Positions 1 to 64,000 of a stretch of 64,000 nt of DNA are shown piece by piece (positions within the stretch are counted from its first letter, which is position 1; every line of letters begins with the position of its first letter). The stretch is from Demequina lutea. Lineage in GTDB: Bacteria; Actinomycetota; Actinomycetes; Actinomycetales; Demequinaceae. The stretch spans positions 2,232,001 to 2,296,000 of the forward strand of contig NZ_JACBZO010000001.1 of the NCBI RefSeq assembly GCF_013409005.1, in the 5' to 3' direction. Below the pieces are notes generated by a model. That model had not been told where the DNA came from. It made no database searches and saw nothing but the letters and a program-made list of their open reading frames with translations. A program made the position numbers and the translations under genes.

Positions 1-154
1 GGCGCGGCCCCATCTCGCCGAGCCGAGAGCGGGCGGCGGCCCTGCCCTCGGCAGTTGCCCACTCGCGCAGATCGGGTAGACTTGGGGTTGCTAGGTGGTC
101 GCCCTCGGTGTTCTTCGGAGCCGCGAGGGCGCCGCTGTTTCTGGGGCTAGACAT
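1..154 (-). CDS. Partial island gene, N-terminal 51 codons, function unknown
   Basis: An ATG at 154-152 opens a frame that overlaps the last 8 bases of the excisionase gene and runs to the window edge with no stop. The readable product is 51 residues, polar and Ala/Arg rich, with the stretch PDLREWATAEGRAAARS. Gene position directly after xis in an island fits a replication or transfer gene, but no motif proves this. The tight overlap suggests translational coupling to xis. The rest lies outside the window. Confidence 0.5.
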   Translation of the reverse strand, partial: MSSPRNSGALAAPKNTEGDHLATPSLPDLREWATAEGRAAARSRLGEMGPR

Positions 155-386
155 CTCGACCGCCGCTCGCGCTCGCAAGGTCAATTCGCGTGACTGGGCG
201 CATGATGCGCTCAAGGTCTCGCCGCTTGATGCGGATCATGCGTGGACCCACGCGATACGCGGGCAGGTCACCCCGCGCGATCATTCGCCTCACGCTGTCT
301 TCGGAGCAGTTGAGGCACGCGGGCGACGCGACCTCGGCAATCGAGAGCGACGCCGGCAGTGTTGCGGGTTGGGTTTGCTGAAGCAC
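147..386 (-). CDS. xis: Excisionase / helix-turn-helix DNA-binding protein
   Basis: A 79-residue protein with the MerR-like winged helix of the excisionase family: SIAEVA, then SEDSVRRMIARGDLPAYRVG, then IRIKRRDLERIM, which is the usual order of helix-turn-helix, wing and second helix. Such proteins bend attachment-site DNA and steer the integrase towards excision. The start is GTG at 386-384 with AGGAGG six bases upstream. That Shine-Dalgarno sits inside a strong stem-loop (391-428), so translation may be gated. It lies downstream of the integrase and a small gene on the same strand, the normal layout of an actinomycete integrative element. Confidence 0.85.
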   Translation of the reverse strand: MLQQTQPATLPASLSIAEVASPACLNCSEDSVRRMIARGDLPAYRVGPRMIRIKRRDLERIMRPVTRIDLASASGGRDV

Positions 387-390
387 GAAA

Positions 391-428
391 GCCTCCTGAG
401 CAGGACAAATATGCCCCTGCTCGGAGGC
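391..428 (-). promoter_or_regulatory. Stem-loop burying the xis Shine-Dalgarno
   Basis: Arms 391-404 (GCCTCCTGAGCAGG on the + strand) and 416-428 pair over about 13 bp with one bulged base and an 11-nt loop. On the minus strand the 3' arm contains AGGAGG, the only good ribosome-binding site for xis, and is followed by TTTC and the GTG start. It could act as a translational gate for xis, as a terminator of the integrase transcript, or both; the T-run is short, which favours the gate reading. Confidence 0.6.
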
Positions 429-515
429 TCATATGGTGTCAGCCTACGCAGTCCGACTACCGCTTACACCCCTACTGTACCCAGGCTCGGCGCATCTGTG
501 CAACGACATGCCGCC

Positions 516-986
516 TCATGCAGAAGTGTCGCGCCCCGGCCGGAGGGCTTCCCTTGCGCGCCTGAGAGTGGCTATCGAGACCTCGCTCTGACCGGCTTGG
601 GCGAAGGCATCGAGTAGCGCCTCCAGTTCCCATTTGTAGCGAAACCTGATCGAGTCGTCACACTTGGAACACTTGATATCAGCGTTTTCGCGCAGTCCCT
701 CAAAGGCTTCCCGGTCGATCTCTCCGTCGTCCGTGACTATTTTGCGGGGCGAGGCACTTGCGAGATTGTCACCCCACAGGCTTGTCACCTTCACGCCTTC
801 GTTCACTCGAAACATGTGGACGCCGCGTCGCTTGGTCGAGTGCCCGAGCCACAGCGGCACACCTGCGATCGAGGTCCGTTCCATTGTCTCGACCCGCAGA
901 CGGCCGTGAGCCTCGAGGTCGCACACGATCGTCACGACTACAGGCACTTTCGGCGGGGCGTTGTCCTCTGAATCCAATGTGCTCAC
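516..986 (-). CDS. Hypothetical protein with one CxxC knuckle
   Basis: 156 residues, GTG start overlapping the integrase stop (GTGA at 986-983), so it is translationally coupled to the integrase. The middle is ordinary globular sequence (PVVVTIVCDLEAHGRL); near residue 110 there is a single CSKC pair that might bind zinc with partners elsewhere. I do not recognise the family. Its place between integrase and excisionase suggests an island maintenance or regulatory role, which is inference only. A 129-bp gap with the hairpin described at 391-428 separates it from xis. Confidence 0.7.
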   Translation of the reverse strand: MSTLDSEDNAPPKVPVVVTIVCDLEAHGRLRVETMERTSIAGVPLWLGHSTKRRGVHMFRVNEGVKVTSLWGDNLASASPRKIVTDDGEIDREAFEGLRENADIKCSKCDDSIRFRYKWELEALLDAFAQAGQSEVSIATLRRAREALRPGRDTSA

Positions 987-2146
987 TTCCCCGGTGTCGG
1001 TATCTGCATCTTGGCCGTGTTGGCCCGGTCGCGGTCAAGGCTCGAGTGCTGGTATCGAAGCGCAACTTCGGCGCTCGAGTGGCCGCCCCGTTCCTTGAGT
1101 TCGGCCAGTGTCGCCCCGGTGCGCGCGTACTCCGTGAGACCGGTGTGCCTGAGCGAGTGGAACCGGAAGCCGGGCCGCACCGTCTCACGGGCCCTCCTCC
1201 ACGCCAAGTCGAACGCGGATTGCGAGATGGGAAGGTGCGGACGGCCATGTCGGGGCAGCACGGGGGCGTCCGCGGCTGGTGGCGTGAAGCGCTCGAGGTG
1301 TTCACAGATCATGGGAACCAGCGTCGCGGGGATCGACAACTCACGCGCCGAGCCCGCTTTCGGTGGCGTATAGGTCGGGGGCGTCGCTTTCGCATTCCAC
1401 TGGCGCTCGATCACAACCGTGGCACTGTCGGCGTCGTCTAGGTGGCGGAAGTCTCGCCGTTGCAGTCCCAGCACTTCCCCCTGCCGCATGGCGCACCAGG
1501 CTCCCAGCATGACCGCTACACGTAGCCCCTCCGGCATGGCGTCAGCCATCGCTTCGACTTCCGCCGGGATTGCGAGATCGGAGCCCGGGAGTCCACGATC
1601 GCGGCGCTTGCGGGTCGACTCGACGTGTGCCGCAAACGGTGACGCTGTGATGCCTCCGGCGCCAGCCGATACGGCTGCGAGGAACAGTGACCGGGTCACG
1701 CGGGCAACGTTCGTCCACGCGCCAGGCGAAGCTTTGAGCTTGGCGAGCATCGCGTCGATGTCGGCACTGGTCACGTCGATAAGGCGCAACTGGCCGATGG
1801 CAGGCATGATGTGGGCGTGCATCGTCGAGCGGTAGGACCGGATCGTCGCGGGAGTGCGCCCGGCGTCCTCTAGCCGTCCAAGCCACTCCGGCCCCCACTC
1901 GGCTACGGTAGTCGCCTCGATACGCTCCATGACGTCCTGGGAGGCACGTTCGCGGCGTAGTTCCGTCGGGGGGATGAAGATACCGCGCGCCATTTCGGAA
2001 CGCGCAATAGACATCGCTGCCTTGGCGTCGCCCAACGTCCAGAAGTTGCCGATGGAATGTTGCTTGTCGTGCCAGTAGATACGGACGCGGAACTTGCCCT
2101 CGGCTGACAGGCTGATGCCTTGGGGAAGGCTCTTGGGCTTCGCCAC
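983..2146 (-). CDS. int: Tyrosine-type site-specific integrase
   Basis: 387 residues from GTG at 2146, which has GGGAG six bases upstream; an upstream GTG at 2188 is possible but less well placed. An N-terminal arm-binding region and SAM-like core-binding domain (about 75-165) precede the catalytic domain. The catalytic set is complete: Arg221 in MRQGEV, His330 and Arg333 in HSLRHTG, His356 in RGGHSS, and Tyr365 in ALRYQH. A -10-like TAGACT lies at 2184-2179 (minus strand). It sits 150 bp from the ssrA 3' end and reads away from it, so this integrase most likely put the island into ssrA. The other island end is outside the window. Confidence 0.95.
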   Translation of the reverse strand: MAKPKSLPQGISLSAEGKFRVRIYWHDKQHSIGNFWTLGDAKAAMSIARSEMARGIFIPPTELRRERASQDVMERIEATTVAEWGPEWLGRLEDAGRTPATIRSYRSTMHAHIMPAIGQLRLIDVTSADIDAMLAKLKASPGAWTNVARVTRSLFLAAVSAGAGGITASPFAAHVESTRKRRDRGLPGSDLAIPAEVEAMADAMPEGLRVAVMLGAWCAMRQGEVLGLQRRDFRHLDDADSATVVIERQWNAKATPPTYTPPKAGSARELSIPATLVPMICEHLERFTPPAADAPVLPRHGRPHLPISQSAFDLAWRRARETVRPGFRFHSLRHTGLTEYARTGATLAELKERGGHSSAEVALRYQHSSLDRDRANTAKMQIPTPGK

Positions 2147-2262
2147 GGACTCTCCCTCGACTCGCCGGACTAGTCCAAGTCTAACCAATTGCTGACTTGT
2201 GCGCTACTGTGCCTAGTCGTGCGATGAGCACTGACAAGTAAATGTGCTGGTAAACGGAGAAA

Positions 2263-2290
2263 GCCCCTGGTACCCGTAGGCACCAGGGGC
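2263..2290 (-). terminator. Terminator downstream of ssrA
   Basis: A perfect 9-bp stem (GCCCCTGGT with ACCAGGGGC) and a loop of about 10 nt begin 7 nt past the tmRNA 3' end. On the minus strand the stem is followed by TTTCTCCGTTT. It would end the tmRNA transcript before the island integrase gene, shielding int from ssrA read-through. Confidence 0.75.
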
Positions 2291-2297
2291 ATAGTCG

Positions 2298-2330
2298 TGG
2301 AGATGGCGGGAATCGAACCCGCGTCCGCAT
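2298..2330 (-). other. Probable attachment site at the ssrA 3' end
   Basis: The last 30-odd bases of ssrA adjoin an integrase-bearing element, and tyrosine integrases commonly use tmRNA or tRNA 3' ends as attB. No second copy of this segment is visible in the window because the far island end lies to the left. The exact crossover is not determined. Confidence 0.5.
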
Positions 2331-2663
2331 GCGCAAAAGCAATTCTTCTCCGGGCGCAGCCTGAGAGCTATTTCTCGGCCCCCCACCCGCATCAGGCGAG
2401 CAAGTGAGATGGGCCCAGTCACAGTGCAAGTCCCGGTTGCCGCTGTGACGCCAGCAACCAGCAAGTTCTCTAGATGACGCCAGGAACTAGGTCGAGAACA
2501 CACCTAGGCTGACGGACTTCATTGCGCTCGCTTAAGCAGCGAGGGCGAAGTCGGTGCGCTTAGTTTCGGCACCTATAAGTTGCTGGGGGCGTTCACAAGA
2601 TAACCCAGCATCCTTGGCCCGCTTCTCTCGCAATACACACACACGTCGAAACCGATCATCCCC
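2298..2663 (-). ncRNA. ssrA: tmRNA
   Basis: The 5' end GGGGATGATCGG... pairs with the 3' end ...CATCTCC to form the tRNA-like acceptor stem (G1-C, G2-C, G3-U, G4-C, A5-U, U6-A, G7-C), and GTTCGATTCCCGCC-type T-arm sequence lies just inside the 3' end. The resume reading frame at 2570-2532 encodes AETKRTDFALAA followed by TAA, a typical actinobacterial proteolysis tag ending in LAA. Length 366 nt is normal. After the discriminator A the DNA reads CGA, so the terminal CCA is not encoded here. It works with SmpB, encoded 3.4 kb away, in ribosome rescue. Confidence 0.95.
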
Positions 2664-2712
2664 TGTGGAGTTGTGCCTCTAGTCTACCTGGGAGAACCGA
2701 CGACGGCTAGCG

Positions 2713-3558
2713 TCAGGCGAGAACGTCCTCGGACACGTGTGCATCGGCCGCTGCTGTGGCGTCTTGACGGCGACCCTTGCCAGCCACGTAGGCGTAGGCA
2801 AAACCGATGACGATCCCACCTCCCACGAGGTTGCCAAGGCCAACCGTCAGCATGTTGATCCCAAAGTCGCCCCACGTCACGTCCACTCCCCCACCCAGCA
2901 GCCCGATCGCGAACGTGGTCATGTTCGCGACGACGTGCTCGAAGCCGGAAGCGACAAAGCCGAGCACACACCAGAAGATGATGATCGCCCTGCCTGCCTC
3001 GCTCTTGAGACGGGCCGCGGCCCACACGGCGCACGACACGAGCACGTTGCACATGACTCCGCGCCAGAAGAGTTCGGCGGGGGTGTGCTCGATCTTGCCC
3101 GCGAGGTAGCTCGCCCAGAAGTCGTGCGCCGCCCCCGACTTGAGCACGCCCGTCTGAATCATCACCCAAGCGAACGCGAACGAGCCGATCATGTTGCCGA
3201 AGAACACCGCAAGAAGTGCGCCTCCCGCCCGCGTCCATGAAATCGCACCGCGCAGCGCGCCGATCGGGAGAATCATCATCGCGGAGGTCGCAAGTTCCGA
3301 ACCAGCGAAGACGACGATCGTGAGCGCGGCGGCGAAGACGCTGCCGGCGACCAGCTTGGTCGCGGGGTTGTCTTGGGCAAAGAACGCACCGCCCGCCGAC
3401 CACATCAGCACGTCTCCCACGCCAATCCACATGCCAGCAAGCATCGCTGACACGAGAAAGCGCGAGGGGGTGCGCAAGAGTTCGACCTTGTGGGCAGCGG
3501 CGTGGGAATGGACGTCCACGGTTTGGGGGAGCGTGAGCATGGATTGACCGTAAGGCAT
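2713..3558 (-). CDS. Formate/nitrite transporter family channel
   Basis: 281 residues from ATG 3558, six hydrophobic segments, standard FNT length. Diagnostic motifs are GFEHVVANMTTF (the pore His of FocA/NirC channels) and WGDFGINMLTVGLGNLVGG. Members conduct formate, nitrite or hydrosulphide across the membrane as pentamers; substrate cannot be told from sequence here. A later ATG at 3540 is possible. adhE lies in the same window but not adjacent, so a fermentative formate role is only a guess. Confidence 0.88.
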   Translation of the reverse strand: MPYGQSMLTLPQTVDVHSHAAAHKVELLRTPSRFLVSAMLAGMWIGVGDVLMWSAGGAFFAQDNPATKLVAGSVFAAALTIVVFAGSELATSAMMILPIGALRGAISWTRAGGALLAVFFGNMIGSFAFAWVMIQTGVLKSGAAHDFWASYLAGKIEHTPAELFWRGVMCNVLVSCAVWAAARLKSEAGRAIIIFWCVLGFVASGFEHVVANMTTFAIGLLGGGVDVTWGDFGINMLTVGLGNLVGGGIVIGFAYAYVAGKGRRQDATAAADAHVSEDVLA

Positions 3559-3617
3559 GCCTAAGCCGCCGATGCCGCCCTTTGGCCCTAGAGCGCGGGA
3601 GCGGGGGCGCTCGTTAC

Positions 3618-4037
3618 TCAGCCTGCGGCGGAAAACTCGAGCAACCGGGCACGCAATTCCGGGCTGACACGCGTCGGCGCGCTCGTGGCGGGGTCCACCA
3701 AGGCCATCGTCGTCGTGGCGGTCACGCACACCTCGTCATCGACAATCAGTCGGTAGTCGACGACAAAACTTGCACCGGCGCATTTGGACACCGAGACCTC
3801 GGCGACGATCGGCTCGGTGCGGTGGTCGATGACCCTCTTGTACGTCACCTCGATGCTCGCCACGAGGACCCAGGTGTCCGCTTCGGCCGTCAGCGGCGGC
3901 AGGATCGGATCGGCATCGGACCAAAAGGCCAGGACTCGCGCCTGTTCAAGAAGCCCGACGATCGCCACGTTGTTGACGTGTCCGTAGGCGTCAAGATCTG
4001 ACCAACGCAACTGAAGTGGAACACGGATAGCAGGCAC
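3618..4037 (-). CDS. Hotdog-fold acyl-CoA thioesterase
   Basis: 139 residues, typical single hotdog domain of the 4HBT family. The signature WSDLDAYGHVNN carries the catalytic Asp and the HVNN turn, followed by the long central helix (VGLLEQARVLAFW). It should hydrolyse acyl-CoA thioesters in the cytoplasm; chain preference is unknown. It is followed after 42 bp by the DUF2207 gene's end and precedes the FNT gene by 60 bp on the same strand. A second, different hotdog protein is encoded at 53594-54112. Confidence 0.85.
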   Translation of the reverse strand: MPAIRVPLQLRWSDLDAYGHVNNVAIVGLLEQARVLAFWSDADPILPPLTAEADTWVLVASIEVTYKRVIDHRTEPIVAEVSVSKCAGASFVVDYRLIVDDEVCVTATTTMALVDPATSAPTRVSPELRARLLEFSAAG

Positions 4038-4079
4038 GATCCGAGGTTACGCCACACGGGCGTGGCGCAAGAACAGCCG

Positions 4080-5942
4080 TCACCAGCCGCCGACTCCGCC
4101 TCCGCCGCCACCGCCGCCGGAGAAGCCGCCTCCCCCGCCGAAGCCTGAGCCGCCGGACGAGCCAGGCGTTGGCGCGGTCATCGCGGAATCGGCAAAGGAC
4201 GCGAACTGGTTCATCCTGTCCCCTAGCCCTGCCGCATTTGCCCAGAACGCGCCGTAGACAAATCCGCCTCCGTACCAGGTAGGCTCCGCAAGCTTCTGAC
4301 CCTGCTTGGCAAGTTCTTCGAACTTCTTGGCCCACTTGTCGGCGACCCCGAAGGCAATCGCATACGGAAGGTATTTGGAGAACAGGTCCTCGCCCTCCTC
4401 GAAGCGCAATTGGTTCGCCTCCGCCTTGGTCAGGTACAACTCAAAGCCGCGCGCGTCCTGCAACGCGGCGGTGCCCTTCGCCGTGCGCGCGGGTGCATTG
4501 CCAGTCGTCGCGAGAATCATCACACCCAGCAGAATCAGCGGCACGGGAATGAGTGCCAGGCGCGTGCCTTGTGCGAGGAGGAAGGTTCCCAAGAAGCCAG
4601 CGACCAGGACAGCGATGCCCGCACCGGCCCACGCCGCGCGGGCGCTCTGCGGATTGCGCCTGAACCAACCCAGCAAGGTGACGTTGGCGTAGAGCTCCTT
4701 CTGCACGCGCGCCATCGAGGTCGAGAACGTGGTCTTCAGGTCCGAGAGCTTGACCTGCGGCCCGGCAGCGAACAACGCGTCGAGCAAGGACGCCTCATAC
4801 GGGGAGAGGGCCGCGTCGCCCTCGCGCAACTTCACCAGCGTGTAGTCCTGCTCCTTGGAAAAGAGACCAGCCCTCTTCTCGCCCGCGTCGTCGATGCGCA
4901 AGTAGCCACGAACAGCGAGGTCGACGAGAGTGGCCGTCACGTCGCGCGGATCGGCCTTCTCGTCGATGAGCGTGCCGATTTGCCCGGGCCGCATTCCCGC
5001 CGGGGGGTCGAAGCGCACGGCTACGGGCGCCTTGTAGTTGCGCTTGGTCACGGTTCCATTGCTCGGGCCGACTGGAGTGAGGCCCGGAGTCAACCCGGCG
5101 AATTGCTCGTCGACCGCGGTGGTGCGCAGGTTCCGCACCAGCAAGAAGAGCCCGGCAAACAGGATGACCGCCGCACCACCGATCGTGCCCGCGTTCAGGG
5201 CAAACGCTCGCTTGAAGTCGCTGCTCGGGATCAGCGCGGGGGCCGTCGCGAAGGTGCCTTGCGGGTAGAGGACGTCGACGCTGAACGGTTGGCCGGCCGT
5301 CAAATATCCCTGGGTGAACGTGACGCTCGTGCCGGTCGCCGTGTGCCCGTCACACGAGGCCGCGATGCCTCGCGTGCCCGCGAAGCACTGCGCGTCCGAG
5401 GCCGCGACCGGCGACACCACGGTCACGGTCGCCTTGGCGATGGGCACGGCCGCGCCGTCCCCCACCGCGTTCCAGTAGAACTCGTCGCCCGCGGCCCCCG
5501 ACGTCGTTTCCGACGACGAGGTCGCATTCATGACGTGCGCCACGGAATACGTGATGACATACGTCTGGGTGCCCGACACGTTACCGACGTTGGGGTCGCC
5601 TATCTTCACGTCGATGAAGTTCCTGCCCTGATCGAGATTCACCCCTGCGGGCGCCCCCGTGGGGCTCGACGCGGAGATGGCCGACGTGGCGTAGAGCCTG
5701 TCGTTGCTCGTCTTGCCGTACTTCTGCCTGGTGGGAAGCACCAGGTAGGGGCCGTGACCGGGGTTATTGCCGAAGTCAAAGTCGATCTCCAGACGCACGT
5801 CGGCCGAGCCATCCGCCTGGAGGGTGTAAGTCTCGTCCCACCTCGTGATGTGCCTACCGGGCACATCGGGCGTTGCCGCCGACGCGGCGACCGGAGTGAG
5901 AACAAGAAAGGCCGCGGCAATGATGACACCCAGGATTCGCAT
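4080..5942 (-). CDS. DUF2207 domain membrane protein, secreted N-terminus
   Basis: 620 residues from ATG 5942: signal peptide (MRILGVIIAAAFLVLTPVAA), large extracytoplasmic domain with TYTLQADGSADV-type DUF2207 opening, a transmembrane helix around 245-265, a cytoplasmic region, a second pair of helices around 435-475, and a C-terminal low-complexity tail of Gly with Ser and Phe ending in GGW. That layout and tail are hallmarks of DUF2207 proteins. Function of the family is not established. An in-frame ATG 36 bases upstream would lengthen the signal peptide and reach into the 14-bp repeats. Confidence 0.85.
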   Translation of the reverse strand: MRILGVIIAAAFLVLTPVAASAATPDVPGRHITRWDETYTLQADGSADVRLEIDFDFGNNPGHGPYLVLPTRQKYGKTSNDRLYATSAISASSPTGAPAGVNLDQGRNFIDVKIGDPNVGNVSGTQTYVITYSVAHVMNATSSSETTSGAAGDEFYWNAVGDGAAVPIAKATVTVVSPVAASDAQCFAGTRGIAASCDGHTATGTSVTFTQGYLTAGQPFSVDVLYPQGTFATAPALIPSSDFKRAFALNAGTIGGAAVILFAGLFLLVRNLRTTAVDEQFAGLTPGLTPVGPSNGTVTKRNYKAPVAVRFDPPAGMRPGQIGTLIDEKADPRDVTATLVDLAVRGYLRIDDAGEKRAGLFSKEQDYTLVKLREGDAALSPYEASLLDALFAAGPQVKLSDLKTTFSTSMARVQKELYANVTLLGWFRRNPQSARAAWAGAGIAVLVAGFLGTFLLAQGTRLALIPVPLILLGVMILATTGNAPARTAKGTAALQDARGFELYLTKAEANQLRFEEGEDLFSKYLPYAIAFGVADKWAKKFEELAKQGQKLAEPTWYGGGFVYGAFWANAAGLGDRMNQFASFADSAMTAPTPGSSGGSGFGGGGGFSGGGGGGGGVGGW

Positions 5943-5972
5943 CCCCACATCATGCCCCGTTCCAGGGCACCA

Positions 5973-6024
5973 GCTCAACGAAGCCGGCTCAACGAAGCCG
6001 GCTCAACGACGCCGGCTCAACGAC
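5973..6024. repeat. 14-bp tandem repeat, about 3.7 copies
   Basis: Units GCTCAACGAAGCCG at 5973-5986 and 5987-6000, GCTCAACGACGCCG at 6001-6014 and a partial copy from 6015. The array joins the last codons of smpB to the region before the DUF2207 gene, and the smpB stop codon lies in the last copy. A 14-bp period shifts frame per copy, so it has not grown as coding sequence. Confidence 0.85.
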
Positions 6025-6499
6025 GCGTCGGCGACTCCTCGCGGCCGCGCGTGCTCATGGCCCGCTGCGCCTCGCGATTGTCCTGTCGTTCCTTGAGCGC
6101 TTGCCTCTTGTCATACAGGTGCTTGCCTCGGGCAAGGCCAATCTCGAGCTTGGCGCGGCCCTTCACGAAGTAGAGACGCAAGGGAACGATGGTGAATCCC
6201 TTTTCGCGGGTCTTCATCGCCAGCTCGTCGAGCTCGCTGGCGTTCAGCAGGAGCTTGCGCTTGCGCCTGGGCGCGTGATTGGTCCACGTCCCATTCAGGT
6301 ATTCGGGGATGTGGAGGTTCTCCGCCCACGCCTCCCCGTTTTCGATGTGGATGTAGCCATCGCCGATGGTGGCGCGGCCCTCTCTCAACGACTTCACCTC
6401 GGTGCCCTGGAGCACCATCCCTGCCTCGAAGACGTCGTCGATGAAGAAGTCGTGGCGCGCGGATCGGTTGCTCGCCACGACCTTGAGTTCTTCGGCCAT
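6017..6499 (-). CDS. smpB: SsrA-binding protein SmpB
   Basis: 160 residues, full length. Conserved blocks include NRSARHDFFIDDVFEAG, LQGTEVKSLREGRA, GDGYIHIENGEAW, NHAPRRKRKLLLN and the basic C-terminal tail RGKHLYDKRQALKERQ that inserts in the ribosomal decoding centre. It delivers tmRNA to stalled ribosomes. GGGAGGTGAACC precedes the ATG. A TAGACT box at 6556-6551 (minus strand) is a likely -10. Genes ssrA and smpB are in the same neighbourhood, as usual. Confidence 0.97.
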   Translation of the reverse strand: MAEELKVVASNRSARHDFFIDDVFEAGMVLQGTEVKSLREGRATIGDGYIHIENGEAWAENLHIPEYLNGTWTNHAPRRKRKLLLNASELDELAMKTREKGFTIVPLRLYFVKGRAKLEIGLARGKHLYDKRQALKERQDNREAQRAMSTRGREESPTRR

Positions 6500-6601
6500 G
6501 GTTCACCTCCCGTGCGTACGACCAAATCGCGCCCGTGCGGCGCGACCAGACAGTCTACGCCCGTGCCGAGACGGTGAGTTTGGAACCCCGCTGTGATCGG
6601 T

Positions 6602-7918
6602 CTACCAGGCCGCGAGCAAGGTCATCGGGTCCACATACCGGTTATTGACCCTGACTTCGAAGTGAAGGTGGCACCCCGTCGAGTCGCCCGTCGATCCGAC
6701 GTAGCCAACTATCTGACCGCGCGCAACCTTCTGACCTGGCGACACCGCAAACTTCGACAAGTGGTTGTAGCTCGTGGTCAGCCACTTGCCGCTCACATAG
6801 CCGTGATCAAGCAGCACCTGGTTGCCGCTGCCCGACATGTACTTCGCCCACGCCACGGTGCCATCAGCGGCCGCCGTGACCTGTGTTCCGCACGCGGCTC
6901 CAAAGTCGGTGCCCGAGTGGAGCCTCCAGACGTGGAAGATCGGGTGAAAACGCATCCCAAAGGGAGACGTGATGTAGGGGTTGGCTATCGGCACACTCAA
7001 GAAGCCCTTGACGAGCGAACCCGTGCCGTTGACGGCCTCTTCTGCGCGCTTGTTTTTCCACAGGGTATCCAACTCGGCCGTAAGCGCGGCCGCGTCGGCA
7101 TCCAGTTGCGCCTGCTGCGCAAGGTAGGCCGCCTTCTGCGAATCGAGATAGGTCTTGAGGTCCTGAGTGTCGGCGAGGAGCTTCTCCATCTCGGCCTTCT
7201 TCGCCGCTGCGGTGGCCGACGCCGCTTTAGTCTGGACGACCAGGGCGTCGGCTTGCGTCATGAGCTCCGCGATGTACACCTTGACGGCGGCTTGCCTCGT
7301 CTTGCGGTTGCGGTTGACGGCCGCCAATTGCTCCGCGTCGTCGAGGGTGCTTGCCTGAACGCGGGCTGTGGTCTCCCTGTAGGCATAGTCGTCGACGAAC
7401 TGTTGGGTGGTGGTCGCACCAAAGAAGATGCTCAGCGAAGAGTTGTCTTGAGCGCCTTGGTACTCGGCGCGGGCGATTTCCGCGAGCATGTTTCGCAGGT
7501 CGGTGATCTTGACGTCGTCGGACGAGATTTGCGTAGTAAGGGCCGCATCCTCGGCCTGCGCCGCCGTCAACTTGCTCGCGACAATTTTCTGTTGCAGCAC
7601 GGCTGAGTCGTACTGCTGTTGGGCCAGGCGGTACTCCTCCTGCACCCCAGGCAACTGGTCGTTGAGCTGCTGGAGCTTCAGAGTCGCGTCGGCGATTGCC
7701 GTGTCCGTAGCGGTCACAGCGCTCTCAAGATCGGCCGAGTGTTGTTGCTGTTGCGCCTTTACTTTGTTTGCCTGCGCGATTTGGTCATCGTAACTCGACC
7801 AGGCGTGAACGGAGCCCTCGGCTTGTGCCACGCCGCTCGCCGATGCGCCCAGCATCGCCGCCACCGCGAGCACCGCGGCGACCTTGATGGAGCGCGATAC
7901 GATAGAGATTTTTCTCAT
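6602..7918 (-). CDS. M23 family murein hydrolase with coiled coil, FtsEX partner
   Basis: 438 residues from ATG 7918, overlapping the ftsX stop by ATGA. Signal peptide (KVAAVLAVAAMLGASASGVAQA), then about 220 residues of Ala/Gln-rich coiled coil, then a LytM/M23 endopeptidase domain with both zinc-ligand motifs present: RLHSGTDFG (HxxxD) and HLHFEV (HxH). The build is that of EnvC or RipC-like activators/hydrolases that FtsEX controls during cell separation, and co-translation with ftsX supports this. Active-site ligands are intact, so it is probably an enzyme rather than only an activator. Confidence 0.9.
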   Translation of the reverse strand: MRKISIVSRSIKVAAVLAVAAMLGASASGVAQAEGSVHAWSSYDDQIAQANKVKAQQQQHSADLESAVTATDTAIADATLKLQQLNDQLPGVQEEYRLAQQQYDSAVLQQKIVASKLTAAQAEDAALTTQISSDDVKITDLRNMLAEIARAEYQGAQDNSSLSIFFGATTTQQFVDDYAYRETTARVQASTLDDAEQLAAVNRNRKTRQAAVKVYIAELMTQADALVVQTKAASATAAAKKAEMEKLLADTQDLKTYLDSQKAAYLAQQAQLDADAAALTAELDTLWKNKRAEEAVNGTGSLVKGFLSVPIANPYITSPFGMRFHPIFHVWRLHSGTDFGAACGTQVTAAADGTVAWAKYMSGSGNQVLLDHGYVSGKWLTTSYNHLSKFAVSPGQKVARGQIVGYVGSTGDSTGCHLHFEVRVNNRYVDPMTLLAAW

Positions 7919-8826
7919 GCGCGCGTGTACCTCCCAAGGGTTGCGAGCGACGCCACCACAGCAAGCCCCACGGCACCTACCAGGAGCCACGGAGCCACGG
8001 TGAGAACGTCCGCCCCGCCGATGTAGTTCACGAAGGTGACCGACTGCTTAAGCCAGTCCTCGACCAAGTACCGCACGGAAAACCACAGACCCGCGCCAGC
8101 CATCACCGCGCCAAGGGTTGCCGCTACGGCCCCCTCGAGCATGAATGGCAACTGGATGAGGCCGCGCGAGGCTCCCACCATGCGCATGATCGTCGTCTCG
8201 CGCCGTCGGCTCAAGGCGCTCAGTCGGATGGTGGTGGTGATGAGTAGCACCGCCGCGAGAAGCATGACGGCGGCGAGGCCCGCGGCCACCAGGGTCGCAG
8301 CGTTGAGCAGGCTAAAGAGCCCCTTGAAGATTTCGCGCTGGTCCTTGACGTTCTGGACCCCGGGAACGCCCTTGACCGCGTCGGCGACCACCTCGAACTT
8401 GGTGGGGTCCTTGAGCTTGACGCGAAAACTGGCCTGCATCTGATCCGCGGTGAGCGAGGCAAATCGGTTGTCCGTGTCGCTAGCACGAAGGCTCGCGAAG
8501 GCCTGCTCACGCGACTCGTACGTGACGCTCTGAACGTAGGGAGCCGCCGCGCCGTCCAGGAGCACCGCCTTGATAGCGGCCTCTTGAGCCTTGGTCGCGA
8601 GGCCGGAGGCACATTGGATGTCGGGCGAGTTGTCGGGGCACAAGAAGACAGAGACCTCGACCTTGTCGTACCAATCGCCCTTGAGCTTGTCGACCTGCAT
8701 CTGGGTCAGGGCCGCGGCACCAACGAACGTCAGTGAAACAAACGTGACCAGCACCACCGAGAGTGCCATGGTGCCGTTGCGGCGGAGCCCACTGAAGACC
8801 TCTCCGAAAATGAACCGGAGCCTCAT
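7915..8826 (-). CDS. ftsX: Cell division protein FtsX
   Basis: 303 residues, four transmembrane helices (about 20-42, 175-200, 225-250, 272-292) with a large extracellular loop between the first two, the FtsX/MacB fold. The signature [25 protein letters not shown] is recognisable in two parts. It couples FtsE ATP hydrolysis in the cytoplasm to the periseptal hydrolase encoded next. Both gene borders are ATGA overlaps, so ftsE, ftsX and the M23 gene form one translationally coupled unit. Confidence 0.95.
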
Positions 8827-9515
8827 GACTGCTCCACCTCGTAGACGCCCCGGTCTTGGTCGCGGATCAACTGCCCGCCCTTGAGCTCGATCACGCGCTT
8901 GCGCATCTGGTCGACGATCTCGTCATCGTGGGTAGCCATGAGCACTGTCGTTCCCGTGCGATTGATGCGGTCGAGAAGGCGCACGATGCCGATGGACGTG
9001 CCCGGGTCAAGATTTCCCGTGGGCTCGTCGCACAACAGAATGGGCGGGTGGTTGACAACCGCGCGGGCGATGGCCACGCGTTGCTGCTCACCGCCGGAAA
9101 GCTCGTGAGGGAAGCGCTTCTCCTTGCCCGCAAGGCCGACGAGTTCGAGAGTCTCGGGAACCATCGACTGGATGTAGTGCCTCTTCTTGCCGATGACCTG
9201 GAGCGCGAACGCGACGTTGTCATACACGGTCTTGTTCGGCAGCAAACGGAAGTCCTGGAAGACCGCGCCAATCTCGCGGCGCAAGAGCGGCACGCGCCAA
9301 CTGGAGAGCTTGCCCAGGTTCCTGCCCGCCACGTGTACCTCCCCGGAAGTGGGTCGCTCCTCGCGCAAAATCAACTTGAGGCAGGTCGACTTTCCGGAGC
9401 CAGAGGAGCCGACAAGGAACACAAAATCCCCGCGTTCTATCTCCACCGAGATGTCGTCCAGCGCGGGACGGGCACCCCTGGCGTAGAGCTTGGAGACATG
9501 GTCAAGTCGAATCAC
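8823..9515 (-). CDS. ftsE: Cell division ATP-binding protein FtsE
   Basis: 230 residues from GTG 9515 (AGGA six bases upstream), the usual FtsE length; longer readings upstream have no ribosome site. ABC ATPase motifs are complete: Walker [11 protein letters not shown]-loop [10 protein letters not shown], signature LSGGEQQR, Walker [13 protein letters not shown] and the H-loop MATHD. It powers the FtsEX complex at the division site. prfB lies 110 bp upstream on the same strand and may share a transcript, a common actinobacterial arrangement. Confidence 0.96.
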
Positions 9516-9624
9516 GGCGGTCCTAGGCACGGGGGGTCTGACCCACGCCTCTCGCATCGTAAGTACGGTCACGGGCGTTCGGCGGGAGCACGCGCCGCTT
9601 CTGGCGTGTCGCGCCCGGCTGAGG

Positions 9625-10731
9625 CTATTCGTTCTCCAGGGCTCGCCGCCAGCGAATACCGGCGTCGATGAAGTCGTCGATGTCGCCGTCGAAGACCTTG
9701 TCCGTCTGGCTCGTCTCGTGCTCCGTGCGCAGGTCTTTGACCATTTGGTACGGGTGCAACACGTAGGAGCGCATCTGGTCGCCCCAACTGGCCTTGATAT
9801 CCCCTGCGAGTTCCTTCTTCTGCGCGGCCTCTTCGGCCTTCTTGAGCAGCAGCAGTCGCGACTGGAGCACCCTCATTGCCGCAGCGCGGTTCTGAATCTG
9901 GCTCTTCTCATCCTGCATCGACACCACGATGCCCGAGGGAAGGTGGGTGATGCGCACGGCGGAGTCGGTCGTGTTGACGGACTGACCACCTGGCCCGGAT
10001 GAGCGGAACACGTCGATCTTGATGTCCGTTTCGGGAACGTCGATGTGGTCCGTCTGGCCGATGAGCGGGATGACCTCGACGGCCGCGAAACTGGTCTGGC
10101 GCCTGCCCTGGTTGTCGAACGGGCTGATGCGCACTAGGCGGTGTGTTCCCGCCTCAACGGAAAGGTGCCCGAACGCGTACGGTGCGCTCACCTCGAACGT
10201 GGCGGACTTGATGCCCGCCTCTTCGGCATACGACGTGTCGAGAACCTTGGCGGCGTAGCCGTGACGCTCGGCCCACCGCAGGTACATGCGCATGAGCATC
10301 GCGGTGAAGTCGGCGGCATCCACGCCGCCGGCGCCCGACCGGACGGTGACGACGGCGTCGCGCTCGTCCCACTCCCCCGTCATCAGGGTCCGCACCTCCA
10401 TGGACGCCAGATCCTTCTTGAGGACAGCGAGATCGGCCTCGGCCTCTGCGAGGGTGTCGGCGTCGTGTCCCTCGACACCCATCTCGATCAAGACGCCCAG
10501 ATCGTCAATGCGGCTCGCGAAGGCCTGAATACGATCCACGTCTGCCTTGGCGATGCTGAGCGCGCTCGTGACCGCTTGGGCGTTGTCCTGGTCGTCCCAC
10601 AGGCCGGGGGCCGATGCCTCGACCTCGAGTTCGGCGATCTTCCTCTCAAGACCCGCTGGGTCGAGGACCGCCTCGATCTGGCCGAACGTGCTGCTGAGCG
10701 CCTGGAGTTCGGCGGGAAAGTCAATGGCCAT
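9625..10731 (-). CDS. prfB: Peptide chain release factor 2
   Basis: 368 residues from ATG 10731. The SPF anticodon-like tripeptide is present ([15 protein letters not shown]), as is the GGQ loop ([17 protein letters not shown]) that triggers peptide release at UGA and UAA. The reading frame is continuous: no in-frame UGA or programmed frameshift site of the kind found in Escherichia coli prfB. It sits upstream of ftsE on the same strand. Confidence 0.96.
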
Positions 10732-10840
10732 GGTGATCAAGTCTACCGGGATGCGGTGGCGGCTCCCTGCGCGCGGGGCTTGGCGACTGCGCAAGGGGCC
10801 TGGCGACGCCACGCCCCAAAAAGTGCCCAGACATGAGGAA

Positions 10841-10870
10841 AGGGCCCGGCTCCCCATTGCGCCGGGCCCT
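10841..10870 (-). terminator. Hairpin terminator between adhE and prfB
   Basis: A perfect 10-bp stem AGGGCCCGGC / GCCGGGCCCT with a 10-nt loop. On the minus strand it is followed by TTTCCTC. It lies downstream of adhE and upstream of prfB, so it likely isolates the two minus-strand transcripts. Confidence 0.65.
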
Positions 10871-10925
10871 CGAGGCGTCGGGTGTCCCCTCCCAACGTCT
10901 CCCCACCTGAAAGCATGCCGTGAAT

Positions 10926-10969
10926 AGACGGCGCCAGGTAGGGACCTCGGTCCTTACCTGGCGCCGTCT
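10926..10969. terminator. Long hairpin just after adhE
   Basis: A 15-bp perfect stem (AGACGGCGCCAGGTA with its complement), extendable by about five pairs through the loop, begins 16 nt past the adhE stop. It lacks a clean T-run on the minus strand but is the first strong structure after adhE. With 10841-10870 it forms a double block. The whole 253-bp prfB-adhE gap holds only these two hairpins and the prfB leader. Confidence 0.65.
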
Positions 10970-10984
10970 AGAGCGAATCTTTTG

Positions 10985-13714
10985 TTACTTCGTGCCCTTC
11001 TTGGCGGCCTTGGCGGGTGCCGGGGCATCCCCGACGGCCGCGTCGGCCTTGCGGGCCTTCACGTCGTCCCAAGAGATGCCGTAGTACGCGGCCTCCATCA
11101 TGATCTTCATGTCTTCGATCATGGGCATGCGCGGGTTGGCGGGTGCGCACTGGTCCTCGTAGGCCTGCATGGCGAGCGTGTCGAGGCTCGCAATGAATTC
11201 GACCTCATCGACGCCCGCCGCCTGGAACGAGGGCTCGATGCCCAGCTTGGCCCGCAGTTCCTCACAGGCGACGGCGTAGGCCTCCACCGCGATCTCCGGC
11301 GTCTCGTGAGCGAGGCCAAGCATCTTCGCGATGTCCTGGAAGCGCTCGGGCGCGACGTACGACTCCTGCTTGGGCCACGAGGTCGGCTTGGTGGGAATCT
11401 TGCCGTTGTAGCGGATGACGTGCGGCAGGTAGATCGCGTTGGTGCGACCGTGTGCCACGTGGTACATCGAGCCGGTGACGTGGCTCATGGCGTGCACGAG
11501 GCCGAGGAACGCGTTACCGAACGCCATGCCGGCGATCGTCGCGGCGTTGTGCATCTTCTCGCGGGCCTTGACGGCGGTGCCACCCACGACGACCGACTCT
11601 TCGATGTTCTCGAACACCAAGCGGATGGCCTGGAGCGCAAGACCGTCGGTGAAGTCGTTCGCATACACAGAGACGTAGGCCTCGGTGGCGTGCGTCAGGG
11701 CGTCCATGCCGGAGTCGGCCGCGACCCGCGCGGGCAGGTTTGCGGTGAGCACCGGGTCAATGATCGCGACGGTGGGCGTGAGCGCGTAGTCGGCGAGCGG
11801 GTACTTGCGGCCCGTCTCGGTGTCCGTGATGACCGCGAACGGCGTCACCTCGGCGCCCGTGCCCGACGTGGTCGGGATGCAGACCAGCTTGGCAAGTTCG
11901 CCCAGCTTGGGGAACTGGAACGCGCGCTTGCGGACGTCGAAGAACTTCTCCTTGAGGTCCGAGAACACGATGTCGGGGTGCTCGTACATGAGCCACATGA
12001 CCTTCGCGGCGTCCATCGGCGATCCACCACCGACGGCGATGATCGTGTCGGGCTTGAACGCCCGCATGATCTCCGCACCGGCCGTGACCGTCTTGATGGA
12101 GGGCTCGGGCTCGACGTTGTCGATGATCTGCAGCGAGACGAGGTTCGACCGGCGGCGCAGCACGTCGATGATCTTGTCGACGACGCCGATGCGGGTCATC
12201 GTCGCGTCGGTGACGATCGTGACGCGCTCGACGGCGTTCATGTCCTTCAAGTACTGGATCGCGTTGGGCTCGAAGTAGGTCTTGGAGGGAACCTTGAACC
12301 ACTGCATGTTGTTGTTCCTCCGGCCGATGCGCTTCACGTTGATGAGGTTCAAAGCGGTGACGTTGTTCGACACCGAGTTCTTGCCATACGAACCGCAGCC
12401 GAGCGTGAGCGAGGGCAGGAACGCGTTGTAGATGTCGCCGATGCCGCCGTGGCTCGAGGGAGAGTTCACGATGATGCGGATGGCCTTGCAGCGCTTGCCG
12501 AACTCCTTGATGAGGTCCTCATCGGTCGCGTGGATCGCGGCTGAGTGACCCAGTCCTGAGAACTCCACCATCTGCTCGGCATAGGTGAGGCCCTGCTCGG
12601 TGTCGTTGGCCTTGAGGACGGCCAGGACCGGGCACAGCTTCTCGCGCGTCAGGGGCTCGTTCGGGCCGACTTCGCTGACCTCGGCCAGGATGATCGAGGT
12701 CTCTTCGGGAACAGTGAAGCCCGCCTGCTCGGCGATCCACTGGGGGCTCTTGCCCACCACGTTCGGGTTGAGCTTGGCTCCTGCGCAGTTGGTGCCGCCC
12801 GAGGTGGCACCGAAGATGAACTCCTCGAGCTTGGCCTTCTCGTCCTTGGTGACCTTGTAGGCGTGCAGGCGGTCGAACAGCCCCATCGCCTCGGCGTAGA
12901 TCTCCTTGTCGAGGATGACGGCCTGCTCCGAGGCGCACACCATGCCGTTGTCGAAGGCCTTCGAGATCACGAGGTCGTTGATCGCGCGCTTGAGGTTGGC
13001 CGACTTATGCACGTACGCCGGCACGTTTCCGGCGCCGACGCCGAGGGCGGGCTTTCCGCAGCTGTATGCGGCCTTCACCATGGCGTTGCCACCGGTGGCG
13101 AGGATGAGCGAGACGTCGGGGTGGTTCATGAGCGCGCCGGTGGCCTCAAGCGAGGGAATCTCGACCCACTGGACACAGTGCTCGGGAGCACCCGCGGCGA
13201 CGGCCGCGTCACGGACGATCTTGGCGGCGGCGATCGAGCACTCGCGAGCGCTCGGGTGGAAGCCGAAGATGATCGGGTTGCGCGTCTTGATGGCGATGAG
13301 CGACTTGAAGATCGCGGTCGACGTGGGGTTGGTCACCGGGGTGATACCGGCGATGACGCCCACGGGCTCGGCGATCTCGGTGATTCCCGTGATCGGGTCC
13401 TCGCTGATGATGCCCACGGTCTTCATGGGTGCCATCGAGTGGGTCACATGCTCGCACGCGAACAGGTTCTTCACGGCCTTGTCTTCAAACACTCCGCGGC
13501 CGGTTTCGTTGACGGCCTGCAGGGCGAGAACTCCGTGCTGGTTCAAAGCGGCGACGGACGCCTTCTTGACGTAGTAGTTCACGTCTTCTTGGGTCCTCGA
13601 CGCGTACTCGGCGAGGGCCTTGATGGCATTCGCGACGAGCACGTCGATTCCTGCGGCGACCGACGTGGCGTCGGTGGGGGCAAGAGCGCCGGATTGGGGG
13701 GCGGTGGTGGTCAT
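10985..13714 (-). CDS. adhE: Bifunctional acetaldehyde-CoA / alcohol dehydrogenase
   Basis: 909 residues. N-terminal half is a CoA-acylating aldehyde dehydrogenase with catalytic Cys260 in NGMVCASEQ; C-terminal half is an iron-dependent alcohol dehydrogenase with GGGSPMDAAK nucleotide motif and the metal-binding ALTHATEAYVS and GLVHAMSH segments. The enzyme reduces acetyl-CoA to ethanol with two NADH and forms spirosome filaments in other bacteria, so the organism probably ferments. AAGGAGG lies nine bases before the ATG. The last ~20 residues (APAPAKAAKKGTK end) are an Ala/Lys tail beyond the usual end of the family. Confidence 0.97.
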   Translation of the reverse strand: MTTTAPQSGALAPTDATSVAAGIDVLVANAIKALAEYASRTQEDVNYYVKKASVAALNQHGVLALQAVNETGRGVFEDKAVKNLFACEHVTHSMAPMKTVGIISEDPITGITEIAEPVGVIAGITPVTNPTSTAIFKSLIAIKTRNPIIFGFHPSARECSIAAAKIVRDAAVAAGAPEHCVQWVEIPSLEATGALMNHPDVSLILATGGNAMVKAAYSCGKPALGVGAGNVPAYVHKSANLKRAINDLVISKAFDNGMVCASEQAVILDKEIYAEAMGLFDRLHAYKVTKDEKAKLEEFIFGATSGGTNCAGAKLNPNVVGKSPQWIAEQAGFTVPEETSIILAEVSEVGPNEPLTREKLCPVLAVLKANDTEQGLTYAEQMVEFSGLGHSAAIHATDEDLIKEFGKRCKAIRIIVNSPSSHGGIGDIYNAFLPSLTLGCGSYGKNSVSNNVTALNLINVKRIGRRNNNMQWFKVPSKTYFEPNAIQYLKDMNAVERVTIVTDATMTRIGVVDKIIDVLRRRSNLVSLQIIDNVEPEPSIKTVTAGAEIMRAFKPDTIIAVGGGSPMDAAKVMWLMYEHPDIVFSDLKEKFFDVRKRAFQFPKLGELAKLVCIPTTSGTGAEVTPFAVITDTETGRKYPLADYALTPTVAIIDPVLTANLPARVAADSGMDALTHATEAYVSVYANDFTDGLALQAIRLVFENIEESVVVGGTAVKAREKMHNAATIAGMAFGNAFLGLVHAMSHVTGSMYHVAHGRTNAIYLPHVIRYNGKIPTKPTSWPKQESYVAPERFQDIAKMLGLAHETPEIAVEAYAVACEELRAKLGIEPSFQAAGVDEVEFIASLDTLAMQAYEDQCAPANPRMPMIEDMKIMMEAAYYGISWDDVKARKADAAVGDAPAPAKAAKKGTK

Positions 13715-13917
13715 GGGGATCGTCCTCCTTGTGATTGCCCTATCGGGCCTTCCAAGAACGACGCTATGACCGAACTCGGGACAAACTGTCGAACCTAGGT
13801 CCCGGGTCTTTGGTCACCCTTTGTGCGTTTTCCAGGCTCAACGTAGGCCATTTTGCCCAGTCGAAGGTCCTGGTTGCTAGGACCTTAGTCAGGTCTCGGG
13901 TCCTGGTGTCGAAAACG

Positions 13918-13956
13918 CGAGAGAGCCCGGACCCTGGCAGGGTCCGGGCTCTCTCG
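13918..13956 (-). terminator. Strong terminator between the rhodanese gene and adhE
   Basis: An 18-bp nearly perfect stem (CGAGAGAGCCCGGACCCT and its complement) with a 3-nt loop; on the minus strand it is followed by GCGTTTTCG. It closes the rhodanese transcript before adhE. The 313-bp gap 13715-14028 also contains an 8-bp inverted repeat AAGGTCCT / AGGACCTT at 13864-13886 and two similar GGTC-rich blocks at about 13797 and 13891, possibly adhE control sites; I see no clear Rex box. Confidence 0.85.
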
Positions 13957-14028
13957 TTGCGACGAGGCGCCGTCGCGGTCGTGGCGGTGGCCGCAGCCGT
14001 CGCCATTTTCGGGATGGGGTGACGGCGA

Positions 14029-14433
14029 CTACTGCGCGAGGGTGCCCTTCCAGGCGCCGATGCCACCATCGAGGCCCACGGTGTGCGTCACGCCTGCTTT
14101 CGTCATGTACTCCATGGCGGCGCGGGAACGATTTCCCGAGCGGCAATACACGGCGTAGTCGGCCGCCGGGTCGAGCTTGGCGATCTTGTCGGGGAAGGTC
14201 GCGTCTTCGACGTCGATGTTGACGGCGCCGGGGATGTGCCCCTGCGCAAACTCCGCGGGCGTGCGCACGTCGAGCACGGTGGCTCCAGGGACTTTGACGG
14301 CCTCGGCAAAGGACGATGCCGAGACGTGCGAGCCGTCAAACGCCGGCGGGCCGGAGGGCCCCGAGGAGCATGCCGAGAGGGCCAATGCTGCGATTGCTGC
14401 GATCAGAACGGTACGAAGAGTGCGTGTCATCAT
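14029..14433 (-). CDS. Rhodanese-domain lipoprotein
   Basis: 134 residues from ATG 14433. Lipoprotein signal peptide ends in LSAC, so the protein is anchored outside the membrane. A single rhodanese domain follows with the active loop CRSGNRSR, which fits the CRxGxR consensus and carries the persulfide Cys. Start choice rests on TATGAT at 14446-14441 placed 7 nt before the ATG, giving a leaderless mRNA. The promoter overlaps a palindrome typical of CsoR/CstR-type thiol repressors, so it is probably induced by sulfur species or copper. The repressor gene is not in the window. Confidence 0.88.
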   Translation of the reverse strand: MMTRTLRTVLIAAIAALALSACSSGPSGPPAFDGSHVSASSFAEAVKVPGATVLDVRTPAEFAQGHIPGAVNIDVEDATFPDKIAKLDPAADYAVYCRSGNRSRAAMEYMTKAGVTHTVGLDGGIGAWKGTLAQ

Positions 14434-14445
14434 GCCCCGAATCAT

Positions 14446-14461
14446 ATACCCCGGGGGGTAT
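14446..14461. promoter_or_regulatory. CsoR/CstR-like operator over the rhodanese promoter
   Basis: ATACCCCGGGGGGTAT, a near-perfect G-tract palindrome of the kind bound by CsoR-family repressors, ends at the -10 box of the rhodanese gene. Bound repressor would block the promoter. The remaining gap to 14579 has no other obvious feature. Confidence 0.65.
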
Positions 14462-14579
14462 TATTGCCTGGCGCCTTGCCATGCGGCGCGGACCAACTCC
14501 CGATCCACCAAACTATCGACCGAACCGCACGCCCGCTCGGCGTGGGCGGTCGAGGCGCGCACCGGGGAGGCTCGAGCGT

Positions 14580-15944
14580 CTACGCGGTCGTCGCATCGGC
14601 GACGGTGAGTGCGCGGTCGACCACCGTGAGGGCGTCGTCAATGATGGCGAGACCCCTACGCAGCTCTTCCTCGGTAATCACCAGGGGCGGGCACACGTGG
14701 GTGCGGTTGAAGTGGGCAAACGGCCACAGTCCCGCCGCCTTGCACGCGGCCACGAACGCGGCCATCGGCGCGGCGTCGGCCCCGGAAGCGTTGAACGGCA
14801 CCAGTGGCTCCCTCGTCGCCTTGTCCTTGACCAGTTCGATGGCCCAGAACAGGCCGACGCCGCGCACGTCACCCACACACGGGTGCTTCTCGAGCCAGCC
14901 CTTGAGGATGGGTTCGACCACGCGCTCGCCCATGTCCTTCACGTGGGCCAGAATGCCGTCACGCTCGAAGACGCCGAACGTCGCCACGCCCACCGCACAC
15001 GCGAGCGGGTGGCCCGAGTACGTGAGGCCGCCGGGGAACATCTTGTCGTCGAAATACTCCGCGATGGCTCGCGAAATGATCACCCCTCCGAGCGGGACGT
15101 AACCGGAGTTGATGCCCTTGGCAAACGTCACCAGGTCGGGAACCACGTCGTGCGCCTGGTAGGCGAACATCTCGCCGGTGCGGCCGAAGCCGACCATGAC
15201 CTCGTCGGCGATGTAGACGATGCCGTACTTGTCGCACAGGGCCCTCACGCCCTTGAGGTATCCGGGCGGGGGGACCAGGACGCCGTTGGTACCCACGATC
15301 GTCTCGATCAGGATGGCTCCGATCGTCGCGGCGCCCTCGAGCACGATCGTCTGCTCGAGGTACTCGAGCGCGCGCTCGGTTTCCTGCTCCGGGCCGTCCG
15401 AGTAGAACGGCGAGCGGTATGGGTACGGGCCGTGGAAGTGGACCACGGACGGGTCGGAGGGCTCGTTGGCCCAGCGACGCGGATCACCGGTGAGCGAGAT
15501 CGCGGTCGAGGTGCTGCCGTGATAGCTGCGATACATCGCCATGACCTTGCGTTTGCCCGTAAAGAGCCTCGCCATGCGGACCGCGTTCTCATTGGCATCG
15601 GCGCCGCCGTTGGTGAAGAACACCTTGGCGAAGGACTCCCCCGCCGCGTCGGTCACCAGGGCCGCGAGCTCGCCGCGCACGTCATTTGCGAGCGCGGGCT
15701 GGATGGTCGCGAGGCGGTCCGCCTGGGCATGGATAGCGGCGATGAGCGCGGGGTGCTGGTGGCCAAGGTTGAGGTTGACCAGCTGGGCACCAAAGTCGAG
15801 GTACCTCTTGCCGTCGTAGTCCCAGAACTCGCTCCCAAGGCCTCCCGCGACGGGCATCGGGTTGATGGCGCCCTGGACGCTCCACGAGTGGAAGACGTGT
15901 GAACGGTCGTTTGCCCTGACGAGGGCCTCTTCTTCGGTGGTCAT
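14580..15944 (-). CDS. Class III (omega-amino acid) aminotransferase
   Basis: 454 residues, PLP fold type I. Recognisable blocks: DFGAQLVNLNLGHQHP, FFTNGGADANENAVRMAR, MYRSYHGSTS, DEVMVGFGRTG and FAKGINSGYVPLGG with the Schiff-base Lys. Such enzymes move the amino group of omega-amino acids such as beta-alanine or GABA to pyruvate or 2-oxoglutarate. It lies 26 bp downstream of mmsA on the same strand and both diverge from a PucR regulator, which points to beta-alanine/pyrimidine or related amine catabolism. The exact substrate is inferred. Confidence 0.85.
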   Translation of the reverse strand: MTTEEEALVRANDRSHVFHSWSVQGAINPMPVAGGLGSEFWDYDGKRYLDFGAQLVNLNLGHQHPALIAAIHAQADRLATIQPALANDVRGELAALVTDAAGESFAKVFFTNGGADANENAVRMARLFTGKRKVMAMYRSYHGSTSTAISLTGDPRRWANEPSDPSVVHFHGPYPYRSPFYSDGPEQETERALEYLEQTIVLEGAATIGAILIETIVGTNGVLVPPPGYLKGVRALCDKYGIVYIADEVMVGFGRTGEMFAYQAHDVVPDLVTFAKGINSGYVPLGGVIISRAIAEYFDDKMFPGGLTYSGHPLACAVGVATFGVFERDGILAHVKDMGERVVEPILKGWLEKHPCVGDVRGVGLFWAIELVKDKATREPLVPFNASGADAAPMAAFVAACKAAGLWPFAHFNRTHVCPPLVITEEELRRGLAIIDDALTVVDRALTVADATTA

Positions 15945-15970
15945 CCTGGTGCCTGTCTCGTTGGTCGGTA

Positions 15971-17458
15971 TCAGTGATTACTAGGGAACCCAAGGTCGAT
16001 CTGCGACTCGCTCGGGTGGGGCCAGCGCGTCGTGACCACCTTGCTGCGAGTGTAGAAGTGCACGGACTCGGGACCGTAGATGTGCGAGTCGCCAAAGAGC
16101 GAGTTGCGCCAGCCGCCGAACGAGTACGCACCGACGGGCACGGGCAGGGGCACGTTGACGCCCACCATTCCCACCTCGGCGTCCACCTCGAAGCGCCTTG
16201 CGGTGCCGCCGTCGCGAGTGAATATCGCGGTGCCGTTGGCGAAGGAGTTGGCGTTGATGAGCGCGACCGCCTCGTCGTACGTCCCGACGCGCACCACCGA
16301 GAGGACGGGGCCAAAGATCTCGTCCTCATAGACCCGCATGCCCGGCTTGACGTTGTCGACCAGGCTCACGCCAATGAAGAATCCGTCGCCCTCGAACTCC
16401 TGGGCAGTACCGTCGACCACGACCGTAGCGCCCTCGGCCGCTGCGCCCGTCACGTACGACGCGACCCTGTCGCGGTGCTCGCGCGTGATGAGCGGGCCCA
16501 TCTCCGATGCCGGGTCGGTTCCGTCGCCGATGACAAGCTTGGCCATGCGCTCGGCCACCTTGGCGACCAGGGCGTCGGCCGTCGTGTCGCCCACCGCCAC
16601 GAGCACGGAGATCGCCATGCAGCGCTCCCCCGCGGCGCCGTACGCGGCCGAGACCGCGGCGTCGGCCGCTCCGTCCAGGTCGGCATCGGGCATCACGACC
16701 ATGTGATTCTTCGCGCCTCCGAGCGCCTGGACGCGCTTGCCTGCGGCGGTGCCGCGCTGGTAGATCGACCGCGCCACGGGCGTCGAACCCACGAAGCTGA
16801 TGGCCGCGACATCGGGAGACTCGAGAAGCGCGTCGACGGCCACCTTGTCGCCGTGGAGCACGTTGAGCACGCCAGCTGGGAGGCCCGCGTCCTCGAAGAG
16901 CCTGACGAGGAAGTCTGCGGCGCCTGGGTCCTTCTCGCTCGGCTTGAGCACCACGGTGTTGCCGCATGCGATGGCCGATGCGGTCATCCACAGCGGCACC
17001 ATGACGGGGAAGTTGAACGGCGTGATGCACGCGACCACTCCGACCGGCTGCTTGACCGAGTGCACGTCGACCCCGCGCGAGACCTGCTGGGAAAACTCGC
17101 CCTTGAGAAGGTGCACCAGCCCGGCGGCGAACTCGATGTTCTCGATGCCGCGGCTGATCTCGCCCTTGGCGTCGGCAAGGACCTTGCCGTGTTCGCGCGT
17201 GACGATCGCGGCGAGCTCGTCCTGGCGCTCGACCAGGAGCTGGCGCATGCGGAAGAACACGTCGGCGCGCTTGATGAGGCCCGTCTCGGCCCACGCCGGA
17301 AGTGCGGCCTTGGCCGCGGCGATCACGGCGTTCGCGTCGGCGGCCGATGCGTAGGCGACCTCGCCCACGACGGCGCCCGTCGCCGGGTTGAAGATGGTGC
17401 CGGTTCGCTCGGTCGAACCGAACTCCTGACCCGCGACGTGATGGCGAAGAACGCCCAT
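15971..17458 (-). CDS. mmsA: CoA-acylating methylmalonate-semialdehyde dehydrogenase
   Basis: 495 residues from ATG 17458 with AAGGGA eight bases upstream, matching the family length. ITPFNFPVMVPLWM, SEKDPGA, FVGSTPVARSIY, QALGGAKNH and the catalytic Cys in AGERCMAIS are diagnostic of MmsA/IolA. It turns malonate or methylmalonate semialdehyde into acetyl- or propionyl-CoA with NAD and CoA. With the neighbouring aminotransferase it makes a two-step route from beta-alanine-type amines to acetyl-CoA. Confidence 0.93.
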   Translation of the reverse strand: MGVLRHHVAGQEFGSTERTGTIFNPATGAVVGEVAYASAADANAVIAAAKAALPAWAETGLIKRADVFFRMRQLLVERQDELAAIVTREHGKVLADAKGEISRGIENIEFAAGLVHLLKGEFSQQVSRGVDVHSVKQPVGVVACITPFNFPVMVPLWMTASAIACGNTVVLKPSEKDPGAADFLVRLFEDAGLPAGVLNVLHGDKVAVDALLESPDVAAISFVGSTPVARSIYQRGTAAGKRVQALGGAKNHMVVMPDADLDGAADAAVSAAYGAAGERCMAISVLVAVGDTTADALVAKVAERMAKLVIGDGTDPASEMGPLITREHRDRVASYVTGAAAEGATVVVDGTAQEFEGDGFFIGVSLVDNVKPGMRVYEDEIFGPVLSVVRVGTYDEAVALINANSFANGTAIFTRDGGTARRFEVDAEVGMVGVNVPLPVPVGAYSFGGWRNSLFGDSHIYGPESVHFYTRSKVVTTRWPHPSESQIDLGFPSNH

Positions 17459-17544
17459 GGCTTTCCCTTCATGAAGTACGCCGGACACATTGCCCGATAG
17501 CCTCGGTCCGCTGATGTGCCCAGACTCGCACATAGAATCGAGCC

Positions 17545-19182
17545 GTGCCCTCCTCTGACCGTCGCGATGTGACCACCATTCGGACATTCCGTACGGATGC
17601 GACGAATGCCGATCAGTCGGGCCTCGACGCACTACCGACCGTCGCCGAGGCCCTCGAGGAGCCCGCGTTCAAGCAGGGCCACCCCGAGGTGATCGAGGGC
17701 CACGCCGCACTCGACACCAAGGTGCGCTGGGTACACACCTCCGACAGCGCCGACGTCGCCAGGCTGCTCGAAGGCGGCGAGATGCTGCTCTCCACGGGCT
17801 CGGCGTGGCCCACCGAGGATGACGCGCTCGAGACCTTCGTGGAACGTCTCCACGCCGCGGGCCTGGCCGCGCTCGTGCTCGAACTCGGGTCTCGCTACGC
17901 CGAAGCCCCCGCCGCGGCACGCACGGCGGCGGCGCGCCTCGGCCTTCCGTTTGCGGTCTTGCGCAGTGAGGTGAAGTTCGTCAACCTCACCGCCGCGATC
18001 CACAGCCGGATCATCGGCAGCCAAATGGAGGCACTGCGTGCGCACGCCAAGGTCAGGGAGCGCTTCACCGCGCTCGCTCTCCGTGGCGCTCCCGCCGACC
18101 ACGTGGTCACCCAACTGGCGCGCACTCTCGCGTCTCCCGTCATCCTGGAAAACCTCGCCCACGAGGTGATCGCCGCGGAAGTGGTCGACGGATCTGACGA
18201 GGCCGTCCTCGCCGATTGGGAGCGTCGTTCACGAGCGGCCGGCGCGGCCGCACCCGCGGAGACGGACTGGCTCATCGTCCCCGTCGATGCCCGAGGTACG
18301 AGGTGGGGAAACCTCGTCGCCCTTCCAGGCGCGCCGCACCCCGCAGGGCGACGGAATGTTCTCGAACAGGGCGCGATCGCACTCGCTATCGGCTGCCTCG
18401 CCGAGGGCGGTGCCGAGGAATGGAATCGCATCGCCAGGAGGGGCCTGCTGGAAGGCCTTCTCGAGGGGCGCTTCGCGACGACGGCCGACGCGGAAGCGAG
18501 GCTCGAGGCGTCGGGACTGCCCGTTGCGGGCAGGCGCATGTACGGAATCGCCTTGTCGGGCACGAGTGCCCCTGCCGCCGCTGTCGAGGCCGCCGCCCGC
18601 GCGATCGGTGCTGTCGCGAGGGCGCTTCCCGTCGACGGCGGCCGCGCCGCCATGACAGTGGCCCTGGTCTCCATGCCGCAATTGCACGACCTCGACGGCG
18701 GCTCCGCCCGCGCGTTGCTCAAGGCCCTCGGTGATGGCCCGCGCACGACGCTCACGATCGGAAGGGCCGCCTCGGGCGTCGACGAAGCACTTGCCTCGAT
18801 GCGGGACGCAATCGATCATGCCGCGGACGCTGGCGCGGACCACGGTCCAGGCGCGCGGGTGCGATGGGCAGACGAGCGCCCGCTCGCGCACCTGCTCAAC
18901 AGTCTGCGAGACGATCACCGGCTGCTCGACCACGGCGAGCGCATGCTCGCTCCCCTGATTGAGCACGACGCCCGTGCTGGCGGGGACCTCGAACTCGTGC
19001 TCGCCGCGATGCTCGCGCACCCAAGCAATCGCACGGCGGCGGCGAAGGCATCGCACTTGTCGCGATCGGTGTTCTACCAGCGCCTCGCGATCATCGCGTC
19101 GCTTCTAGACGCCGATCTTGACGACGGCGAGACCCAGACCGCGCTGCATATCGCGCTACTCGCGCGACGCGGCAGGCGCTAG
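17545..19182 (+). CDS. PucR family transcriptional regulator
   Basis: 545 residues. The N-terminal PucR domain (TVAEALEEPAFKQGHP through RLLEGGEMLLSTG) is followed by a long middle region and a C-terminal PucR-type helix-turn-helix (NRTAAAKASHLSRSVFYQRL). It is divergent from mmsA over 86 bp and probably activates that operon in response to its substrate. The start is GTG 17545, six bases after TAGAAT (17533-17538), so the mRNA looks leaderless. Its stop overlaps the convergent gene by 4 bp. Confidence 0.9.
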   Translation: MPSSDRRDVTTIRTFRTDATNADQSGLDALPTVAEALEEPAFKQGHPEVIEGHAALDTKVRWVHTSDSADVARLLEGGEMLLSTGSAWPTEDDALETFVERLHAAGLAALVLELGSRYAEAPAAARTAAARLGLPFAVLRSEVKFVNLTAAIHSRIIGSQMEALRAHAKVRERFTALALRGAPADHVVTQLARTLASPVILENLAHEVIAAEVVDGSDEAVLADWERRSRAAGAAAPAETDWLIVPVDARGTRWGNLVALPGAPHPAGRRNVLEQGAIALAIGCLAEGGAEEWNRIARRGLLEGLLEGRFATTADAEARLEASGLPVAGRRMYGIALSGTSAPAAAVEAAARAIGAVARALPVDGGRAAMTVALVSMPQLHDLDGGSARALLKALGDGPRTTLTIGRAASGVDEALASMRDAIDHAADAGADHGPGARVRWADERPLAHLLNSLRDDHRLLDHGERMLAPLIEHDARAGGDLELVLAAMLAHPSNRTAAAKASHLSRSVFYQRLAIIASLLDADLDDGETQTALHIALLARRGRR

Positions 19183-19871
19183 GTTCGGGGAGGCGCGTCC
19201 AGCCCGGAGGTGAACGCCCTGCGGACCACGTCCTCCGCCGCGTCGTCGTCCCGAGCCAGCTCGGCCGAGCACAACACGTAGCCCGGCGCCGCGACGTGGA
19301 CCCAGGGGCCCGACACGTCGAGCACTTCGATGGCCGCGTCGAGGCGGTCAAGGTCGACGCCGCGTTCGGCGGCGACACCCTCGGCCGCGCGCACGATGAC
19401 GGCGTGAGAAGTCGCGGGAGTCTCCAGGCGGGAGTGTCGCGGCGTGCCAGAGCGGCCCGAGAACCACTCAAGCGCCTCTCTGAAGCGAAGGGCAGCAACC
19501 TCGCGCATGTCTGGTGAGCCCGCGAGGGAGGCGAATTCCGGGGGGTCGAAGACTGCTGCATGCGCGTCGGCGAGTTCCCGCATCCGGTCCTGCGCAGGCA
19601 CGTGGCTCATTTGCGCCGCGCGGACCGCCGCAAAGTTCTCGACTTCGAAGGCCACGAGGGACCGCCACCAGTCCAACCATTGCGAGCTCAAGGCGGCCGC
19701 GTCGACGTGAGGGTCCGGCGCGACGCCGTGCGCGACATTTCGCAACGACGGTGGAACGCTCGGATCGACGGGAACCTGTATGCCAGCGACATCTCTGATG
19801 TACAGCGCGACATACAAGAGTTGAGTGTCATTCAACTCAAGGCGCCAACTGCTCGTCCCGCTGAGTCCCAT
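19179..19871 (-). CDS. Hypothetical protein, actinobacterial
   Basis: 230 residues from ATG 19871 (an upstream ATG at 19931 is possible). No signal peptide or membrane helix. The sequence is acidic and Ala rich with an early SWRLELNDTQLLYVALYIRD segment. No domain recognised. Its 3' end overlaps the pucR stop (CTAG) in convergent orientation, and it lies between the catabolic cluster and the glycosylation operon without obvious link to either. A 105-bp gap separates it from the glycosyltransferase end. Confidence 0.65.
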   Translation of the reverse strand: MGLSGTSSWRLELNDTQLLYVALYIRDVAGIQVPVDPSVPPSLRNVAHGVAPDPHVDAAALSSQWLDWWRSLVAFEVENFAAVRAAQMSHVPAQDRMRELADAHAAVFDPPEFASLAGSPDMREVAALRFREALEWFSGRSGTPRHSRLETPATSHAVIVRAAEGVAAERGVDLDRLDAAIEVLDVSGPWVHVAAPGYVLCSAELARDDDAAEDVVRRAFTSGLDAPPRT

Positions 19872-19976
19872 CAAACCTCCTGCATCGACGGTACCAATGC
19901 GAGGGGCCACGCACCAGGGTTCCTTGCCCATCCCCTCTGCTGCGGGTCCCCCGAGCGTCGCTCAGTTCGTCGGAAC

Positions 19977-22106
19977 TCAGCCGACCGGTGCCGTGAGGTC
20001 GTATAACGTCACCCCGTCGACGGTCTGGGCGGTGAAGTTCGCGCTCACCCAGGTCGCAATAGACGACGACCCGCCCTCGCCGCCACCCATCTGGGGGCCG
20101 CCACCACCGAAGCCGGACGAACTGGCGATGAAGTAGTGGATCTGACCGTTGGCGACGTATGCCTGGAACTGGGCGAGCGTCGGTGATGGGTCTGACCCGC
20201 TAAAGCCGCCGATCGGCATGACCGACTTCTCGGTGGACAGCTGGTAGCTCGCGGCGTTCTCGGCACCCGTGGTGGCCGCGACCCAGGTGTAGGAGTCGGC
20301 ATTCTCCAAGAGCATTGAAGTCATCGCGTCGCTGACGGACGTGGCGCCGGGCATGCCCGGTGCGCCGTTCGCGCCGCCGATCGGCAGCGATGGAATCTGC
20401 TGCCCGCCTGGCAACGCCGCCTGACCATCGGCGGCACCTCCAGGAACTTGGCCGGCTGTGCCGCTTGGGCCGCCGGGCAACTCGCCCCGGAATCCCGGGG
20501 CCCCCATGCCGCCCGGGCCAAAGGACATGGTTCCCGCGACGGCCGGACCGGTTGTCACGGCTCCACCTTGGTGGGGGTTGAGGACGGTCTGCACGGTCCA
20601 GGCGGTCGGTCCCGCGAGGGCGGCGACCATGGCGAGCACGACGCCGGTGCGAAGCACGGTAGCCCCCAGCCGGCGGCCCAGAAGCAAACCGGCCGCGGCG
20701 ACGAGGCCGACCGCGAACACGACCCAGCGCAACCACGGGTTCCACTCGGGTGACCTCGCGAGGATGACGAACGCCCAGCCGGTGGTGGCGAGCGAGACTG
20801 CGGCAAGCAGCGGCAGGGCCCAGCGTTCGGCCCGACGAGTCCACACGAGCCAGCCGCCGATGCCGACGAGGGCCGCGATTGATGGTGCGAGGGCGACCGT
20901 GTAGTACTGGTGGAAGATGCCGCTCATCAGGGAGAACGTGAGGCCGGTGACCACGAGCGTCGCACCCCAGATCAACAGGGCGGCGCGGCGAACATCGGTG
21001 CGTGGACGACGCCCGATGACCCAGAGACCGGCGAGGCCGAGCATCAGGGCCGTGGGGATGAGCCACGCGATGTGACCGCCGAGGTCACCGGTGAACATCC
21101 GCAGGATGCCGACGTTCGAGTTGAACATTCCGCCGCCGAACCCGGTTGGCGCGCCACCCGCTGCCCCGAAGGCGGTCCCGCCGAGCGCCGTGCCCAACGC
21201 GTCAGCGGAGGTTGGCGTCTCGCTGCCGAAGATCCGGCCGAGCCCGTTGTATCCGAAGGTGAGGTTGAGGAAGGAGTTGTCGGTCGAGCCGCCGACGTAC
21301 GGCCGGTTGGCGGCTGGGGTGAGTTCGACGATCGCGACCCACCAACCTGCGGAAACGATCATCGCGACGACGGCGATGAGGCCGTCGCGAAGGCGCCGCC
21401 ATAGCGACACGGGCGCGGCGATGAGGTAGACGGCCGCGATCCCGGGAAGCACGAGCACTGCTTGGAGTTGCTTGGTGAGGAAGCCGAGTCCGATGAGCAC
21501 GCCGGCGAGCACCATCCAGCGGGTGCGTCCGTTCTCGATGGCTCGCAGGGTCGCGACGACGGCGCCCGTGAGCAGTAGCACGAGGAGCGCGTCGGGGTTG
21601 TTGAAGCGGAACATCAGTGCCGCGACCGGCGTGAGGGCCAACACGGCACCCGCTATGAGCCCTGCTTGTGCGCTGAAGTAGCGGCGCACCGAGTAGTAGA
21701 CGAGCCCGACGGTGGCCACGCCCATGAGGGCCTGAGGCACGAGCATCGACCACGAATTGAGCCCGAAGACCCGAACCGAGAGCTCCATCACCCACAGGGA
21801 GGCCGGCGGCTTGTCAACCGTGATCGATGCCGCGGCATCCGATGCGCCGAAGAGGAAGGCCTTCCAACTGACCGACCCCGCCTGCACGGCGGCCGAGTAG
21901 AACGAGTTGGCCCACCCAGATGCAGAGAGGTTCCAGAGGTACATTGCGCCGGTGACCAGCAGGAGAGCCGCGAGCGACGGGCGCTCCCAGCGCTTGCGAG
22001 GCGCGGGCGCAAAAGGCTCGTGAACCTGCGGCGTCGGCGGGTCGACGGGCACCACTGCGGATGGTGTCACGACGTCGAGAACGTCAGCGCTTGTGGAGGC
22101 GGTCAT
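19977..22106 (-). CDS. GT39/ArnT-like membrane glycosyltransferase
   Basis: 709 residues with 11 or more transmembrane helices. The first outer loop has the SGWANSFYSAAVQAG and SITVDKPPASLW blocks of actinobacterial ArnT/PMT-like enzymes. A Gly/Pro-rich outer-face linker (about 520-585) leads to a small C-terminal domain with SGFGGGGPQMGG. It should move a sugar from polyprenyl phosphate to a cell-surface acceptor. It is translationally coupled (ATGA) to the GT2-GtrA gene that would make that donor. Confidence 0.88.
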   Translation of the reverse strand: MTASTSADVLDVVTPSAVVPVDPPTPQVHEPFAPAPRKRWERPSLAALLLVTGAMYLWNLSASGWANSFYSAAVQAGSVSWKAFLFGASDAAASITVDKPPASLWVMELSVRVFGLNSWSMLVPQALMGVATVGLVYYSVRRYFSAQAGLIAGAVLALTPVAALMFRFNNPDALLVLLLTGAVVATLRAIENGRTRWMVLAGVLIGLGFLTKQLQAVLVLPGIAAVYLIAAPVSLWRRLRDGLIAVVAMIVSAGWWVAIVELTPAANRPYVGGSTDNSFLNLTFGYNGLGRIFGSETPTSADALGTALGGTAFGAAGGAPTGFGGGMFNSNVGILRMFTGDLGGHIAWLIPTALMLGLAGLWVIGRRPRTDVRRAALLIWGATLVVTGLTFSLMSGIFHQYYTVALAPSIAALVGIGGWLVWTRRAERWALPLLAAVSLATTGWAFVILARSPEWNPWLRWVVFAVGLVAAAGLLLGRRLGATVLRTGVVLAMVAALAGPTAWTVQTVLNPHQGGAVTTGPAVAGTMSFGPGGMGAPGFRGELPGGPSGTAGQVPGGAADGQAALPGGQQIPSLPIGGANGAPGMPGATSVSDAMTSMLLENADSYTWVAATTGAENAASYQLSTEKSVMPIGGFSGSDPSPTLAQFQAYVANGQIHYFIASSSGFGGGGPQMGGGEGGSSSIATWVSANFTAQTVDGVTLYDLTAPVG

Positions 22107-23479
22107 CGGAGTGCTCCTTCGGGGATGTTCTTGTCGGCGGGCGCGTCGGTGAGATCAACAGCGGTGCGGGCGCCTTCAGTTGTGGCCGCTGGGCGGGGGC
22201 GGAAGACCCAACGCCTCAGGAGGACGAAGCGCAGCACGGTCGCTGCGAGGTTGGCGATGACGAGGACGGCGAGTTCAACGGAGTGGGGTGCTGTGGGTGC
22301 CGTTGCAGTGAGAAGTGCGAGGGAGCCGGAGGTGAGTGCCCAGCCGAAGAAGAACACGAGCAGGCCTTGGCCTTGATGGCGGGCCGCGTTTGTCGAACCG
22401 CGGAACCCGAACGTCACTCGCCTGTTCGCGGCCGTGTTCGCGATAGCGGTCAGCAGGAGCGCGCTGAAGTTCGCCGCCTGAGCGCCCATGGGGCCGCGCA
22501 GCAGGAGGAAGAGCAACGCGAACGCGAGGGTTGAGGCGATGCCGACGACCGCGAATCGTACGAGCTGGTGCAACAGCGCGGTTTGTGGGGGCGCGTCGGG
22601 AGGCACGACGACGCCTTGGACGATGCGTGTTTGCGAGTCTCCGACGAGCGGCAGGTGTTGACCGATTTCGCGTAACGGCAGCGCTCCGCTCATCAGTTCG
22701 CGGCCCACACGCACCACACCCTTGAGGTCCGCCATGGCGGTGGCGACGATGTCGACGCGCGAGTCGGGGTCGTCGACCCAGTCGACGGGGACCTCGTGGA
22801 TGCGCAGCCCGGCCCGCTCGGCCAGCACCAGGAGTTCGGTGTCGAAGAACCATCCGGTGTCCTGGACAAGGGGGAGTAACTCGCGGGCCACATCGGCACG
22901 GATGGCCTTGAACCCGCATTGTGCGTCGGAGAACCGTGCGGCAAGCGAGGTGCGCAACAACAGGTTGTAGGAGCGGGAGATGAATTCGCGCTTGGGCCCG
23001 CGCACCACCCGGGAGGAGCGTGACAGGCGCGTGCCGATCGCCACATGGGAGTGGCCAGAAACAAGCGGGGCCACGAGGGGCAACAGGGCCGACAGGTTGG
23101 TTGAGAGGTCAACATCGCAATATGCCAACACCTGGGCATCCGACGTGGACCACACCGTGCTCAGCGCCCGACCGCGACCCTTCGCCTCAAGGCGGACCAC
23201 CCGAACCTGCGGCAACTCGGCGGCCAGGCGCTCCGCAAGCGCGTAAGTGCCATCCGTCGACGCGTTATCAGCAATCGTCACCCGCCAACTGAACGGCAAC
23301 GCATCACGCAGGTAGGCACACACGGCCCGAACCGACGCCTCAAGCCCCGCCACCTCATTAAAGACAGGAATGACCAGATCAAGGACGGGTCCCGCGGCGG
23401 CGGTGACACCGAGCCGCTCCGTCCGAGGTTCACGTGCCGGTGCGGGTGTGTGCGCTGAGGCGCTGGATGCCGTTGACAT
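22103..23479 (-). CDS. Polyprenyl-phosphate glycosyltransferase (GT2) fused to GtrA
   Basis: 458 residues from ATG 23479. A GT-A domain (about 30-260) has VIPVFNEVAGLEASV, ADNASTDGTYALAERL and CDVDLSTNL; a GtrA domain with four transmembrane helices (about 305-440) follows, starting LVRFAVVGIASTLAFALLF. The GT2 part loads a sugar on polyprenyl phosphate; GtrA-type domains are thought to help flip it. The product would feed the GT39 enzyme encoded next. The ribosome site is unclear (AAGG very close to the ATG). Confidence 0.9.
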   Translation of the reverse strand: MSTASSASAHTPAPAREPRTERLGVTAAAGPVLDLVIPVFNEVAGLEASVRAVCAYLRDALPFSWRVTIADNASTDGTYALAERLAAELPQVRVVRLEAKGRGRALSTVWSTSDAQVLAYCDVDLSTNLSALLPLVAPLVSGHSHVAIGTRLSRSSRVVRGPKREFISRSYNLLLRTSLAARFSDAQCGFKAIRADVARELLPLVQDTGWFFDTELLVLAERAGLRIHEVPVDWVDDPDSRVDIVATAMADLKGVVRVGRELMSGALPLREIGQHLPLVGDSQTRIVQGVVVPPDAPPQTALLHQLVRFAVVGIASTLAFALLFLLLRGPMGAQAANFSALLLTAIANTAANRRVTFGFRGSTNAARHQGQGLLVFFFGWALTSGSLALLTATAPTAPHSVELAVLVIANLAATVLRFVLLRRWVFRPRPAATTEGARTAVDLTDAPADKNIPEGALR

Positions 23480-23503
23480 ACCTTGAGTCTGGGGTGCGAA
23501 CCT

Positions 23504-23647
23504 GTGCGCAAACTGAGTGAATCCTGTGGCACGGCGCAGGGTTGTTCGGGCGCTCGGGAATCCGTTGAGGGCGACGACTCCGCCCTGGCCTCCCAGGACG
23601 CCTCGACTCAGGCGCTCATCGCGTACTACAAGGCGCACCGCTCGTAA
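23504..23647 (+). CDS. Short unrecognised ORF or gene remnant, 47 residues
   Basis: A GTG at 23504 opens 47 codons whose second half reads DDSALASQDASTQALIAYYKA and ends TAA, followed 15 nt later by a strong terminator. The C-terminal half looks like real protein (helical, balanced composition). It is divergent from the GT2 gene by 24 bp. It could be a small gene or the end of a decayed one; I do not recognise it. Confidence 0.3.
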   Translation: MRKLSESCGTAQGCSGARESVEGDDSALASQDASTQALIAYYKAHRS

Positions 23648-23661
23648 CTATTTCTACTGCG

Positions 23662-23700
23662 AAAAGGGGCAGGGTGCTTAGGCAGCGCCCGGCCCCTTTT
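23662..23700. terminator. Bidirectional terminator
   Basis: AAAAGGGGC at 23662-23670 pairs with GCCCCTTTT at 23692-23700, and an inner stem GGGTGC / GCGCCC continues it. Both flanks are A or T tracts, so it can end the plus-strand short ORF and the minus-strand lipoprotein gene. Confidence 0.85.
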
Positions 23701-23738
23701 CGCGTCCCTGGGTGAGCTACGTATTCAGGGCCTGAGGC

Positions 23739-24182
23739 TCAGCCGCTCACCTGCGAGCACAGCACGCCGTCGACCACAAAGACCCCATTCTTGATGTATC
23801 CCACATCGCTACCCGGGGGCGCCTCCTCGCCCATGGGGGCCACCATGATCCACTCACCACGGTCGCCACGAATGGTCACGAAGGCTTGTCCGTTGACACG
23901 GGTTTTTGGCGAGGGTGGCGGCCCTAGGACCAGAGTCGACGACGCGCCTGCGGCCACGTCGAGCGCACCGTCGGCGTCCACTTCGTACTTCAGTTTCGTC
24001 CTGGCGTCGGCCTCGGACCATCCAGCCAGCAAGTTCGTAAAGGTGGCCTGGATCGGCACGTCACAGTGATTCTCAATTCGCACCTGCGAGCTACCCGAAC
24101 CGCACCCCGTGACGAGCGCGAGGGCAGCCACAGAACCGAGGGCCCCGACCGCACGCGAACCGGACCGAAAGTTGAACGTCAC
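23739..24182 (-). CDS. Small lipoprotein, function unknown
   Basis: 147 residues with a signal peptide ending in the lipobox LVTGC. The mature part has two Cys (HCDVP and VLCSQ) that may pair. No known domain. General style resembles the other small lipoproteins at 27029 and 54314 but sequences differ. A 173-bp gap to the next + strand gene holds only its promoter. Confidence 0.65.
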   Translation of the reverse strand: MTFNFRSGSRAVGALGSVAALALVTGCGSGSSQVRIENHCDVPIQATFTNLLAGWSEADARTKLKYEVDADGALDVAAGASSTLVLGPPPSPKTRVNGQAFVTIRGDRGEWIMVAPMGEEAPPGSDVGYIKNGVFVVDGVLCSQVSG

Positions 24183-24355
24183 GACGCCCCCCGTTGCGAC
24201 GTAGGCCGCAAGACCTCAAGACCGGCGCACAGTCCGCCCGTCCCGATGACCCTACTCGTGGGCTTCGGCGTCGAGCAAGGGGTGGCGGCCGCGAAGACTC
24301 GAAGGCCGTCGCTACCTCGAGCCACGCGCCGCGCGCCGTCCGTAGACTGGATCGC

Positions 24356-24913
24356 ATGGATGTCACCGGTCTCGTACTTGCCGCGGGAGAGCCCGTCGGA
24401 GCGGGCGGACCGTACGCCCTTCGCAGGACCGACGACGGCACGCCCTGGCTCGACATTGCGTGCACCGCACTGCGCGACGCGGGGTGCCGCGAGGTCATCG
24501 TGGTGCTGGGGGCCGGAGCCGACGCCGCGATGGCTCTAGTTCCGCGCGGCGCGCTACCCGTGGTGGCGACGGACTGGAGGGGCGGACAGGCTGCGGCACT
24601 CCGCGTGGGCCTTGCGGCCGCAGCCACGTCGAGCGCCGATGCGGTGCTGTTGACGCTGGTGAATGTGCCCGAGCAGACGGCGACTGCCTGCCGACAGGTG
24701 CTCGGGGCCGCCGTGGACGATCCGCGCGGCACGCTGGCACGCGCACACTACGACGGCAAGGCTGGCCATCCCGTGCTCGCGGGCCGCGACCACTGGGGCG
24801 ACATCGCCGCAACCGTCGTGGGCGACATGGGCATCGGCGACTACCTGGAAACCCACCTCACGGCCGACGTGGACTGCACAGACCTCGGCGGCGGCAAGGT
24901 CGTCGAGGAGTAG
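24356..24913 (+). CDS. MobA/MocA-like nucleotidyltransferase
   Basis: 185 residues from ATG 24356, seven bases after TAGACT (24343-24348), a leaderless start. The N-terminal LVLAAGE, the QAAALRVGLAAA block and the HYDGKAGHPVLAGRDHWGDI block match the MocA/MobA (CTP or GTP:molybdopterin transferase) fold. The canonical glycine-rich loop LAAGxSxRxG is shortened to LAAGEPVGAGG, lacking the usual Ser/Arg/Met, and the metal site normally DxP reads NVP. So it may be a divergent or inactive member. No molybdenum genes are nearby. Confidence 0.7.
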   Translation: MDVTGLVLAAGEPVGAGGPYALRRTDDGTPWLDIACTALRDAGCREVIVVLGAGADAAMALVPRGALPVVATDWRGGQAAALRVGLAAAATSSADAVLLTLVNVPEQTATACRQVLGAAVDDPRGTLARAHYDGKAGHPVLAGRDHWGDIAATVVGDMGIGDYLETHLTADVDCTDLGGGKVVEE

Positions 24914-24922
24914 CCGACAACG

Positions 24923-25417
24923 ATGATGCAACCCCGGGCCCGACGGCAACTCGACCAGCGCAAAAGCCAAATGCACACGCTCCCGGCTGAGGTTTTCGCG
25001 CGCCCGCAGGCGGGCTGGCTCCGTGCCGTGCGTGATGCCCTGGGCATGCCGACCCGCGACATGGCCGCCCGCCTCGGTGTCACCAGCATGGCGATCAGCA
25101 AGCTCGAGGCCAGCGAAAGGGCTGGCACTATTGGGCTCGACACCCTCACCCGGGCCGCCGACGCGCTCGGCTGCGACGTCGTCTATGCCCTCGTGCCCAG
25201 AGTCCCGCTGGAACTGCAGATGCATCGGCAGGCCGAGGGGGTGGCTCGCGCCGAGCTGGGCCCCGTCGCCACCACCATGGCGCTCGAGGACCAGTCGTTG
25301 AACGCCCAGGCCACGCAAAGCCTGGTTGAGGACCGGATCGCCGAACTCATCGACTCCCGCTCCTTGTGGCGCACAGAGCAGTACCGCACAGAGCAGTACA
25401 TGGTGACCGAGCCATGA
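24923..25417 (+). CDS. Mobile mystery protein A (HTH antitoxin-like)
   Basis: 164 residues. A helix-turn-helix of the Xre type (RDMAARLGVTSMAISKLEAS) and the segment LPRVPLELQMHRQAE-like VPLELQMHRQAEGVA identify the mobile mystery protein A family, which always travels with a Fic-domain partner. It probably represses the pair and may neutralise the Fic protein. Stop overlaps the partner start (ATGA). Near the end a 15-bp tandem duplication gives RTEQYRTEQY. Confidence 0.85.
   Translation: MMQPRARRQLDQRKSQMHTLPAEVFARPQAGWLRAVRDALGMPTRDMAARLGVTSMAISKLEASERAGTIGLDTLTRAADALGCDVVYALVPRVPLELQMHRQAEGVARAELGPVATTMALEDQSLNAQATQSLVEDRIAELIDSRSLWRTEQYRTEQYMVTEP
25370..25399 (+). repeat. 15-bp tandem duplication in mobile mystery protein A
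   Basis: CGCACAGAGCAGTAC occurs twice in a row (25370-25384, 25385-25399), adding five codons in frame just before the stop of the antitoxin-like gene and 14 bp from the start of the Fic gene. It may change spacing of translational coupling little, but is a recent slippage product. Confidence 0.9.
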
Positions 25418-26019
25418 TCGAGTCCCTGCCCGACGGCGCTACTCCCGTCAGCGACCAAGAGTTCAAGGGCCTGATCCCCACCTTCGTCGCCACAAGAGCG
25501 GACCTCAACCTCGTCGAGCAAGCTGGCATCGCGGCGGCCCGCACCTGGGTCGCGCGCTCGCCCGCAGCCCACACCGTTGAGCGCGTCCTCAGCGAGCAGT
25601 TCGTTCGCGATCTCCATCGGCAGATGTACGGCAGGGTGTGGCGCTGGGCCGGGACGTACCGCACGTCCGAGCACAACATCGGCGTCGATCCCGCTCGTCT
25701 CCCGGTTGCAGTGCGCGAACTCGTCGACAACGCCCGCACCTGGGTCGCGCCGGAAACCGCGTGGGCAACCCCGGAGTTGGCGTGCATCCGCGTGCACCAC
25801 CAGTTGGTATCCATCCACCCGTTTCCCAACGGCAACGGCCGCCACGCTCGTTTGTTCGCCGACCTGCTGGCTCAGAGCATCGGCGTCCAACCGTTCACCT
25901 GGGGTGGCGCGGACCTCAACGCCAGCGGGCCAGACCGTGCCGCCTACCTGGCCGCGCTACGGCGTGCAGACCGAGACCCGGACGACCTGGCCGATCTGTT
26001 GACGTTCGCCCGATCCTAG
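25414..26019 (+). CDS. Mobile mystery protein B (Fic domain)
   Basis: 201 residues from ATG 25414. The Fic active motif is HPFPNGNGRH, close to the canonical HxFx(D/E)GNGRxxR but with Asn in place of the acidic residue, so AMP-transfer activity is uncertain. RVWRWAGTYRTSEHNIGV is typical of this subfamily. Made with mobile mystery protein A as a coupled pair. Likely a toxin-antitoxin-like stability module, placing the start of the accessory region here. Confidence 0.88.
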   Translation: MIESLPDGATPVSDQEFKGLIPTFVATRADLNLVEQAGIAAARTWVARSPAAHTVERVLSEQFVRDLHRQMYGRVWRWAGTYRTSEHNIGVDPARLPVAVRELVDNARTWVAPETAWATPELACIRVHHQLVSIHPFPNGNGRHARLFADLLAQSIGVQPFTWGGADLNASGPDRAAYLAALRRADRDPDDLADLLTFARS

Positions 26020-26127
26020 AGACTGGCTGCCAGACCTTGTGAGGCCTGACCTTCGTTGGTCCATGGGACATGGAGCGAAGAGCTGGGCGCCGACAAGCGC
26101 TCGGCCCCTTTCGTCGCTCAGATCAAC

Positions 26128-26964
26128 TCACATTCCTGCGAATGTGTTCGGGTTGGGCCCCTGGCGACCGTCCGCGCCCTTGTCGAGCGAGTCAATGCGC
26201 GCGATCTGCCCGTCGGTGAGTTCAAAGTCAAAGATCTGCATGTTCTCCACCATGCGCTCGCGATGCATCGACTTCGGGAAGATGATGTTTCCGCGCTGAA
26301 GGTGCCAGCGCAACACCACTTGCGACGCCGCGCGGTCGACCTCGGCGGCGATTTCACCCACCACCGCGTCGCGCAACGCCTCTCCCTTCGCAAGCGGGCC
26401 CCACGCCTCGACCGCAATGCCGTGCGACTGGGACGCGCGACGCGCGTCGTCGTTGTGGAAGTAGGGATGCAACTCGATTTGGTTCACCACGGGGGTGACA
26501 CCGGTCGCGTCGATGATCTTCGCCAGGTGCGCCGGCTCAAAGTTGGACACCCCTGCGGAGGTCAACCGGCCGTCCTCGACCAACTCGAGCATCACCTTCC
26601 AGGTCGAGACAAAGTCACCGTCGTACCGCGTGGGCAAGGGCCAGTGCATGAGGAACAGGTCAAGCTTGTCCAGGCGCAACTTCTCGAGCGTCTCGTCGAA
26701 CGAGCGCAGCAAGTCGTCGCGAGGATGCACGTAGTTGCCGAGCTTGCTGGTGACGTAGACCTCCTCGCGCGCGAGTCCGGAGTTCGCGATCGCCTCGCCC
26801 ACCTCGGCTTCGTTCTGGTAGCCCTGCGCCGTGTCGATGTGCCGGAAGCCCACGTCGAGTGCAGTGCTCACGGTCTCGACCGCATCCTCGGGAGCGATCT
26901 TGAACGTGCCGAATCCGAGTTGGGGGATGGTGGTGCCATTGCTGAGTGTGATGTGTGAGGTCAT
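26128..26964 (-). CDS. Aldo/keto reductase
   Basis: 278 residues from ATG 26964. TIM-barrel oxidoreductase using NADPH; catalytic tetrad can be placed as Asp and Tyr in HIDTAQGYQNE, Lys in VTSKLGN and His in LFLMHWP. The C-terminal KSMHRERMVENMQIFDF region binds the cofactor phosphate. Substrate unknown; related actinobacterial enzymes reduce 2,5-diketo-gluconate or methylglyoxal-type aldehydes. It stands alone between the mystery pair and a lipoprotein gene. Confidence 0.9.
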   Translation of the reverse strand: MTSHITLSNGTTIPQLGFGTFKIAPEDAVETVSTALDVGFRHIDTAQGYQNEAEVGEAIANSGLAREEVYVTSKLGNYVHPRDDLLRSFDETLEKLRLDKLDLFLMHWPLPTRYDGDFVSTWKVMLELVEDGRLTSAGVSNFEPAHLAKIIDATGVTPVVNQIELHPYFHNDDARRASQSHGIAVEAWGPLAKGEALRDAVVGEIAAEVDRAASQVVLRWHLQRGNIIFPKSMHRERMVENMQIFDFELTDGQIARIDSLDKGADGRQGPNPNTFAGM

Positions 26965-27028
26965 AGTCTCGGCAACGCAGGACGACGGCCAAGTAATCCA
27001 TGGCGACCTTCTCGCGGGGGCCAAATAC

Positions 27029-27469
27029 TCAGGGACGTATCGTCGACGCGGCTGACGGCGTCACGATTGCTCCCGGATCTGGGGCACTGGCGTGTCCTTC
27101 GTACATACCGAAGCACCCCGGAGCCTGCTCGGTCATCTCGTATACGGAGTAGCGGCCAACGAGAGTGCCATCCTGCCTTGTGACCGAGACCTGATACGTC
27201 GAAGGAACCGCACTCGACACGCTCACGAACACCGAGCCAATATCGACGCCTGCGAGGCCCTGCCGAAGTTGCTCGAGTTCCTGATCGGACAACTCCATGT
27301 TGTAGAGGAGTTCGGACTCCGCCGTGGGCCTGTCGCCATTCTGAACGGCGACCAGGAAGGTCCGCACCGCACCCTCGACAGTCGCGCTACCGCGCGCGCA
27401 CCCGGTGCTTCCAGAGCACCCGGAAACGCACACCGCGACCGCCACAAGAAGTGCGAAGAGCCTCGTCAT
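27029..27469 (-). CDS. Small lipoprotein, function unknown
   Basis: 146 residues from ATG 27469 with GGGGG upstream. Signal peptide ends in the lipobox VSGC. The mature part starts with SATVEGAVRTFLVAVQNGDRP, a pattern of extracytoplasmic NTF2/DUF4878-like folds, but I cannot confirm this. Probably cell-surface. Same strand as the aldo/keto reductase with 64 bp between. Confidence 0.65.
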   Translation of the reverse strand: MTRLFALLVAVAVCVSGCSGSTGCARGSATVEGAVRTFLVAVQNGDRPTAESELLYNMELSDQELEQLRQGLAGVDIGSVFVSVSSAVPSTYQVSVTRQDGTLVGRYSVYEMTEQAPGCFGMYEGHASAPDPGAIVTPSAASTIRP

Positions 27470-27602
27470 GGATCCCCCAATGAGCTTGCGAGAGCCGCCC
27501 TTCACCCTCTCTTGGCAACCTTAGTTGCGCTCGGCGCGCTCGGCCCCTTTTCGCGTCTCTGGATGCGTTCGACCCCTTTGGAATAGGACGCGCGACTATG
27601 TG

Positions 27603-27648
27603 GTTGACATGGCAACAAAGCCCTCCTACATTTGGTGGACTTGTCAAC
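27603..27648 (+). promoter_or_regulatory. DoxX gene promoter with flanking inverted repeat
   Basis: TTGACA at 27604-27609 and TACATT at 27627-27632 are 17 bp apart, a textbook sigma-70 promoter and the clearest in the window. GTTGACA (27603-27609) and TGTCAAC (27642-27648) form inverted arms around the -10 and start site, a plausible repressor operator. Confidence 0.75.
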
Positions 27649-27664
27649 TTCTCAAAGGATCTCC

Positions 27665-28084
27665 ATGAACGCCGTATTCCTGATTGCCCGCATCCTCTTC
27701 GCCCTGATCTTCCTGCTCAGTGCCATGGGGCACATGACAAACGCCGCCGCGATGGCCGGGTACGCAAAGTTCAAGGGCGCACCCGGTGGCAAGGCAGGCG
27801 TCATCGCATCGGGCGTCACCATGGGCCTCGGAGCGATCATGGTGCTGTTGGGCATCTACGGCGATCTCGGTGCGCTACTGGTCTTCGCGACCCTCATCCC
27901 TGTCAGCTTCTTCATGCACGCGTACTGGAAGGTGAGCGACGCTCAGGCCAAGCAGATGGACCGGACCAACTTCAACAAGAACATCGGCCTCATGGGCGGC
28001 GCGCTCGCACTGTTCCTCCTGTTCGCCGTCACGAACGCGAACCTGGGCCTCACCATCACGGGACCACTGTTCCACCTGAGCTAG
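27665..28084 (+). CDS. DoxX family membrane protein
   Basis: 139 residues from ATG 27665 with AAAGGA six bases upstream. Four transmembrane helices; the N-terminal FLIARILFALIFLLSAMGH and the AYWKVSD loop are typical of DoxX/DoxD-like proteins. Family members are linked to thiol and oxidative stress and quinone-related redox in some actinobacteria, but the role here is unknown. Single-gene unit with its own promoter and terminator. Confidence 0.85.
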   Translation: MNAVFLIARILFALIFLLSAMGHMTNAAAMAGYAKFKGAPGGKAGVIASGVTMGLGAIMVLLGIYGDLGALLVFATLIPVSFFMHAYWKVSDAQAKQMDRTNFNKNIGLMGGALALFLLFAVTNANLGLTITGPLFHLS

Positions 28085-28112
28085 CCAGCTTCACCTGAGC
28101 TCAACCCGCAGA

Positions 28113-28149
28113 GGGGGAGGAAGACCTTCGGGTCATCCTCCCCCTTTTG
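28113..28149 (+). terminator. Terminator of the DoxX gene
   Basis: Perfect 9-bp stem GGGGGAGGA / TCCTCCCCC with a 14-nt loop, followed by CTTTTGC, 30 nt after the stop codon. Confidence 0.9.
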
Positions 28150-28266
28150 CTTGCCCGGAGCCGAGGCGCTTCGGCAGGACCCACGCGCAAGCCCCCACCC
28201 GCCGGTCACAACCCTGCAACACCATCCGTTGAGGATCGTGGGTAGCAAACACCACCAAGGAGAACG

Positions 28267-29511
28267 ATGATCGACAACTGGCTGGACTTGGCGAAGACGA
28301 CAGGAATTGGTGTCGGATCCGCCGTCCTTGTCGCGCTCGTCGTCCACCTGGCGTTGCACCTCGCCGGACGCCGGCTCGCCTGGGCGCGCAACCTCGTGGC
28401 ATCGGCGCGGCGCCCCTTCTGGACGCTGCTGCTCTGGATGGGACTGTGGGTGGGTTCGGCGCCCACGCTCAAGGCGAAGGACTGGTGGCCGACCGCGTCG
28501 CACCTGTTCACCATCGGCGCCATCGCGATCGTCGCGTGGTTGCTCGTCGCCCTGGTGAGCTACGTCGCCGACCTCGCGCTCGGCCGCCACCGCATCGACA
28601 TCCCCCACAACATCGCCGTGCGTCGCCTGCGCACCCAGACCATGATCATGCGCCGCGTGATGACCGCCCTCGTCATCGTCATCGCGATCGGCGCGGCGCT
28701 GTTTACGTTCAACGCCGTGCGCGCGCTCGGCGCGAGCATCCTCGCGTCGGCGGGGATCATCTCGGTGGTCGCGGGCCTCGCGGCGCAATCGGTACTTGCC
28801 AACATGTTCGCTGGTATTCAGCTAGTTTTCAGCAACGCGCTGCGCGTGGACGACGTCATTGTCGCCGAGAACGAATGGGGCAGGGTCGAGGAGATCACCC
28901 TGAGCTACGTGGTGCTGCGCCTGTGGGACGACCGCCGCCTGGTGCTGCCCTGCACCTACTTCACCTCCACGCCGTACCAAAACTGGACGCGTGAGGGCTC
29001 CGAGCTGCTCGGCGCGGTGGAGTTCGACCTCGACTGGCGCGTCTCGCCCCAGCGCATGCGCGAGCACCTGAAGGTGGTGCTCGCGGAGACCCCCCTGTAT
29101 GACGGCCGCACCTGCGTGCTACAGGTCACCGACGCGACCAAGGGCTACGTGCACGTGCGCATCTTGGCGACCGCGAAGGACGCACCCAGCCTGTGGGACC
29201 TGCGCTGCTACGTGCGTGAGGCGATGCTGCTGTGGATCCAGTCCGAGTCGCCCGACGCCGCGCCCGCACAACGCATCCTGATGGCCGACGCCTCTGATGG
29301 GGCCGACGCCGAGCCCGCGCGACCCAAGCCGCGCGCAAAGAAGACCCCCGTGCCCGAGCACGTGAGTGATGCAGGGCTTTTCACCGGGAGCATCCAGGCC
29401 GTCGAGAGGGCGAGCCTGTTCATGCACGGTCAACCGCGCGAGGACGTGGGCGACGACGACCCCGCCTGGCAGCACGACACCGAGCCTCTGATCCCGCGCG
29501 TCCCCGACTGA
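28267..29511 (+). CDS. MscS family mechanosensitive channel
   Basis: 414 residues. Four predicted helices before the pore helix; the MscS core reads ASILASAGIISVVAGLAAQS then VLANMFAGIQLVFSNALRVDD, with the glycine/alanine-packed TM3 and the beta domain (GRVEEITLSYVVLRLWDDRR). A cytoplasmic domain and a charged ~75-residue tail follow. It should release solutes on osmotic downshock. ATG with AAGGAGAACG just upstream. Confidence 0.93.
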   Translation: MIDNWLDLAKTTGIGVGSAVLVALVVHLALHLAGRRLAWARNLVASARRPFWTLLLWMGLWVGSAPTLKAKDWWPTASHLFTIGAIAIVAWLLVALVSYVADLALGRHRIDIPHNIAVRRLRTQTMIMRRVMTALVIVIAIGAALFTFNAVRALGASILASAGIISVVAGLAAQSVLANMFAGIQLVFSNALRVDDVIVAENEWGRVEEITLSYVVLRLWDDRRLVLPCTYFTSTPYQNWTREGSELLGAVEFDLDWRVSPQRMREHLKVVLAETPLYDGRTCVLQVTDATKGYVHVRILATAKDAPSLWDLRCYVREAMLLWIQSESPDAAPAQRILMADASDGADAEPARPKPRAKKTPVPEHVSDAGLFTGSIQAVERASLFMHGQPREDVGDDDPAWQHDTEPLIPRVPD

Positions 29512-29524
29512 CCTCCCGCGCTTG

Positions 29525-29604
29525 GTGGGGACTTGCCCGGCCGACGCTTGGGCTTTGTTGCGCTGCTCGGTCGCCTTGGGTGTGGATACACGCAAGCCGG
29601 GTTC
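29525..29604 (+). repeat. Dispersed repeat, copy 1 (uninterrupted)
   Basis: The first 26 bases (from GTGGGGACTTGCCCGG) are identical to 32180-32205 and similarity goes on for another 34 bases; the right end 29582-29603 is a member of the 23-bp GTGG...GCCGGGTT family also present at 29694, 32314, 36046 and 40108. The copy at 32180-32335 is interrupted by a palindromic insert. The gap 29512-29728 holds only repeats. Confidence 0.8.
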
Positions 29605-29621
29605 ACGACCTCGCCGCGCCC

Positions 29622-29644
29622 CGCGAGTGGGCGTGAGCGCCGAC
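29622..29644 (+). repeat. Short intergenic repeat, copy 1 of 3
   Basis: CGCGAGTGGGCGTGAGCGCC plus GAC; near-identical copies (GCATGAG in place of GCGTGAG) are at 53422-53444 and 53463-53485, always just after a stop codon region. Unknown function; REP-like. Confidence 0.75.
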
Positions 29645-29693
29645 TGAGGTGCACTGAGCCTCGAAAAGTGGTCACCAGCGCCACATCTGCCTG

Positions 29694-29716
29694 GTGGATT
29701 GGCGACAACCCGGCTT
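29694..29716 (+). repeat. 23-bp intergenic repeat with inverted core
   Basis: GTGGATTGGCGAC followed by AACCCGGCTT. Other copies read AAGCCGGGTT in the last ten positions, which is the exact reverse complement. The copy lies directly after the Fic gene's 3' end (convergent with nothing). Confidence 0.7.
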
Positions 29717-29728
29717 AGCAACGCCGCC

Positions 29729-30922
29729 CTAACCCCTACGGGCCTCTTCCGCGAACTCGTCGAGCGCCGTGAGCACCTCTACCGCGTCCCACACCCGGTT
29801 GCGCTTGTTGGCGCTTCGCGGGACCAGTACGCCCGCTTCGGCGAGCGCGTCGATCGCCGCGTAGGCCGTCGGCGCCGAAACCCCCAGCGCGCCTTGAACC
29901 ACCTCGTAGGTGACCACAGGGTGTGCTGGAAGTATCTCCGCGAGACGCCAGGCGGAGGCGCCCTTGCGCGCGCGGACCCGCTGTCTCCAGTCGTCGGCGA
30001 GCGCCTGCAGGCGGTCGTTGAGGTCGAGCGTGCGGGCTGAGGCGAAGATGGCGGCGTATGCGACGCGTTCGATGATGGGCTCAATGTTGCCCTCGCGATA
30101 CGCGGTGAGCGCCGCGAAGTACGCATCGGTCTCGTGGAGCAACCCCGCCGAGACGGGGATGGTGGAGCCGCGCGTGAGACCCGACTCTCTGAGCATCATG
30201 TGTAGCAGCGCGCGCCCCGTGCGGCCGTTGCCGTCGGCGAAGGGGTGGATGGTCTCGAACTGCGCGTGCGCGAGCGCAAGATGGGCGATCACGGGAATGT
30301 CCGTGCGACCCACAAAGGCGACGAGGTCCGCCATCGCGGCGGGTACTCGGTCGTGGTGCGGAGGCACGAAGTCGGCACGGTGCGGGCCCACGACGGCACC
30401 TCCCACCCACACCTGTTCGTCGCGCAGGCCCGGCGAGTGGCGTGGATCGGGCTCGATCAATGCGGCGTGCACGGCGAGGATCGATTCCAGGGTGATGGCC
30501 CCGTTGAAGTCGAGCGCCCGCTCCATGGCTTGCACGTTCGCCAGGACCAACAGCGCATTCGCACCAGGGTGTTCACCGATTTCCGCCTCGGCGAGCGACT
30601 TTGCGGAGGCCGTCAGCCGCTCGATCTGCGAAGACGACGCGGACTCGGTGCGCAGCAGCACCGCGGGCAAGGGGCCGATGCCTGACGTCCTCAACGTGGC
30701 ATCGACGCGCGCTAGCTGCGCGGAGGCCTCTTCCGCGAGCGCCTGGACCGCGCTGGGCAGCGAAACGGTTGCGCCCGTGATGCGCGGCGTGATCGCGGCG
30801 CGATACGGTCCCGAGTGCGCAAGGACGGCTCTGCGCGAGACTCCGTCGGCGCGTGGAATCCACCGGCGAGGCTCGTAGTCGAGCGCTGGCCAGCCCTTGA
30901 TCCCTGAAGATGACCTCTCCAT
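29729..30922 (-). CDS. Fic domain protein (AMP transferase type)
   Basis: 397 residues. N-terminal Fic_N-like region with an inhibitory-helix candidate (SSSQIER; expected pattern S/TxxxE), the Fic core with HPFADGNGRTGR (all catalytic residues present, including the Asp), and a C-terminal winged helix (HPVVTYEVVQGALGVSAPTAYAAIDAL). Such proteins AMPylate targets and may bind their own promoter through the winged helix. The start ATG is part of a 10-bp AT-rich palindrome, with TAATAT 8 nt upstream, so leaderless. A deleted paralogue is at 43822-44133. Confidence 0.92.
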   Translation of the reverse strand: MERSSSGIKGWPALDYEPRRWIPRADGVSRRAVLAHSGPYRAAITPRITGATVSLPSAVQALAEEASAQLARVDATLRTSGIGPLPAVLLRTESASSSQIERLTASAKSLAEAEIGEHPGANALLVLANVQAMERALDFNGAITLESILAVHAALIEPDPRHSPGLRDEQVWVGGAVVGPHRADFVPPHHDRVPAAMADLVAFVGRTDIPVIAHLALAHAQFETIHPFADGNGRTGRALLHMMLRESGLTRGSTIPVSAGLLHETDAYFAALTAYREGNIEPIIERVAYAAIFASARTLDLNDRLQALADDWRQRVRARKGASAWRLAEILPAHPVVTYEVVQGALGVSAPTAYAAIDALAEAGVLVPRSANKRNRVWDAVEVLTALDEFAEEARRG

Positions 30923-30951
30923 ATTTAAGGATATTACTACCTCCTTAAATA
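30922..30951 (-). promoter_or_regulatory. Palindromic operator over the fic promoter
   Basis: TATTTAAGGA (30922-30931) and TCCTTAAATA (30942-30951) are perfect 10-bp inverted arms spaced by 10 bp, in GC-rich surroundings. The arms bracket the -10 box TAATAT of the fic gene and touch its start codon. Autorepression by the Fic winged helix is plausible. Confidence 0.7.
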
Positions 30952-31067
30952 GGATGTCGTGTTATTCAAGGATAGGTTTTCAAGGTGTCTATCCCACCTG
31001 GGCGGTGTGCGCAGCGCTTCGCCGCCCCCGACATCAGCGCCCCCTTGACCTGGGAGACTAGACAACC

Positions 31068-32138
31068 ATGACCACCATTCATGACCCCGCCAAGCGCGGC
31101 TTCGCCTCCGACAATTACTCCGGCATCCACCCAGAGGTGCTCGCCGCAATCGTCGCCGCCAACGGCGGCCACCAGAGCGCGTACGGCGGAGACGCCTACA
31201 CCGCGCGCCTTCAAGAGGTGATGGCCCACCACTTCGGCGCGGGCGTCGAGGCGTATCCGATGTTCAACGGCACCGGCGCGAACGTCGTCGGCCTGCAGTC
31301 GATGCTCCCCCGCTGGGGCGCCGTGGTAACGGCCACCACCGCGCACATCAACGCCGACGAGGGCGGCGCGCCCGAGAAGGTGGGCGGCCTCAAGCTGCTC
31401 GCCGTCCCCACGGACGACGGCAAGCTCACTCCCGAACTCATCGACCGCGAGGCTTGGGGCTGGGGGAATGAGCATCGCGCGCAGCCGCTGGTGGTGTCGA
31501 TCACGCAATCGACCGAGCTCGGCACCGTGTATACCGTCGACGAGATCGCGGCGATCGCCGATCACGCCCACGGCCTGGGGATGCGCCTCCACATGGACGG
31601 TGCGCGCATCTCCAATGCCGCGGCTTCGCTCGGAGTGCCGCTTCGCGCCTTCACGCGCGACGCGGGCGTGGATGTGCTGAGCTATGGCGGCACCAAGAAC
31701 GGGGCGATGCTCGGCGAGGCAATCGTGGTGCTGGGCCCCCAGGCATCGGAGGGCCTGACGTACCTTCGCAAGTTGGACATGCAACTGGCGTCGAAGATGC
31801 GCTTCGTCTCGGCTCAGTTGCTCGCCCTGCTCGAGGGCGACCTGTGGTTGCGCAACGCCACGCACTCCAATGCGATGGCCCAGCGCTTGCGCGCCGGTGT
31901 CGAGGAGGGGCTCGCCGACGGGTCAATCAAGGGCGTGACCCTCACGCAGCCCACGCAGGCGAACGGCGTCTTCGCCACCCTGCCCGACGGCGTGGCGGAT
32001 CGCCTGCGCGCCGTGTTCGCGTTCTACGACTGGGACGCCGCCAAGAACGAGGTGCGCTGGATGTGCAGCTTCGACACCTCAGAGGACGACATCGACGCGT
32101 TCCTCGCCGCGATAGCGCGCGAGACCTCAGCCGCCTGA
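31068..32138 (+). CDS. ltaE: Low-specificity L-threonine aldolase
   Basis: 356 residues, PLP fold type I. FASDNYSGIHPEVLAA at the start, LHMDGARISNAAASL, and SYGGTKNGAM with the PLP-binding Lys are diagnostic. It cleaves threonine to glycine and acetaldehyde; the acetaldehyde could enter AdhE. Translated from ATG 31068; GGGAG lies 13 bases before it, rather far. The 145-bp upstream gap carries the fic operator and the divergent promoters. Confidence 0.93.
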   Translation: MTTIHDPAKRGFASDNYSGIHPEVLAAIVAANGGHQSAYGGDAYTARLQEVMAHHFGAGVEAYPMFNGTGANVVGLQSMLPRWGAVVTATTAHINADEGGAPEKVGGLKLLAVPTDDGKLTPELIDREAWGWGNEHRAQPLVVSITQSTELGTVYTVDEIAAIADHAHGLGMRLHMDGARISNAAASLGVPLRAFTRDAGVDVLSYGGTKNGAMLGEAIVVLGPQASEGLTYLRKLDMQLASKMRFVSAQLLALLEGDLWLRNATHSNAMAQRLRAGVEEGLADGSIKGVTLTQPTQANGVFATLPDGVADRLRAVFAFYDWDAAKNEVRWMCSFDTSEDDIDAFLAAIARETSAA

Positions 32139-32179
32139 TCCAGCCGCTCCACGCGGTGCCTCGACTGGCGCGAGCCCGC

Positions 32180-32335
32180 GTGGGGACTTGCCCGGCCGAC
32201 GCTTGAGCCTTGTTTCGCTGCTAGGTCAACTTGGGTGTGCGCCAAGAAGCCGCTCCCTCACGGCGGTCAGGCTTGAAGACTCGGAAGCGACTTCTTGGCG
32301 CACTGTGGGGTTGGTGGGTACACGCAGGCCGGGTT
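32180..32335 (+). repeat. Dispersed repeat, copy 2, with palindromic insert
   Basis: 32180-32239 matches 29525-29584 and 32314-32335 matches 29582-29603, but between them sits a 65-bp palindromic segment, 32238-32302, whose arms TGCGCCAAGAAGCCGCT and GCGACTTCTTGGCGCA match at 18 of 20 positions, plus about 11 bp. So the copy looks like repeat 1 split by a small MITE-like or hairpin element. The serine recombinase gene begins 26 bp to the right. Confidence 0.8.
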
Positions 32336-32360
32336 CCCCGTATGTCGTTAATATGACCTC

Positions 32361-33761
32361 ATGACACTTCGTGGTGCAGTTGCCCTTTACGCTCGAATTT
32401 CCCAAGACCGATCAGGCGATGAGTTGGCCGTCACGCGCCAACTTGAGGACTGTCGAGCGGAGGCGGAGCGGCGCGGTTGGACTGTCGCAGATGAGTACGT
32501 GGACGACGACGTCTCCGCATACTCAGGGAAGGCTCGCCCAGCGTATGAGCGGATGCTCCGAGACATTGAAGACGGTCTGCGCGACGCGGTGATCGTGTGG
32601 CACATGGACCGATTGCACCGTCGCCCCATCGAGTTAGAGCAGTTTGTGGCGACCTGCACGCGCGCAAATGTGAGTGACGTGGTGACGCTCCACGGCGACT
32701 ACGACTTGGGCAAGGGCGACGGCCTTTTTATGGCCCGGTTGATGGCCGCTATGGCGGCGAATGAATCCGACAGCAAGCGCCGCCGCCTGAAAAGGAAGGC
32801 GGTGGAGACGGCAGAAGCGGGCAAGCCGAAGTCCGGTGGGCCCCGGCCCTACGGTTTCCGAAGCGACTTCGTGACGCACGAACCTGCCGAAGTCGCTTAC
32901 TTTCACGAAGCCGCCGAACGCGTGCTCGCTGGCGAATCGCTACAGTCGGTCGTCCGCTGGCTCGACGCCTCGGGCGCCCATACGGCCAAGGGCAACCAGT
33001 GGACCCCCTCAAAGTTACGCGCGCTGCTACTCGCTCCTCGCTACTGGGGCATGCGCACGCACCACGGCCAGATCGTCGCCAAGGCCACTTGGGAGCCCAT
33101 CATCACCCCTGAGCAAGGTGAGCGACTCCGACTCCTCCTCACGGACCCATCGCGGGGCACGCACCGAGCCCCGCGTCGGTATCTCCTGTCGGGCTTGCTC
33201 AAGTGCAGCAAGTGCGGGGGGACGTTGTACTCGGCGCCGAAGAGCGGCGTGCGGGGCTACGCGTGCATGAAGGGCGCCGAACTCCGGGGGTGCGGAGGCA
33301 CGTACATCTATGCGGCCAAACTCGAAGCGTTTATCGCGCACGCCGTGCTCATCCGTCTGGATTCACCACACCTGGTCGATGCGATGGTGAGCACCGCAGA
33401 ACGGTCCGAGGTTGCTGCCATTGGTGACGCGATCGTCGCCGACACAGCCCAAATGGAGGACCTCATGAAATTGTGGGCGGACCGCGCAATGTCTACTGAA
33501 GAGTGGAAGTTGGCGCGGGACCGGCTCGAGGCTCGGGTGCAGGCAAACCGTCGCACACTCACTCGGCTCACCGAACACGATGCGATCGAGAACTACCTGG
33601 GCCAGGGCGAGGCATTGCGCGAGCAGTGGGAGGGCCTGAACCTATCCCGCCAAGCGGCGATCGTGAAGGCTGTACTCGACCATATTGTGATCTTGCCGGT
33701 CGTCCACCGAGGCAGGGCAGGTCTCGACCCGGAAAGGGTCGCTCCCCAGTGGCGGCTGTAG
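32361..33761 (+). CDS. Large serine recombinase
   Basis: 466 residues. N-terminal resolvase domain with catalytic Ser14 in YARISQDRSGDE and the DRLHRRPIELE block, a recombinase domain (GPRPYGF), a zinc ribbon (CSKCGGTLYSAP ... YACMKG ... CGG) and a coiled-coil region (about 360-430). This is the phiC31/integrase class. It is convergent with the small gene at 33642-33935 and overlaps it by 120 bp, which may reflect insertion into that gene. No directionality factor recognised. Confidence 0.93.
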   Translation: MTLRGAVALYARISQDRSGDELAVTRQLEDCRAEAERRGWTVADEYVDDDVSAYSGKARPAYERMLRDIEDGLRDAVIVWHMDRLHRRPIELEQFVATCTRANVSDVVTLHGDYDLGKGDGLFMARLMAAMAANESDSKRRRLKRKAVETAEAGKPKSGGPRPYGFRSDFVTHEPAEVAYFHEAAERVLAGESLQSVVRWLDASGAHTAKGNQWTPSKLRALLLAPRYWGMRTHHGQIVAKATWEPIITPEQGERLRLLLTDPSRGTHRAPRRYLLSGLLKCSKCGGTLYSAPKSGVRGYACMKGAELRGCGGTYIYAAKLEAFIAHAVLIRLDSPHLVDAMVSTAERSEVAAIGDAIVADTAQMEDLMKLWADRAMSTEEWKLARDRLEARVQANRRTLTRLTEHDAIENYLGQGEALREQWEGLNLSRQAAIVKAVLDHIVILPVVHRGRAGLDPERVAPQWRL

Positions 33762-33935
33762 GCGGTCGCGCCCGCCTGGCGGCTTGCGGCGCGTCCCGCC
33801 TATCAGCACGCCAACACGGGCCAGCACTCCCAAGTCAGTGACCACCACCGGCACCCCTTGAGCAGCGCAGGTAGAGTCCACCCACGCACTCACTTGGGCA
33901 GTTGTGAAACCGTGCGCGGTCACCTTGTCAGTCAC
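33642..33935 (-). CDS. Small protein downstream of Rep-like gene, possibly truncated
   Basis: 97 residues from ATG 33935, overlapping the Rep-like gene stop by 8 bp. The segment VSAWVDSTCAAQGVPVVVTD then LGVLARVGVLIGG looks like genuine protein; after about residue 48 the sequence turns Arg/Pro-rich and overlaps the recombinase 3' end, so the natural end may have been lost. Function unknown; similar small genes follow rep in actinomycete elements to my recollection. Confidence 0.5.
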   Translation of the reverse strand: MTDKVTAHGFTTAQVSAWVDSTCAAQGVPVVVTDLGVLARVGVLIGGTRRKPPGGRDRLQPPLGSDPFRVETCPASVDDRQDHNMVEYSLHDRRLAG

Positions 33936-34692
33936 GGCTCACCGGCCACTGTGCCCACACCGCCGGCGCGCCTTGCCAGTCCGGGGTCTCGTCCGAGGTC
34001 CACACGTAGGTAGGGGGCGACTCAAGCGTCTGCGACGCTAGGTCGATCAGCCCATCGCGAGACTTTGCATAGAGCGAGACCTTCGCAGGTTGGAAGCCCT
34101 GGGCCAGGTCGTAACGGTGACGGCCCAGCACGCGGGCGTCGGTTTCGGTGAAGGTCTTGGCCACGTACTTGGACAGGTAGCCCGCAGCTCTTCGCGCCTC
34201 ATCCAAAGAAGTCGCCCCGTGGCCCATGTCCCCGAGAAGCTTGATGTGGACGAAACCGCGACCCCACGCCTCATCGATCAGACCCCGAGCGACATACCGG
34301 CCTACCGCGAAATGCAGGTGCAGACCGTGGCTCTTGTGCCACTCAGGCACCCACGCATACGGCAACGCTCCACTACCAAGACCGGTACGAAGGTTGCGGA
34401 AGAAGTCCGCGACATCCAAGCGCACTTGCTCGACGTCGTGACACCCCTCACCCGCGTACGTGAGTGTTCCCAAACGGTTCAGACGATTCGTGGAGCAGTA
34501 GCGGCGAAGCCTGCCACGTGCACGCCTACCCGCCTCTTGAGCCGCCCGCACCGGGTCAACCGCGTTGCCCTTCGCCACGTACGTGGACGAGTCCCGGCGC
34601 GGGGCGCTCCCACGGAAACACCCGCCACCCTCACCCGCAGACGGGTACAGCGACAGGAACCACCCAGCGCGGTTCGACTCATTCGGGAACAC
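33928..34692 (-). CDS. HUH-type replication initiator-like protein
   Basis: About 254 residues from a GTG at 34692 (GGAG eight bases upstream); the frame stays open to 34896 but that part looks non-coding. Two features of rolling-circle Rep proteins are seen: the HUH metal motif GLHLHFAVGRY and the downstream Tyr in AAGYLSKYVAKTF. So it probably nicks DNA for replication or transfer of an integrated element. No clear origin seen nearby. Neighbours are a serine recombinase and two hypothetical genes. Confidence 0.7.
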   Translation of the reverse strand: MFPNESNRAGWFLSLYPSAGEGGGCFRGSAPRRDSSTYVAKGNAVDPVRAAQEAGRRARGRLRRYCSTNRLNRLGTLTYAGEGCHDVEQVRLDVADFFRNLRTGLGSGALPYAWVPEWHKSHGLHLHFAVGRYVARGLIDEAWGRGFVHIKLLGDMGHGATSLDEARRAAGYLSKYVAKTFTETDARVLGRHRYDLAQGFQPAKVSLYAKSRDGLIDLASQTLESPPTYVWTSDETPDWQGAPAVWAQWPVSRD

Positions 34693-34987
34693 GACCAGCA
34701 CTCCACAGACCGAAAGGACAGAGGACTGACCACTGCCTATGGGTCTAGGAACTTTTGGGAGCGCGAAGACCGAGAGCAGAAGTCTCAACCGGTCTTCGTT
34801 CGATGGCGCTGTATGTGTGTGGGACCCGCATCTGAGGCGTTTGGTGGTAGTCCTTTTCGGTCCGGTACCCGGCGCAGATCCAGTATGCACCCACAACGGA
34901 CGCCGATCAAGAAGCCCCCGAGTTATGTTGCAGATTCAAGGGAAGTGCGCGGCTACGGCGCGGACACCACGGTTCGAGGGCTTCAAG

Positions 34988-35908
34988 TCAAGCGTCGGGC
35001 TGGCCGTCCTCGGGGCCCTCCCCCTTGTCCCATGGATCCATGGAAAAGGACGGCTTGTAAGCCTTGGGGCTCCGTAGATAGTCGCGATGCACACGACTTC
35101 CGGTGTAGAGGTACGACACTGCACTGCTCACGAAGTCATAGCGCCGCGGCAATTCAGAAACTGGGAATTTCTCGCTGCCAGGAATCTCCATCGCTAACTG
35201 GAGGTCAACGCCCACGTTGATCTTCGCGTACTCAACAAACTCGGGCACCCGCACCTCATATAGCAAGCGGCCGGACTCCGGCTCACCGTCGAACGGACGA
35301 AGACCCTCGTGCATCCAATCCATGGACACCTCGCGACCTTCTACGAGCGAGTTGAAGCGCAACTCGGCGCCCAAGTTAGCCGTAGCAGTCACGGTCGCCG
35401 CCAGAGGAAGTCGGTGCTTGTCGGCGTTGTTGATCTCTTGTAGCACTTCCAGCATCGAAAGAGCGTAGCCCGAGCGGTCCTTCGACGGTTGGAGTTGCCC
35501 GGCTCGATCGATGAGAGCGGGCGGCGCGCCCTTGAGTTTGTCGCCAGCGCTCGCGGGCCACGCTCTCTTCGAGTCTCTCCTCGTGATGGGGAACATCAGG
35601 AGGTGTTCAAACTCGCCGATGTCGCCACTGTTCGATTGCCTGACGATGTCCCAGATGGTTGAGTCGAGAGCACTTCTCAATGAGTGCGCCGCCTCGCCGA
35701 TCAAGATCGCGAACTCCGCCGCGTCGGGCGGTTGCCACTTGGTGGAATGGATGGCCGCCTCATCGCCAGCGCCAACTTCGATGGGTGCCGTCCCGAGCGG
35801 ATTGGATGCGGTGTAACTCGCTAATGAATTCTTCAGGTCACCGATTCGACGACGCGCATGTTCGAGCCTTCGAACGGGCCAACCGCCAACGTCAAATACA
35901 CGTGCCAT
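34988..35908 (-). CDS. Hypothetical protein with LRSALD and NADKHR motifs
   Basis: 306 residues. IGEAAHSLRSALDSTIWDIV, a FPIT segment and EINNADKHRLPL are motifs I have seen in an uncharacterised bacterial family associated with phage or mobile regions. No signal peptide or membrane helix. ATG 35908, ribosome site weak. It lies in the accessory cassette between Rep-like gene and the repeat at 36046; the 290-bp stretch 34697-34987 looks empty apart from the 5' extension of the rep frame. Confidence 0.65.
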   Translation of the reverse strand: MARVFDVGGWPVRRLEHARRRIGDLKNSLASYTASNPLGTAPIEVGAGDEAAIHSTKWQPPDAAEFAILIGEAAHSLRSALDSTIWDIVRQSNSGDIGEFEHLLMFPITRRDSKRAWPASAGDKLKGAPPALIDRAGQLQPSKDRSGYALSMLEVLQEINNADKHRLPLAATVTATANLGAELRFNSLVEGREVSMDWMHEGLRPFDGEPESGRLLYEVRVPEFVEYAKINVGVDLQLAMEIPGSEKFPVSELPRRYDFVSSAVSYLYTGSRVHRDYLRSPKAYKPSFSMDPWDKGEGPEDGQPDA

Positions 35909-36045
35909 TACTCAACACTAACAAATGTGGCTGCCGCACTCCGAAGTGTATTGATGAACTGCTTCGTTGGGAGTGCCGCTGTGCAGCACTCTTCTCGCGA
36001 TAGCGACCAATGCGCACAAGGGTGTGCCGCTGCGCCCCTTTAGGT

Positions 36046-36068
36046 GTGGATTGACGACAAGCCGGGTT
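36046..36068 (+). repeat. 23-bp intergenic repeat
   Basis: GTGGATTGACGACAAGCCGG then GTT. Same family as 29582, 29694, 32314 and 40108. It is followed by a short hairpin GCCTGG / CCAGGC (36069-36090). It separates the recombinase/rep cassette from the MEDS/GGDEF cassette. The remaining bases of the gap 35909-36150 show nothing else. Confidence 0.75.
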
Positions 36069-36150
36069 GCCTGGCTGGATAACCCAGGCCGGTAGTAGAG
36101 TCACTATGTAGCACGTGCTGGCTCATGATTGGTTGCCCGAGGAGGCCGGG

Positions 36151-36813
36151 ATGGGCATGCTGGAGGCCGGTGGCGAGAGTCGCCCGATGATTTCGCTCGG
36201 GTTCGACGAGGAGTTGCACCCCAGGGGAACGCATATTTGCTTCATCTTCAACGACGAGGAGGAGCGTCGGTGGGTGATGTCGAAGTACGTCCAGAGCGGC
36301 TTGGATGCGAACGAGCAGGTCGGCTATTTCGTCGACACGATGTCGCCCGACGGCCTGAAACAGTGGATGCGCGAACACGGTGTGACCCTGCCCGATGAGC
36401 TCGATGGCCGACAATACAGCGTCGTCGCCGCAGAGGAGGCGTACTGCCCTGACGGCACCTTCAAGGTCGATCGCATGATCGAAACCGTGCGGGAGTTGCA
36501 CAATCGCAGCCTCCGGGAAGGCTACGCCGGCGCCCGTGCTTCCGGAGAGATGACCTGGGTCCAACGGGGCCATCCCGGGTCGGAGAATCTAGCGGAGTAT
36601 GAGTGTCGCATCAACGTGCTCGTGCGCACTGTGCCGATCACTGTGGTGTGCCAGTATGACGCGCAACGTTTCGACGGGGCGACACTCTACGACATCTTGA
36701 GCGTGCACCCGATGATGATCGTGCACGGGCAAGTGGTCAGGAATCCCTACTACGTCGAAGCGGAAGTTTTCCTGGGAAAATTGGCGACACGCCAGCGGCC
36801 CCTAGATGTCTGA
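36151..36813 (+). CDS. MEDS domain (DcmR-like sensory) protein
   Basis: 220 residues from ATG 36151, chosen because GAGGAGG lies five bases upstream; a GTG at 36115 is also open. GTHICFIFNDEEERRWVMSK then YVQSGLDANEQVGYFVD is the MEDS domain opening, followed by the DGTFKVDRMIETVRELHNR and YECRINVLVRT parts. MEDS domains are thought to bind small molecules such as hydrocarbon derivatives and usually sit beside signalling outputs. The gene overlaps the c-di-GMP gene by 8 bp, so the two act together. Confidence 0.85.
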   Translation: MGMLEAGGESRPMISLGFDEELHPRGTHICFIFNDEEERRWVMSKYVQSGLDANEQVGYFVDTMSPDGLKQWMREHGVTLPDELDGRQYSVVAAEEAYCPDGTFKVDRMIETVRELHNRSLREGYAGARASGEMTWVQRGHPGSENLAEYECRINVLVRTVPITVVCQYDAQRFDGATLYDILSVHPMMIVHGQVVRNPYYVEAEVFLGKLATRQRPLDV

Positions 36814-39661
36814 TACTCGGTTTGCTGCAGAGGTTCTCGGCAAGTTGCTCGTCGCGGTTCAGACGCTCGACGCCCTACCCAGTGTGAAGGGGATGGCCGA
36901 GTTCCTACAGTCTTCCCTGAGAGAAGTCCCGGGCGTCACCAACACGTTCATGTGTCTGAACGGGGAGTTCCCCTCTGCCGACCAGGCAACCATCGCAAAA
37001 CTGGATCTGCACTGTCCGAAGGCAGCAGGCCCGTCGGCTTCGACCCCGCTGTGTGTGCCGGAGGATCGGCCGGACATCCAACTAGTCGCCATGCGTACAC
37101 CACGTCAAGCATTCGGCTGCCTGCAACTGGTCATAGACGACGAGGCGAAGTTTGAGGCGTACCAACCGTTTCTCGTCAACATCGGCCACATGGTCGCCAC
37201 CATCTTGGAGAAACGACAGAATGACCGCTCCCTAGCCACGGCGACCGCACAGCTGAACAGGCAGGCGTTTGAGTCGGCCCGCTCGATGATTGAATCGAGT
37301 CTGGACTCGTTGGTGGCGATCAGTCCGGAGGGGATGATCACCGATGCCAACGAGGCCACTGTCAAGGTCACCGGCATTCCTAGGGACGAACTGATCGGGA
37401 CCGCGTTCTCGGAGTGTTTCACCGAGCCGGTCAAGGCCAACGCGATTTACCAGTTGGTTTTTGAGCGGGGGATGGCGGTGGACTACCCGTTGACGATGCG
37501 TCACCGGGACGGGACGTTGACCGAGGTGTTGTACAACGCGTCGGTGTATCGCGACGTCGGCGGCAAAGTGCTGGGTGTCTTCGCCGCAGCCCGTGACGTA
37601 ACCGAAGCGAGGCAGGCGTTTCAGTCGGCCCGCTCGATGATTGAATCGAGTCTGGACTCGTTGGTGGCGATCAGTCCGGAGGGGATGATCACCGATGCCA
37701 ACGAGGCCACTGTCAAGGTCACCGGCATTCCTAGGGTCGAACTGATCGGGACCGCGTTCTCGGAGTGTTTCACCGAGCCGGTCAAGGCCAACGCGATTTA
37801 CCAGTTGGTTTTTGAGCAGGGCATGGCGGTGGACTACCCGTTGACGATGCGTCACCGGGACGGGACGTTGACCGAGGTGTTGTACAACGCGTCGGTGTAT
37901 CGCGACGCCGGCGGCAAAGTGCTGGGTGTCTTCGCCGCAGCCCGTGACGTAACCGAGCAGAATCGTGCGGCCGAGACCGCCCGGAGTCTGGTTGCGGCGG
38001 AGGATCTGGTCCGTACGGTGATGGGTTCTGCTTCGATTGGTATCGTCTTGGCTGGCCTGGACGGTTCTATCCGTGTTGTCAACAGCGCATTGTGCGACCT
38101 CCTTGGGTATGACGAGGCGTACTTCCTGGCACACCGGCTGCAGGACACCGTCCACCCCGACGACCTCGAGGTGGCACTTCTGGACCGGACCCGGGTTATC
38201 GCCGGATCGATCAACAAGAGCGCCACAACGGTACGCCTGGTGCGGGCCGACGGCGCCACCGTTTGGGTGCGTCGAGTGACGGTGCTACTCAGGGACGGAG
38301 ACGGCGAGGCGAACATGCTCATGATGCAGGTGGAAGACATCACTGCGGAGCACGAGGCTCAGGAGGCTTTGGCTTACCAGGCCTTCCACGACTCGCTGAC
38401 CGGGTTACACAACCGGGCCTGGATCCTGGACATCCTGGCGGTTGATCTGCGCGCCGCCAAGCGGCGGGGGCATTCGGTGGGGGCACTGTTCGTGGACCTG
38501 GACAACTTCAAGGTCGTCAACGACTCGCTGGGGCACGCGGCCGGCGACGAGGTGTTGGCCGCGGTGGCGGAGCGGATCGTGGCCGCCCTGCGCCCAGGGG
38601 ACCGTGTTGGACGTTTTGGGGGCGACGAGTTCGTCATCGTGGTCCAGGGCCTCCAGGGCCTCCAGGGCCTCCAGGGCCTCCAGGATGTCCTGGAGGTGGA
38701 ACGTTGCGCCGAGCGGGTGTCTGCCTCGATCGGCGTCGATCTGCAGGTGCGAGGCCACCGGATCGTGCCGACCGCGTCCATCGGTATCGCCACCTCGACC
38801 TCGACGTCGACACCCGAGAGCCTGCTACGCGACGCCGACTCCGCACTGTCCCAAGCCAAGACCACGGGGCGGGCGCGCTGGCACTTCTTCGACGACACGA
38901 TGCACGCCCAGGCTCTGGCCCGTCTCAACATAGAGGACCAGTTGCGTGAGGCGATCACCGCCAGTCAGTTCGTGGTGTTTTACCAACCCATCGTGGCCCT
39001 GGCCGACGCCCACGTGGTCGGACACGAGGCACTTGTACGTTGGGCGCACCCCAACCGCGGGCTGCTCAGCCCCGGTGAGTTCCTCGAGATCGCCGAGGAC
39101 ACCGGGCTGATCACCGCCATCGGCGCCCAAGTCCTGGACCAGGTCTGCGCGATGCTAGCCGAACATCCGGACCTACCCGGTCCGATCAGCGTCAACGTTT
39201 CGGCCGTCCAGCTGGCTGCGCCCGACTGGCTCACAACCGTGCGGGACACTCTGGCGACCCACCGGGTCGACCCCGCTCGGATCGTGATCGAGGTCACCGA
39301 GACCGCCGTCCTGAGCCTGGTGGACTCCGCCCGAACCGCACTGACATCCTTACGCGAACTCGGTATCGGCATCCACCTCGACGACTTCGGCACCGGATAC
39401 TCCTCCATCTCGGTGCTACGAGACCTGCCGGTGACCGGAGTCAAACTCGACCTGCGCTTCGTCCACGACCTCACCGCCGACGACAGCCAAGCCAACGCCC
39501 TCGCTGAGGGCGTGAACGGTCTGGTCAAGGGCCTGCATCTGACCGGAATCGCCGAAGGCATCGAAACCCAGATGCAAGCCAACATCCTGCGCGACCAGGG
39601 ATGGGAACACGGACAGGGCTACTACTTCGGCAAACCAGCCACCACACCCCTCCCCCCCTGA
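36806..39661 (+). CDS. PAS-PAS-PAS-GGDEF-EAL c-di-GMP sensor enzyme
   Basis: 951 residues. N-terminal GAF-like region (1-150), two near-identical PAS modules (about 152-269 and 269-386), a third PAS (about 395-510), GGDEF domain with intact GGDEF at 605-609 and an I-site RPGD five residues before it, then EAL domain with EAL at 741-743 and DDFGTGYSS. All main catalytic motifs for both synthesis and breakdown of cyclic di-GMP remain, so it may be bifunctional. No transmembrane segment; cytoplasmic. Coupled to the MEDS gene. Four GLQ tripeptides at 615-626 interrupt the strand after GGDEF. Confidence 0.93.
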   Translation: MSDTRFAAEVLGKLLVAVQTLDALPSVKGMAEFLQSSLREVPGVTNTFMCLNGEFPSADQATIAKLDLHCPKAAGPSASTPLCVPEDRPDIQLVAMRTPRQAFGCLQLVIDDEAKFEAYQPFLVNIGHMVATILEKRQNDRSLATATAQLNRQAFESARSMIESSLDSLVAISPEGMITDANEATVKVTGIPRDELIGTAFSECFTEPVKANAIYQLVFERGMAVDYPLTMRHRDGTLTEVLYNASVYRDVGGKVLGVFAAARDVTEARQAFQSARSMIESSLDSLVAISPEGMITDANEATVKVTGIPRVELIGTAFSECFTEPVKANAIYQLVFEQGMAVDYPLTMRHRDGTLTEVLYNASVYRDAGGKVLGVFAAARDVTEQNRAAETARSLVAAEDLVRTVMGSASIGIVLAGLDGSIRVVNSALCDLLGYDEAYFLAHRLQDTVHPDDLEVALLDRTRVIAGSINKSATTVRLVRADGATVWVRRVTVLLRDGDGEANMLMMQVEDITAEHEAQEALAYQAFHDSLTGLHNRAWILDILAVDLRAAKRRGHSVGALFVDLDNFKVVNDSLGHAAGDEVLAAVAERIVAALRPGDRVGRFGGDEFVIVVQGLQGLQGLQGLQDVLEVERCAERVSASIGVDLQVRGHRIVPTASIGIATSTSTSTPESLLRDADSALSQAKTTGRARWHFFDDTMHAQALARLNIEDQLREAITASQFVVFYQPIVALADAHVVGHEALVRWAHPNRGLLSPGEFLEIAEDTGLITAIGAQVLDQVCAMLAEHPDLPGPISVNVSAVQLAAPDWLTTVRDTLATHRVDPARIVIEVTETAVLSLVDSARTALTSLRELGIGIHLDDFGTGYSSISVLRDLPVTGVKLDLRFVHDLTADDSQANALAEGVNGLVKGLHLTGIAEGIETQMQANILRDQGWEHGQGYYFGKPATTPLPP
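37261..37962 (+). repeat. Recent 351-bp tandem duplication of a PAS module
   Basis: Unit 1 37261-37611 and unit 2 37612-37962, exactly 351 bp (117 codons) apart. I count 5 mismatches over about 340 bp (giving E/Q, D/V, R/Q, one silent, V/A). Such near-identity implies a very young duplication or ongoing gene conversion; copy number may vary between strains. Confidence 0.97.
38648..38683 (+). repeat. 9-bp minisatellite inside the GGDEF domain
   Basis: GGCCTCCAG repeated four times in frame, encoding GLQ x4, just after the active-site strand. Length can change by slippage without breaking the frame, which could tune cyclase activity. Confidence 0.95.
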
Positions 39662-40176
39662 TTCTGGATCCAGCAGGCCTGGACCGACAACGCAGAGGGA
39701 GTCGACACCGGGTTCCCGTTGGCGGTGCGCGGGTAGGTCCGTCTGGCGGAAGGGGCACATGCGCACGGCTCAAACCCGTGTGCCGCTCCGCGTCCGGAAC
39801 CGCACGCCGGGATGGACACGTTGGGGTTGGCGGCTACGGTGCGATCATGTGAAGGTCAGCGCGCCAGAACATGACGGGCAAGGTGGCGGTATCAAGGAGT
39901 GGAAGTAACGAGGATCCGTGCAGAACTTGCGGCTCGCCAGCGCGACGCCCACCTGTTCAGATGCCAAAAACGATAAATCAACCGGGTGCCACCCTGAGGC
40001 TTATCCGCCGATACACCAAACCAGAATGTCCCACGAACACCCACAACGCCACCATCGTGCAACGCGTCTGGATCATCGCCCCCGACGCGACGCCTGGCGC
40101 ACACCGGGTGGATTAACGACAGGCCGGGTTGGCGACTTGGGTTCTCCCGTTGGGCCCGCCTATCCGCTAGCGGAGC
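39662..40176. other. 515-bp non-coding gap with one repeat
   Basis: No credible gene on either strand. It contains the 23-bp repeat at 40108-40130 (GTGGATTAACGACAGGCCGG then GTT), the fifth member of its family, and otherwise mixed-composition sequence somewhat lower in GC around 39960-40060. Confidence 0.6.
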
Positions 40177-40434
40177 CTACGCGCGGTACACCTCGCGCCT
40201 GTGACCCACCGCGACTACTGTCACCACCAGCACGTCGTCGAAGATGTCGTAGATCACGCGGTAGTCACCGATCCGGGTGCGCCACGCAGTGGTCTCACCG
40301 GCGAGTTTGATGGCGCCCGTTGGCCGAGGGTTGCTCGCCAGTTCGCGGACGCGAGCCTGGATGCGAGCCCTGTGCTCGCGAGGGAGCTTCCGCAATTGGC
40401 GCGCGGCCGCCGTCGTGAACTCGACGCGGTACAC
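40177..40434 (-). CDS. RelE/ParE family toxin
   Basis: 85 residues, full length for RelE. MYRVEFTTAAARQLRKLP, the NPRPTGAIKLAGE loop, WRTRIGDYRVIYDI and the final VGHRREVYR are canonical. It would cut ribosome-bound mRNA. Lies 3 bp downstream of its antitoxin gene. Confidence 0.93.
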   Translation of the reverse strand: MYRVEFTTAAARQLRKLPREHRARIQARVRELASNPRPTGAIKLAGETTAWRTRIGDYRVIYDIFDDVLVVTVVAVGHRREVYRA

Positions 40435-40437
40435 GAA

Positions 40438-40698
40438 CTACCCCAGTTCTCGGTCGAGTTCCTCAAGTTGCACCCGTCCACCATCGTCGGCCGCCTTGGC
40501 CGCGCGGTATGCCTCGACATCCGCCGCCATCTCCAGGCGCTCCAGGGTTTCGAGGTCTTGCTTGCTAATGAGCACCGCCGCAACCTTTCCGTTCCGCGTG
40601 AGTGCCACGCGCTCGCCACCGTACGCCACGTGTCCGACAACGTCCGAGAACTCGGCGCGGAACTCGCGACTACTGATGCGGCGACCAATGGTGCTCAT
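40438..40698 (-). CDS. Phd/YefM family antitoxin
   Basis: 86 residues from ATG 40698. The N-terminal DNA-binding part (SSREFRAEFSDVVGHVAYGG then ERVALTRNGKVAAVLIS) is the Phd/YefM fold; the C-terminal half is the acidic toxin-binding tail. Forms a unit with the RelE toxin gene. The promoter lies between two TGTACA half-sites and the mRNA is probably leaderless (TAAACT, 8 nt, ATG). Confidence 0.9.
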   Translation of the reverse strand: MSTIGRRISSREFRAEFSDVVGHVAYGGERVALTRNGKVAAVLISKQDLETLERLEMAADVEAYRAAKAADDGGRVQLEELDRELG

Positions 40699-40724
40699 GT
40701 GTACATAGTTTACGTTGTGTACAC
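40698..40724 (-). promoter_or_regulatory. Antitoxin operator with two TGTACA half-sites
   Basis: TGTGTACA at 40698-40705 and 40716-40723, each containing the palindrome TGTACA, 18 bp apart and flanking the -10 box, on the face expected for cooperative binding by the Phd/RelE complex. Confidence 0.7.
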
Positions 40725-40986
40725 ACGCGACGCAATGGCGGTCCGGCACTTGGCGGGCCAGCGGCTCGTGCGACTCGGCGCATATCTGGCTTTGAGACTC
40801 GCGCAGCGTCAGCCACACGCGCCGACAGCGCTGCAGGGTCCTCGCTGCGTTCGAGGTTCATGCGTACAGCATCGTCCATCGTGACCAATGGTGGTCTTAC
40901 GCGCACCATGCTCGGGTGGCACCGCGAACCCGTTGCCCTACGATATGCGCTTGTCACAACACTACCGTTTTCGGTATAGTTGTGAC

Positions 40987-41523
40987 ATGGCCTCAACTAC
41001 CAAGTACCGAGACGTCGTGCGCGAGATCGCGCTCGACCACTACGGGTATGTCACCACGAGGGACGCGGCCGAGGCTGGCGTTCCCGCGGGTGAGCTTCCC
41101 AAGCTTGCCGCGCGCGGCGGCCTGGAGAATGTCGCCTACGGGCTGTACAGGGTCGCCGACGTGCGCCCCACCGAGTTCGACCAGTTCGCCGAGGCACTCC
41201 TGCGGGTGGGCGAAGGCGCCTACCTCCACGGCGAGTCGGTCCTCGCGCTCTTTGGGCTTGCCGACGTCAACCCTCGGAAGATCAAGGTCGCCGTCCCCAG
41301 GCGTGCTCGACCCACGCTTCCCCCCTCTATTGAGCTGAGCCAGGTGACGGGCGACGGGCGCACCGTGTTCTATGAAGGCTTGGCGTCGCAGCCGGTAGCG
41401 GACGCCATCCTGGAGTGTCGTGGCCTCGTCGAGAGCACACGCCTGCTGGCGGCTGCGAAGCAGGCCCGGGCAGAGGGCCTGCTGACCACGGCCGAGTGGA
41501 AACTGGTGCAGAAAGGACTCTGA
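40987..41523 (+). CDS. AbiEi-type antitoxin (type IV TA)
   Basis: 178 residues from ATG 40987. Opening YRDVVREIALDHYGYVTTRD then AAEAGVPAGELPKLAARGGL is the AbiEi N-terminal winged helix; YLHGESVLALFGLADVNP and the final TTAEWKLVQKGL fit too. It normally represses its operon and counteracts the nucleotidyltransferase toxin AbiEii encoded next. Here the toxin gene is only a stub. The 189-bp gap before it has TATAGTTGTGACATGG, a TATAGT box 7 nt before the ATG, another leaderless start. Confidence 0.88.
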   Translation: MASTTKYRDVVREIALDHYGYVTTRDAAEAGVPAGELPKLAARGGLENVAYGLYRVADVRPTEFDQFAEALLRVGEGAYLHGESVLALFGLADVNPRKIKVAVPRRARPTLPPSIELSQVTGDGRTVFYEGLASQPVADAILECRGLVESTRLLAAAKQARAEGLLTTAEWKLVQKGL

Positions 41524-41525
41524 CG

Positions 41526-41732
41526 GTGACGTACGACGACGCCCCACCAAGCGTGCGCTCGCTTGAGCAGCGGCTCCGCAACCGGGAGGGGAACGACGAC
41601 CTGGGCCACCAACCTCGTCCAGCGCATCGCGGCGGCCGGGACTTAGATCTCCGCGAGCGGCTCACCCGACCGCGGAGCGGCAGAGGCGAACAGTTCGATC
41701 GCGCAGAACCGGCAGATCAAAGTTGCGAATGA
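41526..41732 (+). pseudogene. Truncated AbiEii toxin gene
   Basis: GTG 41526, two bases after the AbiEi stop, starts TYDDAPPSVRSLEQRLRNR, the usual N-terminus of AbiEii, then the frame becomes low-quality Arg/Gly-rich sequence and stops at 41732. A full AbiEii is near 280-300 residues. An alternative frame gives TTWATNLVQRIAAAGT then stop at about 41645. So the toxin was lost by deletion, leaving the antitoxin orphaned. Confidence 0.65.
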
Positions 41733-42421
41733 ACCCGATCAAGAAACGCCCCGACGGCTGCGTCGACCGCGCCTGGCTGCTCGGCGAACAGGAAGTGCCC
41801 GGCGTCGGCGATCGTCACCAGCTCGGCGCCAGGAATGGCGGACGCGATCTCCGCGCCCATGGCGAACGGTATGAGTCGGTCGTCGGCGCCGTGGATGACG
41901 ACGACCGGACAGGTGATCGTGGGTAACAGCGTGAGGGAATCGGCGCGAGTGATGACGGCGCGTTGCTGCCGCAGGAACGCGTCGGCGCCCACTGCGCGCG
42001 CGGCCCTCCGCCAGGTCTCCAGCAGCGACGCGTCGTTCTCGTGCTGCTTCGCGACGATCACACCGAATACCGCGTCGACCAGTGCGTCGAACCCTCCGGC
42101 CTCCACCATCCGCGACTGACCTTCCCGCGACGCCACCTGCGCCGAGGTGTCGGCCCGCGCCGTCGTGCTCACCAGCGCCAACGCGGCAACCCGATCCGGT
42201 GCCTGACGGACTACCTCGAGGGCGACGTAGCCTCCCATGCTCGCCCCCAGCAGCGCGAACTGCCCAGGAGCATCGTCCAATATCCGCGCGGCCATGGCGG
42301 AGATGCTGTCGTCGCTGCGAGTGTCGGCCAAGGTGACGGCACCGCGGCTCCAGGCGGTGTCAATGATCGGCTCATACACAGAGGGGGAACACATCAGAGG
42401 AGGAACCAGGATTGTCTGCAC
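41717..42421 (-). CDS. Alpha/beta hydrolase
   Basis: 234 residues from GTG 42421. Nucleophile elbow GASMGGYVAL, acid in VIHGADDRLIPF and His in IADAGHFLFAEQ make the Ser-Asp-His triad complete. Short lid region. Substrate unknown. 65 bp upstream lies the end of a second alpha/beta hydrolase on the same strand, but the two are not close paralogues. Confidence 0.85.
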   Translation of the reverse strand: MQTILVPPLMCSPSVYEPIIDTAWSRGAVTLADTRSDDSISAMAARILDDAPGQFALLGASMGGYVALEVVRQAPDRVAALALVSTTARADTSAQVASREGQSRMVEAGGFDALVDAVFGVIVAKQHENDASLLETWRRAARAVGADAFLRQQRAVITRADSLTLLPTITCPVVVIHGADDRLIPFAMGAEIASAIPGAELVTIADAGHFLFAEQPGAVDAAVGAFLDRVHSQL

Positions 42422-42486
42422 CGCTCGATTGTGTATGCGACGACCGACACCCGCAAAAACGCCACACACAGGGCCTACAGCGGGAG

Positions 42487-43278
42487 TTACTCGCCGACGA
42501 ACGCCCTGAGCGCCTCGAGCAACACATCCGGGGTCTCCATTTGCGGCACGTGCCCTGTTTGCGGAAGCACGTCAAAGCGCGCGCCGGGGATGGCCGCCGC
42601 GAAGGCACGACCATAGTCGACATCGGCGATGCGATCGGCCTCGCCCCACAGCACCAGGGCGGGAACCGCGATGCCTGCCAGACGCCCGAGCAGTGTGGCA
42701 TCGGACATCGATCCGCCATACAACGCGAGCGTCGCGCGGTTGCCCGCCAAGACCTCCGCCACGGCGGGAGGAAGAGTCGCCGGGTCAACGCTTGGCGCCT
42801 TTGACGGGTCATACCAGGCATGTTGAGTCAGTTGAGCGGGCGTAAGGCCGGAGGCCACAGGGTGGCCTGCGACCTCGATCCCCACCGAATCCACGAGTGC
42901 GATGCGGCCCAAGCGCTGCGAACCTCGCACCGCGAGCTCGGCCGTGATCCATCCGCCGATGGAGTTGCCGATCACGGTGGCGTCCTCGAGCCCCAGCGCG
43001 TCGAGAAGCCCGGCGTAGACCTCGGCCAGTCCGACCACCGTCGTCAGTGCCTCGGGGCGGCTGGTGCCGCCAAAGCCAGGGTGAGTCGGCACGATGACGC
43101 GCGTGCCCGTGGCGTCGGCGAGGAGATCCGCGAAGCCGGTGACCGAGGCCGGCCCCGCGCCGCCATGAAGGATGACGACTGGTCGGCCTGTGCCGCGCTC
43201 GTCTGCGTTGAACAGGACTGCGCTGAGTGGCACGTCGCCAAACGAGGTGCCGATGGTGAGAGAGATGGGGTTGCTCAT
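42487..43278 (-). CDS. Alpha/beta hydrolase next to MarR regulator
   Basis: 263 residues. Oxyanion HGGAGPASV, nucleophile GNSIGGWITAEL, Asp in LWGEADRIADV, His in LPQTGHVPQME. The gene is divergent from a MarR regulator across 35 bp that contains a palindrome, so expression is probably controlled by that regulator in answer to a small aromatic or ester compound. Confidence 0.9.
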   Translation of the reverse strand: MSNPISLTIGTSFGDVPLSAVLFNADERGTGRPVVILHGGAGPASVTGFADLLADATGTRVIVPTHPGFGGTSRPEALTTVVGLAEVYAGLLDALGLEDATVIGNSIGGWITAELAVRGSQRLGRIALVDSVGIEVAGHPVASGLTPAQLTQHAWYDPSKAPSVDPATLPPAVAEVLAGNRATLALYGGSMSDATLLGRLAGIAVPALVLWGEADRIADVDYGRAFAAAIPGARFDVLPQTGHVPQMETPDVLLEALRAFVGE

Positions 43279-43288
43279 GACTTCACGC

Positions 43289-43308
43289 TATATCATCATG
43301 TTTATATA
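43289..43308. promoter_or_regulatory. AT-rich palindrome between hydrolase and marR
   Basis: TATATCATCATGTTTATATA, ends pairing as TATAT / ATATA. It overlaps both divergent promoters, the expected site for MarR-type autorepression. Confidence 0.6.
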
Positions 43309-43313
43309 AGCAA

Positions 43314-43751
43314 GTGGACTCGATGCGATACGATGAGCCCATGGCGATGTCTCTCCCCGAAATCGGGCTATCCGTGAAGCGCTTGCAGGTCAAGCATCAC
43401 CGCGCCGCGACCGAGGCCCTGGAACCGCTGGGGGTGACGCTCGTGCAGTGGGATGCGCTCCGGCACCTGCATGCTCACCCCGGCGCATCGCTGCACGATC
43501 TCGCGGTGTTGACCTTTCAGACCGATCAAGCGTTCGGCACGCTCGCGGCGAGGCTCGAGGCCCGCGGCCTGATCCGACGCGTGAGCGGGGCGGGGCGCGC
43601 GATCCGCCCCGAGCTGACGCCAGAGGGCGAGCGCGTATTCGTCGCGGGGAGCGCCGTGACAGAGAAGGTGGTGCGCGAGTCGTTCTCGGTGCTCGATGCG
43701 GACGAGACGGCCGCGCTCGGCCGGATGCTGGCGAGACTCCTCGCCCACTAG
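43314..43751 (+). CDS. MarR family transcriptional regulator
   Basis: 145 residues from GTG 43314; ATG codons at 43323, 43341 and 43347 are in frame and the true start is unclear. A winged helix is visible: SLHDLAVLTFQTDQAFGTLA recognition region and the wing RRVSGAGRAIRPELTPEGE. It faces the hydrolase gene across the palindrome at 43289. Confidence 0.88.
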   Translation: MDSMRYDEPMAMSLPEIGLSVKRLQVKHHRAATEALEPLGVTLVQWDALRHLHAHPGASLHDLAVLTFQTDQAFGTLAARLEARGLIRRVSGAGRAIRPELTPEGERVFVAGSAVTEKVVRESFSVLDADETAALGRMLARLLAH

Positions 43752-43821
43752 CGCGGGGCACTCGTGACCCCGTTTGGGCGAGCCGCTCCAGTCGTCGTCC
43801 AGCTGCGCGCGCCGTGCAGTC

Positions 43822-44133
43822 CTAACCCGTCCGCGCCGCGTCGGCGAGCACGTCGATCGCCGCGTGGGCCGTCGGCGCCGAAACCCCCAGCGCGCGCAGG
43901 ACTACCTCGTCGGTGACAACGGGATGGGCGTGGAGAATCTCGGCGAGCCGCCAGGCGGAGGCGCCCTTGCGCGCCCAGACGCGCTGTCGCCACTCGTCGG
44001 CGAAGGGGTGGATCGTTTCGAATTGCGCATGCGCGAGCGCGAGATGCGCGATTACGGGGGCTTCGGTGCGACCCACGAAGGTGACGGGGTCCGCCATCCC
44101 GGCGGGTACTCGGCCTTGGTGCGAAGGCGCCCA
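43822..44133 (-). pseudogene. Fic gene remnant with 240-bp internal deletion
   Basis: Close relative of the Fic gene at 29729-30922: FVGRTEAPVIAHLALAHAQ and FETIHPFAD are followed directly by EWRQRVWARKGASAWRLAE. Compared with the intact gene, exactly 240 bp (80 codons) are missing; the intact gene has the 9-mer CGTCGGCGA at both ends of that stretch (29992-30000 and 30232-30240) and the remnant has one copy (43995-44003). The deletion removes GNGRTGR. The N-terminal half of the gene is also gone; homology stops at the uppS-like gene. Confidence 0.85.
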
Positions 44134-44134
44134 G

Positions 44135-44794
44135 CTAACCGCCCAACGTGATGTCTTGGCGTTGATACCATTCCAAAGCCCTATAGAACTGCTCACTGTC
44201 GTAGTCGGGCCACATCTCATCCACCACATAGAAATCCGCGTAGACCGACTGGATGGGCAAGAATCCACTCAGCCTTCGCCCGCCGCCCCAGCGAATGATC
44301 AAGTCGATTCTCGAGATATCCGCGGAAGCCATGCCGTCGACGATGTTGCCACTTGAGGCGGTGGCGCCGTCCCGCGCGGAGTAGTTCAGGTCCCAGTTCC
44401 AGCCGTAGTTGACCAAGAAGTTGACCTTGATGCCACCGCGCCCAAATCTGGTTCTCTCCGTGTACGGCAGCAGTGCCTTTGGGAAGAATTTCGACTCAGT
44501 GTTCCCGATCACCAGCAAGTCCGCATCCTTGTTCGCCAGGTATTCAACGGCGTCAACACATGCCTTCTGAAAGGCCTTGATCTGCACGGTTGGGCGCTTT
44601 GTGTTGTCAACTGTGAATCCGTACAGGGTCAACTCTTTGATTCCCAACTCCAAGCACATCTCGTACAGCTCGAGTCCTGGGCGAAGTCCGGATTCATATC
44701 CGTCCTGCTTCCGCAGCCCCTTGTGCTTAGCCCACCTTCGATTGCCGTCGGGAATCACGCCAATGTGCTGTGGGATCCGACTAAAGCTCTTCAT
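44135..44794 (-). CDS. Divergent cis-prenyltransferase (UppS family)
   Basis: 219 residues. HIGVIPDGNRRWAKHKGL with the catalytic Asp, the LTLYGFTVDNTKRP block and IDLIIRWGGGRRLSGFLPIQ then YADFYVVDEMWPD are the ordered motifs of undecaprenyl-diphosphate synthases, but several consensus residues differ (the usual FSTENW reads FTVDNT; RTSGExR reads RWGGGRR). Two sampled lines count 50-52% GC against about 65% next door, a sign of transfer. It may make a short cis-prenyl chain for secondary metabolism rather than cell-wall lipid carrier. Confidence 0.85.
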   Translation of the reverse strand: MKSFSRIPQHIGVIPDGNRRWAKHKGLRKQDGYESGLRPGLELYEMCLELGIKELTLYGFTVDNTKRPTVQIKAFQKACVDAVEYLANKDADLLVIGNTESKFFPKALLPYTERTRFGRGGIKVNFLVNYGWNWDLNYSARDGATASSGNIVDGMASADISRIDLIIRWGGGRRLSGFLPIQSVYADFYVVDEMWPDYDSEQFYRALEWYQRQDITLGG

Positions 44795-45338
44795 TGCGGC
44801 CTCTCGCGTATGCCGGCGACGGGCCGCCCGCTGCCCCTGATCCGGCCGGGGCGAAGCCGCATGTCATGCCGCTGTCGTACCGCTACAAGGCTGGCGTGGC
44901 ATGTCCGAGTGGCGTCGCTACACCACATCACCGCTCCCCGGCGGCGAAGCCGACTGCGGTCCTGCGGATTGTCGTGCCACCCGGATTGCCGTGGCATGGA
45001 ACCCATCTTGCCATGACAAGCGTCCAAGGCGGGTCGCCGCGAGTACCGGACGCACCCGTTCCTTGACGGCCGATTCGGCTGCTGGACTCTGTTCTCACCT
45101 CAGTACAGGTCTTCCCTCTCGATCGGGGTGAGGTATCCGATCGCGGAGTGCAGCCGACACTTCCTTAGGTAGCGGCATGACTCCCATCCTTTCGGGGAAT
45201 CAAACCCTCCACCAAACCCGCTGTGATCCAGACAGCCTTCGTGGCTAAATCTCCGGAGATTCCTGCTCATGCCAAGGAATCGTCCGACCATACTCTCGCC
45301 AGCGTCGAGCGCCCGGGCCAGGTGCTTACACTGAGCCC
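44795..45338. other. Gap with IS remnant and short inverted repeats
   Basis: Apart from the transposase fragment at 45100-45186, no gene is seen. Between 44880 and 45020 several variants of TTGTCGTGCCA / TGCCATGACAA occur as inverted pairs. The last bases hold the promoter of the NRAMP-like gene (TACACT at 45327-45332). Confidence 0.55.
45100..45186 (-). mobile_element. IS3-type transposase C-terminal fragment
   Basis: The minus strand ends CRYLRKCRLHSAIGYLTPIE then REDLY and stop, matching the end of IS3 OrfB transposases (NRRRLHSALGYLTP-type). Upstream sequence in this frame does not continue the transposase, so only about 25 codons survive. Confidence 0.7.
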
Positions 45339-46691
45339 GTGACGACCGCGCCGCGCGCAAAGTCCGCTAACCCGGCTGGCGGTTCCGGCGCGACGCCAGA
45401 GGCCCGCCCTCGCGTGAGACGCGTGGGGCGTCTGCTGCGGATATTGGGGCCTGGCCTCGTGACAGGCGCGGCCGACGACGACCCGTCGGGTATCGCCACC
45501 TACTCACAAGCCGGCGCCCAGTTTGGGTTCACGACCCTGTGGACGATGCTATTTACGTTCCCTCTGATGGTCGCAGTTCAGGATGCGTGCATGCGCATCG
45601 GTGCGGTGACCGGCAAGGGGTTAGCGGCGATCGTGCGGGAGCGGTATCCGAAGTGGGTGCTCTACCCGATCGTGCTTCTGGTGGTTGCGGCGAACACCTT
45701 CAATATCGGCTCCGATATCGGTGCGATGGCGGCGAGCACCAAACTCCTGGCGCCGGGGGTTCCTCTTCCCGCGCTGGCGATCGGCTTCTCAGTGATGATC
45801 GTGCTGCTTGAGGTGCTGGTGTCGTACAAGGTCTACATCCGCATTCTCAAATGGCTCGCGCTGGCCCTGTTCTCCTACATCGGAACGGCGTTCCTCGTCA
45901 CCGTCCCCTGGGGAAAAGCGCTGCAGAACACAGCGATCCCGCATGTCGAATTCAACAACAACTTTCTGTTCATTGTCGTGGCGATTTTTGGCACCACAAT
46001 CTCCCCGTACCTGTTCTTCTGGCAGACCAGCAACACCGTCGAGGATGAGATCGCGGAAAAAAGGGTCGGGAAAAACGGCGGAGTACCGAGGATCAGCAAC
46101 CGCTACCTCAGACGGTTACGGGTAGACACCGTCATTGGCATGTTCTTCTCCAACATGGTGGCCTGGTTCATCATCCTCGTCGGTGCTGTAGTGCTGAACG
46201 CCGCCGGTGTTGTCAATATTGTCACTGCCGCGGACGCGGCCAAAGCGCTCCGCCCGCTAGTGCACAGCTTCCCCAACTCCGGCTACCTCGCCCAACTCAT
46301 CTTCGCTGTGGGCGTCATCGGAATCGGGCTGATGAGCATCCCGGTCCTTGCCGGTTCGTCCGCCTACGCGATTGCCGAAACGTTCAAGGTACGGGAGGGT
46401 TTGTCCCGCAGGTTCAGCCAAGCCCGCACCTTCTACCTCGTCATCATCGCCGGGACCTTAGTTGGTTTTGGAGTGAACTTCATCGGCCTTGACCCGGTCA
46501 AGGCCCTCGTACTCACTGCCGTGTTCAACGGGATCGTCGCCGTCCCACTGATCTACCTCATCGTGCGACTCTCCAGCCGCCACGATGTCATGGGCAAACA
46601 GGCCAGTGGGAACTGGTCGAAGTTGGGCCTGTGGGCCGCGTTCGCGATTATGGGCAGCGCAGCAGTCGCCCTCCTCATCTCATTCCTGTGA
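45339..46691 (+). CDS. NRAMP-related divalent metal transporter
   Basis: 450 residues, 11 transmembrane helices. In TM1 the canonical DPGN is replaced by DDDPSGIATYSQ, and in TM6 the MPH motif by TISPYLFFWQTS; these changes mark NRAMP-related transporters with altered substrate (magnesium, aluminium or others have been proposed for such groups). GTG start six bases after TACACT, so leaderless. It adjoins an IS remnant but has host-like GC. Confidence 0.85.
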   Translation: MTTAPRAKSANPAGGSGATPEARPRVRRVGRLLRILGPGLVTGAADDDPSGIATYSQAGAQFGFTTLWTMLFTFPLMVAVQDACMRIGAVTGKGLAAIVRERYPKWVLYPIVLLVVAANTFNIGSDIGAMAASTKLLAPGVPLPALAIGFSVMIVLLEVLVSYKVYIRILKWLALALFSYIGTAFLVTVPWGKALQNTAIPHVEFNNNFLFIVVAIFGTTISPYLFFWQTSNTVEDEIAEKRVGKNGGVPRISNRYLRRLRVDTVIGMFFSNMVAWFIILVGAVVLNAAGVVNIVTAADAAKALRPLVHSFPNSGYLAQLIFAVGVIGIGLMSIPVLAGSSAYAIAETFKVREGLSRRFSQARTFYLVIIAGTLVGFGVNFIGLDPVKALVLTAVFNGIVAVPLIYLIVRLSSRHDVMGKQASGNWSKLGLWAAFAIMGSAAVALLISFL

Positions 46692-46984
46692 AACCAGCCA
46701 GCTGCGGATCTGGTGGATCTCATGTGGCCACATCGCCGCGATCACGGCAACTCTTGCCGAGGAGGTCGGCGGGTCTCAGGTGGCACTGGGCCTGAGTTCG
46801 CAGTGGAAGGTTGGCAAGGGCAACTACGGCGAGGCAGCTGCCACGCCAGGGTTCGCCGTATGAGGGGCCGGGGAAAGTGAACTTGCGTCCATCGCATCCG
46901 CGGATTGTGACTTCGTGGTCCGACCCCAACCCTTTTCGCGTGCCGCTGCGTTTATGCTGACATGAGCGATCGGGGGGCGAGGCA
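46692..46984. other. 293-bp gap without recognised gene
   Basis: A weak open frame on the plus strand (ending GKGNYGEAAATPGFAV near 46863) and one on the minus strand are not supported by start signals. TATGCT at 46953-46958 is the probable -10 of the sigma-factor gene. Confidence 0.5.
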
Positions 46985-47548
46985 GTGAGCGCGTGGAGGA
47001 GCCTGCTCGATCAGTTGATGCGCGAACGCGGGCGTGCGCTCTTCGGCTATGCGTACGCGCTCACGGGCGACCGGTATGACGCAGAGGATCTGCTTCAAGA
47101 CGCTCTGGTGCGCGCCTTCCGGGGCGGCCGCACCGCATCCTCGCTCGACGCCGCGCACGTCTACGTGAAGAGGGCCATCGCGACTGCGTTCATCGATCGC
47201 TCGCGTCGGGCCGCGGTACGGCCGTTGATTTCGGGCACCGGTGGTGACCTGCAGGACTGGGTGTGGGCCCTGCCTGCCGCCCCAGATCATGCAGGCGACG
47301 TCGGGTCCGCGCTGGATCTGCAGTCTGCGCTACTGACACTTGCCCCGCGAGAGCGGGCCTGCATCGTGTTGCGCTTCATGGACGACCTCACGGTCGGTGC
47401 CGTGGCGGACACGTTGGGCCTCACGCCAGGAACCGTGAAGCGCTACCTGTCCGATGCGAAGGAGAAGCTGCGCGCGTTGCTGCCGGGACTCGACTTGGAC
47501 GACTTGGAGACCGTGGCGATCGAGACGCGGGATGGGAGTGGACGATGA
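46985..47548 (+). CDS. ECF sigma factor
   Basis: 187 residues, GTG start with GGGGGG upstream. Sigma region 2 (ALFGYAYALTGDRYDAEDLL then QDALVRAFRGG) and region 4 (LTLAPRERACIVLRFMDDLT then VGAVADTLGLTPGTVKRYLS) are clear. The next gene overlaps by ATGA and encodes a single-pass membrane protein, the usual anti-sigma position. Target genes are unknown. Confidence 0.9.
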   Translation: MSAWRSLLDQLMRERGRALFGYAYALTGDRYDAEDLLQDALVRAFRGGRTASSLDAAHVYVKRAIATAFIDRSRRAAVRPLISGTGGDLQDWVWALPAAPDHAGDVGSALDLQSALLTLAPRERACIVLRFMDDLTVGAVADTLGLTPGTVKRYLSDAKEKLRALLPGLDLDDLETVAIETRDGSGR

Positions 47549-48300
47549 GCGACGCAAGGGACGCATTCCAGAATCTTCAGGCCGTCACCGGTCGAGGCTT
47601 CGATACGACCGCGCTGTATGCGGACTGGGACGAGGTGGAACAACGCATCGCGCGCCACCGCACCGGCCGCGTGGTGCTCTCCTCCTTCGTGGCGCTAGCC
47701 GTGGTCGGCGGCGTGACGTTCGCAGCCATGGCCATGCCGTTCGGGGGGGACGCCAGCCCCGCGGTTCCGGCCTCGGCAACTCCGTCGGCGTCGGCGTCGG
47801 CGACGGTTGAATCCAGCAAAACGGACCAAGCGCCCCCGGATGTTGCTCCGACGCAGGCCCCGGCGATGTCCTTGTTCGGCGAGCCCTACCCCGCCGGGGT
47901 CTCCGCGCCAAGTATCGCCTACCTTGCGGCAGGGGATCTGGGCGGCAGGTACATCTCCGAGACCGACACCGAGTACATCATCGGTCTTCTCCGCCCCGAT
48001 CCCAAAGACGGTCACACAGTGGAGGTCGGCGTTCCGTTCCCCAAGGAAAGCGTGTTGATCAGTTCCGCGACCGATTGGGAGTGCGCCTGGTTGCACGAGT
48101 ACGTGCAGGCCACCGAGGCAAACGACGCAAATCGGGCAGCAGCGGCCCTTGCTCAAGTGCAGAAGTTCCCCGACCTCGAGGTGGTCCAGACGTACTATCC
48201 CGATATTGGCGAGATCTCCCGCGCCCCCATAGCCAAGATCGTTGCGGGAGGGAGCATGACCGACTGGAGTTGGATCCCGGGCGGCTGCCCCAGGCCCTAG
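47545..48300 (+). CDS. Putative anti-sigma factor, single-pass membrane protein
   Basis: 251 residues from ATG 47545. A short cytoplasmic part (1-43), a transmembrane helix (VVLSSFVALAVVGGVTFAAM), a Pro/Ala/Ser linker and an extracytoplasmic domain with two Cys (DWECAW, GGCPRP) that could pair. No ZAS zinc motif (HxxxCxxC) seen, so the anti-sigma role rests on operon position and topology. Confidence 0.65.
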   Translation: MSDARDAFQNLQAVTGRGFDTTALYADWDEVEQRIARHRTGRVVLSSFVALAVVGGVTFAAMAMPFGGDASPAVPASATPSASASATVESSKTDQAPPDVAPTQAPAMSLFGEPYPAGVSAPSIAYLAAGDLGGRYISETDTEYIIGLLRPDPKDGHTVEVGVPFPKESVLISSATDWECAWLHEYVQATEANDANRAAAALAQVQKFPDLEVVQTYYPDIGEISRAPIAKIVAGGSMTDWSWIPGGCPRP

Positions 48301-48347
48301 GCGGGGCCGGAGCGTGGCCAATCCGGGCGGGGCGGCACCCGCCCAGA

Positions 48348-48728
48348 TCACACGTCGCGCTGTGGGACCTCGAAGGCCGCATCCAGCAGGTGCGTGAGCG
48401 TCGCGGCGAGACCAGGGTCCTTCGCGTACTTCTCGACTCGGAATTTGGCCTCCTCGTAGCACTCGGCGTCGACGCGGCTACCCACCACCCAGACCACGCA
48501 CACCGAGCCGTCGGTTTCCACGCGGTAGACAATCCGGTACTGGCGGTCGCCCACCACGAGCTTGCGGAAGCCCGTGAGGTTGGAGCCCGTCCGGCTCCCG
48601 AGTGGCGCACCGCGCGATTCGGGGTGATCCTCGAGCTTCTTCATGGCCTTGAGGACCAACTTGCGTGCGGCGCCGTCGAGCGCGCGGACGTCGTCCTTGG
48701 CCCCAGGCGTCAACACCACCCTTGCCAT
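48348..48728 (-). CDS. RelE/ParE-type toxin
   Basis: 126 residues from ATG 48728; an upstream ATG at 48752 is also open. MARVVLTPGAKDDVRALDGA, then LTGFRKLVVGDRQYRIVYRV is the RelE core; a C-terminal extension of about 40 residues (AAFEVPQRDV end) goes past the usual 85-95. Antitoxin gene lies 64 bp upstream, wider than usual. Confidence 0.85.
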   Translation of the reverse strand: MARVVLTPGAKDDVRALDGAARKLVLKAMKKLEDHPESRGAPLGSRTGSNLTGFRKLVVGDRQYRIVYRVETDGSVCVVWVVGSRVDAECYEEAKFRVEKYAKDPGLAATLTHLLDAAFEVPQRDV

Positions 48729-48792
48729 GCGGGCACCCCTCCCCTTGTTCATCGCCGACGTGACTCGATCGAAGCCGCCCTGTCGAAGCTAC

Positions 48793-49080
48793 TCAGTCGT
48801 CGAGGTCGACGCCGAACTCCGCGGCGACGTCGTCGAGCGAGTGCCGCACCCCGTCGTCGGTGCCCATTCTCGCGAGCGCCACCGACAACAGGCGCATGTC
48901 ATCCTCGAGCTCATCGATCCGGTCGAGTCGCTCCATTTGGGACACGGGCACGATGGCAACCGTGGGTTCGTTATTGCGCACCACGACGAACGTTCGCCCC
49001 TGCGCGGCCTCGCTCGAGATGCGGCTGAAGTCGCGGGCGGCCACAGTCGCACTGACCATGTCGCGCGTATCGGTCTTCAT
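48793..49080 (-). CDS. Phd/YefM-type antitoxin
   Basis: 95 residues from ATG 49080. SATVAARDFSRISSEAAQGR then TFVVVRNNEPTVAIVPVS is the Phd N-terminal fold; the C-terminal acidic half (DRIDELEDDMRLLS) would wrap the toxin. Not closely related to the antitoxin at 40438. Repeated sequence upstream is the likely operator. Confidence 0.85.
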   Translation of the reverse strand: MKTDTRDMVSATVAARDFSRISSEAAQGRTFVVVRNNEPTVAIVPVSQMERLDRIDELEDDMRLLSVALARMGTDDGVRHSLDDVAAEFGVDLDD

Positions 49081-49117
49081 GACTGATCCTCTCGTCACCG
49101 CTCACACCTCGACAGCG

Positions 49118-49150
49118 GTGTACGCACAATCGTACGCATAATTGTTCGCA
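49118..49150 (-). promoter_or_regulatory. Operator-like direct repeats before the antitoxin gene
   Basis: On the minus strand TGCGAACAAT, TGCGTACGAT and TGCGTACACC follow one another at about 12-bp spacing, the second forming a palindrome with GTACGCA. Placed 40-70 bp before the antitoxin start, suitable for binding by several antitoxin dimers. Confidence 0.6.
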
Positions 49151-49196
49151 TGGCAAGTGGGCGACGCCCACCCTGCCGGAGCCGTCAGCGCGGGGG

Positions 49197-49913
49197 CTAG
49201 CGAGCCAGCGCCCCCAGCGCCCCCAGCGCGACCGACACCATCGCGGCAAAAGTCTTCTCGCGGCCCTCGGACGGCAGCGAGTCGCCGCGCACCACGTGGT
49301 CCGACACCGTGCCGACCATGAGCGCCTCGACGCCCTCAGCGGCCGCCACCGCGTAGAGCCCGGCGGCCTCCATCTCGACCGCGAGTGTCCCGTAGGCCGC
49401 CAGGCGCGGCACGAGCGTCGCGTCGGGGTGATAGAAGGCGTCCGACGTCAGCACCGGGCCCACGCGCAGCCTCACCCCTGCCTCGTCGGCAAAGTCCGCG
49501 GCGGCGCGCAGCAACGCGAACGACGGCGCGTGCGAATAGTGCACGCCAGGGAGACGATGCGCGGTCATGTCCGAGTCGGTGTGCGCGGCCGAAGCGGCGA
49601 CCACGTCACCCAACTCGAGGTCGGGGTGGATGCCGCCCACGGTGCCGACGCGCACCAGCCGCCTCACGCCGTAATAGCGAATGAGCTCGGTCGCGTAGAT
49701 GGTCGCGGAAGGCATCCCCATGCCGGTTGCCATCACCGACATCGGCCGCCCCTGGTAGGTGCCCGTATAGCCGACGATTCCACGCACCTCGGTCACCAGC
49801 CGCGCATCGTCCAGGAACGTCTCGGCGATGCGGGTGGCGCGGCGGGGGTCGCCGGGAAGCAGGATGTCGGGAGCAAAGTCGCCGTCGGCGGCAGAAATGT
49901 GAGGTGTGGGCAT
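49197..49913 (-). CDS. deoD: Purine-nucleoside phosphorylase (DeoD type)
   Basis: 238 residues from ATG 49913, the normal DeoD length. MPTPHISAADGDFAPDILLP then GDPRRATRIAE opens the family pattern, ATGMGMPSATIYATELI and VRVGTVGGI follow, and AVEMEAAGLYAVAA holds the substrate-binding Met-Glu. It cleaves purine nucleosides with phosphate for salvage. Not in an operon with katG (88 bp gap, same strand). Confidence 0.94.
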   Translation of the reverse strand: MPTPHISAADGDFAPDILLPGDPRRATRIAETFLDDARLVTEVRGIVGYTGTYQGRPMSVMATGMGMPSATIYATELIRYYGVRRLVRVGTVGGIHPDLELGDVVAASAAHTDSDMTAHRLPGVHYSHAPSFALLRAAADFADEAGVRLRVGPVLTSDAFYHPDATLVPRLAAYGTLAVEMEAAGLYAVAAAEGVEALMVGTVSDHVVRGDSLPSEGREKTFAAMVSVALGALGALAR

Positions 49914-50001
49914 GCCATCGAGCCTATCCGTGGTCCGGCGTCGTGCGCCCCGGAAGGTACGCGCTCCAGCATGGCCAAGCCTGGGAGCGCGCACCCCTCG
50001 A

Positions 50002-52383
<2,382 letters not shown>

Positions 52384-52887
52384 TCAGCCCGTGGTGGTCT
52401 GGGTAGGAGTGGTGGCCTGGGTAGGAGTGGTGGGAGTGGCGGGAGCGGCGGCCGATGCGCACGCGGCGCACATCCCCCAGTACGTGACTTCCGCCGTGTG
52501 GACCACGAATCCGTGATCATCCGACGGCGTCAGACACGGCGCGTGCCCCACCGCGCAGTCGACATCGACCACCGCGCCGCAGTGCGTGCAGACGAGGTGG
52601 TGGTGGTTGTCGGCCACCCGCAACTCATAGAGTCCGGGTTTCCCGGAAGGCTCGAAGCGGCGCACAATCCCGGCGGCGACAAAGTCGCTCAGGGCGTTGT
52701 AGACCGACTGGAGGCTTGCCTTGGGGAGCTCCGCAGTGACGCTTCGCAACACTTCGTCGGCGCTCGCGTGCGGGTGATCGCGGAGAGACCTGAGCACCGC
52801 ACCCCGCGGCGTGGTGAACTTGAGGCCCGCGCCACGAATGACGTCGGCGATGCCCGCGTCGAGCGGCGCCTGCGTCCATGTGGTCAT
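52384..52887 (-). CDS. furA: Fur family peroxide-type regulator
   Basis: 167 residues. Winged helix (GLKFTTPRGAVLRSLRDHPH) and metal-binding part (HHHLVCTHCGAVVDVDC, WGMCAACAS with CxxC pairs). As FurA/CatR, it should repress katG and itself until oxidised by peroxide. ATG comes six bases after CATAAT (52899-52894), a leaderless start as known for mycobacterial furA. The C-terminal PTTPTQATTPTQTTTG tail is a low-complexity extension. Confidence 0.92.
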   Translation of the reverse strand: MTTWTQAPLDAGIADVIRGAGLKFTTPRGAVLRSLRDHPHASADEVLRSVTAELPKASLQSVYNALSDFVAAGIVRRFEPSGKPGLYELRVADNHHHLVCTHCGAVVDVDCAVGHAPCLTPSDDHGFVVHTAEVTYWGMCAACASAAAPATPTTPTQATTPTQTTTG

Positions 52888-52902
52888 ACGCCAATTATGT
52901 CA

Positions 52903-52925
52903 CAATCTTGAGTAATTCAAAATTG
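52903..52925 (-). promoter_or_regulatory. Fur-box-like palindrome before furA
   Basis: CAATCTTGA and TCAAAATTG (52903-52911, 52917-52925) are inverted arms matching 8 of 9, spaced by 5 bp, just upstream of the furA -10. AT-rich in a GC-rich genome; the probable FurA autoregulation site for the furA-katG unit. Confidence 0.75.
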
Positions 52926-53010
52926 AGGGCGCCGATGTTTCGGCGTGGCGCAGGGCGCAGGGCGCAGCGAACCGTCACGTAGCACACCGTGTCGCACCGT
53001 GTCCCCCACT

Positions 53011-53110
53011 GCGCGTCCAGAACCCCGACTGCGCGTCCAGAACCCCGACAGCGCGTCCAGAACCCCGACAGCGCGTCCGGACCTCTCACCGCGCCGTCCG
53101 GAACCCCCCG
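53011..53110 (+). repeat. 20-bp tandem repeat, about five units
   Basis: Units GCGCGTCCAGAACCCCGACT at 53011 and two nearly identical units at 53031 and 53051, then two diverged units at 53071 and 53091. Lies between furA (reading left) and the small gene at 53134 (reading right). The gap 52926-53133 holds nothing else of note. Confidence 0.9.
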
Positions 53111-53133
53111 TCGGGCGTGCCAGACTGCCCATC

Positions 53134-53421
53134 ATGGCCGTCCCCAGCCCCCGCATCGCAGAGCGTCTCGCCGCCGACTTTGGCGCCGCCGCGCCCCGCA
53201 TGCTCAGCACTATGGAACGGCTCAAGGTCGCGGCCCAGGTGGATCCGGAGCGCATCCACGCCGCCATCCTGATCGCCGCGCGCGGCAACCAGACGATGTT
53301 CCAGGACGCCGTCGAGCACGCCCAGCAGGACTGGCGTGACCTGCTGGACCGCACCGGGCTGGCCGACGACGAATGGCGACGTCTGGTCGACGCCGAGTTC
53401 GGCGCGGAGCTTCCCTCCTAG
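53134..53421 (+). CDS. Small hypothetical protein, 95 residues
   Basis: ATG 53134, seven bases after CAGACT (53121-53126), a leaderless start. The protein is helical and soluble, AVPSPRIAERLAADFGAAAP at the start and LLDRTGLADDEWRRLVDAEF near the end. No known domain. Short acidic/basic mix suggests a small folded protein. Position near furA has no clear meaning. Confidence 0.65.
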   Translation: MAVPSPRIAERLAADFGAAAPRMLSTMERLKVAAQVDPERIHAAILIAARGNQTMFQDAVEHAQQDWRDLLDRTGLADDEWRRLVDAEFGAELPS

Positions 53422-53485
53422 CGCGAGTGGGCATGAGCGCCGACTCAGAGGCGCGCGACCCCCGCGAGTGGGCATGAGCGCCGAC
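53422..53485 (+). repeat. Short intergenic repeat, copies 2 and 3
   Basis: CGCGAGTGGGCATGAGCGCC plus GAC at 53422-53444 and again at 53463-53485, 41 bp apart. Copy 1 is 24 kb away at 29622. The rest of the gap 53486-53593 shows nothing. Confidence 0.8.
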
Positions 53486-53593
53486 CCTGGAGCATGCGCC
53501 CTCCTGGTGCATGCGCGGGCGTAGCATCCAAGGGTCCCTGTCGACTCCTGACAAACTCATAGCCAGCGACATGTCCTGAGGTAATCACTACAC

Positions 53594-54112
53594 ATGAATC
53601 TGTACCTGCGCCTGATCTTCTTCCGTTTCCTGTCGAGTCGCCGCAGCCGGCTCTCCATGTGGGACACGGCCGTCACGCCCTTTCGTGTGACGCTGAGCGA
53701 CCTGGACCTGCTGGGCCACGTCAACAACTCCAAGTACCCCGCGATCATGGACCTGGCGCGCATCGACCTGATGATGCGGTCCGGGTGGTGGGACAAGTTC
53801 AGGCGCAAGGGTTGGTTCCCTGTGGTGGCTGGGCAGACGATCACGTATCGCAAGTCGCTCAAGCTGGGCCAACGCTTCGACGTGGAGAGCCGCATACTCG
53901 GCATGGACGAGCGCTGGTTCTACGTCCAGCAGGTGTTCCGCCGCGAGGACACCGTCTACGCCCACGCGCTGGTACGGGTGCGGTTCCTCAAGAAGAGCAG
54001 CGGCAGCGTGGAGCACGACGAGATGGGCGAGTTCGTGGGCGGATTCCCCGACTCGCTAGACGTCCCTGAGTGGATCCGTCAATGGACTGCGGCCACCAAG
54101 GACGCCGTCTAG
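53594..54112 (+). CDS. Hotdog-fold thioesterase-like protein
   Basis: 172 residues. SDLDLLGHVNNSKYPAIMDL is the hotdog active-site helix with Asp and HVNN; ITYRKSLKLGQRFDVES and VFRREDTVYAHALVRVRF complete the 4HBT_2 pattern, similar to mesenchymal/THEM6-like proteins. Probable acyl-CoA or acyl-ACP hydrolase. ATG, weak ribosome site. Confidence 0.85.
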   Translation: MNLYLRLIFFRFLSSRRSRLSMWDTAVTPFRVTLSDLDLLGHVNNSKYPAIMDLARIDLMMRSGWWDKFRRKGWFPVVAGQTITYRKSLKLGQRFDVESRILGMDERWFYVQQVFRREDTVYAHALVRVRFLKKSSGSVEHDEMGEFVGGFPDSLDVPEWIRQWTAATKDAV

Positions 54113-54313
54113 ACCTCGAAGCCCGCGCTCGCCGTCGCCACGGCACACCCAGATGTCGAGGATGTGAATGCCGTCGCCAGTCTCCGCCGCGAGGCATCGG
54201 CGACAACTAGGCGCAATTCCACCTCCGTGCCCGGAGCCAGCGCCAGCGCCAGCCTGACGATTACTATCAAACGAGAGCAGGTTGGCTGGGCATGGCACAG
54301 ACAGGGGGATGCG

Positions 54314-54625
54314 ATGAAAAGCAGGACGCGGCTCGCGGCGGGGAGCCTCGTCGGCGTTGTCCTGGCCATAACCCTGACGGCGTGTGGCAACAAGGGCGAC
54401 TTCAGCATCGACAACTCCGGCCCGGGCGACGTGACGGTGCTGACCGGTGACGAGGAGCTCATCGTCCCCGGTCAGGGTGGGCTCTCCGTTCTCGACTACG
54501 GCTGCACGCCGGGCGATGTCACGATCAGGTTTGCCTCCGGCCAGGAGGTGCTTCTCCACGGACCGGTGTGTCCAGACCAGCGCATCGTGGTCAGCGGAAG
54601 CACCGCCACCCTGGCGCCCGCCTGA
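54314..54625 (+). CDS. Small lipoprotein, function unknown
   Basis: 103 residues from ATG 54314 with GGGGGATGCG upstream. Signal peptide ending in lipobox LTAC. Mature part SIDNSGPGDVTVLTGDEELI is beta-rich, with two Cys (YGCTPG, GPVCPD). No family recognised. The preceding 200-bp stretch 54113-54313 has no supported gene. Confidence 0.65.
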   Translation: MKSRTRLAAGSLVGVVLAITLTACGNKGDFSIDNSGPGDVTVLTGDEELIVPGQGGLSVLDYGCTPGDVTIRFASGQEVLLHGPVCPDQRIVVSGSTATLAPA

Positions 54626-54697
54626 TTCGATGACCCGCAAACGGTTACGATCACTCATCAGTACCTTGCACCACACGCTACCTGATACGCTCGCGAT

Positions 54698-55036
54698 ATG
54701 GACAGCTCCGCAGACGCCGTTCTCACCCAGTTGCGCAAGGGCGTGCTGGAGTACTGCGTGCTCGCCTGCCTGAGGCAGCGACCGGCATACGGACTGGAAT
54801 TGGCCTCGCAGCTGACCGACGCGCGCCTACTCACCAGCGAGGGCACGCTCTACCCGCTGCTGTCGCGACTGCGCAAGCAGGGCCTCGTTGAGAGCACCTG
54901 GCAGGAATCGACATCGGGGCCACCGCGCCGCTACTACCAACTCACCGACCACGGCACCACCGCCCTGGCCGCGTTTGCCGAGACCTGGAGACCGTTCAGC
55001 GACGATGTTTCCGCCATCCTGGAGGACACCCCATGA
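54698..55036 (+). CDS. PadR family transcriptional regulator
   Basis: 112 residues. Winged helix: LEYCVLACLRQRPAYGLELA, EGTLYPLLSRLRKQGLVES and the wing GPPRRYYQLTDHG are diagnostic of PadR subgroup 2. ATG six bases after TACGCT (54686-54691), leaderless. The next gene overlaps by ATGA and encodes a membrane protein with a HAAS-type N-terminus, a common PadR partner. Confidence 0.92.
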   Translation: MDSSADAVLTQLRKGVLEYCVLACLRQRPAYGLELASQLTDARLLTSEGTLYPLLSRLRKQGLVESTWQESTSGPPRRYYQLTDHGTTALAAFAETWRPFSDDVSAILEDTP

Positions 55037-55659
55037 ACCAGACGCCGAGCGCCGGTCTCTCTCACCCCTTGGTCGCGGCGTACCTCAGCGACCTTGAACA
55101 GGCGTTGTCGTCCGTCGACCAGCAGGAACGCATCGACACGATCGCCTCCGTGCGCGAGCACCTGACGGATGCGCTCGGGGTTGATGGGCTCGGCGCCGAA
55201 GCCGAGCCGACAACCGAACGGGTAAAGGCCGTGCTTCACGAACTGGGTTCCGTGGAGCAGATCGCCGCTTCCGCCACTCCCTCATCCGCCGCCCCCGCTT
55301 CCATTCCACCCGCGTCAACACCGCCCTCATCAGCATCGCCCACCGGACAGAAGCAAGAGGGAGGATGGGCGGCACCCGCACTCTTGGCCGCATCGATCGT
55401 GTCGCTCGTGATCCCGCTGTTCGGGGCGGTGCTGGCGATCGGCTGCCTGGTTGCCGCCATCGTGCTTCTTCGAAGCGGAGCGCCACGCCGCGGCTTCCTG
55501 AAAGCGACCATGGCGGTTTCAATCGCCACCTTGGTTGTCAACGTCTTACTGGTGGCAGGTTCCCTCGCTCTATTCAACGTCAGAAGCGACGTCACCAGCG
55601 TCCCCGGCGAGCCGGTCCCGGCTTCCGCAAGCTACGCACCCGCCCCCAGCCAGGGCTGA
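55033..55659 (+). CDS. HAAS-type membrane protein, PadR partner
   Basis: 208 residues. The N-terminal HAAS/DUF1700-like helical domain reads HPLVAAYLSDLEQALSSVDQ then QERIDTIASVREHLTDALG. A Pro/Ala/Ser linker leads to two hydrophobic segments (LIPLFGAVLAIGCLVAAIV, IATLVVNVLLVAGSLAL). HAAS proteins are thought to pass membrane stress signals to PadR. Cotranslated with padR. Confidence 0.8.
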   Translation: MNQTPSAGLSHPLVAAYLSDLEQALSSVDQQERIDTIASVREHLTDALGVDGLGAEAEPTTERVKAVLHELGSVEQIAASATPSSAAPASIPPASTPPSSASPTGQKQEGGWAAPALLAASIVSLVIPLFGAVLAIGCLVAAIVLLRSGAPRRGFLKATMAVSIATLVVNVLLVAGSLALFNVRSDVTSVPGEPVPASASYAPAPSQG

Positions 55660-55706
55660 CGCTGGACTGGCTCGTCGACCCTCATTCGTCTGCTTAAAAT
55701 CGCCGG

Positions 55707-56522
55707 GTGAAGAACAGTCCCCAGTCATTGCCCACCCGCGTCCCCACCCTCAACGCGGCCCTGCGAGTCCCCGCAGTCACCGCCGTCTTCTGGATCGTTA
55801 AGGTACTCACCACCGGCGTGGGCGAGACCACGTCCGACTTCCTCGTGAAGACCTACAACCCCGTGCTGATGGTGCTGCTCGCCGGCGTCCTCTTTGCAGG
55901 ATGCTTCTTCATCCAGATTCGCGCGCGCCGCTATGTGCCGTGGAGGTACTGGCTGTTCGTGACCGCCGTCGCAGTCTTCGGCACCATGGTCGCCGACGTC
56001 ACGCACATCGTGCTGGCCGTGCCCTATGCGGTGTCCACGCCCACATTCGCGGTCGTTCTCGTTGCCGTGTTCTGGCTCTGGCGTCGCACCGAGGGCGACC
56101 TGTCGGTTCACTCGATCTTCACCCAGCGACGCGAACTGTTCTACTGGGCCGCCGTGCTCGCGACCTTCGCGCTCGGCACCGCCCTGGGCGATCTCACCGC
56201 CGTCACGTTCCACCTTGGCTACTTCGGCTCGGGAGTCATGTTCGCCGTGCTGTTCGCCGCACCCGGCATCGGCTATCGCATCGGACTGCCCGCGACCCTG
56301 AGCTTCTGGGCCGCCTACGTGGTCACCCGTCCGCTCGGGGCTTCGTTCGCCGACTGGGTCGCCGTCGAACACTCCCGCGGCGGGCTCGCGTGGGGCACCC
56401 GGCTGGTCAGCGTCATCGGGCTGCTCGTCATCGCGGCTTGCGTCGCCGGGCTGCAGGTGGCCTGGTCTCGCGCGAGGAGCGGCGAGCGGGCCGATGCCGT
56501 GGTCGGCGCCCTGCCTGCCTAG
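55707..56522 (+). CDS. COG4705/DUF347 membrane protein
   Basis: 271 residues, about eight transmembrane helices. A motif recurs that marks this family: KVLTTGVGETTSDFL, TALGDLTA, GASFADWVA, i.e. TxxGxxxxD near helix starts. Often annotated as membrane-anchored protein of unknown function. GTG six bases after TAAAAT (55695-55700), leaderless. The heliorhodopsin gene follows by 77 bp on the same strand. Confidence 0.85.
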   Translation: MKNSPQSLPTRVPTLNAALRVPAVTAVFWIVKVLTTGVGETTSDFLVKTYNPVLMVLLAGVLFAGCFFIQIRARRYVPWRYWLFVTAVAVFGTMVADVTHIVLAVPYAVSTPTFAVVLVAVFWLWRRTEGDLSVHSIFTQRRELFYWAAVLATFALGTALGDLTAVTFHLGYFGSGVMFAVLFAAPGIGYRIGLPATLSFWAAYVVTRPLGASFADWVAVEHSRGGLAWGTRLVSVIGLLVIAACVAGLQVAWSRARSGERADAVVGALPA

Positions 56523-56599
56523 TCGGGAATCCAGCGCAACTCGTCGTGGTTGTGTACGGTCAAGAGACACGTTCAACGACGAACGACTGAGGAGACCTC

Positions 56600-57358
56600 A
56601 TGGATGCCGCCCTGGCCAAGCTCCGACCATTCAACCTGGTAGCAGCCCTGCTTCACCTCGCGTCGATGGCGGCAATCCTGCTTCTCGCGAACGACGCCTC
56701 GCTCCCCGTGCGCGCCACGTACCTCAACGGCGCTCCCGGTTCCGACGCGTTCGGCGCGCCCGTCACGCTGATCAACATCAACATCGGCTACGCGGTGGCC
56801 GCCTTCCTGGCGCTGTCCGCGTTTTTCCATTTGCTGGTGATCTCGCCTGCGGCGTTCCCCCGTTACACGGCGGGACTGCGCCAGCACCACAACACGTTCA
56901 GGTGGGTCGAGTACTCGCTCTCGTCGTCCATCATGATCTTCCTGATACTGCAGCTCAACGGCGTATCGGACTACGCCGCGCTCGCCGGACTGTTCGCGGT
57001 CAACGCCAGCATGATCCTGTTTGGATGGCTCCAGGAGCGCTACACCACCCCGGGCGACGGGGACCTGCTGCCCTTCATCTTCGGCAGCATGGTCGGCATC
57101 GTCCCGTGGCTCATCATCGTGATCAACCTCATCGGGCCTGGCAGCACCAGCAATGCCACACCGCCAGGCTTCGTCTACGGCATCATCATGTCGCTGTTCG
57201 TGTTCTTCAACGGCTTCGCCATCGTGCAATGGAAGCAGTACCGGGCCAAGGGCAAGTGGGCCGACTACCTGCGCGGGGAGCGCGCCTACATCGTGCTGAG
57301 CCTCGTCGCGAAGACGCTGCTCGCATGGCAGGTGTTCGCGGGGGCGCTCGCCTCATAG
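56600..57358 (+). CDS. Heliorhodopsin
   Basis: 252 residues, seven transmembrane helices. The TM7 motif SLVAKTLLAWQ carries retinal-binding Lys238 (codon at 57311-57313). TM3 reads FRWVEYSLSSSIMIF with Glu104 as the Schiff-base counterion; His19 in AALLHLASM and His77 in SAFFHLLVI match the His pair of known heliorhodopsins. The family has inverted topology (N-terminus inside) and acts as a slow light sensor rather than a pump. ATG with GAGGAG six bases upstream. No carotenoid cleavage or retinal genes are in the window, so retinal must be made elsewhere or scavenged. Confidence 0.95.
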   Translation: MDAALAKLRPFNLVAALLHLASMAAILLLANDASLPVRATYLNGAPGSDAFGAPVTLININIGYAVAAFLALSAFFHLLVISPAAFPRYTAGLRQHHNTFRWVEYSLSSSIMIFLILQLNGVSDYAALAGLFAVNASMILFGWLQERYTTPGDGDLLPFIFGSMVGIVPWLIIVINLIGPGSTSNATPPGFVYGIIMSLFVFFNGFAIVQWKQYRAKGKWADYLRGERAYIVLSLVAKTLLAWQVFAGALAS

Positions 57359-57406
57359 TCGCCCTCGCGACGGGCGGCGGAAGGTCGCCAACGCTACGCT
57401 CCAAGC

Positions 57407-58042
57407 ATGACGGCTCAGCCCACACATGTTCCGGGCACACCCACGCTGGGTGTTCCCGCGCAACGGGGCCTCGGCATCGCGATCCTGGTGGTGACTGGCC
57501 TGATCACGGCGCAGGCAATCGTCCTCGGCGTCGCGGTGGCCACGGGGAATCCATACGTCCACACAGCGGGGACGAACTTCCCCTTTGACTCGTCGGCAGG
57601 GGTCGGCCTGCTTGGGGTTCTCGCCTGGCTACTCGTGGCGCAGTGGATGGCCACCGCCGCTCGCGCCGCCGCGGCAGACGGCTACTACGTGAAGCATCGG
57701 CCGTGGGTGGCATGGTGGGGCTGGGTGATCCCCATCTGGAACCTCTGGGCGCCCTATAGGTACATGAAGGACGCGACCCAGGGCTTCCCCCTACGCTACG
57801 TCGGGCTCTGGTGGGCCGCCTGGCTCTTTGGCACCCTCACTCTCGCATATTCCGGCGAGTCCACCACCATCGATGGGGTGGTGACCCAGACTCAGACGTT
57901 AGCGTCGGCGCCGTTCAACGCGCTAGCCCTGACGGTGTCGTGGCTCCTCTTTGCGCGCATCGTCTGGACCGTAAGCCAGGGAGCCCAGGGCGCGTCCGTG
58001 AGTGGGGCGCCCACCACGACACCCCTTCCCTGGCTGCCCTAG
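57407..58042 (+). CDS. DUF4328 membrane protein
   Basis: 211 residues with about four helices. ADGYYVKHRPWVAWWGWVIP then IWNLWAPYRYMKD is the DUF4328 core. Function unknown. ATG six bases after TACGCT (57395-57400), leaderless, so it is transcribed apart from the heliorhodopsin gene. Stop overlaps the convergent DsbA-like gene end by 4 bp. Confidence 0.85.
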   Translation: MTAQPTHVPGTPTLGVPAQRGLGIAILVVTGLITAQAIVLGVAVATGNPYVHTAGTNFPFDSSAGVGLLGVLAWLLVAQWMATAARAAAADGYYVKHRPWVAWWGWVIPIWNLWAPYRYMKDATQGFPLRYVGLWWAAWLFGTLTLAYSGESTTIDGVVTQTQTLASAPFNALALTVSWLLFARIVWTVSQGAQGASVSGAPTTTPLPWLP

Positions 58043-58695
58043 GACGTCGCAGCGGCCTCGGCCGAGCGCGCCTCTGCTGATCGACGCAGTGCGTCCGCAA
58101 ACGTGCGCACAGGCTGCGCGCCCGACACGGCAAACTTCCGGTCGAACACGAAGAATGGCACGCCGGTGGCGCCCAGCGCGGCCGCCTCGTCGATGTCCGC
58201 CTGCACCGCGTCGTCGTACTTGTCGGAAGCGAGCACGGCGCGCACCTCGTCGGCGTCGAGCCCCACCTCGACGGCCATGGCGACCAGCGTGTCGGCATCG
58301 TCCACAATGGCACCCTCGGTGAACTGGCCGCGCATCAGGCGGTCCTTCATCTCGTTACCAAGCCCGTGGTCCTGCGCCAGATGCAACACCCGATGGGCGT
58401 CACGCGTATTCGCCTGCATGTACTTGTCGAAGCGGTACTCGAGGCCCTCGGCGGCACCCAGGTCGATGAGCCGCTGGTTCATCTCGGTGATGCGCTCGGG
58501 GGTGGTGTTGAACTTCTTCGCGAGCGCCTCGCCGTGCGGCGTGTGCTGGCCGTGGGGAATCGTGGGGTCAAGCTGGAAGCTGTGCCACACCACGGCGACA
58601 TCCTCGCCCGATGCCTCAATTGCGGCTTCCAGGCGGTGCTTGCCCAGGTAACACCAGCGACACGCCACATCGGACCAGACATCAACGGTGATCAT
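58039..58695 (-). CDS. DsbA-family oxidoreductase (FrnE type)
   Basis: 218 residues from ATG 58695 with GGAGG five bases upstream. No signal peptide, so cytoplasmic. Thioredoxin-fold start ITVDVWSDVACRWCYLGKHR with a CRWC active site, an inserted helical domain and the cis-Pro loop GATGVPFFVFDRKFAVSGAQ. Similar to FrnE/2-hydroxychromene isomerase-type DSBA proteins linked to oxidative stress. A terminator-like stem-loop lies about 60 bp upstream. Confidence 0.9.
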   Translation of the reverse strand: MITVDVWSDVACRWCYLGKHRLEAAIEASGEDVAVVWHSFQLDPTIPHGQHTPHGEALAKKFNTTPERITEMNQRLIDLGAAEGLEYRFDKYMQANTRDAHRVLHLAQDHGLGNEMKDRLMRGQFTEGAIVDDADTLVAMAVEVGLDADEVRAVLASDKYDDAVQADIDEAAALGATGVPFFVFDRKFAVSGAQPVRTFADALRRSAEARSAEAAATS

Positions 58696-58755
58696 GGAAC
58701 CTCCAGGTGGCGCGGCTCCTGTGCCTGCGCTGAGGCTTGCCGGGGGCAAAAATTA

Positions 58756-58787
58756 AGGAGGTTCGCCAGGGACATTGCGAACCTCCT
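58756..58787 (-). terminator. Terminator or attenuator before the DsbA-like gene
   Basis: Perfect 11-bp stem AGGAGGTTCGC / GCGAACCTCCT with a 10-nt loop; on the minus strand followed by TTAATTTTTG. It would end the uraD-like transcript, or attenuate a transcript leading into the DsbA-like gene if its promoter lies further up (see 58901-58920). Confidence 0.8.
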
Positions 58788-58900
58788 GCACGCATCAACC
58801 GCAGTGGTGCCAGGCGTATTCCCGCGATCCGCGCATCGGGTGCGAATCGTGCGTGAATCCCTCGCGCCACACCGCCTCTACCCGGTATGTCCTCGGCGAA

Positions 58901-58920
58901 TTCATTAACACGTTAACGAA
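58901..58920. promoter_or_regulatory. AT-rich 20-bp palindrome
   Basis: TTCATTAACACGTTAACGAA: 9-bp arms with one mismatch, in a 213-bp gap with no gene (58788-59000). Looks like a repressor operator; which gene it serves is unclear. Confidence 0.5.
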
Positions 58921-59000
58921 TGCACCAAACATCACCCGATCCTCGCAACCCCCTTGGAGTCCGCCCCTGCGCGATCCGTGGGCGGTGATGTGACTGTGGC

Positions 59001-59450
59001 TCAGGCCGCGGCGAACTCTGCCGCGTACAGCTCGCGCAGTCGCACGAGCGCGATCCCACGCAACTGATCAGCGACCTCGGCGAGTTCCGCCGCGGGGCTG
59101 TTCTCCAGCCGACGCTCGAGTTCAGCCACGATCTGCTCGACGGAGCGGCCATCGGCGCGAATGGCGAAGACCCGGCCGTAGCGCTCCTCGTACGCCGCTA
59201 ATCCCAGCTTGCCGCGGCGGTTCAGGTCGGCGTCAACGGGCGCTTCAACCGCGAGCAGCGACTCGGACATTCGCGGGACGCCGACGAGCGCCTCGTCCAC
59301 CTCGGCCTCGGTGAGCGGCGTCGCAGCCGCAACGGCAGAGCGCTCAAGCCCCAGCATCGTGTCGAAGGGATGCCCCGCAAGGGCATCGGCCCAGCGCTCG
59401 ACGCGCAGGCAGGTCAGCAGGGACTCACGATCGGGTTTCACCATCTTCAT
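59001..59450 (-). CDS. OHCU decarboxylase-like protein
   Basis: 149 residues. ALAGHPFDTMLGLERSAVAA and the helices to VADQLRGIALVRLREL match the OHCU decarboxylase (UraD) fold of ureide catabolism. The usual HPRIG/HPDLAG block reads GVPRMSE, so the catalytic His is missing here. It may have lost activity or changed function. No uricase or allantoinase genes nearby. Confidence 0.7.
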   Translation of the reverse strand: MKMVKPDRESLLTCLRVERWADALAGHPFDTMLGLERSAVAAATPLTEAEVDEALVGVPRMSESLLAVEAPVDADLNRRGKLGLAAYEERYGRVFAIRADGRSVEQIVAELERRLENSPAAELAEVADQLRGIALVRLRELYAAEFAAA

Positions 59451-59499
59451 AGACTACTGGTGCGGGCTTCGCGCGATTGATGCCCGCCCCCTCCGGAAG

Positions 59500-59558
59500 T
59501 GGCTCAATCTGTACCGGTTTTTGCCCCTGATCGGCCGCCAATGGCTCAATCCGTACCG
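59500..59558 (+). repeat. 59-bp repeat, copy A of inverted pair
   Basis: Matches the reverse complement of 61324-61382 at 50 of 59 positions. Begins and ends with the same 17-mer family TGGCTCAATCYGTACCG. The gap 59451-59651 holds only this. Confidence 0.85.
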
Positions 59559-59651
59559 CCTCCCGACCGCCTACCGACCGCCTACCGAACGTCGCGATCG
59601 GACGGCCGGACATCGCTGACTACCAGCAACGCCCGGGCCCACCTGCTGAGG

Positions 59652-60170
59652 TCAGTTGCCGATCGGGTCACCTGCGGGCGAGAGCACCCACCACGCGTCG
59701 CCGACGCTCTGGCCGCTGGTTTGTCCTGGCGCCGTGTCGCCGACGTAGTAGTAAAGCGGCCAGCCGTTGAGAGTCATCTGCGGCGTACCGTCCACGCCCG
59801 TGATCATGCCCACTTGGCCAGTAATGCCTGGGAATGCTGGCTCGGACTTGGCGCCTGGTACGGCCAGCCAGTTCCTGGCGCACTGACCTGTGCAGGTGGA
59901 CGCCCCGCTGCCCTGGACATCGCTGCCGTACTCGTAGACGGTCAGGCCTTTGCCGTCGACGACGATCGTGCCGAGCGACGTGACGGCCGTGCCGAGTGTG
60001 ACTGCGGCATTGGTCGTACCCGCCGTCGGGGCAGGGGCGCTCGTGGCCGGAGTGTTCGCGACGAGTCCGCCAACGGCGGATTCGTCATTACCCTTCTCAG
60101 CCGAGCATGCGGACAAACCCAAAACCGCGATCGAGGCGATGGCTATGCCGACACCGAGTTTCCACTTCAC
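59652..60170 (-). CDS. COG4315-type lipoprotein
   Basis: 172 residues from GTG 60170 (AAGGAA eight bases upstream). Signal peptide ends in LSAC. Two copies of the secreted-repeat pattern: TIVVDGKGLTVYEYGSDVQG with CTGQCARNWLAV, and GTPQMTLNGWPLYYYVGDTA with GDAWWVLSPAG. This COG4315 family of predicted lipoproteins is common in actinomycetes; function unknown, possibly haem or redox related. Confidence 0.88.
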   Translation of the reverse strand: MKWKLGVGIAIASIAVLGLSACSAEKGNDESAVGGLVANTPATSAPAPTAGTTNAAVTLGTAVTSLGTIVVDGKGLTVYEYGSDVQGSGASTCTGQCARNWLAVPGAKSEPAFPGITGQVGMITGVDGTPQMTLNGWPLYYYVGDTAPGQTSGQSVGDAWWVLSPAGDPIGN

Positions 60171-60306
60171 GGGGGATTTCCTTTCGATCAACATGACCGC
60201 GGGCACGGTCACTGAGGAAACGACGCAAGGTCCCCCTAGGTTCACCGAATTTGCCGAACGGTCCACTATCAGGTGATTCATCCGTTCTGTCGGCCGCGGC
60301 TCGCGC

Positions 60307-61266
60307 CTACTCCGTCGCTGCGGGAGACTTCGTGTCCAGCGAGTACTTCTTGATTACCGCGGCACACAACTCCGGCGGGAAGTCCACCGAGCCAGCGACC
60401 GTGTTGAGCTGAATGCCGACTCCGTCCTTGACGATGGCGAAGATGTGCTTGCCCTTGACGGACATCGCGAACTGAGCCACATCGCTCGAACGAGCCGCGG
60501 CCTCGTACGACGTGGCAACGACCAGGCGCGGGATGCCATCAACCATCCCGATCACCGGGGTGAATCCGCCGCCGCCCTTGGGCTCGTCGGGGGTGGGAAT
60601 CACCACCTTTGCTTCCATGAGCGCGGCCACCAGATCGTCGATGCTTGCCACACCCGACCTCACCCGATTCGCCAATCTTTCCAGGGACAATGACACCTCG
60701 CGAGACTCGATCGTCTCCCTGATCGACGCCAGCATTGGCGGGATGAGACCAAACTTTCCGGCCCCAGTTTCCACCACGAGGCCCAGGTCGGCACGCAGCG
60801 TCCCGATGACCTCCTTGCCGGTCATCGTCGCAAATTCGGGTGCGATGTCGCGCACGTGAGCGGCGGCGTCCATGGAGGTGAAGACGGCGACGTAGACCAC
60901 GCCTTCGACCTCGGTCATGACCGCGCCGATCGCGGGTTTGCCATCGGCGTCGACACCCATCGGCACCTGGAGCTCGGCCGCGAGCAGTGTCTCGATGAGC
61001 GCGACGACGGACTCTTGGTCCTGACGTCCGGAGGCGATGATCGCCTCGACCACTTGGGCCTTGCTCAGATCATCGAGGTTCTCGGGCACGATGCTCGAGT
61101 CGCTGGTCACGTCGATGTCCGCCGGAGCAACTTCCGCCTCGGTCGCGGGGAGGTCGCCAGCGTCGACTGGGACGTCGTCGGCTGAGACCTCGTCGGCTGA
61201 GACGTCCGGAGTCGAGTCCGTCTCGGGGGCAGTGTGAGCGGCCTTGCGGCGGAAGAGTCGAGGCAT
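60307..61266 (-). CDS. SseB family protein, two tandem domains
   Basis: 319 residues from ATG 61266. An acidic linker (about 10-70) is followed by two SseB domains: GVVYVAVFTSMDAAAHVRDI and GIPRLVVATSYEAAARSSDV are equivalent segments. A TACGGT box 7 nt before the ATG again gives a leaderless start. Function of the family in actinomycetes is unclear; no type III secretion genes are present. Confidence 0.8.
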   Translation of the reverse strand: MPRLFRRKAAHTAPETDSTPDVSADEVSADDVPVDAGDLPATEAEVAPADIDVTSDSSIVPENLDDLSKAQVVEAIIASGRQDQESVVALIETLLAAELQVPMGVDADGKPAIGAVMTEVEGVVYVAVFTSMDAAAHVRDIAPEFATMTGKEVIGTLRADLGLVVETGAGKFGLIPPMLASIRETIESREVSLSLERLANRVRSGVASIDDLVAALMEAKVVIPTPDEPKGGGGFTPVIGMVDGIPRLVVATSYEAAARSSDVAQFAMSVKGKHIFAIVKDGVGIQLNTVAGSVDFPPELCAAVIKKYSLDTKSPAATE

Positions 61267-61323
61267 ATATACCACCGTAGCAACCACAGCGTCGGCGGCG
61301 AGCCCGTGCCGCCAGGGGTGCGC

Positions 61324-61382
61324 CGGAACGGATTGCGCCACTGGCGGACGATCAGGGCCCAAAACCGGTACGGATCAAGCCA
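61324..61382 (-). repeat. 59-bp repeat, copy B of inverted pair
   Basis: Reverse-complement partner of 59500-59558; the two enclose the COG4315 lipoprotein gene and the SseB-type gene. The gap between SseB gene and amidase (61267-61468) has nothing else recognised. Confidence 0.85.
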
Positions 61383-61468
61383 TCTCGATGGGAGGGGCCG
61401 GTGACACCGTGGCGGGCGTGTCGCCGGGGGGATCGGCACGGGCGCGGGCACCGGCGCGGGCGGGGAAC

Positions 61469-62686
61469 CTACCGTTGCTGCCATTCGATGGCGCGCTCAA
61501 TCAGCGCCAGGTCGGAGCCCCGCGGCCCAACCAGGCAAACCCCTATGGGGCCTGCATCGGTCATCGCGAGGGGAACTGATAGAGCGGGCCTCCCGGTGAG
61601 CCCCGCGATCGCCGTCATGCCCAGGGTCGCCTCGCGTAGGGCATTGAGGGTCTCGGCATCCGCGCCGACGCTCGGAGCGGCCGACGCGGCGGTAGGCAGC
61701 ACCAACACGTCGTCGCCGAGCGCCGCATCAATTTCCGCCGCGAGCCTCCGCACGGTGACGAGACCCTTCTCCTCCCGCTCGTCAGTCACGGCCCGCGCCC
61801 ACTCGAACCGGGCCTCAATGTCGGGGGCGAGCGCGCCCGGGTGGGCATCGACCCAGGCGCCGTCAGCCCGCCACGCTTCCGCGGACTGCGTGACTCTGAA
61901 TGCCTCAAAAAGCTCGCGCACGGGCGGAAGGCCGACACGCACGGGGGCCTCTATTACCCCGGCGCTCGCTAGCCCTGCGACGACGTCCCTCACGGCCGCG
62001 GTGGCGTCGGGAGTGGCCGCACCGTTCACCTCCTCGCAGATCAGCACACGCGCGGAAGGCTTGGTCTCGATGCGCCGCTCGAGCCCAACCGTCGCCGTTG
62101 CGAGCATCATAAAACCGTCTCTCGTGAGCCAACCGACGGTGTCGTAACGCGGCGCGAGCGGCAGCACCCCCGCGAGCGTCACGGCGCCGTGCGTGGTCCG
62201 CAGCCCCCATAGTCCCTGGTAGGAAGCTGGGATTCGAATCGAGCCCGCCGTGTCGCTTCCGACGCCGATGTCGGCCTGGCCAAGAGCCACGGCGCTTGCG
62301 GGGCCGCTCGACGAACCTCCGGGGATCCCACCTCTCACCGCAGGATTCGGCGCGGTGCCGTAGTCGGGGTTGAGCCCCGCAATCGAGTATGCGAACTGGT
62401 CCGTCTGCGCGATTCCCGCGACGTCCGCCCCCGCATCGAGCAGCGCCTGGACGGAAGGCGCAGTCTCGAGCTCTACAGGCGCCTCGGCGAGGTACGCGCG
62501 GGATCCGGCGCCGATGCGCTGACCCGCGATCGCGAAGATGTCCTTGACGGCCACGGTGCGCCCACGCAGCGGACCGAGTCCCAAACCCTTGACGAGCGGC
62601 TCTCCCACGACTCGCCACACCCTGGTGTCCATTTCCTGCGAGGGCGCGCCGTTGCCAGGTGGGCGCACCGCTGGGATGTCAGCCAT
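61469..62686 (-). CDS. Amidase signature family enzyme
   Basis: 405 residues from ATG 62686 with AAAGG seven bases upstream. Ser-cisSer-Lys triad: Lys in TVAVKDIFAIAG, Ser in GGIPGGSSSGPASAVALG and the second Ser in SDTAGSIRIPASYQG. Cytoplasmic. Substrate unknown; family includes AtzF- and GatA-like enzymes; no gatB or gatC nearby, so an aryl- or small-amide hydrolase is likely. 397 bp upstream to the next gene lack any supported gene. Confidence 0.92.
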   Translation of the reverse strand: MADIPAVRPPGNGAPSQEMDTRVWRVVGEPLVKGLGLGPLRGRTVAVKDIFAIAGQRIGAGSRAYLAEAPVELETAPSVQALLDAGADVAGIAQTDQFAYSIAGLNPDYGTAPNPAVRGGIPGGSSSGPASAVALGQADIGVGSDTAGSIRIPASYQGLWGLRTTHGAVTLAGVLPLAPRYDTVGWLTRDGFMMLATATVGLERRIETKPSARVLICEEVNGAATPDATAAVRDVVAGLASAGVIEAPVRVGLPPVRELFEAFRVTQSAEAWRADGAWVDAHPGALAPDIEARFEWARAVTDEREEKGLVTVRRLAAEIDAALGDDVLVLPTAASAAPSVGADAETLNALREATLGMTAIAGLTGRPALSVPLAMTDAGPIGVCLVGPRGSDLALIERAIEWQQR

Positions 62687-63083
62687 TGACTGCCTTTCGA
62701 TGGGGGAACGCGGCGGTCCGGGCAAGTCAGACGAGTGAAGCCTCCCGCGTGCGGGAAATGGACAGCGCCCCACTTTGACTTCGAGATTACCGCCGCACCG
62801 TTTCCCCACCATGCGATCGGGCCGGGCGAGACGGTGGGCTACGCGGCCGCGAATGTACCCGGCAAATATTCACCGAGAAACTCTGTACGCCCGGGACCAT
62901 CGGCCGATAGGGCTCGTGTCCGGCGCTCCATCCCCCCTCGGAGCTCCGGTCGGCGCGAGGGCTGGGTTCGTCCCAGTCCTCGTCGTCGTTTCCGGACGGC
63001 ACATCCCCACCGCACATCCGGACGGCGCATTCGGATTACGGAGCCGGATTACGGAGCCGCCGACGCGAGACGCGCGCGAGTCC
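62687..63083. other. 397-bp gap without gene
   Basis: No coding evidence on either strand. Two direct copies of GGATTACGGAGCC lie at about 63033-63058, and CATCCGGACGG-type sequence recurs. Promoter of the amidase probably lies near 62700-62760. Confidence 0.5.
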
Positions 63084-64000
63084 CTACATGGCGTTGTACG
63101 TGACCGCGCCCGCCGTCATCGTCAGGGCGACAGGCATCACGCGCAAGGCAGAGGCCGTCAACGCGCCCGGATCGAAATCCAAGGCGACCAGGTCTGCAGG
63201 CACGCCATCCCGCACCGCCGGGAACGCCCACGTGGCGCGCAGAGCCTGGCCGATCGTCAAGGCGTTACCCGGCTCCCACGGCGACTGATTGTCGCGCGTG
63301 CGGTGCACGGCCGCCGAGATTCCCAACCACGGGTCGAGGGCCGACACGGGGGCATCCGATCCGAGACGCAGCGGCACCCCTGCGGCGGCGAGAGCGGCGT
63401 ACGGGAAAGCCCTTGCGGTGCGACCCACCCACAGTGCGTCGGTCACCTCCCGGTCGTCGAGGGCATGCTCCGGGTGAATGCCTGCCGCAATCCCTAGCGC
63501 GGCAAATCGCGACAAGTCCTCATCGCGCACCAACTGAGCGTGCTCGATCGATCCTCGCGCGCCGGTCTGTTCGAAGGCATCGAGCGCCTCCGAAACGGCC
63601 CTGTCGCCGATCGCGTGGAGCGCCACCTCAAAGCCGTGATCTCGGGCATCGGCGACAACCCTTGCGAGGTCCCCGCGTGGGTGAGCAGAATGCCCGAAGT
63701 CATGAGTCTGGGGATATGGCTCAAAGCACCAGGCCGTGCGCGTATTGAGCGCGCCGTCAGCGAAAATCTTGAGCGGACCGACCGTGACCAGCCCCCGAGT
63801 GCCCTGAACACGCCTCCCTGTGCGATCCCCGCGTGCGAGGGTCGCGTCCAAGTGTTGCGGATAGACGCCGGCCTCGACACGGAGCTGAGTGACGCCGCCC
63901 GCGACGCGTGCGGCCCACGTCTCCGGATTATCCGCCATCTCCAGGTCCATGACCCCCGTAACGCCCCTCGACGCCGCCGCCGCGACCGCGTCGCCGACCA
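63084..64000 (-). CDS. Amidohydrolase (YtcJ-like), partial
   Basis: C-terminal 305 residues; the frame continues past the window end (GDAVAAAASRGVTGVMDLEM at its edge). FADGALNTRTAW, ALHAIGDRAVSEALDAFE, SIEHAQLVRDEDLSRFA and LGSDAPVSALDPWLGISAAV with the metal-binding His and Asp are the metallo-dependent hydrolase pattern of Amidohydro_3 enzymes. Substrate unknown. Same strand as the amidase; perhaps related in amide catabolism. Confidence 0.9.
   Translation of the reverse strand, partial: VGDAVAAAASRGVTGVMDLEMADNPETWAARVAGGVTQLRVEAGVYPQHLDATLARGDRTGRRVQGTRGLVTVGPLKIFADGALNTRTAWCFEPYPQTHDFGHSAHPRGDLARVVADARDHGFEVALHAIGDRAVSEALDAFEQTGARGSIEHAQLVRDEDLSRFAALGIAAGIHPEHALDDREVTDALWVGRTARAFPYAALAAAGVPLRLGSDAPVSALDPWLGISAAVHRTRDNQSPWEPGNALTIGQALRATWAFPAVRDGVPADLVALDFDPGALTASALRVMPVALTMTAGAVTYNAM

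Follow-up and report, generated by a model that had tools for sequence, protein, structure and literature searches.

The purpose of heliorhodopsins is still largely open in the literature consulted. The functions reported for a few of them involve glutamine synthetase, photolyase and ABC-transporter partners and, for a viral protein, proton transport, while the idea of a role in oxidative stress has so far come mainly from gene context. In the text consulted, Bulzu 2021 proposed that heliorhodopsins mitigate oxidative stress, arguing from genes for glutaredoxin, peroxidase, thioredoxin and catalase around them, the catalase cases including three or more from Actinobacteria (PMC8612252); a word search of its main text returned neither 'sigma' nor 'promoter'. 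Cho 2024 distinguished ten groups of heliorhodopsin neighbours, and as far as the consulted text goes DUF347, DUF4328 and FrnE are not among them (PMC11109279). In the parts consulted, both surveys draw on fusions, neighbours and transcripts and lead from heliorhodopsin to stress defence. Our analysis differs from them in that it uses promoter evidence and points in the opposite direction, from stress to heliorhodopsin. In the part of the open-access literature covered, no earlier claim was found that links a heliorhodopsin to SigR or to a sigma factor.

The closest described regulatory systems are the SigR–RsrA regulon of S. coelicolor and the SigH regulon of mycobacteria and corynebacteria. 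RsrA has been described as a sensor of disulfide stress (PMC4960319). The S. coelicolor SigR motif is reported as GGAATN18GTT (PMC2375139) and also as GGAAT-N18-19-GTT (PMC9205884), and the SigH motif from ChIP-seq consists of GGAA and GTT, 19 bp apart (PMC4803200). Rv2466c and msrB are SigH-dependent in the published SigH regulon (PMC4803200), as is NCgl2478, a DsbA-fold relative of FrnE in C. glutamicum (PMC8280269). A rhodopsin as a named member of either regulon was not found in the open-access literature, which was covered in part.

We analysed a stretch of 64,000 nucleotides, hereafter the window, from the 3.1-Mb genome of Demequina lutea (G000). Its heliorhodopsin gene (Table 1) encodes a protein that matches the Pfam family PF18761 with 309 bits (cut-off 26.7) and the NCBIfam heliorhodopsin HeR family NF038020 with 319 bits (cut-off 100), in each case over the full length, and the solved heliorhodopsin 48C12 with an E value of about 1e-95. 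The four residues named for it in the original prediction are indeed in place and are invariant in all ten Demequinaceae heliorhodopsins that were aligned, a set without the G045 protein and the G036 fragment. From the 48C12 literature we take Lys238 to be the Schiff base lysine, Glu104 the counterion and His19 and His77 two histidines of the cytoplasmic cluster. The protein has no cysteine. By all profile and residue tests run it is an ordinary, canonical heliorhodopsin, equal in length to the members of the 48C12/PF18761/NF038020 family and without a trait that would set it apart from them; the novelty lies in the promoter. Heliorhodopsin genes are present in 11 of 47 Demequinaceae genomes and in nine of 44 within the genus of the window; a C-terminal fragment at a contig end (G036, locus L023) is a twelfth copy that was kept out of the counts.

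Table 1. Features in the window from Demequina lutea; positions are counted from the first nucleotide of the window.
Feature	Position	Strand	Remarks
Further SigR/SigH-type site	27580-27605	+	Before a 150-aa protein at 27632-28084 (+) with a sub-threshold DoxX match
KatG catalase-peroxidase	50002-52344	-	4.3 kb from heliorhodopsin
Fur-family regulator	52384-52887	-	Upstream of katG; 3.7 kb from heliorhodopsin
DUF347 (COG4705-like) membrane protein	55707-56522	+	DUF347, 148 bits, four matched stretches
SigR/SigH-type promoter element of heliorhodopsin (putative)	56526-56551	+	GGAAT-N18-GTT; GTT ends 48 bp before the ATG
Heliorhodopsin (252 aa)	56600-57358	+	PF18761, NF038020 and 48C12 match; His19, His77, Glu104, Lys238
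DUF4328 membrane protein	57407-58042	+	40 bits (cut-off 27.2)
FrnE-like DsbA-fold oxidoreductase	58039-58695 (or to 58749)	-	PF01323, 166 bits; CRWC motif
SigR/SigH-type promoter element of FrnE (putative)	58797-58822	-	GGAAT-N18-GTT; some 100 bp upstream of the start codon of FrnE

The gene arrangement described in the original prediction was borne out. Heliorhodopsin lies between a COG4705-like (DUF347) and a DUF4328 protein, all on one strand and separated by gaps of 77 bp (DUF347–heliorhodopsin) and 48 bp (heliorhodopsin–DUF4328); a FrnE-like redox protein is close by, and furA-katG is about 4 kb away (Fur 3.7 kb, KatG 4.3 kb). The proposal that the DUF347 and DUF4328 proteins are signal partners of heliorhodopsin failed on conservation, both genes adjoining heliorhodopsin in the window genome only. 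DUF347 occurs in seven of the 47 Demequinaceae genomes and coincides with heliorhodopsin in a single one of the 11 carriers, D. lutea itself. DUF4328 is more widespread (26 of 47 genomes, 18 over the family cut-off); in those other carriers that have it, the gene is on a separate contig or more than 100 kb from heliorhodopsin. With HMMs built from 13 (DUF347) and four (DUF4328) sequences, the window was the sole match among the heliorhodopsin loci searched, including 47 loci from the order and class levels, whose flanks of about 1.5 kb per side miss distant neighbours. Likewise, single-sequence searches with DUF347, DUF4328, KatG and Fur matched the window only among 80 further loci, where flanks of up to 10 kb and many short contigs also leave distant neighbours out; after removal of three duplicate Demequina loci, these loci are counted below as 77 wider loci. 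KatG (E ≤ 1e-50) is encoded in two of the 47 Demequinaceae genomes, D. lutea and G034, both of which carry heliorhodopsin, at distances of 4.3 kb and 13.4 kb, and two genomes are too few to base an argument on. DUF347, DUF4328, Fur and KatG were therefore rejected as conserved partners, being either found beside heliorhodopsin in the window alone among the loci searched or co-occurring in too few genomes, and the neighbours expected of a conserved heliorhodopsin–DUF347–DUF4328 operon are not conserved. Since heliorhodopsin has a promoter-like element of its own, which begins 3 bp beyond the stop codon of DUF347, the three genes need not form one operon; DUF4328 could be transcribed by read-through from heliorhodopsin.

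Other genes were seen near heliorhodopsins of this family. In G032 a GGDEF gene directly follows heliorhodopsin, with a thymidine kinase gene on the other side. Three genes in G002 and G015 fall into the BLAST cluster of this GGDEF gene, the nearest of them 3–5 kb from heliorhodopsin. No GGDEF gene was seen near the heliorhodopsin of the window, and GGDEF genes were not accepted as general partners. Genes for phosphoglucose isomerase and ABC transporters also occur close to several heliorhodopsins of Demequina, apparently as a case of shared gene order.

Alignment of the regions upstream of seven Demequina heliorhodopsin genes revealed two invariant three-base blocks, GGA and GTT, which are part of a GGAAY-N18-GTT element; beyond them, only isolated columns and the region of the start are invariant. 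An exact GGAAY-N18-GTT element is present 38–50 bp before the start of eight of the 11 Demequinaceae heliorhodopsin genes, and the G026 gene has GGAGT-N18-GTT, which differs by one substitution. The heliorhodopsin gene of the cultured D. aestuarii NBRC 106260 has the exact site. The entire 19.7-kb stretch from G032 contains no such element, and the G036 gene has too little upstream sequence (53 bp, without a GTT). A dyad search free of prior assumptions, applied to ten upstream regions, placed GGAA-N19-GTT and GGGA-N20-GTT jointly on top (8 of 10 regions each); both describe one and the same element, and no dyad exceeded five regions in any of 100 Markov-resampled sets. Across seven genomes, identity is 90% for the letters of the core and 40% for those of the spacer; such a kept core beside a diverged spacer is the pattern expected of a maintained site. 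Thus, a conserved GGAAT-N18-GTT near the start codon, as is typical of promoters of the SigR/SigH regulon, is found at most of the heliorhodopsin genes of Demequinaceae, whose genomes belong to one family and are hence not independent samples. On the −10 side the heliorhodopsin genes have GGTT or TGTT and the sigR genes mostly CGTT. According to the text consulted, GGTT and CGTT both fit the extended S. coelicolor consensus GGGAAT(G/C)-16-(C/G)GTTG, and TGTT fits the C. glutamicum consensus (PMC3489674); the sites of the window, G044 and G045 match the extended S. coelicolor form in full. A consensus scan of positions 55600–58200 found no sigma-70 promoter.

For an estimate of specificity, we scored genes, delimited by a codon-composition gene caller rather than by annotation, for an element no more than 200 bp upstream of the gene or up to 30 bp into it. 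The 11 heliorhodopsin stretches contain 219 other genes, and five of these have the element, namely two frnE genes and genes for a DoxX-like protein, a glucose/sorbosone dehydrogenase and an aldo/keto reductase. When 14 further Demequinaceae stretches were added, ten of 442 genes had the element and seven of these were frnE, a share that is inflated because 13 of the 14 stretches had been fetched around frnE. Genome-wide, D. lutea has 97 elements compared with 55 for the reversed pattern. Some of those examined precede msrB and the genes for a PrxQ/BCP thiol peroxidase, for superoxide dismutase and for a PIG3-type quinone oxidoreductase; others precede genes for an NmrA-like protein, a DUF427 protein and a GGDEF protein, and some intergenic ones lie before genes that carry no redox label, for instance those of a LacI-type regulator, an MFS transporter and an integrase. 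As the annotated sites were the first 30 by position plus 20 chosen stretches, the redox genes are examples and not a rate. Many elements inside predicted genes look like chance occurrences.

The D. lutea genome also contains sigR (TIGR02947, 301 bits) and rsrA (TIGR03988, 70.9 bits, cut-off 62.5), and an element is located 9 bp upstream of the predicted sigR start. RsrA matches were obtained in 46 of the 47 Demequinaceae genomes, in 44 of them over the cut-off; the match in G044, a heliorhodopsin carrier, falls just under it. Among the 30 rsrA loci listed, sigR is present in every one and is directly preceded by the element in 28. SigR, its zinc anti-sigma factor RsrA and a sigR gene with the element in front are thus all found, as in a SigR/SigH regulon. 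In common with the described regulons are the consensus GGAAT-N18-GTT and its position before sigR itself, before msrB and before the genes of a thiol peroxidase and a DsbA-fold member.

This DsbA-fold member is FrnE. The nearest solved relatives of the window protein are FrnE (5cp1; E 1.4e-52), which is the closest, and SCO1869, and the protein combines the DsbA fold with a CxxC motif. It shares this fold with the FrnE/DsbA-like mycoredoxins (5cp1 FrnE, NCgl2478 and Rv2466c), whereas its active-site motif is CRWC instead of their CPWC or CPFC. The element precedes frnE in 16 of 17 loci (12 of 12 in a first set and four of the remaining five), 13 of which come from genomes without heliorhodopsin. 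FrnE is encoded near heliorhodopsin in four of the 11 Demequinaceae carriers and at one of the 47 order- and class-level loci. The two genes are convergent; they abut in G033 and G034 and are separated by one gene in G026 and by DUF4328 in the window. In each of the G033 and G034 stretches, the element at heliorhodopsin and the element at frnE are the only two present. A DsbA HMM matched four Demequina genomes, locus L220 of another family (G255) strongly and locus L167 weakly. At L220, frnE and heliorhodopsin are on the same strand about 0.2 kb apart; the exact GGAAT-N18-GTT is absent from the 14-kb stretch, and a one-mismatch site is present at the frnE start. The proximity of FrnE and heliorhodopsin recurs, and five cases are no proof of a bond.

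The Demequinaceae heliorhodopsins belong to two lineages. For a tree of 74 sequences, every third of the 77 wider loci was taken (26), and ten of the 47 order- and class-level loci were left out (protein not extracted). The tree places eight Demequina heliorhodopsins, including that of the window, beside a clade mostly labelled Acidimicrobiia; the G032, G044 and G045 proteins lie far off on another branch. Well-supported branches force at least two label changes between them. The element is present in both lineages, exactly in six of eight members of the first, with G026 one change away, and in two of three members of the second. Outside the Demequinaceae it was found at none of 74 heliorhodopsin genes with testable upstream regions among the 77 wider loci (control: three of 820 genes) and at two of 43 among the 47 order- and class-level loci. 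One of the two (L226, from G077) is plausibly placed, 29 bp ahead of a possible start; the other (L254) is probably inside the coding region. Because the element is rare outside the family, it does not represent a general rule for heliorhodopsins. The simplest account would be that it was recruited after the arrival of heliorhodopsin in the Demequinaceae, at least twice; replacement of a gene behind a resident promoter would give an identical picture.

Most probably, the Demequinaceae heliorhodopsin gene belongs to the SigR/SigH thiol-oxidative-stress regulon and is induced by redox stress, a reading to which we assign a probability of roughly three in four. The original prediction had in mind a different order of events, in which heliorhodopsin senses light and signals through the flanking DUF347 and DUF4328 proteins to furA-katG. 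The common strand and short gaps of the window fit such a chain, as does the restriction of katG to two heliorhodopsin carriers, in both of which it lies within 14 kb of heliorhodopsin. A single carrier with DUF347, a DUF4328 gene that adjoins heliorhodopsin in the window genome only, HMMs of both proteins that match the window alone and a separate promoter-like element behind the DUF347 stop codon make it hardly probable at all. We also regard it as very unlikely that the element is a chance occurrence or a left-over, heliorhodopsin having landed by frnE and inherited functionless regulatory DNA. FrnE does lie near heliorhodopsin in some carriers and has its site even where the genome lacks heliorhodopsin; however, the heliorhodopsin genes of G001, G002, G015, G044 and G045 have the site with no frnE found near, and the G044 and G045 genomes are without any frnE match. 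Where the two genes are close they have one site each (with one substitution at the G026 heliorhodopsin), and the retention of the core next to a diverged spacer, as well as the presence of the element in two lineages, argues against functionless DNA.

GGAA-type −35 boxes are often common to ECF sigma factors, and the element might be real and yet be read by another of these, for example an envelope- or light-responsive one, which would leave heliorhodopsin outside the thiol-stress response. The difference between heliorhodopsin and sigR genes on the −10 side would agree with this. On the other hand, the identical element precedes sigR, msrB, PrxQ/BCP, superoxide dismutase and frnE in Demequinaceae genomes, and all three −10 variants are covered by the S. 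coelicolor and C. glutamicum consensus sequences given above, so that we consider another sigma factor unlikely.

We infer that SigR drives heliorhodopsin transcription and that stress induces it. Oxidants or electrophiles would oxidise the zinc anti-sigma factor RsrA and thereby set SigR free, and RNA polymerase with SigR would initiate at GGAAT-N18-GTT before heliorhodopsin, frnE, msrB, thiol peroxidase and superoxide dismutase. Since heliorhodopsin would be transcribed by SigR alongside frnE and repair enzymes, it should appear in the oxidised cell, entering the membrane under redox stress and there reporting or acting on light. The tie to oxidative stress suspected in the original prediction thereby gains support from the shared SigR/SigH-type promoter, with its direction reversed to lead from stress to heliorhodopsin. 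More tentatively, and with only a modest chance of being right, heliorhodopsins of two origins may each have been recruited into the SigR regulon as a coincidence device, by which light is read only under redox stress. A Blh-type oxygenase (PF15461) was detected in none of the 47 Demequinaceae genomes, in a search whose control genomes were also blank and which therefore had no positive control. Accordingly, the chromophore might have an outside source or arise from a carotenoid broken down by the same oxidants that cause the stress, and in the latter case retinal itself would be part of the stress signal.

The novelty is that in one bacterial family heliorhodopsin has a regulatory input that is specific, conserved and open to testing. 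The promoter indicates when heliorhodopsin should be present, because unstressed cells may hardly express it. A conserved stress-sigma promoter would thus make heliorhodopsin function cheaply testable in cultured bacteria.

Heliorhodopsin genes of the order were found in several other gene contexts (see table). In one genome of the distant second lineage (G044), the gene lies ~6 kb away from a glucose/sorbosone dehydrogenase gene. Transcripts of heliorhodopsin in freshwater Actinobacteria include an enzyme of this type (Bulzu et al., PMC8612252). The Demequina draft genome G036 carries one complete heliorhodopsin gene and, at a contig end, a C-terminal fragment of another (contigs C155 and C102; L021, L023), and perhaps has two copies.

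Outside the Demequinaceae, the 14-kb stretch with the FrnE–heliorhodopsin pair of G255 showed no exact SigR element. At the heliorhodopsin gene of G077, from another family of the order, a GGAAC-N18-GTT sequence ends 29 bp 5′ of a possible start codon; among the loci searched, this is the sole plausible case of a SigR element at heliorhodopsin beyond the family (L226).

In G032, also of the second lineage, the longest frame of the GGDEF protein overlaps the end of heliorhodopsin, and both genes possibly form a light-to-c-di-GMP operon. The SigR element was absent from the 19.7-kb stretch scanned at this locus. In two Demequina genomes, three tandem genes from the BLAST cluster of this GGDEF protein are located 3–5 kb from heliorhodopsin.

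Within the window, a fusion protein has an AdhE-like domain order, and the PAS-GGDEF-EAL protein is likely a c-di-GMP signalling enzyme. Because a GGAAT-N18-GTT element precedes a MASE7-GGDEF gene elsewhere in the same genome, the promoter motif suggests that thiol stress is linked to c-di-GMP.

Coordinates of features in the window and in compared loci
Feature	Location	Positions	Remark
Glucose/sorbosone dehydrogenase	L013 (G044)	16651-17929	Own GGAAT-N18-GTT element
Heliorhodopsin locus (second lineage)	L015 (G032)	9317-11996	Flanked by thymidine kinase and GGDEF protein
Three tandem genes, each ~415 aa	L016	1720-5676	BLAST cluster of L015 GGDEF protein
Three tandem genes, each ~415 aa	L020	279-4368	BLAST cluster of L015 GGDEF protein
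FrnE and heliorhodopsin	L220 (G255; another family of the order)	418-2235	One strand, gap ~0.2 kb
Aldehyde dehydrogenase/iron alcohol dehydrogenase fusion	Window	10985-13714	AdhE-like domain order
Large PAS-GGDEF-EAL protein	Window	36806-39661	
MASE7-GGDEF diguanylate cyclase	L208 (G000, genome of the window)	C1:808717-810101	GGAAT-N18-GTT element upstream
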